Below, one piece after another: positions 1 through 64,000 of a stretch of 64,000 nucleotides of DNA (positions within the stretch are counted from its first letter, which is position 1; each line of letters opens with the position of its first letter). The stretch spans positions 1-64,000 of the forward strand of contig VCMS01000399.1 of NCBI GenBank assembly GCA_022539475.1. Direction: 5' to 3'. The position numbers were made by a program, and so were the translations under genes. The DNA is from Gracilaria domingensis. Taxonomy: Eukaryota; Rhodophyta; Florideophyceae; Gracilariales; Gracilariaceae. The notes under the pieces were generated by a model, which saw only the letters and a list, made by a program, of their open reading frames with translations, was not told the DNA's origin and did no database searches.

Positions 1-227
1 CTGGATTCTCCTCTTCTCCTTCATACTAACAGGTCTTCATCCTCCTTGAACTTGAGCGCGAAAGTGTGTCGTTAAGCTGTGTGCCTGTTACCGCATCCGG
101 AGCGGTTTTATTCTCAGCGTTACCATGTACATGTGGAAAGAAACAGGAATCTCGGGGAATCTTCCGTCCTCATTTGAAGCTGAAGCGCCTGCTGCATGGA
201 AACACATCACCCTTTCCAATAAATATA
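1..227 (-). other. Probable continuation of the interrupted gene beyond the window edge
   Basis: On the minus strand the last open stretch stops at 228, but the sequence there can be read as a short intron: a GTAATA donor-like site at about 233 and an acceptor-like CATGCAG about 40 bases on, followed by a further open stretch with a Pro/Phe-rich peptide. This is consistent with the oxygenase-like gene running off the left edge. It is only a reading of splice-like sites and is not confirmed. Confidence 0.2.
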
Positions 228-2997
228 TTACTTAGGCGGAACGAAAACTTCCCTCAAAACATCCCCGTGCCAACCTTCAAATGCCTTTCGGGAAGTAACT
301 GCGTTAGTGTGTATGAGACCCTTCACATACCCAAATTGGAAACGACCACTTCCGGACACCATCTTAAAGTACCCCGGGTTCTTCTTTTCTTCCAGCTTAT
401 CCTCATTCGCCAAGGTCGGGAAATCCGTATGTAACTGCTGCTGCTTGCATCCAACTGCAGTGCATAACACCCCTCCCCCGTCTTCGGCGCATACATCCTC
501 TCCTTTTCCACCCTATTATTTGTGAACCCATTAAAGCACATATCTGTCCCAGTCGGGCATCCAGTAAAGCTCTCTTCTTCACAAGCACATATCTTTCTAC
601 GGCTGCCTCCATATCATCCACTATGCCTCTTCTCGTAGTCATGTACCTCCCACCATCTGCGTTGATGATCGGTATCCATGTGATTCGGTTCTCTGGTATC
701 CTAAGGTCTGGAGCTCTCTCGAAGTCCCTTCGGAAGAAGTCCAGTAATTCCACACTAACATCCCCGTCAATGAGCTTGCTCAAACTCTCTGTCAGCTTCA
801 CCAACTCTCCATCCGATGCAAAGCCGTCCAGAATACAGAAACCTCTGTCTCGAAGCTCGGCGTTCTTCTTTACAAAATAGACATACGCAAGAGAGTCGTT
901 CTTCAGTGCATCCCCCCATAACGTCTTCTCGTCGACCTCCATGCCTCCCATTGCCGCGTTCAGGAGTTTATGGCCATGATACGCTGCATGCCAAAAGACT
1001 GCATGGTGCACACTTTCAAAGTCTTGGGCTCCAACAAGTGGCCTCGGTGTTGCTTCTGGAGATGTATCGCATCCATCCACGGGTACACAGATTTAATGAC
1101 ATTCTCCACTCCAGTCGGCCACTTGCTTGGTAAGGTCTTCACCAACTTTAGCCACGAATCGTCACCTTCATATGCTACTTCTTCAGCCTTCTTCAGACCT
1201 GGCGCCAACACCTGCGGTACTGTGTCATCGAACGGGTCAGTGTCCTCTGCCTGTGAGACCACAATTGGTACTCCATCTGAGTCTGTGTCGCTACCAATGG
1301 ATATCTGATGACTTTTCAACAAGTTTCTCACCCCCTTCGCACCAAGACTCCGCAGATGACTGATAACTTCATCCTGAACAGATTGAATACCCTCCGTCCT
1401 TGACTTCTTCCGTTGATTAGGGTTCACGTCTCTCATTGCATTCCTTCGTCGACGGCTTCGTCTTGAACTCCTCATGCTTCTTGTCTTCGATGGCATATTC
1501 TCTTCACTTTCTACATCAGAGTCCTTAGAGCCCTTGCGCACTGGCGCTTTGGCCTTCCTACTTGCCGAACGTGTGGCCATTCTCTGCGTTGTAGACTCGT
1601 CTACCGCTTTGGTCTCAGACTGTGGTTCAGTCGGCGTAGTACCAGTGGCAGGTTTCAACATATCCACCCCTAAACTCTTTGCCAGCTTATCACGAGCAAT
1701 CCAGACTCTTCTCGAAATCCTTCCTTCCCAGAGCTTCTTATTCGAAGGTACTTCAATTCGTGCTGCCTGTGTTGCAAGGTACTCACGAACGGTGCGCATT
1801 TCAAACTTTGTCACTTCCACCTTCATGGCATACGCTTCTTCCAATGTAACTTTCTTCTTCTTCGAAAGCTTCTCTGCCAAAGATTGAAGCCTTCTGCAGC
1901 AGATAAAGAAGTATTTGCGTACGTCTTCAAAACACCCGTCAGTTTCGACACTCGCCTCCTGGAAAAGTATGCAACCAGAGCGTCGAGCGTGAAGTGGGTT
2001 GTATGCTCATCCATGGTAAAGAATTCATCACTTGATATACAAGAAATTCCAATCTCATGGTAGTCCCCACAAATCCGCTCCAAATGTTCCAGCAATCCAG
2101 GACTTTTCGCCACCTTCAACCCCATCTCTGCAAATCTTGCCAAATGCTTGATATTGTACTGGCCAATGATACCGCAAACACTTAGTGCACCTGCGACAGA
2201 GGTCCTCGTCATCTTGCTCAAGTCCTTCTTCTCTTCCTCAACCAGGACCCTTATAAATGACACAATAAATGCACCTTGTCAGCAAAACCCATAAGACGAG
2301 CTTGCTTCAATCCATCGTTTAGCACATTGCCAAGGCTCAAGATTTCCCTCGTGGTCATCTTCTGTCCATCTTTTCTCTTCCACAGCGAAACAGAAAGACC
2401 TCCACATAGATTCCTAATGTTGGGCATAGATTCACAGAGCTCTTTGAGTGCTACATAACGATGAGCTCCATCAATCAGCACACAATTCACTTTCAAGCGA
2501 TTGTTCTGCACTATGTCCTTCTCGGACACATCCTGAGACAGAACAGCAACGCTCATGGTCCCAAGTGCCTGTAAGAAGCTTTTGCGTCCAATCTCTTCTT
2601 TCAGAGCCTCGACATGATTCCGGAACAACCCTCTCACAGTCATTTCCGGAACTTGAATGAGCTCAATATCGACTTGAACAGACACATACTCGTAATGATC
2701 TAAGTCAAATACCAAACTCGCTAAACTCGTATCGACATCATCAGGAGGTATCACATCACCTTCATCAAAGAGTTCATTGACGTTGCTTCCAAGGCTTTCC
2801 TTCACTAGAACCACGTCTTCGTCTTCGTCTTCATCCACGTCAATCACTTCCATTGTCACTCCACTGCGATTTCCAGCCTGAGTAATAGCTTCCGCAGTGC
2901 TGTTCCTCGATGCTCCAGACTGCACAATCGTAGCAGTTTGTTTACGAAATGCCGATACAGCACTCTCTGGGGTCGTGGTCATCTTGAATTCTTGCAT
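228..2997 (-). pseudogene. Interrupted gene with ParB-like domain and a 2OG-oxygenase-like stretch
   Basis: Four minus-strand open stretches follow each other with short overlaps (2997-2251, 2263-1823, 1880-960, 1080-403) and a fifth at 470-228. Each overlap has a one-frame switch, so this is a decaying gene, a gene with sequence errors, or one with very short introns. The first part (residues about 98-200 of 2997-2251) resembles the ParB/Spo0J nuclease fold: a start like VPEMTVRGLFRNHVEALKEEI, then LIDGAHRYVALKEL, the classic ParB box. It is preceded by an acidic run with MEVIDVDEDEDED. The 1880-960 part is very basic and Ser/Arg-rich, as in nuclear proteins. The 1080-228 part has RGFCILDGFASDGE and, about 135 residues later, QQLHTDFP, which resemble the start and the iron-binding HxD motif of 2-oxoglutarate oxygenases; this is weaker. 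The gene runs towards or past the window edge. It is divergent to the methyltransferase-SET gene. Confidence 0.5.
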
Positions 2998-3269
2998 CTG
3001 CTTTCCACCACCGTGAACGTTCGATGGTGTTTTCAGCTTTGTACTGGCGCTTGTTTCCCGCCTTGGGGTTTTTTAGCATTCGACGGGGTTTTCACATGAG
3101 CCACTTTCATCTGCATTCGCTTTCGGGCACTGGATGGAGTTTTAGGTTCTACCACTCGCACCCGTTTCCCAGCAGTATCGATGGCTTCTCAGGGGCGAGA
3201 ATTTGGAACTCGGAGCACCCTTGTCCCCTTCATCAGCGCTTACGACGTCACCCACCTTAGACATTAAGT

Positions 3270-3700
3270 TCAGGTCCCAGGCGTAGAAACGGGCCTGTTC
3301 ATGTCCGTCAATGTCTTCGGAACAGAATCTTCATCGGTACACTTAAAGGGATAGGGATAGGGAGTGTCAAGCTCATGAGATATCTTCGCTCGCCATATAC
3401 CAACTACATCTTCCCCTGGTTTTCCCTGCAGAGCATGTCCATGCATTTCCCTTCTGAACGTTGTCTTCCCTCCACCAGCGTCCACTTCAACGAGAACAGC
3501 TTTCCCAATCGCTGCTTGTTCCCTCTGCCCCTCCCAACAACAAGGTCACTTCTTCGCCTGGTGCGGGCTTCGACTTCATAGCTGTGGATGCGTTCCCCGT
3601 CGCTGCGTTCGGTTCAGCAGTTTTGGTCCCGCTCCGAAGTTGTGGTGCCATGGTTCGTCGAGGCTTTCTCATCTTTCGAGAGCGTCTCATTTGACCCTTT
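3270..3700 (-). pseudogene. Possible 5' coding remnant of the ParB-like gene
   Basis: Two overlapping minus-strand open stretches here read as plausible coding sequence: a basic, Pro/Ala-rich part, then a part rich in Gly, Lys and acidic residues (…VDAGGGKTTF… at about 3480-3450). They lie upstream of, and on the same strand as, the ParB-like gene, so they may be its N-terminal part, or a separate small gene. No domain is recognised. The switch of frame near 3485 means that it is broken, spliced or carries a sequence error. The link to the downstream gene is inference. Confidence 0.3.
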
Positions 3701-4000
3701 CCTAGTCCCCTCATATCCATTATATGGTGCCAGTGTGTGTGATATACACGAGTCCTGGTGTTCTTCAAATCGTACGTTTGCTCCCGTGAAGTTGCAACCG
3801 CTCGTGTTCGAATCTCTGCCCTTTCTCGCGTGAGCACAATGGACGCAACCACTCACGTTCAAAACGGCTGCAATGCCCACGTGAGCAGTGTGGGTACAGT
3901 TCCTGATGGTTATAAATGGTTGGATCAATGTCTGATTCCGTCCTGGTTGACCACTGTCCCCGCCTTTCATCATCTTTGAACATCGCCCGAGCGCCGTGTG

Positions 4001-4076
4001 GGAACCGCGGTTCGCCGAGTTCATAGCCGAGATCATAGCTATGATCTCGGCTATGAACTCGGCGAACCGCGGTTCC
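4001..4076. repeat. Perfect 76-bp palindrome in left arm of the MITE-like element
   Basis: The sequence is its own reverse complement over 76 bases with no spacer, centred between 4038 and 4039 (…GATCATAG/CTATGATC…). Perfect spacer-free palindromes of this size are unstable in many hosts, so its survival suggests recent arrival or very recent amplification. Confidence 0.9.
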
Positions 4077-4495
4077 GGCACGGCGCATCTGACGAAACGC
4101 CACGTGTATACCGCCGAAAGGACCCCCCCTGAGGACCCCTGGAGACCACTTCTACTACACAATGCGCACCAAAGCACCTGTTCTCACCCACGCCACCACT
4201 ACCTGGTGGTGTTGCTGGCGTTTATGTGGGCAGTGAATAAGTGACGCCAGTCGATGGCCGCCGCCCTCCGTGCGCTGCTCCGCTCCCACCGCATCGTCTC
4301 TCCTCCTCAAGCCCTTCCCCTCCGTCTTCCACGCTTGCTACACAATGTGTCCGAAGTGTCATCCGCGTCTCCATCGCTCTCCCGTTTATTCGACGTCACT
4401 GCCCACATAAACGCCAGCAAGGGTCCTCTAGGGGGGTCCTCAGGGGGGGTCCTTTCGGCGGTATACACGTGGCGTTTCGTCAGATGCGCCGTGCC

Positions 4496-4571
4496 GGAAC
4501 CGCGGTTCGGCGAGTTCATAGCCGAGATCATAGCTATGATCTCGGCTATGAACTCGGCGAACCGCGGTTCC
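4496..4571. repeat. 76-bp palindrome in right arm of the MITE-like element, one mismatch
   Basis: This is the counterpart of the palindrome at 4001-4076. It is self-complementary except for one position (TTCGGCGAG on the left side against TTCGCCGAG expected). Confidence 0.9.
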
Positions 4572-4880
4572 CACACGGCGCTCGGGCGATGTTCAAAGAT
4601 GTACGAACCCAGTGTTTTCTACGTTGGTTTTACATACTAGACATATAATGCACTGCACATACTGAGGTGCCCCACCGGTTTGATGTGTTTAGATCCCACT
4701 CTCGTCTCTCTATTTCATTACCCGCTCAGTTTCGGTAATCCGTCGCAACCGCGCTCTCCACCATTGTTTCCGACGCTTCCCGACGTTTCCGACGCTTCCC
4801 ACCCATTTAAACATCTCCGAAACTTCTACCGTTTCACAATACTCGTTTACTTCGCGTCCTTTCCGATTCTCATTTCTTAC

Positions 4881-7748
4881 ATGGCGTCCACCGGAAATGA
4901 CGCTCCTCGGACTGTTAAGCAGAGTGTGCTGGCCGATGAGAACCACGGCACGGTATCCTCTAGCGCATCCTCTAGCGCGTCGTTCGATTCAGCCAGCATG
5001 GCAACGCGTTTCTTGAAATGTTGGGGGTTGTTCATTGAGTTGCGAGATGCGTATGCCGCTTCAAGAAGTGGTACTGGTAATCCGCGTGAAGTTGGGTACA
5101 CGGAAGTTGTGGAATACGCTGTATCAAACCGTGAACACCTGGCATGTGCACGAGAGTTCATCACCACTGCGGTCAAGGGTCCTTTCCAAAACTACTCCGC
5201 AAAAGAACTCACGAAGATCTGTCTGGACGTGCGTTTTCTGAGCAGGGTCTACAAATATACGCGTATCACTGATCTAGACGACGAGAATTCTGATCGGCGC
5301 GTGAGAGATTTGTTTACCTGGAGTCTTGAAAAGGATGTCGACAACGGTAACTCGTTCATAGAACGGGCTTTCTGGAATGACCTTTTCAAACGACATGGTC
5401 CAGGCAGTAAGCAGACGAAGAGAACTACGTTCAGGATTGGGCCTCCCACTCGTTTTCAGCAGTTACTCTATCTCTCTTTCGTGAAGCATATAACTTCGGA
5501 GAGAAATCTCCCAGCGGCGAAGAGAGGAAGGACCGGGAAGGGAACCCATAGAGCTGTGCAGTTCGTCGACGACTACATAGCTTCGAATGAGACGCACGGG
5601 AGACGGATGGCACATGCAGTGCAAACGATTTGTAAGGGATGGGATTTCTTTGCCTCAACCTTAGGCTTTGGTGATGGTGAGCAGATGTTGCTGCCATACC
5701 TGCTTGTAGAAAAGAAGTCGCTTGGGTTCCATGTCATTGAATCCCGCTCTGTTGGGTACAGTCCGGAGTCAGCTTTTTATACGTTGGGGGAAGAACTGAA
5801 ACCCACGTTGGATGTGAACGACACCGTTTCTTGGGTTCATACTCTTCCGGATACTATCGAAGCCAACTTACGGGAGTTGGCAAAGGAATTCTTGGCAGAT
5901 TTCAGCAAGATTGTGTTGAATGGCTTCCTATACCAAATGTCCCCAACGTCAAGATGGAATTTGTTGGAAAGCTTCAGACCTGGCCGCCCCGCACGAGTAC
6001 CACCCCGTTTCAATGTATCCTCCGAAGAGTACGTGTCTCCTATTCGTCAAGCGATGTCTGTACATAACTTCCAACCATCTCGACTTATCCCTAGGGCCGC
6101 TCCTTCAGGGCAGGATGGAGGAAGTAATACCGTCACGGTTAAGGTTGAGGACTCGATACAGATTCCGAGCTCCTCCAAGAGGAACGCCGCAGGGAAAAGC
6201 TCAGTTAACTCCGATGTCATCGTCATCCTCGATAGCGACAATGAAGAAGGTGATACACCTGGTGCCTCTGTTACGGCGAAAGATAACGTTCCAGATGGGG
6301 TTCTCCCCCCTCATGACTTTGATGACACGCGCACGTTAAATGCTCTAGATGTGGTGCGAGGAAGCATGGAGAAGCAATTCTCAATGCATTGTGTCGGATA
6401 TGACGAACTGGTGGAGGCCCATGGTACTATCTTCCCATCGGATACATCTTTGGAAGGCAACGTTCAGTTCGTGCTCACAGACCCACCATATGGCATCCGC
6501 GACAGCGAGTACGACGAATTGGCTGACGATGATATGGACAATACTGCGGACATCATGGCATCCATGGTTCGACCAGGAGGAAATTTCGTTCTGTTCTGCA
6601 GTATCGACCAGTTTGGAGACTGGGAAGAGATTTTGCGAGAGCACAAGTCGGAGGACGCAAGCGGAAAGAAAACCGCATCATTCTTAGTGGATTCGACGCC
6701 CATGAACTTCATTCGTTCTCGTTCGAACCCCTTGAAGAACCCTGCGCGTAATACTACTCACCTGTTTGGGGCGACGGAGTACGCCGTGCATGGCGTGAGG
6801 AATGGAAACCCGTACGCGGAACAGAAGGTAATAGTAAACTATCAGAACTTCGACTACGTTTCAGCTCGCTATCCTGGACACTATTCTATCATTGACCAGG
6901 TTCCAAATCTTACGCCTGGGGAGAGTCTCCGATGGAGAGTGAAGAGTGGTAGAAGAATTCCAACCGCGAAGGCTCGTCCAGAACAAAAGTCGAGGCAGCT
7001 ACTGATGGAGCTGATAGCGAGGTTCTCGAATCCCGGGGATGTTGTGGTTGATCTCTACTCCGGGACGTTCTCGTGCGCGCTGACATGTATGGATATTGAG
7101 GGGCCTCGGCGTTTCATTGGATGTGAGCAAGATGAGCAGTGTTTCTCTCATGCCAAGCACAATGCTATTGTGCATTACGCAAGAAAGGTGTGGCGCAATG
7201 AATTGAAGATGAAAGAACCGGTTACGAATGAGGTAGTTCAAGCGTCTTATGTGGTGGATGCCAAATTTCCTGAACGGAAACGAAAGACTTCGACTATATG
7301 GAATGCACCCAAGGGATTCCCATCGTACCAATCTTTCCCATTCCATATCATGTCGTACCTATCCACCTATTGGAATGAACCTGGTCTTATCACTACGTAC
7401 AAAGAGAAACCGTTCCATGAGTGGCCACTTGCCTTACAAGGGAAGATGACTACGTTGGACAGTCACACTTTACTCTCTGTCGAGGCGACATCGCTATGGC
7501 TCTATGTGAAGAAGTCAAATATCAAACATGCAGCAAGTGGAAATGGAGTATTTACGACTAGGGCGTTTTCCGAAGGGGAGGTTATTGGATACTTTTATGG
7601 GACCTTGGTGTATCATGATCTAAGCCGACGCAATACCACACATTTGACGTATGGAGACGGAAAGCTGGGGGCCACTGCATCTCGGTTCAGGAAGTATTGC
7701 ATGAAAGTGAGGGTGAAGGGGCAAATGTACAACACTCTCCCGCATTAA
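4881..7748 (+). CDS. Beta-class DNA amino-methyltransferase fused to SET domain (SET cut by an in-frame stop)
   Basis: The start at 4881 (MASTGNDAP) gives 955 residues; an upstream ATG at 4680 would add 67 residues that look non-coding. Residues 1-430 are an unrecognised N-terminal part. A hydrophobic-acidic patch, VIVILDSDNEE (about 446-456), resembles a SUMO-interaction motif. The methyltransferase follows: TDPPYGI (Asp about 534; motif IV, DPPY), RPGGNFVLFCS, then EQKSRQLLMELI (motif X-like) and PGDVVVDLYSGTFSCA (motif I position, Asp about 724) with IGCEQDEQC. The order IV before I is that of beta-class N6-adenine/N4-cytosine methyltransferases. A SET domain begins at about residue 877 (ASGNGVFTTRAFSEGEVIGYFYG); the stop at 7746 cuts it, and its second half continues in the same frame. 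Expected role: DNA base methylation plus, if the SET is made, lysine methylation in the nucleus. Motif I departs from the usual FxGxG form, so activity is uncertain. Confidence 0.75.
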   Translation: MASTGNDAPRTVKQSVLADENHGTVSSSASSSASFDSASMATRFLKCWGLFIELRDAYAASRSGTGNPREVGYTEVVEYAVSNREHLACAREFITTAVKGPFQNYSAKELTKICLDVRFLSRVYKYTRITDLDDENSDRRVRDLFTWSLEKDVDNGNSFIERAFWNDLFKRHGPGSKQTKRTTFRIGPPTRFQQLLYLSFVKHITSERNLPAAKRGRTGKGTHRAVQFVDDYIASNETHGRRMAHAVQTICKGWDFFASTLGFGDGEQMLLPYLLVEKKSLGFHVIESRSVGYSPESAFYTLGEELKPTLDVNDTVSWVHTLPDTIEANLRELAKEFLADFSKIVLNGFLYQMSPTSRWNLLESFRPGRPARVPPRFNVSSEEYVSPIRQAMSVHNFQPSRLIPRAAPSGQDGGSNTVTVKVEDSIQIPSSSKRNAAGKSSVNSDVIVILDSDNEEGDTPGASVTAKDNVPDGVLPPHDFDDTRTLNALDVVRGSMEKQFSMHCVGYDELVEAHGTIFPSDTSLEGNVQFVLTDPPYGIRDSEYDELADDDMDNTADIMASMVRPGGNFVLFCSIDQFGDWEEILREHKSEDASGKKTASFLVDSTPMNFIRSRSNPLKNPARNTTHLFGATEYAVHGVRNGNPYAEQKVIVNYQNFDYVSARYPGHYSIIDQVPNLTPGESLRWRVKSGRRIPTAKARPEQKSRQLLMELIARFSNPGDVVVDLYSGTFSCALTCMDIEGPRRFIGCEQDEQCFSHAKHNAIVHYARKVWRNELKMKEPVTNEVVQASYVVDAKFPERKRKTSTIWNAPKGFPSYQSFPFHIMSYLSTYWNEPGLITTYKEKPFHEWPLALQGKMTTLDSHTLLSVEATSLWLYVKKSNIKHAASGNGVFTTRAFSEGEVIGYFYGTLVYHDLSRRNTTHLTYGDGKLGATASRFRKYCMKVRVKGQMYNTLPH

Positions 7749-8048
7749 GATACTGAAGTCAACGCTGGTCATGCCTGGATAGTTCCTGCTCCTTTCTGTG
7801 TAGCGGGCTATATCAATGACGCGTCATATCGTGAAGGTGATGAGGACAAGGAATTGGAAGAAATGGATTCTAACATGGCACGCAAATCAAATGTATTCAT
7901 TCGCCAGCCCACAGAGTATCAAGCTACAACTTTGGGACTTTTGGAGAACTACAGACTCCTCGTAGTCACGGCCTCAAGGGACATTAAGGAGCACGACGAA
8001 ATTTACGTTGACTATGGACCCACATATCCTTGGGAAAGGTTAACCTAG
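7749..8048 (+). pseudogene. C-terminal half of the SET domain, in frame after the stop
   Basis: Reading on in the same frame after the TAA at 7746-7748 gives about 99 more codons. They contain the SET C-terminal signatures: an Asn-Val near RKSNVFI (equivalent to the NHSC-PNV region) and DEIYVDYG, which matches the ELTYDYG substrate/cofactor segment. The frame ends in WERLT. The stop is thus the only visible lesion in the SET domain. Possible explanations: recent pseudogenisation, a polymorphic allele, read-through, or a sequence error. Confidence 0.7.
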
Positions 8049-8512
8049 GTTCTCAGACAATGTCCTTGAACTTCGTATGGGCTCAATGTAGTGAGAAAAG
8101 CTTTTTGTTGAAGTAAATTGTATTGAACACTTGTGCTATGGTTGCAGAAATACTACTCATATGTACACTGAAGCTGTACTGTGTAACATATTGATGCATA
8201 TAGTGGTATGAAAGATCGTTGAAAGTGCCGTACTTGTGTATGCAGGGCGCAACATCCGGGAAAATCGGACCAAGTCCGGAATATGGACCCGGGAAAGGTC
8301 CAGAAATTGAATGCCGATCCGCCACAAATGCTGCAGAATGCTTTTTTCCATATATGCAGTACGAGGTTAAATTCCCCTCCCCTTCACATATCAGTCCTGC
8401 ACACCGAGTACGTGACCCTCACATATCACTCTCAATCATATACCTTCAGTATCGTTCACGTTTCTATATCTGTTCCGTAATACTACCGCGCACGAAGGCC
8501 GAAGGATCTCGG
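8049..8512. other. Intergenic spacer, nothing recognised
   Basis: This spacer separates the SET reading frame from the start chosen for the coiled-coil gene. An open frame runs from 8219 into that gene, but its peptide looks non-coding. I see no RNA gene, repeat or clear promoter. Confidence 0.5.
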
Positions 8513-10960
8513 ATGGCCCCTCAACGTGCGGAGCATGCAGGTGGTAAACCGCGAAAGGCATATGTACCGCCGGAGCGCTGGGATACTGGGGTGGCCAAAC
8601 GTAGGAGCGCGGTCGTCCCACGAAGTAGTGCTACTAATGGGAGAGGTAGTAGCCGAGGCCGAGCACCTCGTGCTGGACTTCGCAAACCAAAATCTTCATC
8701 TACAGTATCGGAAGTAAAACCGAGAAGGAGGTCAGGAGCTTCCACATGCACTACGGAACGCACAGTAAGTGAAACCGTTCAAGCCAAGAATAGTGCAATG
8801 CGTGGGCCTGTTACACGCCACATGGCTGCAATGGAGGAGCCAAGGGTCAGTGATGATGGAAATGTAGATGTCAAAGCGATGAAAGGAAATAAGAGAAGAA
8901 CGGCTGTACGTCAGAATGTAAGGAGGACAAGAGGCAGTGGAGGAACAGAAGGTCCTCGTATCGATGATTGTTTCGACAAGGTGAGAACTGCGGATGACAA
9001 TGCGGAGATGGAAACCATGGATTGCGCCATCGTGAGAGCCGAACCTAGAGCCGAACCTGGGGATAGGGAGATACCCAGAAGCGCTGCCGGAACAGAACGT
9101 AACAGTTATGATTCGAGAAAAGTGAAGAGGAACGAGAAAATGAATGAGGGTGTCTCTCGTGCCAAGAAAGGCAGTGGAAGAAAGGAGCGGGAGTCCACGG
9201 ACGCAGTAGATATTCCAAGTGACGTCGAGGACAAGGATAACGTGGAAGCGAACGATAACGTGGACGCCGGAAATGCAACGCATATGGCTCCCATCGAAGG
9301 CAGGCATGATTCCGTCCCTCATATTGGGTCCAGACACAAGGAAGACGAAGACGAAGACGAGATACAACCGACCCCAGTCACAGGTGAGTCACAGAGAAAC
9401 AGGTTCAATCAGGTCAGAAGAAGGACGAACCATGGAAATGAGAATAGACGGGTGGGGAACGATCGGCAACCTGTCATAGCAAACGCCCGTAGAGAAGTAT
9501 GGAACGATAAAGATGTTGATCGTGGTGCTTTGTCACGGAGCTTTTCCGTGCATGGTGCAATGGAAGAAGATGAAGATGAATCCCTTACTCCGCGATACGA
9601 GCTTTTGGAAAAGATCGGGAAACTGAAGAGAGATCTGTATCGTACAATAGAGGACAAGCAAAGTCTGAAAATGAGCGTACGACTTGCTCAGAAGAACATA
9701 GAGCAACTGGAGGTTAAGGTCAGAGAACAAGAGGTTCTCATACACTCTTTGAGAAAGGCTCTCAGACGTGGAGGGAAAAGGAACGAACGTGACAGTAACA
9801 AGAGCAGGAAGCGGTACAACATTGACGTGAACGACGAGTTTGTTGGTGTTGCGAAGACCGTCTATGACTCCATACTTCAATACGCCAAAGACGAGACAAG
9901 AGAGCTATGCTTCGAGATGAGTATACCGGCAAGGAACTGGGGCAACCGAAGTGAGACAGTTGGACCTGAGAAAGACGACAGTGTGCTGGTTGTTGATGGG
10001 AAGGAGATAGTGCCACGGTGCCCAATGGATCTTGCCATGGAGATGAGGGCGTACACGCCATCCGTACGTGGTGGAGGCGACCATTTATTGATGCAAATTG
10101 TGGAGACGGAGGTAATGAAGCCACGTTGGGAATCTATCCGAGGAATGAAAATGGAAGATGACTGTGTGAAACAGTTAACGCACGACATTTGTTTGCGCAG
10201 AAGGTTGAAACAGGCTTTAAGTGATGCAATAGGTGTTCGAAAACGCCATGCGAAGGAGAAGTTATTGATGGGACTAGGTTACGACATGCTTGTAAGGACC
10301 CCGATAAAAAATGATGAAAGGGAGCAGAACAAGTATGAAATACAAACCAGAGAGGTACGTGAAAAACTCCTACCCGAAGATGCAAATGGATGTGAGATTC
10401 TGTCGTCGTGGAGAACTCAGAAGGTAGAAGATATATGTTTCTCGGGCTTTAACCCATATCATGCAACCGAAGGTGAACCATGTGACTTGCTTTTTCGGAA
10501 CAGCCTGAGCTTGGAGGTGCTGCGTGAGTTCATGGGCTACGACGTTTTACAAACAAGTTCGAGGAATACCGAAGAGAAGGATCCAGTGGATGGAACAATT
10601 ATGCATCTGGCATGTCTTGATGCCTGGATAGCGTCCGTTGTTCGCGCGACAGAGTCTGAACGAGGGAGAGGTGGTAAGAGACAAGTGTTGTTCTCCAACT
10701 TGTTCGGGAAATATCTACCACTGGCACTTGAGAGTATACTGAAGACAGTGAGGGTCCGCATGCAGCAGAGTTATCCAACAGAGTTCAGAAATGGCCCATC
10801 GAATACTGAAGATGCGCGGCATGGAAATGATGACCGGGTGGGCACTGTGGTTTACTGGATTCCGTCGAAAAGGAAAATGTACCTTGCTGTCCGAGAAGAT
10901 GTGTTTATGGGAAAGATCTCTGAGAAGCTCGGAGCTGCACTGGATTGCTATGTTGGATGA
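8513..10960 (+). CDS. Large basic coiled-coil protein of unknown function
   Basis: The start at 8513 (MAPQRAEHAGGKPRK) gives 815 residues; the frame stays open back to 8219, but the upstream 98 residues look non-coding. The first 350 residues are low-complexity and rich in Arg, Lys, Glu, Asp and Ser, with acidic runs (EDEDEDE). Residues about 357-425 form a strong predicted coiled coil with heptad-like Leu/Ile spacing (LLEKIGKLKRDL, NIEQLEVKVREQE). The rest is globular-looking with no domain I know (for example LEVLREFMGYDVL and LFGKYLPLALESIL). It follows the methyltransferase-SET gene on the same strand, about 460 bases downstream. It may be a nuclear structural partner or an element-encoded protein. 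No function is claimed. Confidence 0.65.
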   Translation: MAPQRAEHAGGKPRKAYVPPERWDTGVAKRRSAVVPRSSATNGRGSSRGRAPRAGLRKPKSSSTVSEVKPRRRSGASTCTTERTVSETVQAKNSAMRGPVTRHMAAMEEPRVSDDGNVDVKAMKGNKRRTAVRQNVRRTRGSGGTEGPRIDDCFDKVRTADDNAEMETMDCAIVRAEPRAEPGDREIPRSAAGTERNSYDSRKVKRNEKMNEGVSRAKKGSGRKERESTDAVDIPSDVEDKDNVEANDNVDAGNATHMAPIEGRHDSVPHIGSRHKEDEDEDEIQPTPVTGESQRNRFNQVRRRTNHGNENRRVGNDRQPVIANARREVWNDKDVDRGALSRSFSVHGAMEEDEDESLTPRYELLEKIGKLKRDLYRTIEDKQSLKMSVRLAQKNIEQLEVKVREQEVLIHSLRKALRRGGKRNERDSNKSRKRYNIDVNDEFVGVAKTVYDSILQYAKDETRELCFEMSIPARNWGNRSETVGPEKDDSVLVVDGKEIVPRCPMDLAMEMRAYTPSVRGGGDHLLMQIVETEVMKPRWESIRGMKMEDDCVKQLTHDICLRRRLKQALSDAIGVRKRHAKEKLLMGLGYDMLVRTPIKNDEREQNKYEIQTREVREKLLPEDANGCEILSSWRTQKVEDICFSGFNPYHATEGEPCDLLFRNSLSLEVLREFMGYDVLQTSSRNTEEKDPVDGTIMHLACLDAWIASVVRATESERGRGGKRQVLFSNLFGKYLPLALESILKTVRVRMQQSYPTEFRNGPSNTEDARHGNDDRVGTVVYWIPSKRKMYLAVREDVFMGKISEKLGAALDCYVG

Positions 10961-11084
10961 TGCAGTCGGGGAGACCGTATTTTCTACGACATAACTGCAG
11001 AGAGGGATGTGAGGGAAAGGTCTGTGCAAGAAGGATTACATGAGGAGAATTGGATAGAACGTCACTAATGCATTATGGTTTACG
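10961..11084. other. Spacer between the coiled-coil gene and the transposase remnant
   Basis: A short interval with no recognised signals. A terminal inverted repeat of the transposon was looked for here and near 14.5 kb, and none was found by eye. Confidence 0.4.
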
Positions 11085-11821
11085 TTACGAAAGTTTGGTG
11101 ATTGGATGGTAGTGTAAACGAGCTCGAGGATTGCGATAGAATCTGTTAATGTAGAATCGGTGGAACTTCCAGTGCAATGGAGGGAAAAAGAGGCGTGCGG
11201 GATAGTTTTGTCGGAGGATGTGTACCGAGCCTTTGATCGAAGAGAATGGGACGAGACCGAACCATGGGGATACAGATGCAGTTGTTGACCGTTTTAGAGA
11301 ATTGAAGGTTTGCAATGTGTGATCTTCCTCGTCATCCGTGGCCCAGCGGAGGGAAATGCAGTTCAAAGATTCGTCAATGTTATCCAACGGCTCCATTATC
11401 TCGAAGAAGCGAACAAAGGCAAATTCTGAATCGGAATTGCTTTGGTTACATCTGCTAAAGCGAACCAGGGCAAAGACTTTGCATACCCATGCGGTCGGGA
11501 AGTCACAACCGGGAGGAGGAGTTCCATTAACCAGGACGGTAGAGAATTTTGGGGACTTGGAAGGGCCGAAAGAAGTGGTTGCAAAAATACGTTCACACAA
11601 AGAGACCTCCGGCTCTCGCAGTCTAATGCATTGAAAGTGACGATCGTAGTCATCCAGCGAGGGGCAGAATCCAGAAAAATGTAAGCGGAGTTGACGACGG
11701 TGATTTTGATGTCATGGGGGTTGTCCAACGGTTGAAGAGTTTCTAAGCTTAGGCTACGGAAGGAAGAGAGGGCGTCGCGAGAGATTTGGTTGATGAACTG
11801 CAATGTAGTTTTGGAGAACAA
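11085..11821 (-). pseudogene. C-terminal part of the Plavaka-like transposase, in shifted frames
   Basis: Two overlapping minus-strand frames (11821-11396 and 11600-11085) follow the central region. The second has VCKVFALVRFS, FAFVRFFEIMEP and an aromatic WFGLVPFSSIKGSVHILRQ segment, as in the C-terminal part of Plavaka-like proteins, where a conserved ALVRWF-type motif is followed by a block ending in vI-x-I. The frame change between the central frame and these pieces implies an intron or a frameshift near 11.85-11.9 kb and another near 11.5 kb. Confidence 0.55.
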
Positions 11822-11899
11822 ATCTGTGAGAGCAGATGACGGGACGTTTGGATGGGACCGTAGATACTTGTCGGCCGTGATGATGTCGAAGAGGGAGAA

Positions 11900-13558
11900 T
11901 TAACTACCATCACGAACCATGGAGGGACACCGCTGCGACAAACGACTGGCCGAGTTGGTAGACATGGAGAAGTGTTTCCTTACCGAGATGGAGTGTAAGA
12001 AATCCTGCGACTCTTGGATTGAGTCCACTGTTTCCTTATGCGCAGTTGATCTTCTGCGAGAGGTACGGCGGTAGTGGTTCTTGAAGAGGAGATGCGCGTG
12101 CTCGTACACACCTGCATCACCGAAATGGAGGCCTCTGTATCGACGGATGTCTGGAATGATGTGATCCAGGAGATGGAATTTGAGAGTACGAAAGTTGGAG
12201 GCCTGGTATGGACCCAAAACTGAGACAGTTTGAGTCTTGAAGTTCTTGATGAGAGTCTCCAAAGAGCGTAAGCGATCATCAGTCCATTCTGAGGCAGTGT
12301 GGTAGTGAAGAACGTTATTGACGAGATCGACGTAAGAGGTGAAAATGGTGTTTATTGGGGCGGGAGATACTTCACCGCAGCAACGGTCGAAGAATGCACC
12401 GATGAAGAGGAAGACCATGTCGAGGGCGCGATAGTCCTTTGCTTCTAGAATGCCTCTGATTCCGTCAGTGGTGAAGAAGCCGTTGAGAGACTTACCCTTT
12501 TCAGATGTCGAGAAATCAATATGAAGCCCTGGAGCCGGAAACGAGCGTTCGATGTCAGCTAGGATGGAGTTGGCGTGAGTAAGAATAGATGTTCTGATGG
12601 ACCGAAACGACCTGGAGGATCCATTGAAGCCCACGGAAGTGTGAAGAGAATCGGACTTCAGGCGTTCGATTGTGGCAAGTTTGATGAGTTTAGAGATGCC
12701 AAGGTGAAAGTTGTGAAGGGGCTCGAAGGAGAAGATTGAATAAGGAGTGAGCACTGAAGAGATGTTGAGAAGAGGGTAAGATTCCAGAAAGGACTTGTAT
12801 GGAGAGAGAGAGGTGGAGTGGAGAAGTTCTGCAGCTTCTTCTTTGAGGTTCCTTGCAACCCGTGGTCTATGGGAGAGGAGAGCAGAATCTGCCTCGAGAA
12901 GTAGGTCATCATGTCTTTTTCTGGTTTGCAAAGTGTGTGAGAGGGTTCGCTCTGTGAAAGTAGGTTGGCAGAGGTTGAGTTTTGAACGAGGGAAGAGACA
13001 CCGGTGGCAGGGTTTGCTTGGCTTTGTGCCATGAAGTACTGCGAGAATGTCCTTGGCTTCGGGGATGTCAGCGCTGTAGTTGGAGATGACTGGATGGCAT
13101 TGACGAAGGACTCCTTTGGCGTCGCGGAAGGGAAAACCCTTCATACCGATATGATACAGAGGTTTGAGGATGGTTTCTAGGAACTCCTGGACGAGCTGCA
13201 TGCGCACAATGCGGGTCACGCTGGGGGTTGAGGGAGCTACTCCCAAGGAATCTGTGTCAGTGGAGGACGAATCGGAGGTGAAGGATGTGGGTATGTATCC
13301 GACGAGTGTGTAGTTCTGCGTGATGCACTTTCTGCGGAAGGAGTCATTGAAATTGAGGAGGGTGATGTGAAGAGGATACGACGTACCAGAAGAACTTTTC
13401 AAAGAAGTGGAAGACTTGTCTGAATATAGTTGAACGAGGCCTACGAACGAGTCTGTGCCGGTGATACTGGGATCGTGCCAGATGACGTCGGGGTCCGGAG
13501 AATGCATGATATGCCTCTTGATAGTCGTGACGACATGGCGGCCGAGTTCCGAAGCCAT
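11900..13558 (-). CDS. Plavaka/CACTA-like transposase, central region
   Basis: A 552-codon frame. Signatures in order: YSDKSSTSL…YPLHITLLNFNDSFRRK…LVGYIPT (about residues 44-92), which matches the Plavaka segment with D-K, P-Y, I-x-N and RRK; a Cys pair in KPCHRCLFPRSK (about 180-195); FEPLHNFHLGISKLI (about 273-287), equivalent to the D-x-H-x-x-x-x-G catalytic-region motif; and LKFHLLDHIIPDIRRY with GVYEHAHLLFKNHYRRTSRR (about 480-520), equivalent to the late K-x-H…E-x-x-H-K block. In this family the protein cuts and pastes the element through an RNase H-fold core. The ATG at 13558 may not be the true start, as earlier coding sequence lies upstream in other frames. Catalytic residues were assigned by resemblance only. 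Confidence 0.65.
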   Translation of the reverse strand: MASELGRHVVTTIKRHIMHSPDPDVIWHDPSITGTDSFVGLVQLYSDKSSTSLKSSSGTSYPLHITLLNFNDSFRRKCITQNYTLVGYIPTSFTSDSSSTDTDSLGVAPSTPSVTRIVRMQLVQEFLETILKPLYHIGMKGFPFRDAKGVLRQCHPVISNYSADIPEAKDILAVLHGTKPSKPCHRCLFPRSKLNLCQPTFTERTLSHTLQTRKRHDDLLLEADSALLSHRPRVARNLKEEAAELLHSTSLSPYKSFLESYPLLNISSVLTPYSIFSFEPLHNFHLGISKLIKLATIERLKSDSLHTSVGFNGSSRSFRSIRTSILTHANSILADIERSFPAPGLHIDFSTSEKGKSLNGFFTTDGIRGILEAKDYRALDMVFLFIGAFFDRCCGEVSPAPINTIFTSYVDLVNNVLHYHTASEWTDDRLRSLETLIKNFKTQTVSVLGPYQASNFRTLKFHLLDHIIPDIRRYRGLHFGDAGVYEHAHLLFKNHYRRTSRRRSTAHKETVDSIQESQDFLHSISVRKHFSMSTNSASRLSQRCPSMVRDGS

Positions 13559-14081
13559 AGGGTGTGCGATTGCGGTAGTTCCTGTTCTTGAAGCTTGTTT
13601 GACTGGATGAAAGAAGGAGTTGCTGTGGGATGCGAGACGAAGTTGTTGTAGGAGAACCTGAACGGGGTCCCTGAGGTAGAGGGTGGTGGAGAAGTTTTGG
13701 TTTTTGTCATGGATGATGGTTGAGGTGAACCCAATGGAGCTGACTGTTTCTTCGAAGATTTTGGAGTGCAGTTTCAGACATTCGGCAGCGGAAGTGATGG
13801 AGGTCTGGAAGAGGGAAGAGGGAAAGGTGGATTGCTTGAGAATGTTGATGAGCTCGTCAGCAGAACGCTTTCCGAGTTTTGTGGCGATGGAGGATATGTA
13901 GGTGACGAGGTTATGGATGTGGTCTTTCTGTGAGGGGGAGAGGGGGAGAAGGCGTTACCTGAGCCTGTGGAAGGGGACTGGGAGGCGAGTTGGTGATGCG
14001 GGCTGAGTATCTGTGCTGCGTCGGATGAGCGTAGGGAGAGAGCAAGCTGTTCCTGGAGATAAGGGTCGTCGTCTGCGAGTG

Positions 14082-14300
14082 CTACGTTATCGGACGGGCG
14101 GTTAGAGGGGGGAAGGAAGGGGGTTCGGTGTTGTTGAGTCTGCGGCGCTTGGTTCGGGGAGGGAAGTGGGATCCTCGATGAGGTGTTGCAGTGAGAAACG
14201 GGTTTGGGTCATTCCTGTGTCTGCATCGCTTCTGATGCCGGGCGAGAGAGGCGAGGGACTGTGTATTGAATGAGCAGCGGGGGAAACAACAGTTGTGCAT
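14082..14300 (-). pseudogene. N-terminal C2H2 finger of the Plavaka-like transposase
   Basis: From the ATG at 14300 the frame encodes MHNCCFPRCSFNTQSLASLARHQKRCRHR, a C2H2/C2HC-like finger (Cys-x4-Cys, then His-x-x-x-Cys or His), followed by a Pro/Arg-rich tail, and stops at 14082. Plavaka transposases commonly start with such a finger. The interval 13.56-14.08 kb has no single open frame that ties this to the central region, so splicing or decay is needed to explain it. Confidence 0.5.
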
Positions 14301-14652
14301 GGCTGGGTGAGAGGGTATGAAAGTAGTGAGGGAAGTTGCTTGCAGAGGGAGGTCGGTGGTGATGGTGCGGCGCAGAATCTTGGAGCACCCTGCAGGGGAG
14401 AGTATAAAGTGTGTGTATACGCCACCAACTCCACCGTGCACGTGATCGTTTACGTACCTTTCCTGCATGTTTCAGTGTGGGGAGGATTTCGAACTTTTCT
14501 GAACACAACTTTCAAAAAGTTTCGCGGACTGCGCATTACGCGGCCGGCGATGATTGACGTACAGTGTGGCTGCGATTGAAGTTCTTCTTCTGTGAGCTTC
14601 AGTGGCGTTGCCTCTCAGAGTCCTGTCCTGGGATGTGAAACGTGCGAAAAAG

Positions 14653-15900
14653 GTAAGTCGAGGCGTAAATGTTTGATATGGCGAATATGCGCGACTCTGA
14701 CCAGTGTTTTTGCGCGGCGGCGGCTGTGTGCGAGAATGAGCGCGACAGGTTCATGAAGCTGCAGCGTGCGGAATCTTTGGATTGGAACCGGAGTAGTTCA
14801 GGTTTTTTATGTTTGGGACGCGTACTGAATGGGTTCAATGTAAGTGAGACCTTTTGATGCTGATGGTGTTTGCGAAGTCTAACTGCGGAACGTTACGTGA
14901 TTTTGCGAGACGCACGGAGAGGATTTGGAAGCAGGTTAGCGTGAATGTCTTGGGTGGGGGCCTATGGGTAAGTTTGAGAAGCTTTTTGTTCGACTTTTGA
15001 TGTGAATGCTAACTGGATAATGTTGTATGCGTATGCGTAGGGCTTTTGGGACAGTTTGATGCGTGTTGTCGAGGGTATTGGTGAGGTAGGGGACACATGG
15101 TAAGTAGATCAGTGTTCATTTGAGAATGTTTCGAAGAGCGAAGAGTTAGCTAACGAGATATGTGACTGCGCGGCGGGGGCTCTTTGCGAGAATGAGCGCG
15201 ATAGGTTCATGGAGTTATAGCGTGCGGGATCTTTGGATTGGAAGTGGAATGGGGATGGGGCGGAAGGCGGTGGTTTACTTCGTTTCCTATGTGTAACGTG
15301 TTTCTTTAGGTGAAGTGGATAAGGGAGAATGGTTACGATGTGGCTGGGTGGTTGGGTTTCTAGAGGAATCATGCTAATGACCCTGAACTCTGACGAACAA
15401 GAGTTTGGGGTCATGGAAAGAATGATTACCTCAACGGAGGCCTTCCAGGTAATCATTCTTTGCCATTACTCCAAATTCTTGTTCGTCAGAGTTCGGTGTA
15501 GATGGCAAGGTACGCGTCGGGGTAAGTACGAGATGTTTTTTGTTCGAGTTCTGATAAGAATGCTAACTGGTTACTGTTTTTTGTGTATGTGCAGGATTTT
15601 CGGGACAGTTTGATTCATGTTTTCGAGGCTATTGGTGAGGTAGGGACACATGGTAAGTAGATAAGTGTGCATTTGGGAAAGTTTCGAAGATAGAAAAGTA
15701 TCTAACGGAGTATTTGACTAGCTTGTGTTTGTGCATGTGCAGGTGCGTTGGATGGCAATGGATCGGTGGCGGTGCTGGAAATTGTGCAGTTGAGATGTTT
15801 TCGAGGGAGTTGGGGAGATGAAGATGGCCAAGAATGTTGAGGTAAGTGTGTTTATTTCCATGTTGGGATGGACGAAGAGACTAGGCAACAGAAAACTAAC
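14653..15900 (+). repeat. Duplicated exon-like units with seven GTAAGT sites
   Basis: A unit seen at about 14697-15140 recurs at about 15160-15690. Landmarks shared by both copies: a stretch encoding CENERDRFMKL…SLDW (14736-14787 and 15187-15243), GAATGCTAACTGG (about 15005 and 15556), and a block GGGACAGTTTGAT…GGTGAGGTAGGG…CACATGGTAAGTAGAT (15049-15108 and 15602-15661). A weaker third copy of the last block ends at 15847. GTAAGT occurs on the plus strand at 14653, 14840, 14968, 15100, 15522, 15653 and 15842. These could be donors of a gene with small exons and short introns, or part of an unrecognised repeat. No long open frame spans the region. Confidence 0.5.
15379..15499. mobile_element. 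121-bp foldback element inside the second copy of the duplicated unit
   Basis: Two 53-base arms (15379-15431 and 15447-15499) are near-perfect inverted copies separated by a 15-base loop. There are about six mismatches and one gap by eye. The first copy of the surrounding duplication lacks it, and the second is longer by about 100 bases, which fits insertion after the duplication. Family unknown. Confidence 0.7.
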
Positions 15901-16449
15901 CAAGGGGATGTCTACATTGAGGGCAACGAGAGCATTTTCAGGGTATCTATTCGGTGAGTTTCGATGCGTAATTATCTTCCAAATGATACAGGGCTTCTTT
16001 CGTGATGTCAGAATGGATTTTCGGGGGTGGGAAGTAGGGTGGAGATGTGTGCGATGACCGGTTTGGACCTGTTTTCATGTGGTGCTATACCTTGCATGAA
16101 CCTGCAATACTGCATCAATAACATTCATTTCTGCTAGGATGGAACTTCCACCGTGCTTTCGGACCGATGGCTCTTTTGGACCGATGGACCGGTAGTACTA
16201 GTGAACTAGCAGAAATGGAAGTTAGTTCTAAGATTCTAGCAACTTTCATATTTCTTAGAAATAGCTCGTAGTTTGAAAGTCAAGCCTAGTATTCCATTCA
16301 AACCATACTGCAGAATCTGGAGTTTACTCTAGTTTTTCTTCCACTTCAAACTTCCACTAATCGCAATTTAACATATGAAATACTAGCATTTTTTTTCTGC
16401 GATTTTTGGACTGTAAACTAGCATCCCGGAAACACAGACGAACGGTAGT
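15901..16449. other. Non-coding spacer
   Basis: No gene is seen. An 11-base inverted pair (ATTTCTGCTAG at 16129-16139 and its complement at 16206-16216) flanks a stretch in which GGACCGATGG recurs. It is AT-rich at the right. The spacer ends where element 1 begins. Confidence 0.4.
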
Positions 16450-19400
16450 ACTTCCGTTTGACGAATCTCCCGGCCTTCACGGGGATAACCGTTTCAGTGA
16501 CAGAAGTGCGTACGGCACTCCATTGGCAGGGCGGCGGTTGGCCCGGCCACGGGGCTTGTGCCACGAGCTCTGATTGGCTCTTCGCCGCGGATTAGCGACC
16601 ACGACAATCGTGCGCGTGCCGTGCTCGGCCATCCGTTCGCGAAAGGTCGCCGACCGCTCATTAGGGCTTTCCAAGTTGTAGCGTGCATCGCGTGGCACGC
16701 ACCTGGGTCTGTCAGGCCCCGTGTCACGTAGATTGCACTCTTGCAGTGGTGGCGGTGTTCCAAGTCTCCACACGCGACGTGGTTCACACTGTAGAGTGTC
16801 GGCTTTCAAGAAAGCGTTAAAAGTCCCACAAGGGAGTCCATTATGACTGATAACATTCCGCACAACTCGTTCACAAGATCCTCCTGTTCAGGGATGCAGT
16901 GCTATTCTTCCGCGTGCAGCGGCTGGTCCGAATCAGCGGAAACCGTTGTCACAGTTCGGCTGTGCTTCTCAGCGCGGTTACGCGATTTCAAGCGGTTAGA
17001 GGTCCCAAAGTGGGTAGTTGCTTCTGCGGCGGCGTCGCGCCTCTCGCGGGCACGTTCCACAAGGCAACTGTGCCACTAGATTCTCCTACGGGGGCTACTG
17101 GATTGTCAGTGTGGATCACATTTCCCGTGGTTGGGGAACCGGGCGACACCGGAGTATCAATGCCATTCGCAAAAGCTGCGGTACCCTCCCCATCCTTAGG
17201 TGGCTCCACGGGCTCCATCAGAAGATGGGGTGGGGGGGTGACTCCTGTAGTTACTCGTGCAAAGTCGTTGGAATTAGTCCAAGTAGTAGCAAGTTCAGTT
17301 CTGTGGGCAGAAGTACCGACTGTAGGTAGATCAATTAATCCTCGATCCGGCTGCGGAAGAATCGCCGGGCGCGCTGGTAAGGTAGCAGCCGTCGACGGTT
17401 CTGCCTCCTGTTGAGGGTCCCTTGATTGGGTATTGGCTGAGGTAGCGGTGGGTGGAGTCGGGGCGGGCACATCGCGGTCACGCGAGATTCGTTCATGATC
17501 TCCGTCAATGTCGAGTACGACAGTATCCAGATTGACGAAAATGACGCGATATGGTCCATCAGCGATGGGGGAGAGCTTGTGTCTCTTTTCCTTGTCAGGA
17601 TTGTAATACTCCTTTCGAAGGAACACAAAGCTGTTTGGCTCTACCACCACTGGTGTACCGCGAAGTTGGCGATCGAAATTACGCTTGTACGTAAGCTGTG
17701 CCTTGTCCATGGCCTTCCAGCTACCGGTACCATCTCGGTTAACCAATTTTTCTAGGTTTCCTTTTACATCCGTCGTGACGGGAAAGACGCTAGCATCGGT
17801 TGTGATTCGATTGCTACCGGTGGCGGTATCCTCGAAAGAACGAGTTCAAACGGCGAACGCTTTGTTACCCGATGCATCTGGGTGTTATACGCGTACGTAA
17901 TAGCATCGGTGTACAAGTCCTAATCCTTTGGGTGATCCGCAACATATGATCGTAATGCGTTAAGCATTGTACGATTAAATCGTTCTACCTGCCCATTACA
18001 CTACGGATGGTAGGTTGTAGTAAACAAATTCTTGACATCCAAGATACGGCATACGTTCATAAGGAACTTTGACGCAAACTGCGAGCAATTGTCTGAAAGC
18101 AGATTAACGGGTGGTCCGTAAGTGAAGACCCAATGCGTCACAAATGCTTGTGCAACTGCTGCTGCAGTGATACGCTTCAACGCAACCGTTCGCATTAACT
18201 TCGAAAACCTGTCCGTGATAACCAGGAGATACCTGTGACCGCGTGGGGTTCGAATTAATTTGCCCAGAATGTCGATAGCGACGAACTCCAAAGCAGCCCG
18301 GGCTGGAAACAGCGTCATCGACTTCGAATTTCGTCGTAGTTTGACGTTGTTTTTGGCGCACTCCGTGCATGAACGGCGTACTGCATAGCAGTCGAATGCC
18401 ATAGCTGGCCAATAAAAGTGTCTTCGGAAAGTTAGATACAACTTCCTGCCACCAGGGTGTCCCCCAATCTTTGCATAGTGGGATATATGGAGAACCCTCC
18501 ATTGTAAGGAGTGTGGAACCACAATTTGAGGGCGTGGCCCAACAATCCTAACAAGGAATCCCTGATCGTTAGTGAGAAATGGTATCTAATCCCCCGTTGA
18601 GTCGGGCCCTTATCTGAGTACGGAAAGGATCCCCGTATTGTTCACGTATTACCTCTTCAGCGGTAATGGGTTCAAATGAGCCAGGCGGTGGCTCGACCGT
18701 TTCTGCGGCAAGAATATCGTCACAGATTCATCCGTAATTTCGGAGTCTTCCTCCCAGCCTTCCACCAAGAAGCATGGTATGTCGTCGTCGTCGACATGTT
18801 CTGCCTCACCAGACGTTCCTAACCGGGAAAGCGCATTAGCCTGCATATTCAGGGTGCCCCGTTTGTACCGGATATCAAAATCGAATTCCGATAGAAGGAG
18901 ACGCCAACGCATAAGGCGACTCGATGGCTCGGAGATCTCCATAAGCCAGCGGAGAGCCGAATGATCTGTATGTATCTGGGAATGGGTTCCCATGAGATAG
19001 GGTCTTAAGGTAGACAGAGCCCAAACGACGGCGAGACACTCTTTCTCAGAGACTGAGTAATTACGTTCATGCACGTTCAATGAACGAGACCAGTATCCAA
19101 CTGGACGTCGCTCGCCTTCCTTCGAGATTTGAAACAATGCACACCCCACTTGGTGGTCACTGGAATCAGTATCAACTCATATGGAAGCCCTGGTGTGGGC
19201 AACGCCAAAATCGGCGGAGACGTTACAGCGTCGATTAACGACGAGAAGGCGGATGCTTCCGCATCGCCAAAGGGTTCCAGTTTAACTGGCTATCCTTTTC
19301 TGAGGAGAGAGTTGATAGGAGCTGCAGTATCAGCAAAAATCGGGACGAACCGATGGTAGACATTACACAAACCGAGAAATGATCGGAGTTCCGTTTGAGT

Positions 19401-21127
19401 TGTCGGATGTTTCGTTTCCTTCAGCGACTTCACCCTTACCTCGTCGACCGAGAGTTTCCCTGAGCGGATAATATAGCCCAGGTATTTCACCGAGTCGGTA
19501 AAGAATTCTCATTTCTTGAGCTTCAAGGTAACACCTGCGTCACGCAGAACGTGCATCACTTCCCTCAAATGGGACATATGTTCATCCATACTGTTGGAAA
19601 TACGACAATGTCGTCCAAGTACACGAGACAAGTTTTCCACTTGAATCTGGCCAACAGAATGTCAATCGCGCGCTGAAACATAGCGGGAGCATTCGTTTGC
19701 CCGAAGGGCATCCGTTTGAAACGGTACAGTCCTTGATGACATGCAAACGCGGTTTTATCGCGATCTTCCTCTCGAATTGGAACCTGCCAGTAACCCCAAC
19801 TGGCGTCAAGGGCGGTAAATACTCTGGCGCTTCCCAGTAAGTCGATGTACTCATCCATCCGTGGAATCAGATACACGTCTTTGACGGTAACGGCGTTGAG
19901 TCGGCTGTAATCGATGCAAAAACGCCACGATCTATCCGACTTCAGAACAAGTACAACAGGCGATGCCCATGACCATTTAGCTGGCTCAATTACGTCGGCA
20001 CGTAGCATCTTCTGGACTTGAGACTTTTCTTCTTCCCGCGCTTTCGGACCTGCTCGATACGGTTGTTGCGCCATAGGGCGAGTATCTGGGAGCAGATCAA
20101 TACGGTGCTCGGTGATTCCAATTGTTCCAAGTGAACCGTCCCACATGGGAGTAAAGTTTCTGAGCATGTCTCGCAACTTCCGGCGATGAGACGCTGGGAC
20201 ATGGTCCAGATTCAACTTCTCTAATTCCTCAACAGGATACGTCTGTTCTGTGCCAGGGGGCAGCGCTGATTTAATCAAAGTGAACGGTCGTTCGTGACCC
20301 GAAATAACTAGATTCACCTCTTCAGTAGCAACTGCTTCCGGTACGGCGGAGTTTCCATTTCTGGAAGAATCCGACAAAACGGAGTTTCCAGGACGCACGT
20401 CTCCCTCCTTAGCTTCGGGCACCGAGAACCTCGGACGTTGGGATTCTCGTATGTACGAGCGCCTTCGGTGCGGCAGGACCGAATCCAGTACCTGGTGTTT
20501 GACTAGCCACTGAGTGGTTTCGCCAAAGTTGACAACGAGTACCTTGAAAGGTCGATCGGACTCGATGGAAACAACACCATTAGCTAAAGCGAGCTGTCGC
20601 TGATCGTATAACGATGAAAATGGTTGAAAGAGTCGAATTACATGGTGTTTGGAGATGCACTGCACCCACACCTGAGATTCCGGCGGGATTGAAGCGGATT
20701 TTGCTATGCGAAGCTTTGTTGATTTCGAATCCACGTTTGGGACCTCCTGAGCCACAGGTAATGGAACGCGCTTCCGGATTGCGCGCTTCAACGGCTTCCG
20801 AACAATCGGAATGGTTGTACCGTCTTCCATTTCCACGGTTTTCGCCCTTGGGCGTATCGCTTCGATAAAGCGGTTGCAAAAATCACAACCGAGTATAACC
20901 GGTGCAATGAGTGAATCGCAGACAACAAATTCAAGTTTCACCACGTAGGTGCCAAATCTCACTGTGAGAGTTAAGTAACCAACCGTGCGCAACGGGTTGT
21001 TGTTCGCGTCAGCGATATCCAAGCCTGGACCGTAGCGAACGAATTCCCGAAGTGCCGGGGGCACTAACGAAGAGTGAATGAGATTGGGTGCAGCAACCGT
21101 GTCCAACACAGACAGTTGACGAACCAT
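16450..21127 (-). pseudogene. Element 1 pol region: protease, RT, RNase H, integrase (broken)
   Basis: In order on the minus strand: an aspartic-protease-like start (VLDTVAAPNLI, where DTG would be expected), RT with YLDDIV, RNase H, the integrase zinc-binding and core segments, and an integrase C-terminal, Pro-rich tail. All parts resemble those of element 3. Several breaks. Fossil. Confidence 0.8.
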
Positions 21128-21977
21128 AAAGTGGTGTGATAGGCCGAGGTAAGCATAAACCTTTTAATACCTCTTGGCCATCACAAGAACTCTATCCGGG
21201 TTACGGAAGTTTCGGGACCGTACCCACGGACGACGAAGAACCGTTAGAAGCTCTGAGTCCATGTCAGATTGAGCCATCTTCCTCGTAAGGATCTTTCTCT
21301 TAAGGAAAGTGACCTGGGAGCGAAGCGGCGGCGCCTCGGGCGTCTCCGACTTCGGCTCAGAAGACGCCCGTCCCGCGGGGGAACTCCCAAGTTTAGTTTT
21401 TCTGGGCGGGGTTGGCCGGCGACGGCAAACTCTGTCCAGAGTGGGAAACAGAATTTCCTGATTCTTGGTTGGTCACAGTTACCTGTTCAGCCTGGTTCCG
21501 AGGTTGCTCAGTTCGAACGTTCTGTCCTGTAACAGGATTGCCAAACTTGGCCCTTTGCTCTTCATAATTCTTACTCGGATCACGAGCACGGTCAGATGGT
21601 GACAAGGACTCATACCACCCGATAATTTTCGGTGACTCCCGAGCGGGCAACATGCACACGGGTGCAATATGACCGGGTCGGTAACAAATATGAGAGATGG
21701 TCGTCACCGACTTATCGAAAGATCGATTACCATCTGGTCGTAATTGCGGTTGCGTATTCACCCATCCTGGGCGTAAAAAACGGCTGCCGTTGTTCGCGTA
21801 AGCGAGTAGAGCGGCCTGTACCCGTTTTTCTCCAATATAGAGTGCGGGTCACCTTCCGAGGTCGGAGTAGACGACGACAGAATGTCAGAAGACCGGTACG
21901 AATCGGGAGCACTTCCAATGTACTAGACGTTATCCAGATCCGGGTTCACGGAGTTTCCACGTTTCAAGGAAAGAGAT

Positions 21978-22038
21978 GGAGATGACTCGTTGACGAGCAA
22001 CGCCCTCCAAGGGCGTTGCTCGTCAACGAGTCATCTCC
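21978..22038. repeat. Perfect 61-bp hairpin (29-bp arms, 3-base loop)
   Basis: The arms 21978-22006 and 22010-22038 are exact inverted copies around CCA, within the element 1 gag region and 159 bases from the assembly gap. It could be real or a chimeric read end at a difficult place. Confidence 0.85.
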
Positions 22039-22196
22039 GCTCAATTTGAGCGACGGGGTTTCGGCGGGCGCCGAGCACAGAGAACTTCACCTTCAGCCTG
22101 GCATACTGGACCAATTCCAGATAGGTAATCCTACGTCTCTCTTCGCGATATCGCGCCACCAAAGCCTTGATAGAAGGGTCCAACCCATCCACGAAC

Positions 22197-22677
22197 NNNN
22201 NNNNNNNNNNNNNNNNNNNNNNNNNNNNNNNNNNNNNNNNNNNNNNNNNNNNNNNNNNNNNNNNNNNNNNNNNNNNNNNNNNNNNNNNNNNNNNNNNNNN
22301 NNNNNNNNNNNNNNNNNNNNNNNNNNNNNNNNNNNNNNNNNNNNNNNNNNNNNNNNNNNNNNNNNNNNNNNNNNNNNNNNNNNNNNNNNNNNNNNNNNNN
22401 NNNNNNNNNNNNNNNNNNNNNNNNNNNNNNNNNNNNNNNNNNNNNNNNNNNNNNNNNNNNNNNNNNNNNNNNNNNNNNNNNNNNNNNNNNNNNNNNNNNN
22501 NNNNNNNNNNNNNNNNNNNNNNNNNNNNNNNNNNNNNNNNNNNNNNNNNNNNNNNNNNNNNNNNNNNNNNNNNNNNNNNNNNNNNNNNNNNNNNNNNNNN
22601 NNNNNNNNNNNNNNNNNNNNNNNNNNNNNNNNNNNNNNNNNNNNNNNNNNNNNNNNNNNNNNNNNNNNNNNNNNNNN
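22197..22677. other. Assembly gap (481 N)
   Basis: A run of N; any translated frame crossing it is meaningless. It lies inside the gag region of element 1, next to a long hairpin at 21978-22038. Confidence 1.
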
Positions 22678-23564
22678 GATCGACCTCGATGCCGGTTACG
22701 GCCCTCCTTGCTTCCAGACGAGCTGGAAGCGGATGATTTCGCCGAGCGAACACTAGAAATAGAACTATACGAATCTTAGTCATAACGGAGCTCCTTTTTA
22801 GACTTTCGATTCCGGCGAACCGGGGACCGGTGAGTCGAGCGCTTCGGGCCTTCGCCCTCGGCTTGTCGCGCACCGTTCGCGTTATCCATCCGAAGGATCT
22901 CTTTCAAAGCGGACAAAAGAACCGTTAGACGGTCAATCTCCGTTCGTAACGCCCGAATGGAGAATTGATAAGCTTCGACAAAGGCAGCTGGGACACCCAG
23001 ACTTTCCAAAATGGAATTCACATCCTGACCTAAGACACGAATGTCATTAGAGGCATCTCTGAGTTCGGCATCATGAAGCTTCTTTCTAAGATACTGCAGA
23101 TCCTCGAGCAAAGAGTTTTGCGCGAGCTGACTGACACGCAGTTGAGCCTTGAGGTACGAGTATCCAGGGGTTTCAACCACATCGTCTTGTCTCTCCGTGG
23201 CCAGAGTACCCGTAACGGGCGGAGCTCCCGCCGTAGAAGCGGCCATAGGTCCCTACGTGACTGAAGAAGTTCTCCGGGGTTCCGGGACGTGTTCGTCGTC
23301 AGGTGACCTTGTGGGTTCGAAAGCGCGAGAACGCGGAGGCCTAGGCGGAGGCACCCCAGCATCCCTGGGCAAACTGTTCCGAGAGTTCGGCGCAGGTGGC
23401 ACCATACCGGAGCACGGTGTACCGAACAATGGTAAGGTCAAATGCACAACGAGAGATCTCGATACTCCAAAGAGTAAACAACCAACCCACACAACTGGAG
23501 CTCTCACTGACCAGCTAGTGTGTTCTCACCACTGAGATTCCTTACAAGGATCAATTCAAACCCG

Positions 23565-23582
23565 TTCTAAGTCTGGAGACCA
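23565..23582 (-). promoter_or_regulatory. Primer-binding-like site of element 1
   Basis: An 18-mer two bases inside the LTR, starting TGGTCTCC when read on the minus strand. It matches the element 3 site at 16 of 18 positions, so both probably use the same tRNA primer. Confidence 0.6.
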
Positions 23583-23584
23583 CT

Positions 23585-24533
23585 TGTAGTGCAAACCAGG
23601 GGACGGGAGAGACACTCAAGGCTTTCGAGTCCTAGCTCCCTGGAGGAGGTAGACTCAGGGAATGAGCCCTCCGTGCACGGAAAATGGCGCGTGTAAGACC
23701 GCCCGTGCCTCGGGATATACCTCGAAGGTTGACGGGGAACAGGCTAGGTAACGATCCGGAATCGGAGGCCACAGTGATGGGCCGCACCAGTGGGCAGTGG
23801 ACATCCTAAGCAAAAAGGGAAATAGAGGAAAAAATCAAAGGAAACCCCCGGCGGGGCGTGCGGAAAGCGGCAACAGACCCGGCGGCGGGTGACGGAGACG
23901 TGTATTCAGCCCACGCAGCAAAGATCTCTATACAGAGTCGGTAGTTCTACCACTTGTGGTTAAGCAGGTATCTGCACAATGTAAGGTGTCCGAAGACGGA
24001 ATTAGTTCGAGGGAAATGGCCACAAATGATCAGAATTGTCTGAAAGATCCCAAGGGATGGAGCTAGAACTTACCGTACGCGGTGACTCTCCGGGAGGAGT
24101 GGTGCACTTCGCGCAGGCGAAACTAGTCCAGAGCTGAACCCGGTTACCCTTTACTGAAGGTGGAGGTGGCCGCGAGGTCACCTCTTATACCGTAACCGGT
24201 AAATTAGTTAAACTAAATTAAATAATCTAGTGCACACTTGTGCAAAGCCACACACGTGATGTACGTGACCAGCCCGCGTCAGCGGCCAGTAAATAATTCG
24301 ACTGTCGAAACAATTCCTCTGTGAAAAGACCCAAATCAGACCACGTGTATCCACGACCACTCAATACCACGTGCCAGACCATTGCCAGTTCAGCAGACAT
24401 TCCGACATCCAACCACCTTAAAATATCCCAGTTTTGGGCCAAGTTTCATACTTTCCTTTCCTAGGATCAAACCTCGGCGCACGAGTTATGAGCATCATCA
24501 GTGCTGATAGAGCGCTTCGGCGTTTGCTCTACA
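23585..24533 (-). repeat. Element 1 5' LTR
   Basis: On the plus strand it opens with TGTAGTGCAAACCAGG and closes with CGTTTGCTCTACA, both close to the two ends of the element 3 LTR (TGTGGTGCAAAACCGG and CGTTTTGCTCTACA). It has TG…CA ends. It is about 949 bp long. An AT-rich stretch at 24203-24235 may hold the TATA box of the minus-strand promoter. Confidence 0.7.
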
Positions 24534-25441
24534 GGTAGTCGCGGACATCCTGCGAGAAACCTCCTCTCCCCCTTTCTTAGGCCAGCGTAATGCGGTGGTA
24601 AAGAAGCTCTGGACCATACGGTGGAGATTGAGTAAACCAAGTGGTAATTGTGCCATGTCTTCTCCCTTCGCTATCGAATGCGCCTTTCGATACAACCCTT
24701 TCGGTTTTCAGTGTTCTTCATTACCGTTAAGGTGAGCTGCGGTGCCCGCGAGACGTTGCACTCTACCAACCTGGTTGCTCCACACGCTGCGCGCTTTGAA
24801 GTGGCGTTCAGCGATGTATCTGCAAGGATATGCATTACCTCTAGGGCTGAATGTGGGCGCGCGCGGCGCCAAGACCATGAGGTTACTTGCAAAGCTAATC
24901 AAAACATTTGACGCCCAAATTACCCCACCAAATGGTATCAGAAACGCCGAAACACCTTTTGGTCTGTATCTCGGAAACCAAGCGGTTTCAGAGGCTGAGA
25001 ATGCCCGATTTGGCGTTGCTGCGCGGTCACACTACTTGAATCTTTTGACCGAGCATGCGCGTGCACGCTACACACAATAGTGTATACCGAATCGGTTACT
25101 CGCGCCAGGCTCGAAGCATGATGCGCGTGCACTCTTGCCATCTGAAAAAGGCAAATTTTTTGATTTCCACCATTTGGTCTTGCACGCGTGAGGCGCGTGC
25201 CCGGACCGTGGCGCGTGCGTCGCGAGGGGCGGCGCGTGTTACGCGCGACCTCCACGGCTCCATATAAGCGTCACGTCTTCATCATTACTGATCGTGGGCG
25301 CCATCTCCCTTGAGGTTTCTTCACCACCAACAGGTGCGTTCTTTTGTGGTTGCAACTTTTCGCAAATATTCCGTTTGGTTAGTTACCTCATGTTACCAAT
25401 TGGTTATTAGTTAGTAGCAACAAAAGAGGAGGGGGACTATG
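24534..25441. other. Region between elements 1 and 2
   Basis: No convincing coding sequence. The right half holds a promoter-like array and several ACC-N4-GGT words that are also common inside element 2, so part of this stretch may be a diverged 3' LTR of element 2; I could not align it with the other side. The left end may be host sequence flanking element 1. Confidence 0.4.
25057..25269 (+). promoter_or_regulatory. GCGCGTGC array followed by a TATA box
   Basis: GCGCGTGC occurs at 25057, 25123, 25193 and 25211, and GCGCGTGT at 25232, just upstream of CATATAAG (25262-25269). This is the layout of a plus-strand promoter. Downstream, at about 25325-25340, ACCAACAGGTGCG could be an exon end. 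No plus-strand gene follows; minus-strand element 2 starts about 170 bases on. Confidence 0.4.
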
Positions 25442-25462
25442 TCTCCCCCTTCCTTAGACGAG

Positions 25463-28400
25463 TCAACCGATGTGGTTAGACAAGTCAACCGTCCGGTGGC
25501 ATAGGTTCCCTCGCCTCCGCCAGTATCGGATGGCGAAGTTCATAGGAATAGCTGAGGGTGGCTCAGAAGTGTCACCCTCAGGCCCCCAACCATACCACCG
25601 TACGCGGTACTTAAGACCTTCTGGTGTACGTTCGTGACCGACGATGGATTCCACAGGATATTCATCCGACTCCTGTGCGTATACCACTTGGTTCTCTGCG
25701 TTTGTCGCGATGTCCTTCAAGGTTTTCTGGGCTTCTCTATCAGGGTCACTTGGCTCCTCCACCGGTGAGATGTAGTCCGGATCGGTTCTGCCTTCGTCTT
25801 CACCTACCTCTAAAGGTTGTTCTTCACCACTTGGTGTGACGCAAAGCTCAACCGTACGGGGATCTTGCGCGCGTTTTCCCGCATCCCTACGGTGTTGAAC
25901 CGTCTCCGGTGCTACCGATACGCGGTCAATTGACACAGTATTGTGCAGACCATCTTGAAGTATCGTCACCGTCCGGTCAGTATACTTCAGAACCTTATAG
26001 GGACCCGTAGATTTTGGGAGTAACTTAGAGTTGACCTCCAGGTCAATCTCTTTGTCATCTGCCTCGTCACCAGGCCTCGGTCCTGAACCTTTTGGCGGTA
26101 CGTCTAGGTAGACATACTGACCCGGTTCTACCGATACCATTCGGTTTATCTTTCGGTCGTAGTCTGCTTTGTAGCGTCGCTGAGCGGCAGTGAGCTTGCT
26201 CCGCGCGTACTTCAAAGCTTTCCTCAACCTCAGTAGGGTATTCCTCTTCACCTGAGCGGGAGTTAAGGATCCAGCTGGGGCTTCACCAGTTGGTTCACCT
26301 TGAAAGACAATACCAGGAGGGTGACGAGAAAGCACCACACCAAACGGTGTTGTCTGCGTCGAGCGATGTACCGTTAGGTTGTAGGCGTAGATCAGCGGCC
26401 GAACCAGCTCACCCCAACCAGTTTGGGGCCCTTCCATGTAGTGTCTCAACCTCGATACCAGAGTTTGGTTAAACCTTTCCACTTGCCGATTGGTTTGGGG
26501 GTGGTAGGCGGTAGTGAAGTAGTGTTTGATACCTAACAGGTTACAAACAGCTTCGAAGAACTTCGCCGCGAGGTTCGAACCGTTATCTGTCAGCAATTAA
26601 AGCAGGACACCATACAGATAGACCCAATTGTTGAGAAACGCGATTGCCAAGGTCGTACTCTTCGTGTCCTTCAGAGGTATAGCTCTAGTGAGCTTGGAGA
26701 ACCGATCAGTGATAATCATAATATGTTGGTATCCCTTGAGGTCCTCGGTAGCGGACCTAGAAGGTCAATGGCGACAAACTCAATAGAACCCGCTGCTGGA
26801 AACAGCTTGAGGTACTTCCTATGTTTTTGCACACCACCACGGGTTCTCAAACATGACTCGCACTGCGCCATAAAGAAGTACACGTCGTGTGCCATGTGTG
26901 GCCAGCATAACTGTCTCCTCAGGGTATAGTAAGTCCTTGTACCACCCAGGTGACCAGCAAGCCTGGGAAAGTGAGTCAGATAAAGTACTCTAGGCCGCAA
27001 GGATTTCGGTACGACTTTTTAGAGGAGACCGTCGATGGTTGATTTCCGCACAAGATAACCGTTTCGGTCGACGTCAAACTGCGATCCCTTCCTGCCAACT
27101 TGGTCTGCCGGCGACTTGCAATACGGGTCTTCAGCTTGCTCCCGAAGGAACTTCTCTGGGGAATGGGCGTGACGTCCATTTTCTCAAGGGTCATGACCCG
27201 TTGGTAAATATTGTCATTCCAGAGTTCATCTTCCCCAGGTATTTCCCAAACGTCCTGTACCGTATCGGTCAAATTACCACTTGGGTCAGTAGAAATTGTG
27301 AAGCACGGTATATCGTCCTCCACCGGTTCGGTTTCCAACCCATCGGTACTAAGAGGCGACAAAGCGTCTGCGACTTTGTGTTTTATACCGGGACGGTACT
27401 TTATGTCGAACTCTATTTCAGATAACGTAACCTCCACCTGGCCAATCGACCAGAAGCATCTGACAATCCGAGTATCCACCTGAAGGAATCAGGATCAGTC
27501 CGCAAGGTAAAACGTGCACCATATATGTAAGGACGGAGCACCAGTATGCTCCACACTACTGATAGACATTCCTTCTCGGTTACTGTATACTTCTTCTCCG
27601 TTTCGGTCAGCGCTGGACCCCAATAACTAGTTGGTAGCTTGTCGCCGTTCTCTTGCTCCTGCATGAGGCAGCAACCAATTTGGGCGTCCGAAGCGTCGGT
27701 ATCTAGCGTGTAGCGGTAACCAGCTTTGGGTAACGCCAATATTGGTGGGTTCAGAAGCTCTCGTTTGAGCGTTTCGAACGCGTTCATCTCTTCATCCGAG
27801 AGATTCTCAAACCTCATGCATTGACCTTTAAAAAGCTTTCTGTTCAACGGAGCCGCAATAGTGGCAAATTCTTTGATGAACCTTCGGTAGACATTACACA
27901 AACCAATAAAGGATCTCACTTCTGTCTGTGACCGCGGCGCTTTCGCTTCCTGAACGACACGCAGATTTCGCTTGGCTACCGAAAGGCGACCTGGGCTAAT
28001 TGTGTGCCCCAGGTATTCCACTTTGGTATCGAAAAAGAAGCACTTGCGGAGCTTCATCGTTACCCCTGCGATCTGTAACAATCTCAAAACCTGACGGACG
28101 TGAACGAAATGTTCTTCCACCGATCTGAAATAGATGATAACATCATCCAAATATACCAATGCGGTTCTCCATTTGATTTTCGAGAGGATGATATCTAGCG
28201 CTCGCTGGAACGTAGCGGGTGCATTGCAAAGACCAAAGGGTATCCGAGTAAAACGGTAAAGACCATCATGGCACGTGAAAACCGTTTTATCTCGGTCCTC
28301 CTCCTTTATCGGCATTTGCCAATAACAGCAATTGGCGTCCAAAGTGGTGAATATTTGTGCATCCTCAAGGGAATCAATGCACTCGTCCATCCTGCGTATT

Positions 28401-29760
28401 GGGTACGAATCCCGTATGGTGACATTGTTCAACTTCCTGTAGTCGATACAAAACCTCATTCTAGGATCCCCCCTTCTCTGAACCAACACCTCTGGGCTGG
28501 CCCATTCCGATTGGGCTGGTTCTATTACACCTTCCCGGAGCATCCTTTCTACCTCTTCCAACTCTACCTCCCGGGGTTTTGGACCTGCACGGTAGGGTGG
28601 TTGCCATATTGGTTTCGCGTCTGGCACCAGTTCGATACCGTGCTCAGCTGCCTTGATTTCACCTAAATGGCCAGAGCACATGGTTTCAAATTCTTCAAGG
28701 AGACGGAGGATACGTCGCTTGTATGGGCCGTAATCGTTACCTGCTTGGAATTAATCTCTCAAATCCCTTACTGGATCTAGCTCCAGTTTCTTCCTGGCTT
28801 TTACCGCATCGGTGTCAATATCGGTCAGTACGGTCTTGTTATCAGCATTCTTCCATACCACTTGGTAATTCTCGAACGATTTCCTCCCCCCTTCCTTAGA
28901 GTAGGCGACCTCTCTGGACTCGGTTGGCATCATGAATACACCTGTTGGGGCTGGTAGAGCGACACCTATCACGATATTCTTCAGTAAGTGCACCGTGTGG
29001 TTTCCGAAATTGCTGAGGTATACCTGAAATGGACTATGGGGTACGTCGTCGATGATTCCGTTCGCCATTAAGGTAAGATTTCGTTCCACTGTCCTTGGAT
29101 GGTTCTGCAACGTTACCAGGCCTGGTGTATCGCATGAAACCGTAACCGTAGCCTGGTGCATAAGGGCTATAGAAACCTTCTTGGTGAGCCTAACCTTATT
29201 GGAAAGCGTATTGGTTGGAAGTTTCCGCGTTGGTGTTCGGGCCCAACCACTCCTGGTTTTCGTATGAACTTGAATGGAAACCTTTCCACCGTAACGGAGC
29301 AGGATTGTCTGTGATCCTGGGAAGATTGCTCTCACATGATTGTCAAGGAAACTAGTTCCCAGGATGCAATCCGCAGCCAATCTGTCCACAACGTAGAACT
29401 TCACTCGCACCTTCCAGGTTCCAATTTGCACCATAGTGGTCAGCGTTACTCTTACTAACAGAGGGCGATTGTTAGCGTCTACCAAAGGTTGAGTGTAGCT
29501 TCTGACTTGAGTGTTTCCAGCACCGCTTTCGGTATCATACGGGCGTTCAATACGCACGGACTGGCACCGGTATCGAGTAAGTAAATTGCAGGCACCGCAT
29601 GGGAAGGTGAGAAACAAAGCGAAACACCAACTTTATAGTTATTGTACTTCATGAGCATAACCTTCATTGGTGTACTGTTCTCGTCCTTCACGGTGTCATC
29701 CAATCCTTTCGGTATCGAATGGCCTTCCAAATTTCGGTTGGGTGTGGCCTCAACCACAAC
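25463..29760 (-). pseudogene. Element 2 protease-RT-RNase H-integrase-chromodomain region (broken)
   Basis: Signatures: a protease-like LLDTGASPCVL, RT with PFGLCNAPATF and YLDDVI, RNase H with TDASD, an integrase zinc finger (H…H, CESC), the core with DNG and NRQVERFNQ, and a C-terminal chromodomain (VESIVGHERTPEG…YRVRWYGWG). The chromodomain suggests targeting to marked chromatin. Several breaks. Fossil. Confidence 0.8.
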
Positions 29761-29765
29761 CGGTT

Positions 29766-30971
29766 TTAGTTTTCCTCGTGCTTGGGAGCATAGAAGGCTT
29801 CCAAGATCGGTTCTTGTTCCACAAGGTTGACCTGACTGGGTCCGAAAGTTGCCGATTTGCTACCAATGTGATGCTTAGTGATTTTCTGAGCTACCGCATC
29901 GGTGTAGTCAGAATCCTTGTTCCGTAACCTGTAGGTCCTGTAATCAACCTCTTTGGTGAACAGGTCGTTCAACGGCTGAATTACCTCCAGGTCGGAAACG
30001 GTGTCTGATTCGGTATCAGAATCATTCCTTCCTTTCCTACCGTTGCTGGTTCCCTTAGATATTCTTGTAGACCTCTTGGTTTTTTTCCTTCTCCTTCTCT
30101 CACCTTTACGGTTGTTCTCCGAGGACTCCGAATCGGTATCTGAACTCGACGAAGTAGAAATTGAATCCCACTTTCTCTGCCTACCTCGACGGTTCTCCTT
30201 TTTCTTACCTTTATGGTTTCTTCGCCGCTCATCCTCCGAGTCGGACGAATCATCCTCAGGGCCACCTCCTGCGGCACCCTTTCGAGCGATACCAATTGGT
30301 TTGGGCAAATAGTAACCGCTCGGAACATCTGCTGCCCAGCCCTTCCGGTCACGTTCCAAAGAACCCTTGTGGTCCCCACTGTCAGCTGGTAAAGACTGAG
30401 AATATTGTATCGAACCCCTCGGGACCTCATGAGGCGTCGTGCCAACTATGTTCACCCTGGATGGTATTCCTTCTGCGTACCCTTCGGTAATCCATAGGTC
30501 TTGAACCACGCGGTATATCTCACCTTTGGCGTCCGTCTATAGGTACTCGCGCACCATTCTCGGTAACATTACCCTAACTTCCACAACCGCGCGGTCAATT
30601 ACCACTCCGGTAAGTGTGTCCACATCCAAAGAGGGCGCAGCCATTCCACCTTCAAGGTCTACCTTATTGGTTGTGGCGTCCTTCACCACTTGGGTCATGA
30701 GATTTCTGGCTCGCTTCTCAAGACGAGGCCAGATCTCCTCAACCATTTCACCATAAGGATTAACCTTCACGGTATCCGGCCGCGCCCTTACCACCGCCGA
30801 GTCGTCCTGATGGACAGCCTTACCTCTTGGGTTACGTAGCAATTCCTCCGGGTTGTCCAAAATTGGTTGTACCGGGGGTACGGAAGGTCCACCTGCAAGG
30901 CTAGAAGGGGCACTAGACCCTTGAATAGACCTCTTAGGTTTCACCATTATTTGGCTGACCGGGGTAGCCAA
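29766..30971 (-). pseudogene. Element 2 gag-like region (broken)
   Basis: A basic, Ser/Asp/Glu-rich protein stretch with long charged runs (KKENRRGRQRK, SSSSDTDSESSE), as in the middle of the gag of element 3. It is assigned by position next to the protease and the primer-binding-like site. No zinc knuckle was recognised. Fossil. Confidence 0.55.
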
Positions 30972-31086
30972 TTGTTTTCCTGGTATTCCAACTAGCGAAT
31001 TGGTTTGAATCCCTTTCGTCCTACGAAGGGCTTCGTTTCCAAAGTGAGCACGACAAAAACATATTAGGTGTTATCCAACAACAACC

Positions 31087-31104
31087 TTCTGGGTCGGGAG
31101 ACTA
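31087..31104 (-). promoter_or_regulatory. Primer-binding-like site of element 2
   Basis: An 18-mer differing at two positions from that of element 3, just inside the probable LTR start at 31110. Confidence 0.5.
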
Positions 31105-31109
31105 AAATA

Positions 31110-32237
31110 TGTCGTATAGCCACGGGCGGTGTTCGTCGGTTGTGGGGAGCCAGCGAGGGCTCAACCTATAAGGTACGAAGTAGGCGACGAACCACGACGG
31201 TAGATGAGCACCTGAATACCAAGGGGTATTGTAGGTAGGATTGCTAGCTCCGGCTGTATCGGAAACAGCGAGCGAGAGCGCAAGCGTACGTACAAGACCT
31301 TAGCGGTGTTAGTCCTCGACCAGAAGGGCAAGAGATTACCAAGTTGGTGCTTACTTTACATCCGTAGAAGACGCGGACCTCGGCAGCGCCTAAGTATGGA
31401 TGCCGGGTCGACGCAATCTCGCACACATGTCAGAACTATTGTCTGGTGCATCACGTGCGTCTCTAAAATATCTACCTAATTAAATAAATTATCTAAATTA
31501 GTAACAAGTTAGTAAAATTTCCACCAAACCGTCAACACCCACGTGGTAGACCTGTAGTGTCTCAACCCCCTCCAAATGGTCTCCTTTGTAGAAGAACCAT
31601 AAGGTCAAATTAATTTTACGATACGTATCTATCTACAACTCAGTAAACTACAGGTTTACGAGGGTCCTTGACCGAGCGCGACGCAGCCCTACGCAAGGCC
31701 ATAAGTCGGCAAGCGCGACGCAGCTCCATACAGGAGCCGTAAGTTGCGTTGCACAGGCAGCCCACCCCTGGCCGCCACTATGCGTCTCAGCTCCGTCTGT
31801 CCGAACAGCCCATCCGCGGACCGCGACACCGGACTGTGCTGTTTCTGCCTAGTCCCACTCCGAAACCAGAGCGGATCTAGCGAGAGATCTCGACAAAAAC
31901 ACCCACCACCATCAACCGCTTTCTGCCTCTGTTTAACACAGTACTGTGGCCTATAAGCTAGACTCGTGTCTCTTGTAGTTACACGTGAGGGTTTGCGTCA
32001 CCTTCATTAATGTCCAGTGCTTCAAGCCGCCTTCCAAGCGCTCAAGCCACATTCCAAGCGTGCTACAAAAAAGGTGTTACGAATCTGGACTGTGCCTCCT
32101 GAGGGGGAGGACAGCCGATCACGACCTTGCATCTCATCAGTTTCGTCACAACTGTATTCCTCCATCTTCCGTATTACATTTGGTAGCATCATTTTCACGT
32201 TCCTCGCCGCTGGAACTCAACCCTCAACGACCAAGCT
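31110..32237. other. Probable element 2 LTR and undefined sequence
   Basis: The first part (perhaps to about 31640, where CTACA occurs) is likely the 5' LTR of element 2, with an AT-rich TATA-like stretch near 31478-31520. The rest holds a 40-bp tandem repeat (31675-31752) and no convincing gene. Confidence 0.4.
31675..31752. repeat. Two-copy ~39-bp tandem repeat
   Basis: The stretch from 31675 and the one from 31715 both start GCGCGACGCAGC and both end in a GCC/GTAAG-type tail. They are imperfect copies. Confidence 0.5.
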
Positions 32238-33480
32238 TTGTTTGGCTTCTCGCAAGCGACCATGCCCCTAGCTTGCCAATCAAAGTTGGAAAGACGAGTA
32301 ACCACTACTTCACATTCTTCACACGCACGTTCATCGCACCATACTGTTTCTCAGCAGCCATATCAACCGCATCAGTCGGTCGCACACGCGCCATATATCG
32401 CAGCAACTTCCGCGCAGTCTAACCCCATTTCTGCACTCCCAGTTCCCAGTCAGGTTCCTCATTCAAATGCCAACTCAGTCCGGCAGGTTTCAGGTAGAAA
32501 CACTGCTGTAGTGACCCGTCTCCCGACCCACCCGCATCTCAGCCATCGTCTGTCACCTTGTGGACAATGATTCAAGATCTACAGCAGACAATGGCCATGG
32601 TCATTAACCAGCTCCAGGCCATTCAAATTATACTTGAAAAACCAGGAATACAACTACAACTTCCACCACCGGCCTCTCTACCGCCTTGACAAAGCTCCAA
32701 CGCAGCAATTCCAATCGCTCAGACGTCCGGTTCTACCACTTCATTACTCCAGGTCCTCAATTCCTCGAACTTCTCTACGTATTATCGGAAGGACAACGAA
32801 CGCACCTCCACTAAGGTAAGATCATTCATTTCCAGCGTTCGAAAGGTCGCCACACTCTCTCCCAACATTTCTCAGTCTCAAGAGGTTCATAAAGCTTCCC
32901 GCCTTCTGGAGGATAATGAAGACAACTGGTTTTCTCGCCTTGCATGCCAGGGTCACTCTTTCTCCTCTCTTGAAGAACTACAGGACGCTATGGTACAGGA
33001 GTTTCTACCAGCTAACGAGAAGGCACAAGCGAGTTTCAACCTCATTCGCTTGCGTCTGAACGAAGGCTCTCTGGAGACGCAGATAACTAAGTTCCGCGAA
33101 CTCGTAGACATTTGCGACACCCCAGTTACAGAGGCTTTTACATTGTTTCAGCTGAGCATTCCGCTTCTCTTCAAGAAGAAGATGTCCGAGCCATTCCCCT
33201 CAGGTAATCCACCTAGCATGGCAGAAGTTTACAACTTCTTCCGCACTGTGCACATATCGGAGAAGTGGAATGATCACCAGCAATCTTCATCCTCTAAGTC
33301 GAAGAGTTCGAGGGGTAGGGACCGCTTTTCTAAAGGGTCCTCCAGCAAGCCCACTAATTCCGCCCTGATTGGAAAAGACACCGCATCCGACTCTTGGGGC
33401 CCTGCCGACATTAAGAATAACCTCGAGAACAGCATCTTCAATGCAAAACATCGATGTATGAAATGTGGCAAGGCTCCTTA
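32238..33480 (+). pseudogene. Gag remnant of a further LTR retroelement, plus strand
   Basis: The 32990-33480 part encodes a gag-like segment (EFLPANEKAQASFNLIRLRL, ETQITKFRELVDIC), then a Ser/Lys-rich linker and the start of a knuckle (CMKCGK), where it ends at a junction with other element sequence. The upstream part (32238-32570) is Ser/His/Gln-rich, as in the N-terminus of such proteins. It has no pol and a few breaks. It belongs to a family other than elements 1-3. Fossil. Confidence 0.6.
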
Positions 33481-33782
33481 GAGCGATTCCATGCATCCAT
33501 GTTCCATATTCAAACTTCAAAGTTGATCGTTTGCGTTTCGATGCGTTGCCCTCCAGATACGTGGGCCTTCCATCGTGGGGGAGCCGTGTAGAGGTCCCCG
33601 CGGGGTGTTTCGCTGAACTCCCGCCGAGTATCTACTTTATCAGTTCGCGGTTGATAGACAATTCCAAATCGGGCTATTGGTCTCTGGTTCTTGCCGAGTG
33701 GGCTACCCACGTTGCGGTTCACCTCCTATGGGATGTCTATGACCATTACCGTTTGTGGTATCTCCCTCTGAACTACCAGTAG
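33481..33782 (+). pseudogene. Fragment of the antisense protein gene (relative of 35147-36838)
   Basis: It encodes about 80 residues that align with the middle of the element 3 antisense protein: EVPAGCFAELPPS, EWATHVAVHLL and YDHYRLWYLP against EVPRGCHVELPPC, EWTVRVAAFLL and YDSYRVWFIP. I count about 30 identities in 67 by eye. It stands next to a gag scrap of the same old element. Fossil. Confidence 0.75.
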
Positions 33783-34120
33783 CGTATGACCGTAAGAGGT
33801 AGTGTACCGCTTCAGGCCGACACGTCACTCCTCCTTCCGAGGCTCTCGATGATCCGCGGACGGAATTGAAGTGATCTTCTGCCAGACCTTTGAGGTAATA
33901 CGGGAGGGCTACATACGCCTGTCCCTCACTCATTCCGAGTATATCGGCTTCTTGCACGAATTTTACGAGGAAATCCAGAACCAAAATGGGTCTTCTCCTG
34001 TAAACTCTCTCTTTTCTAGAGTAATGCCGAGTCTTCGGATAAAACCCCTAACTTTTCCAGTTCCTCTCGAGGTCCGAACTTCGGACGTATTCTGAATTCG
34101 ATAGTATCGATATGAAAGCA

Positions 34121-34125
34121 ACTTC
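34121..34125. repeat. Target-site duplication of element 3, left (ACTTC)
   Basis: ACTTC directly before the left LTR, repeated directly after the right LTR at 45907-45911. Confidence 0.85.
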
Positions 34126-34985
34126 TGTGGTGCAAAACCGGTGACGGGAAAACAACAGCCGCGTCGCGGAAGAGCACCGACAGGGGTGTTCGAACCCTGC
34201 TCCCTACAGGGGTAGGCGCAGTGACAGAACCCTCCGATAGGGCCAACACGAGCCGGGTGTAAATCCGGGTGACCCCGATCTGGGCGTGCAGTCGGAGGTA
34301 GAGGGGGGTAGAATCGGCGTAGGTATCCGAATGGTTCCGGCGAGCCACAGCGAGTGGGGGTATCCAGCCCAACGGTATGGGACGAAAAAAGATCAAAAAA
34401 CGAGCCGCACTGCGGAGCACTGACTCGCGATAAGCGGGAAAACTCCCGAGACAAATGGGACAAACCTACAATGTAGGGCAGAGTAGCGAAAGCCGTAAGA
34501 CGGAAATGAAAACAGTAAAATAGATGAGAAAAGTGCCGTGACGACGGATTAGTACTCCTCAGGGACGGAGGTTGGTTGATCAGCCCGGAATTGCGGCGGT
34601 ATTCCCCAGGATGGGGCTTGTGACCGTGCGCAAGCGGCAAGAAGATCAGAGCCAAAGGCCTCGTTGAGGTTTACTTCCCGTACAGTGGCGGCAAGTGCCG
34701 CCACTTATATACGGCACTTGAAAATATCAATTAAAATACCTAACTATCCGGCGCTGCCGGCCAATACACTACAGGTGTGCCCCCGTGGCATGCTTGCCAC
34801 GGCGCACCCGCTATCGGGCCAACTTGGCACACGTGTGCAGAAACACTACCCTTCCTAGGCACAACCCAAAATAGGGGCACTACCCCAGTAGCCTCTCATA
34901 ACCTGAGGTGTCGAAGCCGATGACGGATCAACAAACTATGAAAAGCACCTCGGTGCATCCCCACAAAAGGGCGTTTTGCTCTACA
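34126..34985 (-). repeat. Element 3 3' LTR (860 bp)
   Basis: Plus strand TGTGGTGCAAAACC…TTTTGCTCTACA. Identical to 45047-45906 apart from one C/T difference near 34763 that I saw. Confidence 0.95.
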
Positions 34986-34998
34986 TCTCCCCCTTCTC
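34986..34998 (-). promoter_or_regulatory. Polypurine tract of element 3, at the 3' LTR
   Basis: Minus strand GAGAAGGGGGAGA, abutting the LTR; the expected primer of plus-strand synthesis. Confidence 0.8.
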
Positions 34999-35045
34999 AG
35001 GCTGAGACACCGACTCCGTCGGCTCGATACGCCTCGCGATGGAGG

Positions 35046-35053
35046 TATATAAG
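35046..35053 (+). promoter_or_regulatory. TATA box for the antisense gene of element 3
   Basis: TATATAAG on the plus strand, 94 bases before the ATG at 35147. It lies just inside the 3' LTR, beside the polypurine tract. A start of transcription at about 35075-35085 would give a short leader. Confidence 0.55.
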
Positions 35054-35146
35054 GAAGTCTCCCAAGACGGGTCTGCCGAGAACTGTTCGGAGCCACCAAC
35101 ACCTCCGGTGTCAGTAGCGAACCTCGTCATCTCGAGCCCTCCCGCG

Positions 35147-36838
35147 ATGTCCAACGCACCGAACGGCCCTCCGTCCTCGACGGCACGCATGCAAGTATCG
35201 AACCCGCCGTTCCGGTCTGTTCCTCTCCCGCAGTCGGCGGCTGCTTCCCAGCCGGGTTCTTCCGGACAAGATCACGCTCCAGCTCAGGCTGGTCCCGCGC
35301 CCGTGTGGGATTGGTTCAACGCCGAGATGCCAGCTACGCTGGGTGGATGGCCTACCGCAGGCGCGTTACACATCCGGGATCCGCACCGGCACAGTTTCCT
35401 TTTTGCCCAGGCTCCCTGGTTTGACGCCGAAGCCGTTCGGGATACGGAGCTCGTCGACTCGTACGCTGTCGACGGTCAACTCCCTGGTGGGCTTCCGGCT
35501 GACGTTACCCGTTCATGGGACTGGATCGCCCGCGTTGCGGTTATACCGAGCTGCCTGTTTGTAGGTCGAAACGAGACGAGACAATTCGCTCGAAATGAGA
35601 TGGCCCGCATTGGGTACGCGCGACACTTCCGAGCTCCGAACGAACATCCGGTGCCGGCACAGTACCAGTACGATGTGGCACGTTACCGAACTTTCGGCGA
35701 GGTCGGCTACGGCGACCATCTAGCCAACGCGTTGGACGAAATTGACCGATATTCGGATACCGTTCAGCCGCAGCAGGAGTTGATCCTGTGGGCGCGGCCC
35801 ATTCTTCGTGCCGAGTTCCGGTTTCGTCGCCGTCCTGGACGGTCTCAGTTTCATGAAGGCCTCCGATTCGAGAGGAAATGGCGTTCCCGCTTCGGGGTAC
35901 TGGTGCCGTACCAGTGCACGGAGGTTGAGCGCATCGCTCGTCACTCCCATACTGGGCGATACCTGCCGCTGCCGTCATTCTGGCCTGCGGTCGAAGTCCC
36001 ACGAGGGTGTCACGTAGAGCTACCGCCCTGCCTAACTTACATAGGCTCGTACTTCATGAACGATCCGCCTCGCGGCCTGTGGAGCATCCTGGCAACAGAA
36101 TGGACCGTCCGCGTTGCGGCTTTCCTCCTCATCGAGGCATATGATTCGTACCGAGTTTGGTTCATCCCGGAACTCATCCGGCAAGCGATCCGAGCGTTGG
36201 ATCTCTCCGAAGTGCTCGGCTCGGTCCGCAATGCGCGCGAAGCCACCGCGTTGGTGGACGTCATTGACCAGATTGACTGGAATGAGGTGCCTGCTAGTCA
36301 GGTTTCCGACGGGGTCCGTCGGCAGTCGGACCGTTCTCCCGGACGGAACGTCAACGCCGGCGACTTCGTATACTTTGACCCATGGATTTGGGAGGTAATT
36401 GGTCCCGCTGAGGCGGCTGGTCGCCGCCGAGAGGAGCGATATATCCCGGAAGGGCACCCGCGTGGGTTCGTATACGTCGACGATGACGGTGATGACCCTG
36501 AAGAGGGAGGAAGTCCCATGGATGAGGGGAGCTCCGTGGGGGTTGCCTCAGAGCCCGAAGCTACGGGAGATGACGACGAAGTCGTGATTGTGGACCCACC
36601 CGCTGTAGCGGCTCCCGCTCCGACCGGCCCGTGGGCTCAGGATGTAGCATCCGCCGTGGGCGGCAGTTCTTCTCTCACTCCGCGAGCGGCGGTCATTCGC
36701 GACTTCCTTCGAGGCGTGGGAGTGGCCGTTCCCGATACGGTGACCGACGAGTCGGAGTTGCAAGTAATAGCGGCACAGCGCTTCTCCGGGGCTCCCGGTA
36801 GTGGGGGCACCCCAGGTGCTGGGCCGTCCGGCGCGTAA
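35147..36838 (+). CDS. Antisense gene of element 3, protein of unknown function (563 aa)
   Basis: An open frame antisense to gag-pol between pol and the 3' LTR. The frame is open from 35039, but that ATG lies just before the TATA box, so the ATG at 35147 (MSNAPNGPPS) is preferred. The first ~70 residues are Pro/Ser-rich. A folded-looking middle (residues about 100-360) is rich in Trp, Tyr and Arg, with EVPRGCHVELPPC, LATEWTVRVAAFLLIEAYDSY and FIPELIRQAIRALDL. The C-terminal ~150 residues are acidic, then Gly/Pro-rich. No domain is recognised. A diverged relative at 33481-33782 keeps the middle, which argues for selection on the protein. Additional antisense frames at this position are known in plant Tat/Retand-type elements; any relation is unproven. 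Confidence 0.7.
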   Translation: MSNAPNGPPSSTARMQVSNPPFRSVPLPQSAAASQPGSSGQDHAPAQAGPAPVWDWFNAEMPATLGGWPTAGALHIRDPHRHSFLFAQAPWFDAEAVRDTELVDSYAVDGQLPGGLPADVTRSWDWIARVAVIPSCLFVGRNETRQFARNEMARIGYARHFRAPNEHPVPAQYQYDVARYRTFGEVGYGDHLANALDEIDRYSDTVQPQQELILWARPILRAEFRFRRRPGRSQFHEGLRFERKWRSRFGVLVPYQCTEVERIARHSHTGRYLPLPSFWPAVEVPRGCHVELPPCLTYIGSYFMNDPPRGLWSILATEWTVRVAAFLLIEAYDSYRVWFIPELIRQAIRALDLSEVLGSVRNAREATALVDVIDQIDWNEVPASQVSDGVRRQSDRSPGRNVNAGDFVYFDPWIWEVIGPAEAAGRRREERYIPEGHPRGFVYVDDDGDDPEEGGSPMDEGSSVGVASEPEATGDDDEVVIVDPPAVAAPAPTGPWAQDVASAVGGSSSLTPRAAVIRDFLRGVGVAVPDTVTDESELQVIAAQRFSGAPGSGGTPGAGPSGA

Positions 36839-36963
36839 TTCCCCGGCTCGCGATCCCTGACGGGCTACGGTAGTCCGCGATAGACCCCGATGATGAGGGG
36901 CGACTCAATAGTTAGAGGTAAACTTCTCCAGCCGTGCTGGCTTGGCTCAACTCTTCGTCTTGC

Positions 36964-36976
36964 TCTCCCCCTTCTC
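36964..36976 (-). promoter_or_regulatory. Second copy of the polypurine tract, between pol and the antisense gene
   Basis: The same 13 purines as at 34986-34998, and identical over 15 bases with the next two. It stands just beyond the end of pol, on the far side of the antisense gene. Confidence 0.75.
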
Positions 36977-37347
36977 AGTGGGCAATACCTCGTTTGAGGC
37001 TGTTGCAAATGGCCCACAAGAGAGGGGTAACTTTTCCGCACAAGCGGCTGTAGCGATAAAACTTCTTAGTCTTCCTTCCAGTGTCCTGGCTTCTTCTCCT
37101 TCTTCTTAGGCTTCTTTCTTCTTTATCTTCTTCTCCACTGTAAGTGGCTTCCGCCTTTCGCGGCATGTTTGTTCAGCGAAAAGCTGTCCGCTTAGAGCGG
37201 CCTGGTCCGCCTGAGGCGGCTAAGTGATCTCGAGCTAACTTCAAGTTGCATCCGCTTGACGCGGCATATTCTTGCGTAATGCAATACTGTTTGCATGAGG
37301 CGGCATACTCCGTCTGAGACGGCTGTGCTCAATAGGGACGTGAGTGA

Positions 37348-40300
37348 TCAACCCACTTGGGCCTTGTCCAGCGTAGCCGGTATCGGTGTCCGTGTGCGAC
37401 GGTGGTACTGCAAGACCTTCGAGCGAGGCAAGTGCTCAATGGGCTCGTGCGTATCCTCTGAAGAGGCGTAGCCGTACCAACGGACTCGATACAGTAGTTC
37501 CCCGTCAGGGGCGTAGCCGTGACTTATCAGACGGTCAATGACATACTCCTCATCGAGGACCTTCCGCGCAGGATGCGGCTTTGTCGATGTATCCTTTCTC
37601 GAGGTGTCGTTGTTACTTCTCCCGTCGTGGGCTTCATTGGTTACTTTCGGCTTCCGTCCTGACGGCAAGACATCCTGTACGCCAGGCGAGAGCCATTTTG
37701 ACCATGGTGTTTTCATGTCATTCAGGCTTCCAGAGTTCTGGCTTTCCTTCCCGTATTGTCGGGCTGTTACCGAGCTTCGGTGTTCTCGAATAGCGAGCTT
37801 CCGGCGTTCCGGCAAGATCTCCCGAAGTGAGGGTGAACGGTCCGCAATGCGGTGTGCCAGCGAGTGGTGCCGTGGCACGTGCCGAGGCGACGCCTTGCCA
37901 AGCATTGCTGGCGGTGGGGCCTGCGCCGTTGCACGGCTGTGCGTTGCCGATTCAAATTCGGAATTTCCGTTTCCGGCGGCCGCAAGCCTTACAGCGGGCA
38001 CGTGCCCGGCTCGTGTGTTGTCACCCTCCACTGGAGGCGGATCGCCGGCGAAGCCAGACACTTGGCGCAACGTGCGCGCGTGTGCAGCGTTGGGCTGCTG
38101 CCCACCTACTGTGGCATGTCGGCCTGCTATTGCGGCGGTTGCATCCGTGTTTTCAACGGTTTCATCACTCGATGCTTCAATAAAATCTCCCGAAATCGGG
38201 TCTGCCGTAACAACACGGTCTTTCTGGACAGGCTTCTTTTCCGGTCTTCCGGCTTCTTTTGACGCGAGTGCGCTGCCGCTGCCGGGCTCCGACTGCGGCG
38301 GGCATGTACTTTCCGCATTCGACGTGGCTGCTGCGGTGGTTACCACCCTCTTTTTCGGCGTACCGGTCTCACGCTGCACAGCTGGGGCAGGCTCTTGTCC
38401 TTCCGTCTGTGACGGCCGTACAGTGCTATCCGCGGGCGAAGCGGCGACTTCTACAGCAGCTACATCCTGGTGTTCTTCCGGTTCTCCGGCTTCGTGCTCC
38501 ACCGAAGTGGTGCGTTCCTCTTTAGGCTTCCGCGATAACTGCGGGTTTCTCGCTTCTTTCCGAATCTTCGGCTGTACGTCGCGCGTCCGCGTGCTTTCAC
38601 CACGACTTGCGTGCGACCCAGAGACCTGCAAGGGCACCTCCGTCGACGACGGCGACAACGAAATCGAGCGATTTACCTCCTCCTCCCCCTCCTCAGTTAG
38701 AGCGTCGGGGGTGGTGGTGAGTATCCCCTGAGGGGCCAGTATCCGCGTGTGGACATGTGCGGCATTCGAGACTGACGGGTTAGCTTCCGGCTTTGCCGGC
38801 AAATCAGCAAGTCCGCGGCTAGGATGCGGCAATACTGGCAACGAAGCGCGCTCTCCCGCTGTCGCGGCTTGGACCACAGTAGGCTTAGCGCTGTCCGGCG
38901 TTTCCGGTTGCTTTTCCTGACGAACAGGCTTTGGCGCAGGCGTTACGCGATCGCGCGAAAAACGCTCGTGTTCACCCTCGATATCGAGGACAACCGTTGT
39001 ATCGGTAATAGAAATAACCCTGTAGGGGCCGTCCGCGATAGGAGAGAGCTTATGCCTCTTCTCCTTTTCCGGGTTATAGTATTCCTTCCGTAGGAAGGCG
39101 TAGTTACCTTCCCTGATCTGAGGGGCATCCCTGCGCATTCGTGCGTCGAAATTCCGCTTGTACGCGGCTTGTGCCTTATCGATGTTTTGCCTAACTGTAG
39201 GAATGATGTTCTTAAGCCAGGCCTTCCAGGCGTCCCTGTGTAGACGGGGCGAGGGGAACTTATCCAAAGTTGGCTGTGGCTCGATAGCCACCGAAGGTGG
39301 AACGCGTGATAGCACAAGCTCGAACGGCGAGATCTGAGTAGTGCGATGAACCTGCGTATTGTAGGCATATGTCACCGCATCGGTGTATTGATCCCACTCC
39401 GACGGATGTTCGGCAACGAATGTCCGTAATGCATTGAGCATTGTGCGGTTAAAACGTTCAACCTGCCCATTACTCTGGGGGTGGTATGTTGTCGTAAACC
39501 AGTTTTGGATCCGCAAGATGTGGCAAACGTCCTGAAAGAACTTAGCCGTAAACTGCGGGCCATTGTCCGATAACAGGTCAATCGGCGGTCCGTAGATAAA
39601 AACCCAGTGTGTAACGAAAGCTTGGGCGACCGCACTGGCGGTAACCTTCGTCAAAGGCACAGTCCGTACCAGTTTAGAAAAGCGGTTGGTGATCACAAGT
39701 AGAAACCGGTTTCCCCGGCGAGTGCGAATAAACTCGCCGAGCAAGTCAATGGCCACGAATTCAAGTGGAGCCCTAGCAGGGAAGAGTACCAACTTCTTGG
39801 AGTACTTCCGCAGTTTGACGCGGTTCTTCGCGCAGTCCGAACATCCACGGACAGTGGCATACGCGTCGAAAGCCATTGCTGGCCAGTAAAAGTCCTTCCG
39901 TAAGGTGTAGTACAACTTCCTGCCACCAGGGTGGGCTGACAACTTCGCGTAGTGCGACAAATGCAGTACTCGTGACTGAAGTGAGTGCGGAACCACAATC
40001 TGTGGCCTGTTTCAGACGGTTCGGATTAGAAATCCTTGGTCGTTCTCGACGAAAGGCAACTGTGCTCCACCGTTTAGACGACTACGAATCTCCGTACAAA
40101 AACGGTCGGTGTGCTGCTCCCGGATGAGTTCCTCCGGCTTGATCGGTACGAAAGAGCCCGGTTCGGGTTGCGTATCTGACACGGCTAAAACAGCATCGTA
40201 GATGTCCCATCCTTCCGATTCCTCATCGGCATCGCTTGAGCCGTCTTCCACGAGGAAGCACGGTATCTCCAGATCATCGACTGGCGCAGCTTCAGCCGCT

Positions 40301-42756
40301 GTTTCCAAGCGGGACAGTGCATCAGCCTGAGTGTTCAGGAGTCCTTTCTTGTAACGGATTTCGAAGTCGAATTCCGACAAGCGAAGTCTCCACCGCATCA
40401 AGCGGCCAGATGGCTCTGCTATAGAGAGTAGCCAGCGTAATGCCGAATGATCGGTATGAACAATGAAGCGGGTCCCCATAAGATAGGGCCGCAGTGTCTG
40501 TAACGCTCAGACAACTGCCAAGCACTCCTTCTCGGATACCGAGTAATTCCTCTCGTGAACGTTGAGGCTCCTTGACCAATACCCAATTGGCAATCGCTCG
40601 CCATCATTGTTGGTCTGGAATAGGGCACAGCCGACTTGGTAGTCGCTCGCATCCGTATCTACTGCATATGGCAAACCAGCCCTAGGCAGGGATAAAACAG
40701 GTGGCGATGTCACCGCGTCTACGAGCGACGAGAAAGCCGCGACCTTGCGGTCGTCGAATTCTTCCAGATCGACTGGCTGGCCTTTGCGAAGAAGCTCGTT
40801 CAGAGGTGCAGCGATATCCGCAAAGTTCGGAATGAAGCGGCGATACACATTGCACAAGCCGAGAAAAGATCGGAGTTCCGTCTGCGTCCTCGGATGCTTA
40901 GCCTCTTTGAGGGATTTCACGCGTAATTCGTCAATCGAAAGCCGTCCCGGACGGATGACATGGCCGAGATACCTGACGGTTTCAGTAAAGAACTCACACT
41001 TCTTGAGCTTGAGCGTAATGCCTGCATCGCGTAGGACTCGCATCACATCCCGTACGTGGGTCAAGTGCTCATCCAGGTTGCTGGAGTAGACAATAATGTC
41101 ATCCAGGTATACCAGGCATGTTTTCCACTTAAAGCGGGCTAGCAAAATATCCACAGCTCGTTGAAAAGTGGCTGGCGCGTTCGTTAACCCAAAGGGCATC
41201 CGATTGAATCGGTACAATCCTTCATGACAAACGAAGGCTGTCTTGTCACGATCCTCAGCCCTCACGGGAACTTGCCAATAGCCCCAATTCGCATCTAGGG
41301 TTGTGAACACTTTCGCGTCGCCCAACGAATCGATGCATTCATCCATTCGTGGGATAGGATATACATCCTTGACTGTAGCCGCGTTTAGCTTGCGGTAATC
41401 GATGCAAAATCGCCAAGACCCATCGGCTTTGGGCGCGAGCACCACCGGCGACGCCCAGGGTGACTGAGCCGGCTCGATAACTCCAGCGCGGAGCATCTTC
41501 TCAACTTGAGCTTTCTCCTCCTGCCGAGCTGTCGGTCCCGCCCTGTAAGGGTGTTGCGAAATGGGCCGAGTATTCGGTAGCAAATCAATCCGATGTTCGG
41601 TAATACCAATCTTACCCAGTGTGCCGTCCCACATGGGCGTGAACTCCTCAAGCATGTGCCGCAATTTATCGCGGTGAGTCTCTGGGACATGTTCAAGATC
41701 CAGAGACTCCAGTTCCTGTACTGCCTTATCCTTCGTGTCAGCAGCACTCAGGTCCGTATCATTATTGCCCGACGAGGTCGGCATCGCTTCCTTCGACAGG
41801 CTGCGGTTATTCGCATCCGACGAAGTCGGCGTAGCATCTCCCGACGAACTGTTCGGTCCAGTATTCGGTTCGGAATTGTTCCGTTCCGCCTCCCCCTCCT
41901 CAGCTTCGAGGATTCCGAGAACCTCGGCAATAGAAACCTGAGTAGGCACTATAGCCGCAGGGTGCGGAAGCAACGAACCAATAACTTGGCTCCTAACCAA
42001 CCGTTGAGGAAAAAGGCTGAAGTTCGCAACCAGCACCTGAAAAGGCTTCTCGGGTTCGACGAAAACAATCCCATTAGCGAGGGCAAGCTGATGCTTCTCC
42101 TGTAACGCAGGCAACGGTTGTACCGTTTGTAAGCCACATTGTGGGGACGTCACAGTAACCCAGACCTGCGATTCAGGCGGGATGCAAATAGACCGAGCGA
42201 CTCGGAGCTTCGTAGACTTCCGTTCATCGGCTGTGGGCTCCTGCGCAGCAGGCAAAGGAACTTGCTTCTTCAAAGCCCGTCGAAGAGGACGCCGAACGAT
42301 CGGTACAGTAGTCCCATCTTCCATTTCGATGGTTCGCTGCCGCGGTCGAATCGAATCGACGAAGCGGTCACAAAAGTCGCAGCCGAGTATCACCGGCGCA
42401 GCGAGCTGCTTGCAAACCAAGAAATCGAGCTTCGCCAGGTAGCGGCCAAGCCTGACAAGCAGGTCTATCACTCCCACAGTTGAAAGTGACCGATTATTCG
42501 CATCCGCTATATCGATCTGCGGCGCCGCACGAACGCGAGACCGCAAGTGCGGCGGAATCATAGACTCAACCAAAAAGTTTGGCCCAGCTCCTGTATCGAG
42601 CACGGACAACTGCCGAACCATGTACTGGTCGGAAACACCCAGGTCGGCGTAAACTTTGTAGTTACGTTTCGCCATGACCAGGACTCTATCCGGGAACCGG
42701 CTGTTCTTAGACCGTATCCACGGGCGACGCAAGACACCAAGGTGCTCAGAGTCCAC
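37348..42756 (-). CDS. Element 3 pol region: protease, RT, RNase H, integrase, chromodomain
   Basis: In order from 42756: an aspartic protease (VLDTGAGPNFL), RT (CIDYRKLN, MPFGLTNAPATFQ, YLDDIIVY), RNase H (DTDASDYQVG), the integrase zinc finger (H…H, CSDCAKN), the integrase core (AIDLLGEF, LLSDNGPQF, NGQVERFNR), a Pro/Glu/Ala-rich linker of about 350 residues that is unusually long, and a C-terminal chromodomain (YVIDRLISHGY…LLYRVRWYGY). The region copies and inserts the element; the chromodomain would steer insertion to marked chromatin. It has about two breaks, otherwise it looks whole. Confidence 0.85.
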
Positions 42757-42872
42757 GTCTGTAGTGGCCAGTTTCCTCGAAAGGATTGTGACCGGGGAGC
42801 GAGGCTTCTCAGCCTCAGGCGCACTAAACCCCGTCGCTGGGGGCGCCTCTCCATTGCTGGAGGCCCCCTTGC

Positions 42873-44882
42873 TCAGTTTTTCTGAGCGTCGCCGCCAATC
42901 TGCGGAGGTTGCGATTCCGCAGGGGCGGCTACAGTTCCACCATTCGATGGCACCGTTTCCTGGTTTCCAGGCTGAGTCTCCGCCTTCGCACGAAGGTACG
43001 ATTTGTCGGGAACACGTTCCCGCTTGGCGGGCGTCAACGACTCATATTGAGGCACGATCTTCGCCATATCCCGTATGGGCATTAAGCAATTCGGAGCGAT
43101 GTGCCCTGGCCTGTAACAGGTATGACAAATAAGATTACGAAGAAGATCCGCGTTGGGCGGCCGGCGCTCCTGTCGAGGGGGGTACGGGTCCCTCCAACCA
43201 GGGCGTTGGCTTCGATATCCGCCAGAGTGCGGCACGGGCAATGCCGGGACTTGACGTCCGGCGTACAGAGCGGGGTCTGCATCCACTGTAGACTGCTCCG
43301 TCGTCGACAGCAATTCCGAACTCGGCATTGAACCATCGTCCTGTAACAGGTGTAGGTTATCATAACCCCCTTGAACAGAACCTCGTGAGTGAGGCAGTGA
43401 GGAGTCTCGGCCTTCTACATGAAGGAGTCGGCGCGTGCGCGTCTTGATACCAGCGCGTGCTCGAGCTGCATCTCCCTCAGCTTGGGCAAATTGAACGAGT
43501 TCCAGATAGGTAATCCGGCGTTTGTTCTCCCGATAATGGGCTACCAACGTCCAAATTGATCGGTCCAGTCCATCAACAAACATCGTACACCGCTCGGCTG
43601 CGGAGAACACGTTGCCACATCTGTGGGAAGCCTTATTGAGGCGGGTCGAATAAACGGTTTCCGACTCTTCGGCTCCTTGCTTCGTGTCTCGTAGCGCGAG
43701 TATGGCACCTTGTATCGCATTGCCTGTTGCGTAAGAGCGCAGGAGATATTGTACCGCTTCCGGCCAGCACGTGACTCCTCCTTCGGAGGCGCGAGACGAC
43801 CCACGAACCGAATTGAATTGATCTTCGGCTACACCCGTCAAAAAGTACGGCAGCGCGATGTAGGCCTGTGCCTCACTCATCCGAAGTACATCGGCTTCCG
43901 CTACGAAGCGGCTAAGAAAATCCAAGACAAGAATTGGATCTTCCCCAGAGAACTTGTGGGGCTTTAGCGTGAGCTCCATTTGTCGGAGATGATTTCGCAC
44001 TTTGCCAGTCCCACGTGGGGTCCTCTGTGGCGTCGTGTCATCAAGCCGATAATATCGGTAAGATAGTAGCTTCCGATACAGTAAGTTTGTCGGCTTCAAC
44101 TCCTTCAATCCGAGGTCTCTCCGTCCTTTCGTACGGCCTCGTGCAACGCCAGAAGTGGCTTCAGTACCCCGCGAACGGGATGCACGATAGCGAGAGCGCT
44201 CTTCCGCGCTGTCCGAAGAGTCAGTAGACGATCCCTTTCTGGGGCCCTCCTCATCAGAAGAGGATGAAGAAGACGAGTCAGACTCAACCTTGACCTTCTT
44301 CTTTGCCGGACGATCCCGGGAACGGCGCGAGTGCTGAGAGCCCTCAGAAACCGGGGCTCCCGGCACAACAGCATCAGATACGATGATTTGCTCGACCGTC
44401 TCCAGATGGGTGGCCAGGCGGTCCAGGCGTGCGGCAGCCTGCTCGTGCAGACCAGCCGACACCTGTCGGTGTTCCATAATCTGGTTGACATCAGACCGTA
44501 AAACACGGACGTCGCTCGAAACATCCCGGACACCGGCTTCATCGAGCCGTTGCCGGAGTTTCGTAATATCCCGGATGAGGCCCACTTGGGAGTTCTGCAG
44601 GATGCGAACCTGAGCCTCTAATTCACGGAGGGTATACTCGTCGGACCGCGACGACATAACGTCAACCGCTGCGGCGGCATCAGCCGCAGGTGCGGTCTCG
44701 GTTGGCCCACGAGTGGGTGGGGTCCCGTTATCAGAACGGCGGCCCCGGGAAGCCGGTTTCGGGTCGCCATTGCCTGGGACCTCCAGTGCGTTCTTCGGCA
44801 ACGGAGGCAAACTTGCCGGCAAGCCGGACGAACCGGGCACAGAAGCGGCACGTGGCGCGCTACTCCTGCGACGGGACGACAT
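42873..44882 (-). CDS. Element 3 gag (669 aa)
   Basis: An open frame from ATG 44882, about 145 bases from the primer-binding site. Parts: a Pro/Ser-rich start; a coiled-coil-like stretch (about residues 80-180); an Arg/Ser/Glu-rich segment (SSSSSSDEEGPRK); LKELKPTNLLYRKL; a capsid-like middle (LDFLSRFVAEADVLRMSEAQ, FVDGLDRSIWTLVAHYRE); and one CCHC knuckle (CHTCYRPGHIAPNC) near residue 585. The frame looks whole. It packages the RNA of the element. Confidence 0.85.
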   Translation of the reverse strand: MSSRRRSSAPRAASVPGSSGLPASLPPLPKNALEVPGNGDPKPASRGRRSDNGTPPTRGPTETAPAADAAAAVDVMSSRSDEYTLRELEAQVRILQNSQVGLIRDITKLRQRLDEAGVRDVSSDVRVLRSDVNQIMEHRQVSAGLHEQAAARLDRLATHLETVEQIIVSDAVVPGAPVSEGSQHSRRSRDRPAKKKVKVESDSSSSSSSDEEGPRKGSSTDSSDSAEERSRYRASRSRGTEATSGVARGRTKGRRDLGLKELKPTNLLYRKLLSYRYYRLDDTTPQRTPRGTGKVRNHLRQMELTLKPHKFSGEDPILVLDFLSRFVAEADVLRMSEAQAYIALPYFLTGVAEDQFNSVRGSSRASEGGVTCWPEAVQYLLRSYATGNAIQGAILALRDTKQGAEESETVYSTRLNKASHRCGNVFSAAERCTMFVDGLDRSIWTLVAHYRENKRRITYLELVQFAQAEGDAARARAGIKTRTRRLLHVEGRDSSLPHSRGSVQGGYDNLHLLQDDGSMPSSELLSTTEQSTVDADPALYAGRQVPALPVPHSGGYRSQRPGWRDPYPPRQERRPPNADLLRNLICHTCYRPGHIAPNCLMPIRDMAKIVPQYESLTPAKRERVPDKSYLRAKAETQPGNQETVPSNGGTVAAPAESQPPQIGGDAQKN

Positions 44883-45025
44883 CGTTCACCGACACAGTCG
44901 GCCAATGGGCAACCAAAACAACTTCCGAAAACGGACAATGAGAGAACCGTAAGAACGGATATTCCCAACTATCTGGGCTCCAAACAAACGAACCAGCTCC
45001 AACGATTGTTGGCCAATAAAGCCGA

Positions 45026-45043
45026 TTCTAGGTCGGGAGACCA
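45026..45043 (-). promoter_or_regulatory. Primer-binding site of element 3
   Basis: Read on the minus strand it starts TGGTCTCCCGACC, three bases inside the LTR. TGG is the expected match to a tRNA CCA end. The tRNA was not identified. Elements 1 and 2 have near-identical sites. Confidence 0.7.
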
Positions 45044-45046
45044 GTT

Positions 45047-45906
45047 TGTGGTGCAAAACCGGTGACGGGAAAACAACAGCCGCGTCGCGGAAGAGCACCG
45101 ACAGGGGTGTTCGAACCCTGCTCCCTACAGGGGTAGGCGCAGTGACAGAACCCTCCGATAGGGCCAACACGAGCCGGGTGTAAATCCGGGTGACCCCGAT
45201 CTGGGCGTGCAGTCGGAGGTAGAGGGGGGTAGAATCGGCGTAGGTATCCGAATGGTTCCGGCGAGCCACAGCGAGTGGGGGTATCCAGCCCAACGGTATG
45301 GGACGAAAAAAGATCAAAAAACGAGCCGCACTGCGGAGCACTGACTCGCGATAAGCGGGAAAACTCCCGAGACAAATGGGACAAACCTACAATGTAGGGC
45401 AGAGTAGCGAAAGCCGTAAGACGGAAATGAAAACAGTAAAATAGATGAGAAAAGTGCCGTGACGACGGATTAGTACTCCTCAGGGACGGAGGTTGGTTGA
45501 TCAGCCCGGAATTGCGGCGGTATTCCCCAGGATGGGGCTTGTGACCGTGCGCAAGCGGCAAGAAGATCAGAGCCAAAGGCCTCGTTGAGGTTTACTTCCC
45601 GTACAGTGGCGGCAAGTGCCGCCACTTATATACGGCACTTGAAAATATCAATTAAAATACCTAACTATCCGGCGCTGCCGGCTAATACACTACAGGTGTG
45701 CCCCCGTGGCATGCTTGCCACGGCGCACCCGCTATCGGGCCAACTTGGCACACGTGTGCAGAAACACTACCCTTCCTAGGCACAACCCAAAATAGGGGCA
45801 CTACCCCAGTAGCCTCTCATAACCTGAGGTGTCGAAGCCGATGACGGATCAACAAACTATGAAAAGCACCTCGGTGCATCCCCACAAAAGGGCGTTTTGC
45901 TCTACA
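45047..45906 (-). repeat. Element 3 5' LTR (860 bp)
   Basis: Mate of 34126-34985. A hairpin with GTGGCGGCAAGTGCCGCCAC (45606-45625) lies upstream of TTATATAC, which may be a TATA-region signal, though its strand is uncertain. Confidence 0.95.
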
Positions 45907-45911
45907 ACTTC
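45907..45911. repeat. Target-site duplication of element 3, right (ACTTC)
   Basis: Directly follows the LTR end CTACA; equals the ACTTC at 34121-34125. Confidence 0.85.
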
Positions 45912-46830
45912 CGATATAGCGGATTGGACGGCTTCAACTCCTTTACGCCATGGTGCTCCTTTCTCTCCTTCCGAGTGCGGATAGCCCCTTGAGAGGTAAA
46001 AATAGTTTTAGACCGTGACTTTGACGAACAGGAACGCCGGCGGCGGCTATCATCCGAGAAATCGGAGGATGACGACGATGACGAACTGTCCGAACTACTT
46101 ACGGAGTCGGGGTCAGATACATTCGAATAATTACGGGATTCTTTCATAGACTTGCGACGGTTTCTCTTACTTGATCGATGAATGGAACTTTCGGCATCCG
46201 AAAGATTCCGCTTGGCAGCTTCTGTTTCCTCATGCATCCTAATGGTGGCTTTGAGGGTATCTAGACGTATATGGATTCGCTCTAGGGTGGTTCGGATTTC
46301 CTCTCTTTGGAGGCGATAGTTCTCTACATTTGCTCTTTGGGAACCAAACCACTCCATTATGGAATTCACCTCCTGTCTTACGGGAAAAACGTCTTCCGAG
46401 ACATCCTTATCTAGGAGTTCGTAGATTTGTCGACAGAGCTCCTCAACTGACTCGATGAGGGATACGTGGGCTGCAATTACGATGTTATGGCGGACGTTTA
46501 AATCACTGTTTTTCTGAGAGTCAAGCTTTTAGGCTGTGCGATTGAGGGTATTTTCAAGACTGGATTTTCTTGCTCTGGTTGCGGTGCAGCCTGCGAACAA
46601 AATTCTACAACCTTTTGTTTATCAATTGGCGCGTTCGGGTTTTCGGAGTTTTCAAGATTACTTCCCAGTTCGGGGTCCAATGTCCTTGAACGCGCCTCAC
46701 CCGAAAGAGCTTGGGTATTGCGAAATATCAGCAATATTTTGCAGCATAATTGGTTACAACCCTGGTTGTGAGCTCTTGATTCAATGCGTCTGGATCTTGT
46801 TGAAGTTCCGAAGTTGCAGGTAATACACAC
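45907..46830 (-). pseudogene. Right part of the older relative split by element 3 (gag N-terminal region)
   Basis: Minus-strand gag-like sequence with a long Ser/Asp run and VKELKPSNPLYRKL at its low end, equivalent to the same segment of the element 3 gag. It also has a Lys/Arg-rich part and, further up, a Pro/Gln-rich stretch (46830-46498). It stops at element 3 and its sequel lies at 33.78-34.12 kb. A few breaks. Fossil. Confidence 0.7.
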
Positions 46831-48212
46831 TGCCGTCTTTTCTGGTCGTCACCCACGCCTGACGCTACAAGTTGGATTTGGTCAAAGCTGCTGCTTGTTT
46901 CAACTGCAAGCCTCCTTTTGTGGGGCGTAGAATAAATTAACAGGTACGAAATGTCCGGCCGTGTGTGAAGGGCAGCCAGCTAAGGGGTACGGCTACCTTT
47001 GTCTGGGCAAATTTAATTAATTATTATCGCAAAGCTCTTACTGTTGGCAGCGTTATCCTAACTAAAAATAGACTTTCTCTAATCTGAGCTAAAAATTCTA
47101 AAAATACTAGCTGCAGGTAACAGTCTCTTTCTGGCGCATTAAATCATTTTTCGTACACCTCTCGTTTTCGTCGTTTAGAATTAGAATCTAACGTTTTGTT
47201 TCAAACAATGTAGTAAACGCTAGGCTTTTCCGTCATGTCACTGGGCGTATTTTGTCTTGCTTTTAGACATAGGATGCAATTAGATCAATAGAATATAAAA
47301 AAGTAAAAACACATGAAAAAAGAGTGCATGATGTCCCAAATTGGAAAGGCATATCCCCTGAATACCAAAACTGGTTTAATTCTCCAAGCTTTCTAGAGAC
47401 ATGTTAACAAGATATGCGAAAAATATGGGTTCTTTTAATTTTTTTTCTTTCTTTTACTATCATAAAATGTTTTAGAAAGTTGACAAAATTTCAGATTTGT
47501 AAATATTTGAGCAAACGTGTTAGGATTGTGCGACATAAAGTTCAAAAGAGAACTATTTAGCTTTTTTCCTTCTAACTTTATACATGATACTATTAATTTA
47601 CACTTTCCAGTAGCAGAAATTTGCTTATTTCGCAAATTTAAAAAGAAGCTTTGTTAGTTCTTCTGCAAGGCTTGCTTTGTATAAATCTGATTTAAACCGC
47701 GGGTAATTGTGACTGTACCAGAGAGCTGTGGCTCTTTCTCCTCGAATGTGTCGCTGCTAGCGGTTCTATGTTTTAAGGACATGTATGTTGATGAGTCTTC
47801 ATTTCAGGTTAAATTTCACCCCTCACATCGTCTCAATTTAGTCGCTTTTGCTTGTTTTCAAAACTTTGATTGAAAATGAAATTGTTTTGAATTTCTTATG
47901 TAAATAGCTATAAACTCAAAATCGTTCTATTTGGAATAGCTTACTCTTACTACACGTGCACGCAAACATGCGCACAAGTGTGAGACTACGAAATAAATTT
48001 TTTCTGAATTCTGAAAGAAAATTGCGTTTCACGGAGAAATAGAGCCGGGTGAGCCCCAGTCTCACAGTCAGCATGATGCTCTTTTCGAAGCAACAAGAGT
48101 ACAGGTCGCTCGGTACTGGGGCGGTACTGTCGGTACCGCAGTACCTTCACTCCTTGGACTGCTCCTCTGCACATAACACTGTGCGAAGCCCGAATCAATT
48201 ATTGATGCCAGA
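46831..48212. other. Gene-free, AT-rich interval before the first membrane-protein gene
   Basis: From about 46990 to 48000 the sequence is clearly richer in A and T than its surroundings, with many homopolymer runs and no convincing frame. Near the gene, at 48119-48140, GGGGCGGTACTGTCGGTACCGCAGTACC has short inverted GTACC/GGTAC words that may be promoter elements. No RNA gene is seen. Confidence 0.5.
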
Positions 48213-49610
48213 ATGGTCGAGGTGCCCTTTGCAAGTGGTGTTGTCGCTGCCTTCATCTTTCTTGTCTTCGAACTCCTAATCTTTCCCGTGCTCATTTATT
48301 CCACCTCCTGCGCCGCTGCCGTCTTTCTGCACTCGGAAGCGCAAAACGGACGTGAAATTCGGGTGGAATCCTTGAAGTTTCCGCTCTGGAATGAAGGGCT
48401 TTTACGTCATCAATGGTCCCATAAGCTTCTCCTTCTGCTTCGAGTCGTCTTTATTGCAATTCCTGTGTACATAGAAACAGGGCTTGAGTCTCGTCGTGTG
48501 TTCATGCCAGTATCTAGAATCGTCGAGAACGCCTACGTAGTAATCAAAACACACGAATCGCCTGAGTACTCATCTACTTCGGAAGCGGAAGCCGTGATAG
48601 TCTATGGCCAATGCACGAAGATGGACGGAAATGGATGGCTCACTGCAACAGTTGCAAATGTTACAAGACCGAGTAGATCCAGGGAGAAAGTGCAGTGCAT
48701 CGAAGATACTAGGAAGCCACTATACCGAAGTCTTCCTAACGTTGAGGCCATCGAGAACCCTTCCAGGTACGAACATGTCATAGGTTTGGGAATAACCTGG
48801 ATCGAGGGTCCACGACGGGAGTTTCCGAATGATCTCAGTGGTTATGACATTCCTCAAAACGCTACAGTGTTCCGAATCCAGAACTTGACCATGCTGAATG
48901 CCCAAGGATTCAATTGCGTCAATGACAAGATTCTCTACGAGCCCTTATATAGACCGCTGGAATCGGTGAGTCCCATTTGCGAGAAGGTGAGTGGCAATGT
49001 CACCGAGTTTTACGGCACGAAGGATGTCAATTTCACTTCTACCCCTCAACAGATTGGAACAGCTGGGAATGAATCGAGTCTTATTCGTACAATGAATGCA
49101 ACAATCGAGCTTCGTACGTTCTACGTAGAAAGGTTGCAGTTCAAGGACACTCGTCTCACAGCCGAGCAGTTGATGAAAGCGACCTATGGGCTGCCTTCAC
49201 CGAGAAATTTAGCGCTTTTTTATTATGTCTTGCGAAGTTTTTTGTACAAAAGAGCAAGAAATGTGACAGTCGAAGTTAACGGCGATGAATCCCGAAGAAC
49301 TGAGATAGAAAACTTGGTCATTGTCCTTGGCTTAATAGAGGTGGTGTTTGTGCTTTTGTCTGGCCTCACAATGTTGATATACACAAGGCTTCGACGGAAA
49401 GAAATTGAAACGCCGAACACACTAAATGGGCTTGCGGAAATCTGGGCACAGTCAAATGCTTCGTCTGCGCAGAAGGTGGGGAGGCGGCGTATCACCGTTC
49501 TTCTGAGGCTGAGGAAGGATTTGGAAGGCAAAAAAGCGAGCTTTCTTGAACCGGCAGCTCCAGAACGGCATGATTTGATCACCGAATCCGACTCCAGTAG
49601 TGAAAATTAG
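48213..49610 (+). CDS. Three-pass membrane glycoprotein, paralogue A
   Basis: 465 residues from ATG 48213 (MVEVPFASG), chosen because the paralogue starts at the equivalent place (MIELPFGNG). Hydrophobic segments: about residues 8-38, 71-88 and 368-391. Between the second and third lies an ectodomain-like part of about 280 residues with many N-x-S/T sequons (for example NVTR, NATV, NLTM, NVTE, NFTS). A short tail follows, with ETPNTLNGLAEIWAQ and a basic RRRITVLLRLRK stretch, ending in Ser/Glu. The motif PLWNEGLLRHQWSH between the first two segments is shared with the paralogue. It is probably a surface or endomembrane protein. No known family is recognised. It is single-exon, and its base composition fits a host gene. 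Confidence 0.75.
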   Translation: MVEVPFASGVVAAFIFLVFELLIFPVLIYSTSCAAAVFLHSEAQNGREIRVESLKFPLWNEGLLRHQWSHKLLLLLRVVFIAIPVYIETGLESRRVFMPVSRIVENAYVVIKTHESPEYSSTSEAEAVIVYGQCTKMDGNGWLTATVANVTRPSRSREKVQCIEDTRKPLYRSLPNVEAIENPSRYEHVIGLGITWIEGPRREFPNDLSGYDIPQNATVFRIQNLTMLNAQGFNCVNDKILYEPLYRPLESVSPICEKVSGNVTEFYGTKDVNFTSTPQQIGTAGNESSLIRTMNATIELRTFYVERLQFKDTRLTAEQLMKATYGLPSPRNLALFYYVLRSFLYKRARNVTVEVNGDESRRTEIENLVIVLGLIEVVFVLLSGLTMLIYTRLRRKEIETPNTLNGLAEIWAQSNASSAQKVGRRRITVLLRLRKDLEGKKASFLEPAAPERHDLITESDSSSEN

Positions 49611-50236
49611 AACGAGAGTTAGCCACTGAAGGCTCCGATTAAAATTGTTCCCGAACTGCTACGTTCGTCCTTTCAGTAGAATTCTAAGAGATGACGTCTT
49701 GTTGCAAGACTTGACGTACGTAGATACGAGGACGAAAGTCTGGAAGCGTGGCATTCCGTTCTGCCAACGGAGGCTATACGTGTTGAAGGTACGAAATTAA
49801 CAGCTGATTTTACAGCACTCTCGCCTTTCGTGATAACTTCTTCATTGGGCCGCCATGTGGTCCATCCTCCCAGGGTGATGATGATCTCCTTTGGAGATTA
49901 TTACCTCACCTTTTCTACCCTATTGTTATCCCGAGAAAACTGTTGCTTGAACTTTTGCGGGCATTTTGGTGTGTGCTTGTTTACGCTTTACGAGGCTTAA
50001 ATCCCAACAATGTCCCCAATCCTTAGCTTCAGATCGATATGGAACAGTTACTGTGGGTACTCGAGTAGTTTGACCTGAGTTTGACATACCGTGCTAGACT
50101 TATATGTAAATTAGCCGAAGAATTAGATCCCCAATTTCTACAGCTTCACACCCCATTTCACCCCACTTTCGAAGACAACGTTAATAAGATACTGTTGGCT
50201 TTGAAAATGGGGAGTTTTAATCCTTCCAAATTGTTG

Positions 50237-50272
50237 TCCAACCGACTGACCCCGCACGGTCGGTCAGTTGGA
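50237..50272. repeat. Hairpin 1 upstream of paralogue B
   Basis: TCCAACCGACTGACC and its near complement GGTCGGTCAGTTGGA around a six-base centre (CCGCAC). Confidence 0.6.
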
Positions 50273-50278
50273 CTTAGT

Positions 50279-50322
50279 CCACTTCTGTCGAAATTCAGCA
50301 TGCTGAGTTTCGACGGAAGTGG
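50279..50322. repeat. Hairpin 2 upstream of paralogue B
   Basis: A 44-bp spacer-free imperfect palindrome centred on GCATGC, with two mismatched pairs (CCACTTCTGTCGAAATTCAG against its partner). Confidence 0.7.
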
Positions 50323-50455
50323 AGAGTATTGAGATACTGCTCCCATCTTGCATGTCTCTTCAAGCTCCATTGTCATGAGTTGAAGACAGACCTGCATGCG
50401 ATCGATCAAAACTCTTTCGCATCCATACTGTCTCGCAGACCTGGAGTCACTCGCA

Positions 50456-51877
50456 ATGATCGAACTGCCATTTGGAAATGGTGGAACGGCAGCGTTGGTG
50501 TTCCTTATCTTTGAACTATTGGTATTTCCCATTCTCGTTACTGCCACGGCCAACGCCGCTTCTCTCTTCTCCCACACATTGGCCAAAAAAAACAAGAATA
50601 TTCGGGTTCATTCACTATCCTATCCTCTGTGGAATGAGGGTCTCTACAGCCGTCAATGGTCGCATGCCTTGCTCTTTCTTCTTCGACTGGTGTGCGTTGC
50701 AATTCCAGTCTACCTGGAAACGAGACTGGACTTTCGAGACCATCATCATTTAGTGACCAAGCGTGTGCAGAACGCGTTCGTTTCTGAACCAGTACTAGAT
50801 TGGTTGAATTACAGCACTCAAAGAAACAGCTCAATCTATGACCTTCGCGATCAGGCGGAACTGGTTTTCGATCGTTGTTCGTTTACGGATGAGGACGGGT
50901 GGGTCACTGCCAGTGTTGGGAATGTCACGTACTCTTCGAGAAACGACTTGCTGTTCATCAACTGCATTGACGGCACCGACAAACAAATCTACCGAACTAA
51001 AGGCGAACTGCCTGATAAAGCCGACCTGGACTTCTGGCTCCACGGTAAACTCAGACCAGGGGATCTGAGAGGTAAACTGAGTTTCTCGTTTGTTGAGGGT
51101 CCCCTTGTTGTTCTTCAGCCATCTTTTGAGAACGACTTTTACCTCCGAAATGAAACAGCGTACGAGCCGAAGAGTGTGAATGTGAGCGTTGCCAATGCTT
51201 CTGGTTTCGAATGCTTTCTTCCGTCATTCGAACCTGTAGAAATCGATTTCGAATTTCTTTGTCAACACATCAGCGGAAATGTGATCGATTACTACTATGT
51301 TGTTAAGGATTTTAACGAAGTGTCTTCATCTCAGCGGGAATACTCTCCTAGAGGCGAGAACTCCAGTGTTTACGACGTGACTATTGGGCCTCTGGACGTG
51401 GTGCTGCAGAAACTTGGAACACTAGAATTCCGAGAACAGGTACTGGTGACTGCGGAACATGTCGTGAACATAGGCATCGGCTTTGGTTTCGGGAGCACTT
51501 TGGATGGACTATTCACCGATCTTCGAAGTGTGTTGTATACAAGAACGGACAATTTGACCGTGATAGTCCCAGGAGAGGAGGTGTCGCAGAGAACGATTGT
51601 GGATGAAGTGATCATCATCGTTGGCGCGATCGAGGTGGGGGCGATTGTGGTATTTGGGCTGGCGATTCAGCTGTGCTTCATGTACAGATGGGGGCACGTT
51701 CAAAGCCCCAACACTGTGGATGGGCTTTCTCAGTGCTGGGCCCGCTCCATCGCTTGCGGGCAACGAAGCGGAGCGACGGGCGAGAAGGTGATCAGCTTGA
51801 GATTGAGAAAATCGGCTGCGGAAGGCGATGGACCGGCGCTGCTTGAGCCCGTCACGCGAATTGGATCATCCGTCTGA
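50456..51877 (+). CDS. Three-pass membrane glycoprotein, paralogue B
   Basis: 473 residues from ATG 50456 (MIELPFGNGG), preferred over an in-frame ATG 20 codons upstream because it lines up with paralogue A. Same plan as its neighbour: a hydrophobic segment at about 10-38, PLWNEGLYSRQWSH, a second hydrophobic segment (ALLFLLRLVCVAIPVYLET), an ectodomain-like part with N-glycosylation sequons (NSSIY, NVTYS, NVSVANAS, NSSVY, NLTVIV), a third membrane segment (VIIIVGAIEVGAIVVFGLAI) and a cytoplasmic tail with QSPNTVDGLSQCWARS and RLRKS. It is a tandem duplicate on the same strand, 845 bases downstream. Function unknown. Confidence 0.75.
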   Translation: MIELPFGNGGTAALVFLIFELLVFPILVTATANAASLFSHTLAKKNKNIRVHSLSYPLWNEGLYSRQWSHALLFLLRLVCVAIPVYLETRLDFRDHHHLVTKRVQNAFVSEPVLDWLNYSTQRNSSIYDLRDQAELVFDRCSFTDEDGWVTASVGNVTYSSRNDLLFINCIDGTDKQIYRTKGELPDKADLDFWLHGKLRPGDLRGKLSFSFVEGPLVVLQPSFENDFYLRNETAYEPKSVNVSVANASGFECFLPSFEPVEIDFEFLCQHISGNVIDYYYVVKDFNEVSSSQREYSPRGENSSVYDVTIGPLDVVLQKLGTLEFREQVLVTAEHVVNIGIGFGFGSTLDGLFTDLRSVLYTRTDNLTVIVPGEEVSQRTIVDEVIIIVGAIEVGAIVVFGLAIQLCFMYRWGHVQSPNTVDGLSQCWARSIACGQRSGATGEKVISLRLRKSAAEGDGPALLEPVTRIGSSV

Positions 51878-53473
51878 CGATAAGAAGTGTGCAAAGCGCT
51901 GAAAGCCAAAACCTTTGGCAAACTTAAGTTTTTTCGAAAGGTTTGGAGCGCAATGTTTGTACAGCAACGACAGGTGGACAAGTTGCGACTGCCACGTCCA
52001 ACGAAGAATGCTTGCTTCCCAAGAATTCGGCGGAGCGTCGGCGCTCAAGACTCATCATCATCGCCGCAGAAGCAGGCGACAGGTATGAGCCGCATGGAAA
52101 GGGCTCTAGACCGTGCCCTCTTGGGTGCTTCGAGTCCTTGTGCCGTTGTTGCCAAGACGCATTATCAATAAGAATTAATGGCATTTCAAACGCAGTGAAG
52201 AAGTTAATTTATTTCAGCGGTCGATTTGGGAGGCAAGAAGACATACAAGTTGCGTAGAACCGATCTGATCACCTCCATCGTCAGAACGTTCTTCGACATC
52301 TGTCGTTCTCTTGCCTCCACTTTTTGAAGCGCTACTGTACGCTTCTTTCTTCTCCCTCCCACCCATTTACGGGTACAGCTGTATCTTTTTGGATCAAGCT
52401 GTGGGAGAAAGGTAGTTGCCTTTCTCTCGATGACAAGCAGATGACTGTCATCAAAGCCCACTTCACCAACAAGTAAAGATCACAGATCTTAAGCGAACAA
52501 GAAGGGGCCCTTCTCGCAAAAGCTCTTATACGCACCGATAGAGGTCTTTGACTCGTTCTTCGAAGAGAGTGACGTCACAAAGCTTGATAAACAGAAGAGA
52601 GCTACTCTTTTTTTACACGTGTACGGATCCAATGAGAAACTCTAAAAATAGTTCGAAATGCAGAAGCAATTCGGCGGATTTCAATTTTGAACCATTAGGT
52701 GGAACACAACAGAGAGTGTTTCCGATTTCAATCACATGTCTCAGCAGTGATATCTGAAAATAATACAATGTGCCGGATCAAGAAGGGGATCTTCTAGGGT
52801 CTGCCGGGGTAGAAGTAAGTGGGCCCTGGTCTAGCCGTAACGTAACCTACATGGCGACCGCAGGTTGAGAGTGCTGCGTCGATGCGCCCGAACAGTTCGT
52901 ACTGACATGTGGGTGGCCGTCGAGCTCGCATGACATGGTGTGTCATGTCACCCGACATGACATGTCGTAAAAACTCTCAATTGCCGACAGTTTGTGCTCA
53001 AATATTTGGAGGGTACTTGGCGAAGTTCGTACGCGATGATTTGTTTCCATTTTTAGGGCACGAAACTATGCTCTTTGCTACGACTACGATTTCGCACTAC
53101 CTTGATATATAGGCAAACCAGCAATTTGGGTGACAACAGCCGTTACTTTTTGAAAACCTACTCGTCAAGGCAGGCTTTCGCAAAAGGCTCATGACCCCAA
53201 CGGGAAGGCCACCAGGTCCATCATCGAGGGCGCGGGCGGCGTTCTGTTTTCCGCGTTTGAGTAGTAATCGCTCACTTCTGCGCGGCGTTCGCGTGGACCC
53301 ACACATGGCACGCACGCACCGTGCGCATCCGCAGACAACTCAGATCGGATGCGCTGTGCGCACGTGTGCACGTGGAGCACTTGTCCCTCTGTTCAAGTTA
53401 AAGCATAATAAAAATAGAAAAAATATATATATTTCTTGTCATGTTGACACGGTGTCATCTGTCATGTTGATCG
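51878..53473. other. Spacer between paralogue B and element 4
   Basis: No gene can be supported. An 85-codon minus-strand frame (52461-52204) is Lys/Arg-rich but has no other support. TGTCATG words in inverted and direct order occur at 52931-52962 and again at 53438-53470, right at the edge of element 4. A stretch at 53400-53440 is very AT-rich. Confidence 0.4.
52931..52962. repeat. Overlapping TGTCATG inverted repeats
   Basis: TGACATGGTGTGTCATGTCA overlaps TGTCATGTCACCCGACATGACA (9-bp arms, 4-base loop), so the middle arm can pair either way. Confidence 0.6.
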
Positions 53474-53915
53474 TGTGGCCCGTCAAACGGTACACGGACA
53501 GGTGTGCGTGTCTACACTCCTGCGTTGTGCCCAACGCAGCGGTAATACAGAATATAGTTTAAAAATGCTTTATTATAGTTAATCCTATCTTAGGTTTAGT
53601 TAGTTTTCTACGCAGAATCTACCTTGCGTGTGGCCAGGAGGCGCCGCACTACAAGCAGGGCGACATGAGATTGTCTACTTAAGTGGCAGAGAGCGCTCCA
53701 ACGCTGACCACCCGACCTCATCGGCTGTCAATTGCCAAATTCGTGGTCACCCACAGGAGGCGCCTGCGCTTGCGCAAATACACGTGCATTCCACGCTGTG
53801 TACTGCGTTGCGTAGGCGCCCCCTGTGGCGGCATATGCGCTTAAAGTATCTACCACCTACGCCTCTTATAGGCTAGTACGGTAGATACAACGCATCCATT
53901 GGCCAAGCCAACCGT

Positions 53916-53961
53916 ACCGTCGATTCCCGCCTGGAATCGACGGTGCGGTTGTGCATAAAAG
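53916..53961 (+). promoter_or_regulatory. LTR promoter of element 4: 12-bp hairpin directly before the TATA box
   Basis: ACCGTCGATTCC / GGAATCGACGGT with a 5-base loop (53916-53944), then CATAAAAG (53954-53961). The second copy is at 62040-62085. Confidence 0.65.
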
Positions 53962-54594
53962 GGCCGGAGCAGTCGCCTCCGACTCAACTCCGGCCAGACC
54001 ACTTCCCTTCGACGACCTTCCCCCCTACCCCACCACAACCTTCCAACCTCTCTCCTTTTCCCTTTGTCGTCCTCAACCTTTCCTCATCCCCTACTTCTCT
54101 CTCTACTTCTCCCCTTGGCGGCCTGGTCTCACCGCCCTCCCTCGCTCACTGCCACTCACACTGACCCTCTGTCTGGGCTCGTCCTGTGTGAGTAGGCAAA
54201 GCGTCTGCACCACCCTTCCATTGGGTTAGCCTTGTGCAGGCGTGACTCTGCCTTTCATTATCCGCTTTGTTTGGCCTTTCTTGTCTCTTTTGTTCCCTTC
54301 GTTGGTTTCTTTCGCTGTTGTTGGTCTATCTGCCATTCTGTATTGCCTGAACTACCGTTGTTGTTGTCATCTTCGTTTTTTCCCCGTTTCTTGCTGTTTG
54401 GCGGCCTTCTGCTGCCTGCATCCGTTCTATTGCTTCCCGTTTCGGCCTTGGTCCCTGGTTTTGCTGGTTCTTTCGCGTTGCGATTCTGTTCCTCACATAG
54501 TGTTGCTTTGCACCTGTTGTTGCTAGACGCACTGTGTGATACAGCGTAAGGTTGTCCTTAACCTACGGCCCTGAGGCAATCGTTCAAGAGTAAG

Positions 54595-55089
54595 TTGTCT
54601 ACAGCTACTCTTTTGGCATTTTGTGTGACTACTAACGTTTCGTTTGTTTCACATCAAGTGCCAAGGTCTATCGTTTCATCCAGCGAGTATTCGTCCGTGG
54701 TCGATCCGGACGAGCGTATAGAAGAAGTCCCCGATCCCGTTCCTCAGATAAAGAAGTCGGCTGTTCAGCCTCTTGACGGGCCACGCGAGCGCCACATCTT
54801 TCGTGTAGCCCACCAGAAGGAGAAGCGCCGTCGTAACCCCCCGCCACGTAAGCAAATCCTAAAGCGCTGCCGCGTCTGCGACATTAAGGTTCAGAGTCAA
54901 CGCCAGCTTGAAGTTCACCAAGCAGGCCGACGCCATCGTAGAGCCGTACGTCGCGCCAACTACACCGAGCAGGACATCCACTGCGAGGTTTGTGACATCA
55001 AGTTCTCCGAAGCTCACGATCTGCGTGTGCACTACAGAAGCCGTCGCCATCGTGCGACCCTTAGGAAGAAGAACAATACTATCTATTAG
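54595..55089 (+). CDS. Leader-encoded protein with two C2H2 fingers (element 4)
   Basis: A frame of 164 codons between the promoter and gag. The N-terminal half is Arg/Pro-rich (GPRERHIFRVAHQKEKRRR). Two C2H2-type fingers follow with near-identical form: CRVCDIKVQSQRQLEVHQ…H and CEVCDIKFSEAHDLRVHY…H, like matrin/U1-type RNA- or DNA-binding fingers. It precedes gag in a different frame, with the stop at 55087 and gag ATG at 55375. An extra zinc-finger protein in the leader is unusual for Ty3/Gypsy. It could bind element RNA or DNA. Whether it is translated is not shown. Confidence 0.6.
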   Translation: MSTATLLAFCVTTNVSFVSHQVPRSIVSSSEYSSVVDPDERIEEVPDPVPQIKKSAVQPLDGPRERHIFRVAHQKEKRRRNPPPRKQILKRCRVCDIKVQSQRQLEVHQAGRRHRRAVRRANYTEQDIHCEVCDIKFSEAHDLRVHYRSRRHRATLRKKNNTIY

Positions 55090-55374
55090 AGCACAGGTCT
55101 CTCTTTTCATTGTCCAGTTGTGACACATTTCTATTCATATCTCATTACATATATTATCCTTGTTTGTTCTTCTTTATCTTCTCGCCTATCGTTTGGTATC
55201 CCTCTTCTGTTCTTGTGTTCGTGCTTTGTTGTTTGGCTTCTGCCGCACTCTATCTACGTAAGCTTATATTTGGCTAGTGCTTCTTCGTCCGATTGGACTG
55301 GTACTCTACGAGAGCAAACTTTATTTTCATTGTTTTTGCCCCCTTTGGCTGTAACCGCCGGCGCCATCACAAAA

Positions 55375-58353
55375 ATGGCGTTTTCATGGTACTCTCGCCG
55401 AGGTGCCCTTGGCCCTGATACTATGGACACCTCGACGCCTCTCTTCGACGGATACAATTCCGATGTTCGTCGATTTCTCTTTTTCTTCGAGAACGTTGCC
55501 ACCCGTGGAAAGCCTGATGAGGAGCGTTCCTCCGAAATCTTGGGCTTCCTAAGTGGTGACGCCTTCGATCATTATTATAATAATTTCTCTGTAGATGGCG
55601 TGCTCACCCCGAACGCGGCCAACTACATATCAGTTAAGAAGTCCCTGCTCGATCGCTTTGGCGCTGCTGAGGAACCCGAGGAGTATATCCGAGAAGCTGT
55701 GACTGCCCGTTTGGACTACGGTGATCTCCTTGGTTCCCTCCAGCGCATGGACGCTTGCTTCGACAAGGCCGAGTTCAACGCGAAGGCCAAGTTCGGCCTT
55801 CTCCGTAAAGCGGTTATGGAGTACGCAGACCTAGCTCAGTTTGTGATATTCCGCGGAGCAAGCGACTATAAGTCGTTGAAAGACCTCATCAAATCCTTTG
55901 TGGCCGGCAAAAAGGCCCTCGGAGCAGGTGGTTCACTGGCGTTTATGCCTCCTCCGAAGAAAGTGTTACAAAGGAGGCCCGTCGACCCTTCTGATAGGGA
56001 TCCCACTGCAGACAAGGTGGATCAGCTAGCTAGTCAGCTTGCAGAACTCACTCTCTTGATGAAGAAGAAGTCAGGACCACCTCCGAAGGCTGATGGAGAG
56101 CAAGTTTGTGGCTACTGTCAGAAGCCTGGTCACTTTTCTACTCGCTGTCCACAGAATCCGCATCGCGATACGCGTTGTGGGGGTTGTGGAAAGATGGGAC
56201 ATTCCATCGCAACGTGTTGGAAGCGCCATTCGGAAAAGAAGGTCCGTTTCGATGCCGAAAATCAGAAAGAAATCCCGGAAGTTCCCAGACCCAACCAAGT
56301 TTCTGTAGTCACCGAGGATGACGTTCAGGATCGCGAGACTGTAGCGATGGCCAAACGAGCCGCTGATGGCGCCCCATTGCCAAAGCAGGCCCGCCTGGAA
56401 CATCGGGTTGGTGTCAAGGAGCTTCTGAACCCAGCAAGCGACACCCCATTTCGCTTGATTCGCTCAGCTACGCGTAATCGATCCGGGAAGCCTAAGAAGG
56501 CCTCCACAAAGAAGCTCTCTGGTAAGTCAATGCTCCAGGAGCACGCCGGAAAGTATAACGTAATGGAGGAGCTCGCGAATGCCCCGACCGGGCTCACATT
56601 CGGTCAACTCATTCGCGGGGACGCCGATGCGGCCAAGAAAGATCTGCGTCGAATCATCTCTGGCCGTTCAACGACCAGAAAGGTCAATGCGACCCAGGTC
56701 GAGCGTGAAAACTCTCGTCTTAAGGTTGTGCCTATTACAGTCTATGGGACCATGACCCAAGCCCTCTTGGACTCTGGCGCTGTCCCGAATCTAATTTCAG
56801 CAGAACTAGCGGACCATCTGCTACTGACACCGAACCCCACTGAAAGGACGATTAAAGTAGCTGATGGCAATGTTGCCCGCATTCGTGGTACTCTAGAGGG
56901 CGTTCCTGTAAGGTTCGATGACCTCCGAGTATCCCTCGAGTTTCTTGTTATCGAGAAGCCCCCCTTCGATGTAATCATCGGGAACCCCACGCTAGAAAAG
57001 CTGCATGCCTGTATCGATCTTGGTACACAAGAAGTCACCATGAGTTACAACAAGAAGCACGTCGTTATAGGACTCGACTCCGATCGTTCCGGATTAGAAG
57101 CATTTGTCCCGTTGTCTGAGACAGATAGCGAAGATTTCACGTCAGACTCTGATGCTATCCCGTCTGACTCTGAAGATGAGTCGGAGGACTTTGCTAACCT
57201 CCCCCTTCCAAAGCAGCGAACAACTGGTGGCGCCGAAGTGACCCTAGTGGCAGTAATGGAAAGGGATGGGGACGCAGGATCCCAGGATGGCGAAGAGGAG
57301 AACGATGGTGAGGAAGAACCCGCCAATGTGACAGCGCAGCCCACCCAAGCCGGGCCGTTCGAAGGACCTCAAGTATCTGACCAAGCCCGTCGACCGACTC
57401 AGGCTGAAGATTCCAACGGCCCTAACTTCACCTGGCGTACCATCGGGACTCAGATCCATCTGGATAGTTTGACCGCGGAGCGTGGGGAGAACCCTCATGC
57501 AAATAATGTGCATATTGCCGGACCCGATGGCCCACAAATTCCTCCAGAGGGAGAAAGGGTGGCAGTCGGACCAGCACCGCGTCAGCAATCCCAGCTGATC
57601 TCCCAGTATGATGATGACGAGGATCGACGATTCGAAGACGCGGAGGAAGAAGTGCAGGCAGATCCCCCTGTCGAAGAAAGGTCCGGACCCAATCCCTCCT
57701 CCTTCCAGAGCGAGTCTACGGATACCAGCGTACAGCCAGAAGATGTGAATGTCGTGATTCCTACAAGTATTGCACCCAGAGCTAATAACGCCAGCGAGGA
57801 CAGTGAAGTCCGGCCTCCTGACGATGGGCCCGTAGGTGAAAGCCCGGCGGAGTTCCCAGACGGTAGTGACGATGAGGACGACTCCTCACCGGAGGAAGTA
57901 GACCTCATTGGCTCACCACTCTACCGCGACTCTGACCTTACCATCCCGATCAGAGACGAAGTAGTTCTGCTTCCTTTAGCCGAAGGACAGTCAGTTACTG
58001 ACTTCTTGGACGTGCGGGTTCAATTGCGACATCCAGTACCGTCACCCGCGCGTCCCCCTCATCTAGAAGCACAGAACTTACCGCTCAACCGCGTAGGAAT
58101 GCTGGAGGACGACGACTCCGGCGGTTATGTCATAGCATTTGAAGAAGAACTACCTCCGGACGAAATCGACGCCCGGACCCCGGGAGATGATGAACATTCA
58201 CAAGACCCAAGCCGCGACGAAGAAGTTGTGGCCGAGCCTACGTGCCCAGCGCAAGACATTGAGTATTCTCTGCAAGATCCAATTGCGCAAGATTCACTCG
58301 GTCGCACGCTCGACCGACGTGATTACCCCCCCACACCAACAAGGAGGAGGTGA
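55375..58353 (+). CDS. Element 4 gag with protease (992 aa)
   Basis: ATG 55375 (MAFSWYSRRGALG) is preferred; the frame is open from 55120, but that part looks like leader. A capsid-like region (residues about 20-200), two CCHC knuckles (CGYCQKPGHFSTRC, about 244-257; CGGCGKMGHSIATC, about 265-278), an aspartic protease (ALLDSGAVPNLIS, about 462-474), then a long acidic Asp/Glu/Ser-rich tail of about 400 residues. It ends overlapping pol by 4 bases, in another frame. Looks whole. Confidence 0.8.
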   Translation: MAFSWYSRRGALGPDTMDTSTPLFDGYNSDVRRFLFFFENVATRGKPDEERSSEILGFLSGDAFDHYYNNFSVDGVLTPNAANYISVKKSLLDRFGAAEEPEEYIREAVTARLDYGDLLGSLQRMDACFDKAEFNAKAKFGLLRKAVMEYADLAQFVIFRGASDYKSLKDLIKSFVAGKKALGAGGSLAFMPPPKKVLQRRPVDPSDRDPTADKVDQLASQLAELTLLMKKKSGPPPKADGEQVCGYCQKPGHFSTRCPQNPHRDTRCGGCGKMGHSIATCWKRHSEKKVRFDAENQKEIPEVPRPNQVSVVTEDDVQDRETVAMAKRAADGAPLPKQARLEHRVGVKELLNPASDTPFRLIRSATRNRSGKPKKASTKKLSGKSMLQEHAGKYNVMEELANAPTGLTFGQLIRGDADAAKKDLRRIISGRSTTRKVNATQVERENSRLKVVPITVYGTMTQALLDSGAVPNLISAELADHLLLTPNPTERTIKVADGNVARIRGTLEGVPVRFDDLRVSLEFLVIEKPPFDVIIGNPTLEKLHACIDLGTQEVTMSYNKKHVVIGLDSDRSGLEAFVPLSETDSEDFTSDSDAIPSDSEDESEDFANLPLPKQRTTGGAEVTLVAVMERDGDAGSQDGEEENDGEEEPANVTAQPTQAGPFEGPQVSDQARRPTQAEDSNGPNFTWRTIGTQIHLDSLTAERGENPHANNVHIAGPDGPQIPPEGERVAVGPAPRQQSQLISQYDDDEDRRFEDAEEEVQADPPVEERSGPNPSSFQSESTDTSVQPEDVNVVIPTSIAPRANNASEDSEVRPPDDGPVGESPAEFPDGSDDEDDSSPEEVDLIGSPLYRDSDLTIPIRDEVVLLPLAEGQSVTDFLDVRVQLRHPVPSPARPPHLEAQNLPLNRVGMLEDDDSGGYVIAFEEELPPDEIDARTPGDDEHSQDPSRDEEVVAEPTCPAQDIEYSLQDPIAQDSLGRTLDRRDYPPTPTRRR

Positions 58354-61300
58354 TTCTAGAACGGATCTCTCATCTCCCAAGGGATAGACGGGTGGACCTC
58401 CTCGCTGTTCTGGATAACTTGAATGTCATAGCATGGTCCTTGTATGATCTTAGGCCCTCTGACGTGCCGGTAACGCACAGGTTTGACCTCAGTGTCGAGA
58501 CCCCAATTCATTCGAAGGTCCGAAGGCTACCCCCAAAGCATGACGGCGTTGTTCGGAAAGAGGTCGACAAAATGTTGTCCGCCGGGATCATCAAGCCGTC
58601 CACCTCTCCTTGGTCCTTCCCAGTTGTCATCGCACATAAGAAGGATGGAAAGCCCCGGTTCTGTGTCGACTATCGGGGTCTGAACCAGGTCATGACGCCC
58701 GACAGGTGGCCCCTGCCAAACATGGAACAGATTTTTGACGATTTGGGTGGTTGTTCGTTCTTCACGACCCTAGACCTTTTCTCCGGATACTGGCAGGTGC
58801 GCATGGCCCCTGACTGCAAAGAAATGACGACTTTCGTTTGTCGTCAGGGAACCTTCCAGTTTGAAGTCATGCCTTTTGGTCTCATGAATGCCCCAGCCAC
58901 GTTTCAAAGAATGATGGACGCGGTCCTTCATGGGGTGGAGTTTGCTCGCGTCTATATAGACGACGTTGTCATCTTCTCGAGAAGCCTGGAAGAACATTTG
59001 TACCACCTAACCAGGGTGCTCGAGATCCTTGCAAGTCATGGTCTGAAGATAAAAATATCCAAATGTGATTTTGCACAACCCCGTATCAAACTGCTTGGTC
59101 ACGTCATCAACAAGGAAGGCACTTCGGTTGATCAAGACAAGATCGACGTCATCCAAAAGGCCCCCGAACCATCGACGGTAACCGAGCTCCGAAGTTTTCT
59201 CGGTCTAGCCAGTTATTATCGAAGGTTCATAAAGGATTTCGCAGATACGTCAGCAGTATTGCATGCTGCCACTACAGGGAAGGGAAAGCTGAATTTCACC
59301 AATGAGATGAAGACAGCGTTTAATGATCTAAAGGGAAAGTTAGTATCCCCGCCGGTCTTAGCATTTCCCGACTTTGAGAAGCCTTTTAGAGTTGAAACCG
59401 ATGCTTCTTCAGTCGCGCTTGGTGCCGTTCTGTCACAAAAGAAAGAGGACGGAATGTATCACCCAATTCAATTTGCCAGTCGCACGCTTAATGCCGCCGA
59501 GCGAAAGTATTCTACTTGCGAGAAAGAGGCCCTAGCCGTGGTCTTTGCCTTGAAGAAGTTTCGCATGTATCTACTCGGAGGTCTCCCCTTTGAGCTTGTT
59601 ACGGACCACCAAGCTCTGAAGTATGCATTCCAAAAGAAGGACATTCACGGGCGCCTAGCCCGATGGATGGACCTGCTAGCGGAATACGAGTTCGTTATAG
59701 TCTATAGATCTGGCGATAAGAATCGGGCTGCCGACTATCTCTCTCGCTTTGCCGTTGGGGATCCACCGGAGCCGGATGATGACGTGTCTGTTGTACTGAA
59801 TGCAACGGACGAGGTCTATGACTTGGAGCCCTTCTGCGCGCACATCAAGTTGTACCTTGCCGCCTTTTCTTTTCCTGAAGAAGACCCTAAGATCCGCGCT
59901 TTGGTTAAGAGGAATGCGAAGAAGTTCTTCCTTTGGGAAGGTCTTCTCTATCGCCGTACCAAGAAAGGATTAAGAGTGGTACCCTCTGTAAGCAAGCGCC
60001 GTGGCATCCTCTCATCCTTTCATGATGACATAGGACATTGGGACTTGGAGGCTACTAAGGATCTGGTCCAGTTCCGATTCTGGTGGCCTGGAATGTACCC
60101 CGACATCGTTTCATATGTTCGCAGTTGTGATGGGTGTCAGTTCACAACACCCCTGCTTAAGTACCGGCCAGGACAAAGAGCCCCATTGACTGGTCTATTT
60201 CATACATTCTCTGTGGACTTCGCCGGTCCTCTTCCGGCTACCAGGAATGGCAACCGTTTTGCTCTGATTGGTGTAGAACACATAACAGGATGGCCTATTG
60301 CCGCGGCCTACGGTAATCAGACCTCTACCACCGTCATTCACTTTGTTCGATCTCAGATCGTTTCCCCGTTTGGTTCCCCGCTGACGATCGTGTCCGACAA
60401 CTTCAGTTCCTTCAAAGCCAAGGCAGTCGAAGCATACATGGAAAGTAAGAAGATATCCCTCAAGCCCACCATGGCCTATGCCCCTATGTCTAATGGCCGG
60501 GCTGAAAGAATGGTTGGAACCATCAAGAAATCGATTGCCAAAACAATCTTCAATAAGGGACAAGAATGGGATGAAGCTCTCGAGCAGATAATTTACGGAT
60601 ACAGGAGGCGCCGGCTGGGTGGCGGGTTTTCTCCTTTTGAGCTCATGTATGGCACGGTCCCACGGATGAGCTCAGACGACCTACCCCCTCTCATCGTAGA
60701 TCCAACCCCCACTAATCGTCATCATGAACTACTTGCAAATTCCGCAGGCAGAGCTTCCAGAGTTCTATCTCAACCCAATCGACAAGAGGACCCCAAGTCC
60801 GGGCACCGGTTCAACGTCGGTGATGAGGTCTTGGTGATACATGGGAAGGCTCTGAATCCCAACGTGAAATGGCCTGCCTTTCAGTCAAAATTCTACGGAC
60901 CCTGTAAGGTGGTTAAGGCCAGGCACCCCCGATATGTCCTAGTGTCCCCTCATAATCGTTACACTAGAGAAGGGGTCCACGCCCGCCGGCTCAAGCGGTA
61001 TCATCGCCGACCAGTTCATCTGCAGGACGAGGTGGTAGCCACTATTACGGAAGGCGAAGACACCCCTGTCCCATATCCCACTCAGATCACTGTAATGCCA
61101 CTCCGCGTTGACTACAATATCCTCACTGCACCCCACCTCTCGTGTCACTTTATCATTGGAGGGAAAAGCATACATTCATGGCTTAGCCCTTTGAACGTCT
61201 CTATCCCAGAGGTGGAAAGGGTTACCTGGACGCTGACGCATGCCTCACTCGCCCTGTTCTCAATCTCGGGCCCGTTCTTGAGTCGTAGAGGAGGATCTAT

Positions 61301-61550
61301 CTTAAGAACATTATTTCGACGTGTGCACCAGAACTACGGCAGCAATATCGAGCCAGAATTCGCGGTATATCTTTACCACCATGCAGTCTCCTTGCATGGG
61401 CATCTCCCAGAATCGCAATTCTACATACAAGAGACTCAGGACCATATTTCGCACTATGCTCGCACAGGAATCGCTCGGATACTCAGCTACACCCCCGACC
61501 CAGAGAAGCTAGCAGTACCCTTTCTCTTCCACTATACCACCGAGAATTAG
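58350..61550 (+). CDS. Element 4 pol: RT, RNase H, integrase (1066 aa)
   Basis: It begins with a GTG that overlaps the gag stop and is presumably reached by frameshifting or reinitiation, as the family is known to do. RT (FCVDYRGLNQ, MPFGLMNAPATFQ, YIDDVVIFS at about 201-209), RNase H (ETDASSVALG, about 348), the integrase zinc finger (H…H, CDGC), core D-D-35-E at about residues 622, 682 and 718 (SVDFAGP, VSDNFSSF, NGRAERM), and a C-terminal SH3-like part. No chromodomain. Looks whole. Confidence 0.85.
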   Translation: MILERISHLPRDRRVDLLAVLDNLNVIAWSLYDLRPSDVPVTHRFDLSVETPIHSKVRRLPPKHDGVVRKEVDKMLSAGIIKPSTSPWSFPVVIAHKKDGKPRFCVDYRGLNQVMTPDRWPLPNMEQIFDDLGGCSFFTTLDLFSGYWQVRMAPDCKEMTTFVCRQGTFQFEVMPFGLMNAPATFQRMMDAVLHGVEFARVYIDDVVIFSRSLEEHLYHLTRVLEILASHGLKIKISKCDFAQPRIKLLGHVINKEGTSVDQDKIDVIQKAPEPSTVTELRSFLGLASYYRRFIKDFADTSAVLHAATTGKGKLNFTNEMKTAFNDLKGKLVSPPVLAFPDFEKPFRVETDASSVALGAVLSQKKEDGMYHPIQFASRTLNAAERKYSTCEKEALAVVFALKKFRMYLLGGLPFELVTDHQALKYAFQKKDIHGRLARWMDLLAEYEFVIVYRSGDKNRAADYLSRFAVGDPPEPDDDVSVVLNATDEVYDLEPFCAHIKLYLAAFSFPEEDPKIRALVKRNAKKFFLWEGLLYRRTKKGLRVVPSVSKRRGILSSFHDDIGHWDLEATKDLVQFRFWWPGMYPDIVSYVRSCDGCQFTTPLLKYRPGQRAPLTGLFHTFSVDFAGPLPATRNGNRFALIGVEHITGWPIAAAYGNQTSTTVIHFVRSQIVSPFGSPLTIVSDNFSSFKAKAVEAYMESKKISLKPTMAYAPMSNGRAERMVGTIKKSIAKTIFNKGQEWDEALEQIIYGYRRRRLGGGFSPFELMYGTVPRMSSDDLPPLIVDPTPTNRHHELLANSAGRASRVLSQPNRQEDPKSGHRFNVGDEVLVIHGKALNPNVKWPAFQSKFYGPCKVVKARHPRYVLVSPHNRYTREGVHARRLKRYHRRPVHLQDEVVATITEGEDTPVPYPTQITVMPLRVDYNILTAPHLSCHFIIGGKSIHSWLSPLNVSIPEVERVTWTLTHASLALFSISGPFLSRRGGSILRTLFRRVHQNYGSNIEPEFAVYLYHHAVSLHGHLPESQFYIQETQDHISHYARTGIARILSYTPDPEKLAVPFLFHYTTEN

Positions 61551-61597
61551 CCCAGTACTTACGACGCCCGGCGTAGCGTCGTTTGGGTTTGGTGGTG

Positions 61598-63509
61598 TGT
61601 GGCCCGTCAAACGGTACACGGACAGGTGTGCGTGTCTACACTCCTGCGTTGTGCCCAACGCAGCGGTAATACAGAATATAGTTTAAAAATGCTTTATTAT
61701 AGTTAATCCTATCTTAGGTTTAGTTAGTTTTCTACGCAGAATCTACCTTGCGTGTGGCCAGGAGGCGCCGCACTACAAGCAGGGCGACATGAGATTGTCT
61801 ACTTAAGTGGCAGAGAGCGCTCCAACGCTGACCACCCGACCTCATCGGCTGTCAATTGCCAAATTCGTGGTCACCCACAGGAGGCGCCTGCGCTTGCGCA
61901 AATACACGTGCATTCCACGCTGTGTACTGCGTTGCGTAGGCGCCCCCTGTGGCGGCATATGCGCTTAAAGTATCTACCACCTACGCCTCTTATAGGCTAG
62001 TACGGTAGATACAACGCATCCATTGGCCAAGCCAACCGTACCGTCGATTCCCGCCTGGAATCGACGGTGCGGTTGTGCATAAAAGGGCCGGAGCAGTCGC
62101 CTCCGACTCAACTCCGGCCAGACCACTTCCCTTCGACGACCTTCCCCCCTACCCCACCACAACCTTCCAACCTCTCTCCTTTTCCCTTTGTCGTCCTCAA
62201 CCTTTCCTCATCCCCTACTTCTCTCTCTACTTCTCCCCTTGGCGGCCTGGTCTCACCGCCCTCCCTCGCTCACTGCCACTCACACTGACCCTCTGTCTGG
62301 GCTCGTCCTGTGTGAGTAGGCAAAGCGTCTGCACCACCCTTCCATTGGGTTAGCCTTGTGCAGGCGTGACTCTGCCTTTCATTATCCGCTTTGTTTGGCC
62401 TTTCTTGTCTCTTTTGTTCCCTTCGTTGGTTTCTTTCGCTGTTGTTGGTCTATCTGCCATTCTGTCTTGCCTGAACTACCGTTGTTGTTGTCATCTTCGT
62501 TTTTCCCCGTTTCTTGCTGTTTGGCGGCCTTCTGCTGCCTGCATCCGTTCTATTGCTTCCCGTTTCGGCCTTGGTCCCTGGTTTTGCTGGTTCTTTCGCG
62601 TTGCGATTCTGTTCCTCACATAGTGTTGCTTTGCACCTGTTGTTGCTAGACGCACTGTGTGATACAGCGTAAGGTTGTCCTTAACCTACGGCCCTGAGGC
62701 AATCGTTCAAGAGTAAGTTGTCTACAGCTACTCTTTTGGCATTTTGTGTGACTACTAACGTTTCGTTTGTTTCACATCAAGTGCCAAGGTCTATCGTTTC
62801 ATCCAGCGAGTATTCGTCCGTGGTCGATCCGGACGAGCGTATAGAAGAAGTCCCCGATCCCGTTCCTCAGATAAAGAAGTCGGCTGTTCAGCCTCTTGAC
62901 GGGCCACGCGAGCGCCACATCTTTCGTGTAGCCCACCAGAAGGAGAAGCGCCGTCGTAACCCCCCGCCACGTAAGCAAATCCTAAAGCGCTGCCGCGTCT
63001 GCGACATTAAGGTTCAGAGTCAACGCCAGCTTGAAGTTCACCAAGCAGGCCGACGCCATCGTAGAGCCGTACGTCGCGCCAACTACACCGAGCAGGACAT
63101 CCACTGCGAGGTTTGTGACATCAAGTTCTCCGAAGCTCACGATCTGCGTGTGCACTACAGAAGCCGTCGCCATCGTGCGACCCTTAGGAAGAAGAACAAT
63201 ACTATCTATTAGAGCACAGGTCTCTCTTTTCATTGTCCAGTTGTGACACATTTCTATTCATATCTCATTACATATATTATCCTTGTTTGTTCTTCTTTAT
63301 CTTCTCGCCTATCGTTTGGTATCCCTCTTCTGTTCTTGTGTTCGTGCTTTGTTGTTTGGCTTCTGCCGCACTCTATCTACGTAAGCTTATATTTGGCTAG
63401 TGCTTCTTCGTCCGATTGGACTGGTACTCTACGAGAGCAAACTTTATTTTCATTGTTTTTGCCCCCTTTGGCTGTAACCGCCGGCGCCATCACAAAAATG
63501 GGCGTTTTC
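61598..63509 (+). repeat. Second copy of the element 4 repeat: 3' LTR continuing into leader and gag start
   Basis: Near-identical to 53474-55389: one substitution, one indel in a T-run, and one extra G next to the gap. Because it runs past any LTR end into the leader frame (62718-63212) and the gag start, it is more than a 3' LTR. A second element sharing this LTR, or an assembly duplication, explains it. Confidence 0.8.
62718..63212 (+). CDS. Second copy of the leader zinc-finger frame (element 4)
   Basis: Same 164 codons and same protein as 54595-55089. Same caveats. Confidence 0.55.
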   Translation: MSTATLLAFCVTTNVSFVSHQVPRSIVSSSEYSSVVDPDERIEEVPDPVPQIKKSAVQPLDGPRERHIFRVAHQKEKRRRNPPPRKQILKRCRVCDIKVQSQRQLEVHQAGRRHRRAVRRANYTEQDIHCEVCDIKFSEAHDLRVHYRSRRHRATLRKKNNTIY

Positions 63510-63611
63510 NNNNNNNNNNNNNNNNNNNNNNNNNNNNNNNNNNNNNNNNNNNNNNNNNNNNNNNNNNNNNNNNNNNNNNNNNNNNNNNNNNNNNNNNNNN
63601 NNNNNNNNNNN
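63510..63611. other. Assembly gap (102 N)
   Basis: A run of N at the start of the second gag copy; the sequence beyond is unrelated to element 4. Confidence 1.
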
Positions 63612-64000
63612 CATTCGGCATTATCGCTGGGCTACTCTCTATAGGCGAGGCAATCTGGCCCGCTTGATTGCGGTGGAGACTTCCGCTTGTCGGATTCGAA
63701 CTTCGAAATCCGTTACAAGAAAGGACTCCTGAACTCAGGCTGATGCACTGTCCGCTTGAAACAGCGGCTGAAGCTGCGCAGTCGTGATCTGGAGATACCG
63801 TGCTCCTCGTGGAAGACGGCTCGAGCGATGCCGATGAAGAATGCGGAAGGATGGGTATACATCTACGATGCTGTTTTTAGCGCGTGTCTGACACGAAAGC
63901 CGAACGGGCTCGTTTCGTACCGAATCAAAGCCGGAGGGAACTCATCCGGGAGCAGCAACCCCACCGTTTTTGTGCGGAGATTCGTAGTCGCCTTAAACGG
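63612..64000 (+). pseudogene. Pol scrap of an element 3-like retroelement, plus strand
   Basis: Plus-strand sequence resembles the RNase H to integrase junction of element 3 (ADALS; a Pro/Gly-rich stretch; ending near CGGAGATTCGTAGTCGCCT), in the opposite orientation to that element. It has several breaks and continues past the window. Fossil. Confidence 0.65.

Follow-up and report, generated by a model that had tools for sequence, protein, structure and literature searches.

The window, the whole 64,000-nucleotide stretch of Gracilaria domingensis DNA analysed here, holds on its plus strand a reading frame that joins a bacterial-type DNA methyltransferase to a SET domain (4881..8048). The frame starts with an ATG at 4881, ends with the stop codon at 8046-8048 and is interrupted by a single in-frame TAA (7746..7748, plus strand). 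Its N6/N4 beta-class methyltransferase domain (6462..7157, plus strand) has DPPY at motif IV and a GT-type motif I downstream, and it matches the Pfam family N6_N4_Mtase (PF01555) far beyond chance (1.9e-12, 48 bits; cut-off 26.7). This match confirms the beta-class order, with DPPY ahead of the SAM-binding motif, that a sequence-only reading of the locus had proposed. That reading had also described a SET domain with N- and C-terminal signatures. Both ends do lie in one frame, but the frame is not open, as the TAA stands between the two halves of the SET region (7539..8018, plus strand, a position transferred from the intact copy described below, where SET covers residues 887-1046). Upstream of the TAA, Pfam found no SET match in the window frame, and the C-terminal half alone scored below the cut-off for PF00856 (0.0017, 19.2 bits; cut-off 22.4).

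An intact homologue, L005, lies on contig C12 (1501-4668, minus strand) and is open over its full length of 1055 aa, the sole such locus among the 30 compared (L001-L030). Both domains pass their Pfam cut-offs in its one open frame: the methyltransferase at residues 528-759 (N6_N4_Mtase, 1.3e-14, 55.2 bits; cut-off 26.7) and the SET domain at residues 887-1046 (PF00856, 2.3e-6, 28.4 bits; cut-off 22.4). Here too motif IV (DPPY, residues 534-537) comes before motif I (GT, residues 728-729). Might the DPPY segment belong to some other Rossmann fold? N6_N4_Mtase is the only family over its cut-off in this part of L005, and two other Rossmann methyltransferase families stay below theirs (E 0.1-0.16). 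Pfam found no Chromo domain in L005, which has SET instead, and neither Pfam nor PHROGs gave a ParB match. Because the TAA splits the SET domain of the window copy while L005 is open with both domains over cut-off, we conclude that the fusion is real at the level of the family and that the copy in the window is a defective one. The claim that a beta-class amino-methyltransferase and a SET domain share one polypeptide in a eukaryote, a red alga, thus holds for L005.

A Plavaka-lineage element and its decaying copies

What the sequence-only reading missed is that the gene is a high-copy repeat and lies, together with a Plavaka transposase, inside a transposon. The transposase frame (11903..13954, minus strand) is open over 684 aa in the window copy, with its domain at 12692-13693 (PF18759; 5e-23, 82.3 bits; cut-off 26.3), and in other copies the open length reaches 1110 aa. 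The same element carries a 906-aa frame (8240..10960, plus strand) through which copies remain alike, and family profile searches placed no family over its cut-off there. Upstream of the methyltransferase-SET frame, comparison of copies brought out inverted repeats of 169 bp (3971-4139 and 4433-4601; 3971..4601, no strand assigned), and the segment between them is flipped in some copies. Likeness between copies reaches far past the methyltransferase-SET frame, with L032 and L036 among the rearranged ones.

At the left edge of the window, where the contig itself starts, lies a broken copy of a divergently transcribed frame (1..3072, minus strand) that is open over 1169 aa in L035. Its DG.HR and HxD...H motifs suggested a ParB-like protein joined to a 2-oxoglutarate dioxygenase, a reading that we rejected as it has motifs only, with no support from Pfam, a PDB profile search, NCBIfam or PHROGs. 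For that reading, a profile comparison of A2 with P0014 and P0019 was not significant, and a profile search returned no further relatives of the frame.

The element has defined ends. Its right terminal inverted repeat (CCGGAAACACAGACG; 16426..16440, no strand assigned) is the terminus in all 12 loci compared (L037-L048), and at 10 of these 12 the terminus, window position 16440, is followed by a flank of the locus's own; the window and C61 have their flank in common. Since base 1 of the window is base 1 of the contig, the left terminus falls outside the window; C140 and C42 supplied its sequence. Left and right termini form an inverted repeat of 15 identical bp (CGTCTGTGTTTCCGG), with one mismatch in C42. 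Ten copies were tried for target duplications and both ends were obtained in six. Four of the six have a 2-bp duplication (TA in C96, CG in C120, AT in C202 and AA in C277), where four or more of six would arise by chance, at odds of 1 in 16 per copy, with a probability of about 2e-4; C12 and C233, which have their left flank in common, have none. These six elements span 13,227 to 22,039 bp. The C12 copy, at 19,977 bp, contains both the intact methyltransferase-SET gene and an open frame of 1110 aa with a Plavaka match. Termini of the form TGT..ACA or CATCA..TGATG mark the fungal PlavakaA and PlavakaB clades in the available part of PMC12730594. The termini found here, CGTCTGTG..CACAGACG, fit neither, and we therefore file the element only as of the Plavaka lineage, neither PlavakaA nor PlavakaB.

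How regularly do the transposase and the fusion travel together? A scored methyltransferase or SET match lies within 9 kb of 44 of the 123 scored Plavaka matches (672 candidates), where rough chance is 5%, in a count from which the eight strong SET matches of the ordinary kind were removed, as were the 21 lowest-scoring of the 150 methyltransferase rows. The arrangement is convergent, as in the window, in 41 of these 44 cases. For 79 of the 123 no scored methyltransferase or SET match was found within 9 kb, perhaps partly because candidates went unscored, and the link is therefore not shown to be universal.

The gene is abundant in the host genome, and all of the following counts are lower bounds. 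With the SET profile, at least 150 of 311 candidates gave scored matches, the majority some 480 bp in length and scoring very much alike, and with the methyltransferase profile at least 150 of 328 candidates did so; the DNA of the window frame gave at least 42 matches at 86-100% identity, from 40 scored of 189 candidates. The loci L001-L030 belong to family 1, and 29 of these 30 lack a full intact frame. Against L005, 28 family-1 copies carry 210 synonymous and 714 non-synonymous differences (dN/dS about 0.99) together with 19 stops and 84 indels, counts that enter shared changes repeatedly, as the copies are not independent of one another; some pairs resemble duplicates of a single insertion. 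L005, L006 and L008 have zero substitutions between them. Family-1 copies decay neutrally, like dead copies. Apart from these repeats, a single contig (C680) holds 10 of the 12 phycobiliprotein matches, and we read it as the plastid genome of the red-algal host.

Diverged families and relatives of the fusion

Two further families, each read in one copy (L151 on C257 and L152 on C382), also have both the methyltransferase and the SET domain in Pfam. Between the three families, protein identity is 34-43% in the methyltransferase and 32-41% in the SET domain, and 20-24% in the N-terminal 480 residues. Four-fold sites in the two domains agree at 15-34%, near chance (14/41 and 9/34 between families 1 and 2). 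Protein identity is thus retained while four-fold sites are near chance, from which we conclude that, on these alignments, both domains have been held by selection over a long time across the three families. The three families are not a single group in a tree of 28 proteins, where family 1 is nearest to P0001 (90/92) and family 2 to P0003 (100/99), and family 3 stands elsewhere across a weakly supported fork.

A protein search with residues 480-1055 returned 25 relatives at 27-43% identity, and for 16 of the 25 both Pfam domains were precomputed. One is a Chondrus crispus record, so the same fusion is present in another red alga, where it had been suggested to look; it is annotated as an adenine specific DNA methyltransferase, and SET is not in the name. 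A further relative is named DNA modification methylase only, and the remainder have no product name. In the metagenome relatives P0014 and P0019 the N-terminus is extended by a further part that bears a DGAHR motif, and P0014 gives a weak ParB-like profile match (phrog_1033, 0.014).

The nearest phage family is phrog_67, a DNA methyltransferase (1.5e-25). A scan of viral_contigs gave at least 110 relatives (80 kept), with the matches listed falling within residues 489-786, which are the methyltransferase part and slightly past it; a SET-part match is absent among them. A scan of the prokaryotic genome_contigs by methyltransferase pattern gave at least 48 relatives, with the matches listed falling within residues 482-813. 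Among the matches listed from viral and prokaryotic contigs, then, only relatives of the methyltransferase part appear, and these matches lend no support to a viral origin of the fusion or to a prokaryotic fusion.

Predicted activities and use to the element

Both folds are assigned from sequence profiles. Motif IV is DPP followed by Y or F in 25 of the 26 aligned members, and the GT of motif I is present in 26/26; at motif IV, P0020 has SPPR and family 3 has EPPY. The nearest solved structures by profile are DpnA (6.7e-15) and CcrM (5.7e-11), with N4-cytosine enzymes weaker (9.5e-5). In the available part of PMC8885841, DPPY is given for bacterial N6-adenine enzymes and SPPY for most N4-cytosine enzymes. 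There is a good chance that the enzyme methylates DNA; N6-methyladenine, the product that DPPY would suggest, stays a prediction since the profile also matches the N4-cytosine methyltransferases. The SET domain, which in turn has a fair chance of methylating lysine, keeps GxG in 24/26 aligned members, [FY]xG in 26/26, the asparagine of the NHS motif in 26/26 and the terminal tyrosine in 23/26, with DYG letter for letter in 11/26. Its catalysis is not assured, because 23 of the 26 have ND and three have NS where NHS is expected, and because the terminal tyrosine is missing from three of the 26 in the alignment. Family 3 has NH at the NHS position.

Judged by its sequence, then, the family encodes one polypeptide of a bacterial-type methyltransferase and a SET domain, placed between terminal inverted repeats with a Plavaka transposase and present in many decaying copies. 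The best explanation, which we consider probable, is that the gene belongs, in an accessory role, to a giant cut-and-paste transposon of about 20 kb, of the Plavaka lineage (EnSpm/CACTA-like), which has multiplied in a red alga and would mark its own DNA and chromatin. Since the DNA methylase-SET protein is cargo of a many-copy element, the element may mark its own DNA and chromatin, and this appears to be the likeliest use, whether against silencing or in the control of transposition. On such a mechanism the methyltransferase would add N6-methyladenine to the element's own DNA, as DPPY suggests, and the SET domain would methylate lysines of histones at the element or of a transposon protein; jointly, the two marks could keep the element's chromatin permissive, or control transposition, against host silencing. 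More tentatively, and with rather less than even confidence, we propose that giant algal transposons carry one dual writer, which would place N6-methyladenine on the element's own DNA and methyl-lysine on its own nucleosomes, a self-applied two-layer mark that would define permissive or self-regulated transposon chromatin and would have been retained by several diverged transposon families.

It is possible, though on balance unlikely, that only the DNA methyltransferase half is active and that the SET domain serves for binding or as a scaffold, or has a protein of the transposon such as the transposase, rather than histones, as its substrate. The altered NHS motif, ND or NS in 26/26 aligned members, is consistent with this, as are the low sequence score of the domain, whose nearest solved relatives by profile are SETD8/KMT5A (3.4e-5, with no stretch passing alone), and the lack of a cysteine-rich post-SET after the DYG of L005. 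The retained catalytic positions listed above argue the other way, as does the conservation of the SET domain between families, which is about equal to that of the methyltransferase.

A DNA mark could also serve transposition itself, with methylated ends or newly replicated DNA licensing or timing the cut by the transposase, rather than counter silencing. Dam has such a role for some bacterial transposons. That the gene is near and convergent with the transposase in 41 of the 44 linked cases points in this direction, and so does the accessory amino-methyltransferase of an unrelated giant algal transposon (available part of PMC12477816). We regard this account as unlikely, and by itself it leaves the SET domain unexplained.

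Could the gene be passenger cargo, useless to the element? The 29 of 30 family-1 loci without a full intact frame would agree with this, but both domains are conserved across three families with synonymous sites near saturation, and both also occur in other proteins; we consider it disfavoured and highly improbable. Least probable of all, to the point of being nearly negligible, is a host gene in which the alga captured a bacterial DNA methyltransferase and joined it to SET as an epigenetic regulator like rotifer N4CMT, for although a fused frame is open and conserved in several lineages and the rotifer offers a precedent (available part of PMC8885841), the dozens of near-identical copies, their neutral decay and their position inside elements bounded by terminal inverted repeats with a transposase stand against it, and copy number, termini and neutral decay rule it out for the window copy. 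The earlier suggestion of a capture like that of N4CMT is not supported: the gene is transposon cargo in many decaying copies, with DPPY, not SPPY, and no chromodomain.

If both halves of the protein work, a genomic parasite would be coupling base marking of DNA directly and physically to methyl marking of protein, and the system could test whether algal N6-methyladenine belongs to the host or to a parasite. Calls of 6mA or 4mC in red algae should be read with caution, as they may stem from transposon-encoded enzymes.

Comparison with known systems

The abstract of Petroll et al. reportedly attributes the enlargement of the Bostrychia genome to giant Plavaka transposons. The available part of PMC12477816 describes red-algal giant EnSpm DNA transposons with several accessory genes, citing Petroll et al. 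2025 on Bostrychia moritziana, and ParB-methyltransferase-like proteins in red and green algal transposons, citing Petroll et al. 2025 and Iyer et al. 2011. As cited there, the red-algal EnSpm/Plavaka elements resemble the present one in being giant and in carrying accessory genes; unlike the ParB-methyltransferase proteins, the protein of the window element shows no ParB-like part. Giant red-algal elements with DNA methylases are thus already known from these partial sources, and, Petroll 2025 aside, we found no description of the joined methyltransferase-SET protein. The literature searched for a transposon-borne fusion of this kind, in the parts available, comprised sources other than Petroll 2025, Iyer 2011 and Iyer 2014; in the available part of PMC12502185 the words Plavaka and methyltransferase are absent.

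Sola1-1_Ec32 of Ectocarpus is a 21.5-kb transposon with a 1104-aa protein that joins a ParB-like part to an amino-methyltransferase (available part of PMC12477816). Like the window element, it has its accessory amino-methyltransferase gene on the strand opposite the transposase; unlike it, Sola1-1_Ec32 belongs to the Sola superfamily, with ParB reported and SET unmentioned in that part of the source. The use held likeliest here, marking of the element's own DNA and chromatin, agrees with what is proposed there for the ParB-methyltransferase proteins of algal transposons. Rotifer N4CMT, as described in the available part of PMC8885841, is likewise a eukaryotic protein in which a beta-class bacterial amino-methyltransferase is fused with a chromatin domain. 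It differs in having SPPY, a 4mC product and a chromodomain reader, and in being a host gene that marks transposons, whereas the methyltransferase-SET gene is carried by a transposon.

Among other DNA transposons, the HarbingerS and MuDR elements of Phytophthora carry genes for SET histone methyltransferases, as cited in the available part of PMC12730594, and in this they resemble the present element; they belong to other superfamilies, and a DNA methyltransferase goes unmentioned in that part. The same text describes TET/JBP genes in fungal Plavaka and KDZ elements. The fungal Plavaka elements are thus similar in bearing a DNA-modification gene, and the TET/JBP protein is a 5mC dioxygenase, an eraser, as against the amino-methyltransferase writer with SET here. 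SET genes, DNA methylases and DNA demethylases have each been recorded as transposon cargo in these sources (PMC12730594 and PMC12477816, in the parts available). Here the predicted writer of a DNA mark and a SET domain form one polypeptide, which selection has maintained across deeply diverged transposon families.

Inverted repeats upstream of the MTase-SET frame

Directly 5' of the MTase-SET ORF, a short segment is enclosed by two inverted repeats of 169 bp each (window 3971-4601). The repeats are 99.4% identical, and each contains a near-palindromic core of 96 bp. Across the 30 family 1 loci, the segment between them has the same orientation as in the window at 18, is flipped at four (L005, which is the intact 1055-aa copy, L006, L008, and L014), and is missing from the remaining eight. 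It is possible that this is an invertible promoter segment, or else that the orientations reflect simple recombination between the repeats.

Variants of the fusion protein and neighboring ORFs

The third MTase-SET family, read from locus L152 on contig C382, has EPPY in place of DPPY at motif IV. Its SET domain retains NH (INHFDY); at this position, each of the 26 aligned sequences carries ND or NS instead. In two database relatives, P0014 and P0019, an N-terminal extension bearing DGAHR precedes the MTase and SET domains, a possible ParB-MTase-SET architecture.

The divergent ORF of 1169 aa (window 1-3072, minus strand; L035:1-3507 in a copy with a longer open frame) contains the motifs DG.HR and HTD...HAG. 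Read as motifs, these are putatively ParB-like and dioxygenase-like, respectively. Family and structure searches returned no match for this ORF, and a database search found only two relatives, P0026 and P0027. The 906-aa ORF of the element (window 8240-10960) had no family profile match above the cut-off; it contains basic and low-complexity stretches and possibly coiled-coil stretches.

Possible duplication and LTR elements

Window 13800-18000 matches C61:52128-56326, on another host contig, at approximately 100% identity. The shared stretch takes in the element's right end together with its flank, which runs into a gypsy-like element, and its recurrence represents either segmental duplication or redundant assembly.

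Farther along, repeats at 53473-55385 and 61597-63509 (99.8% identical) enclose an aspartyl-protease ORF (55375-58353) and a second ORF of 992 aa; window 53473-63509 is a recent LTR element. Another, at 34126-45906, carries an integrase-chromodomain ORF and a reverse transcriptase ORF between repeats that are 99.9% identical (34126-34985 and 45047-45906), and is a recent retroelement of the Ty3/gypsy type, chromovirus-like.
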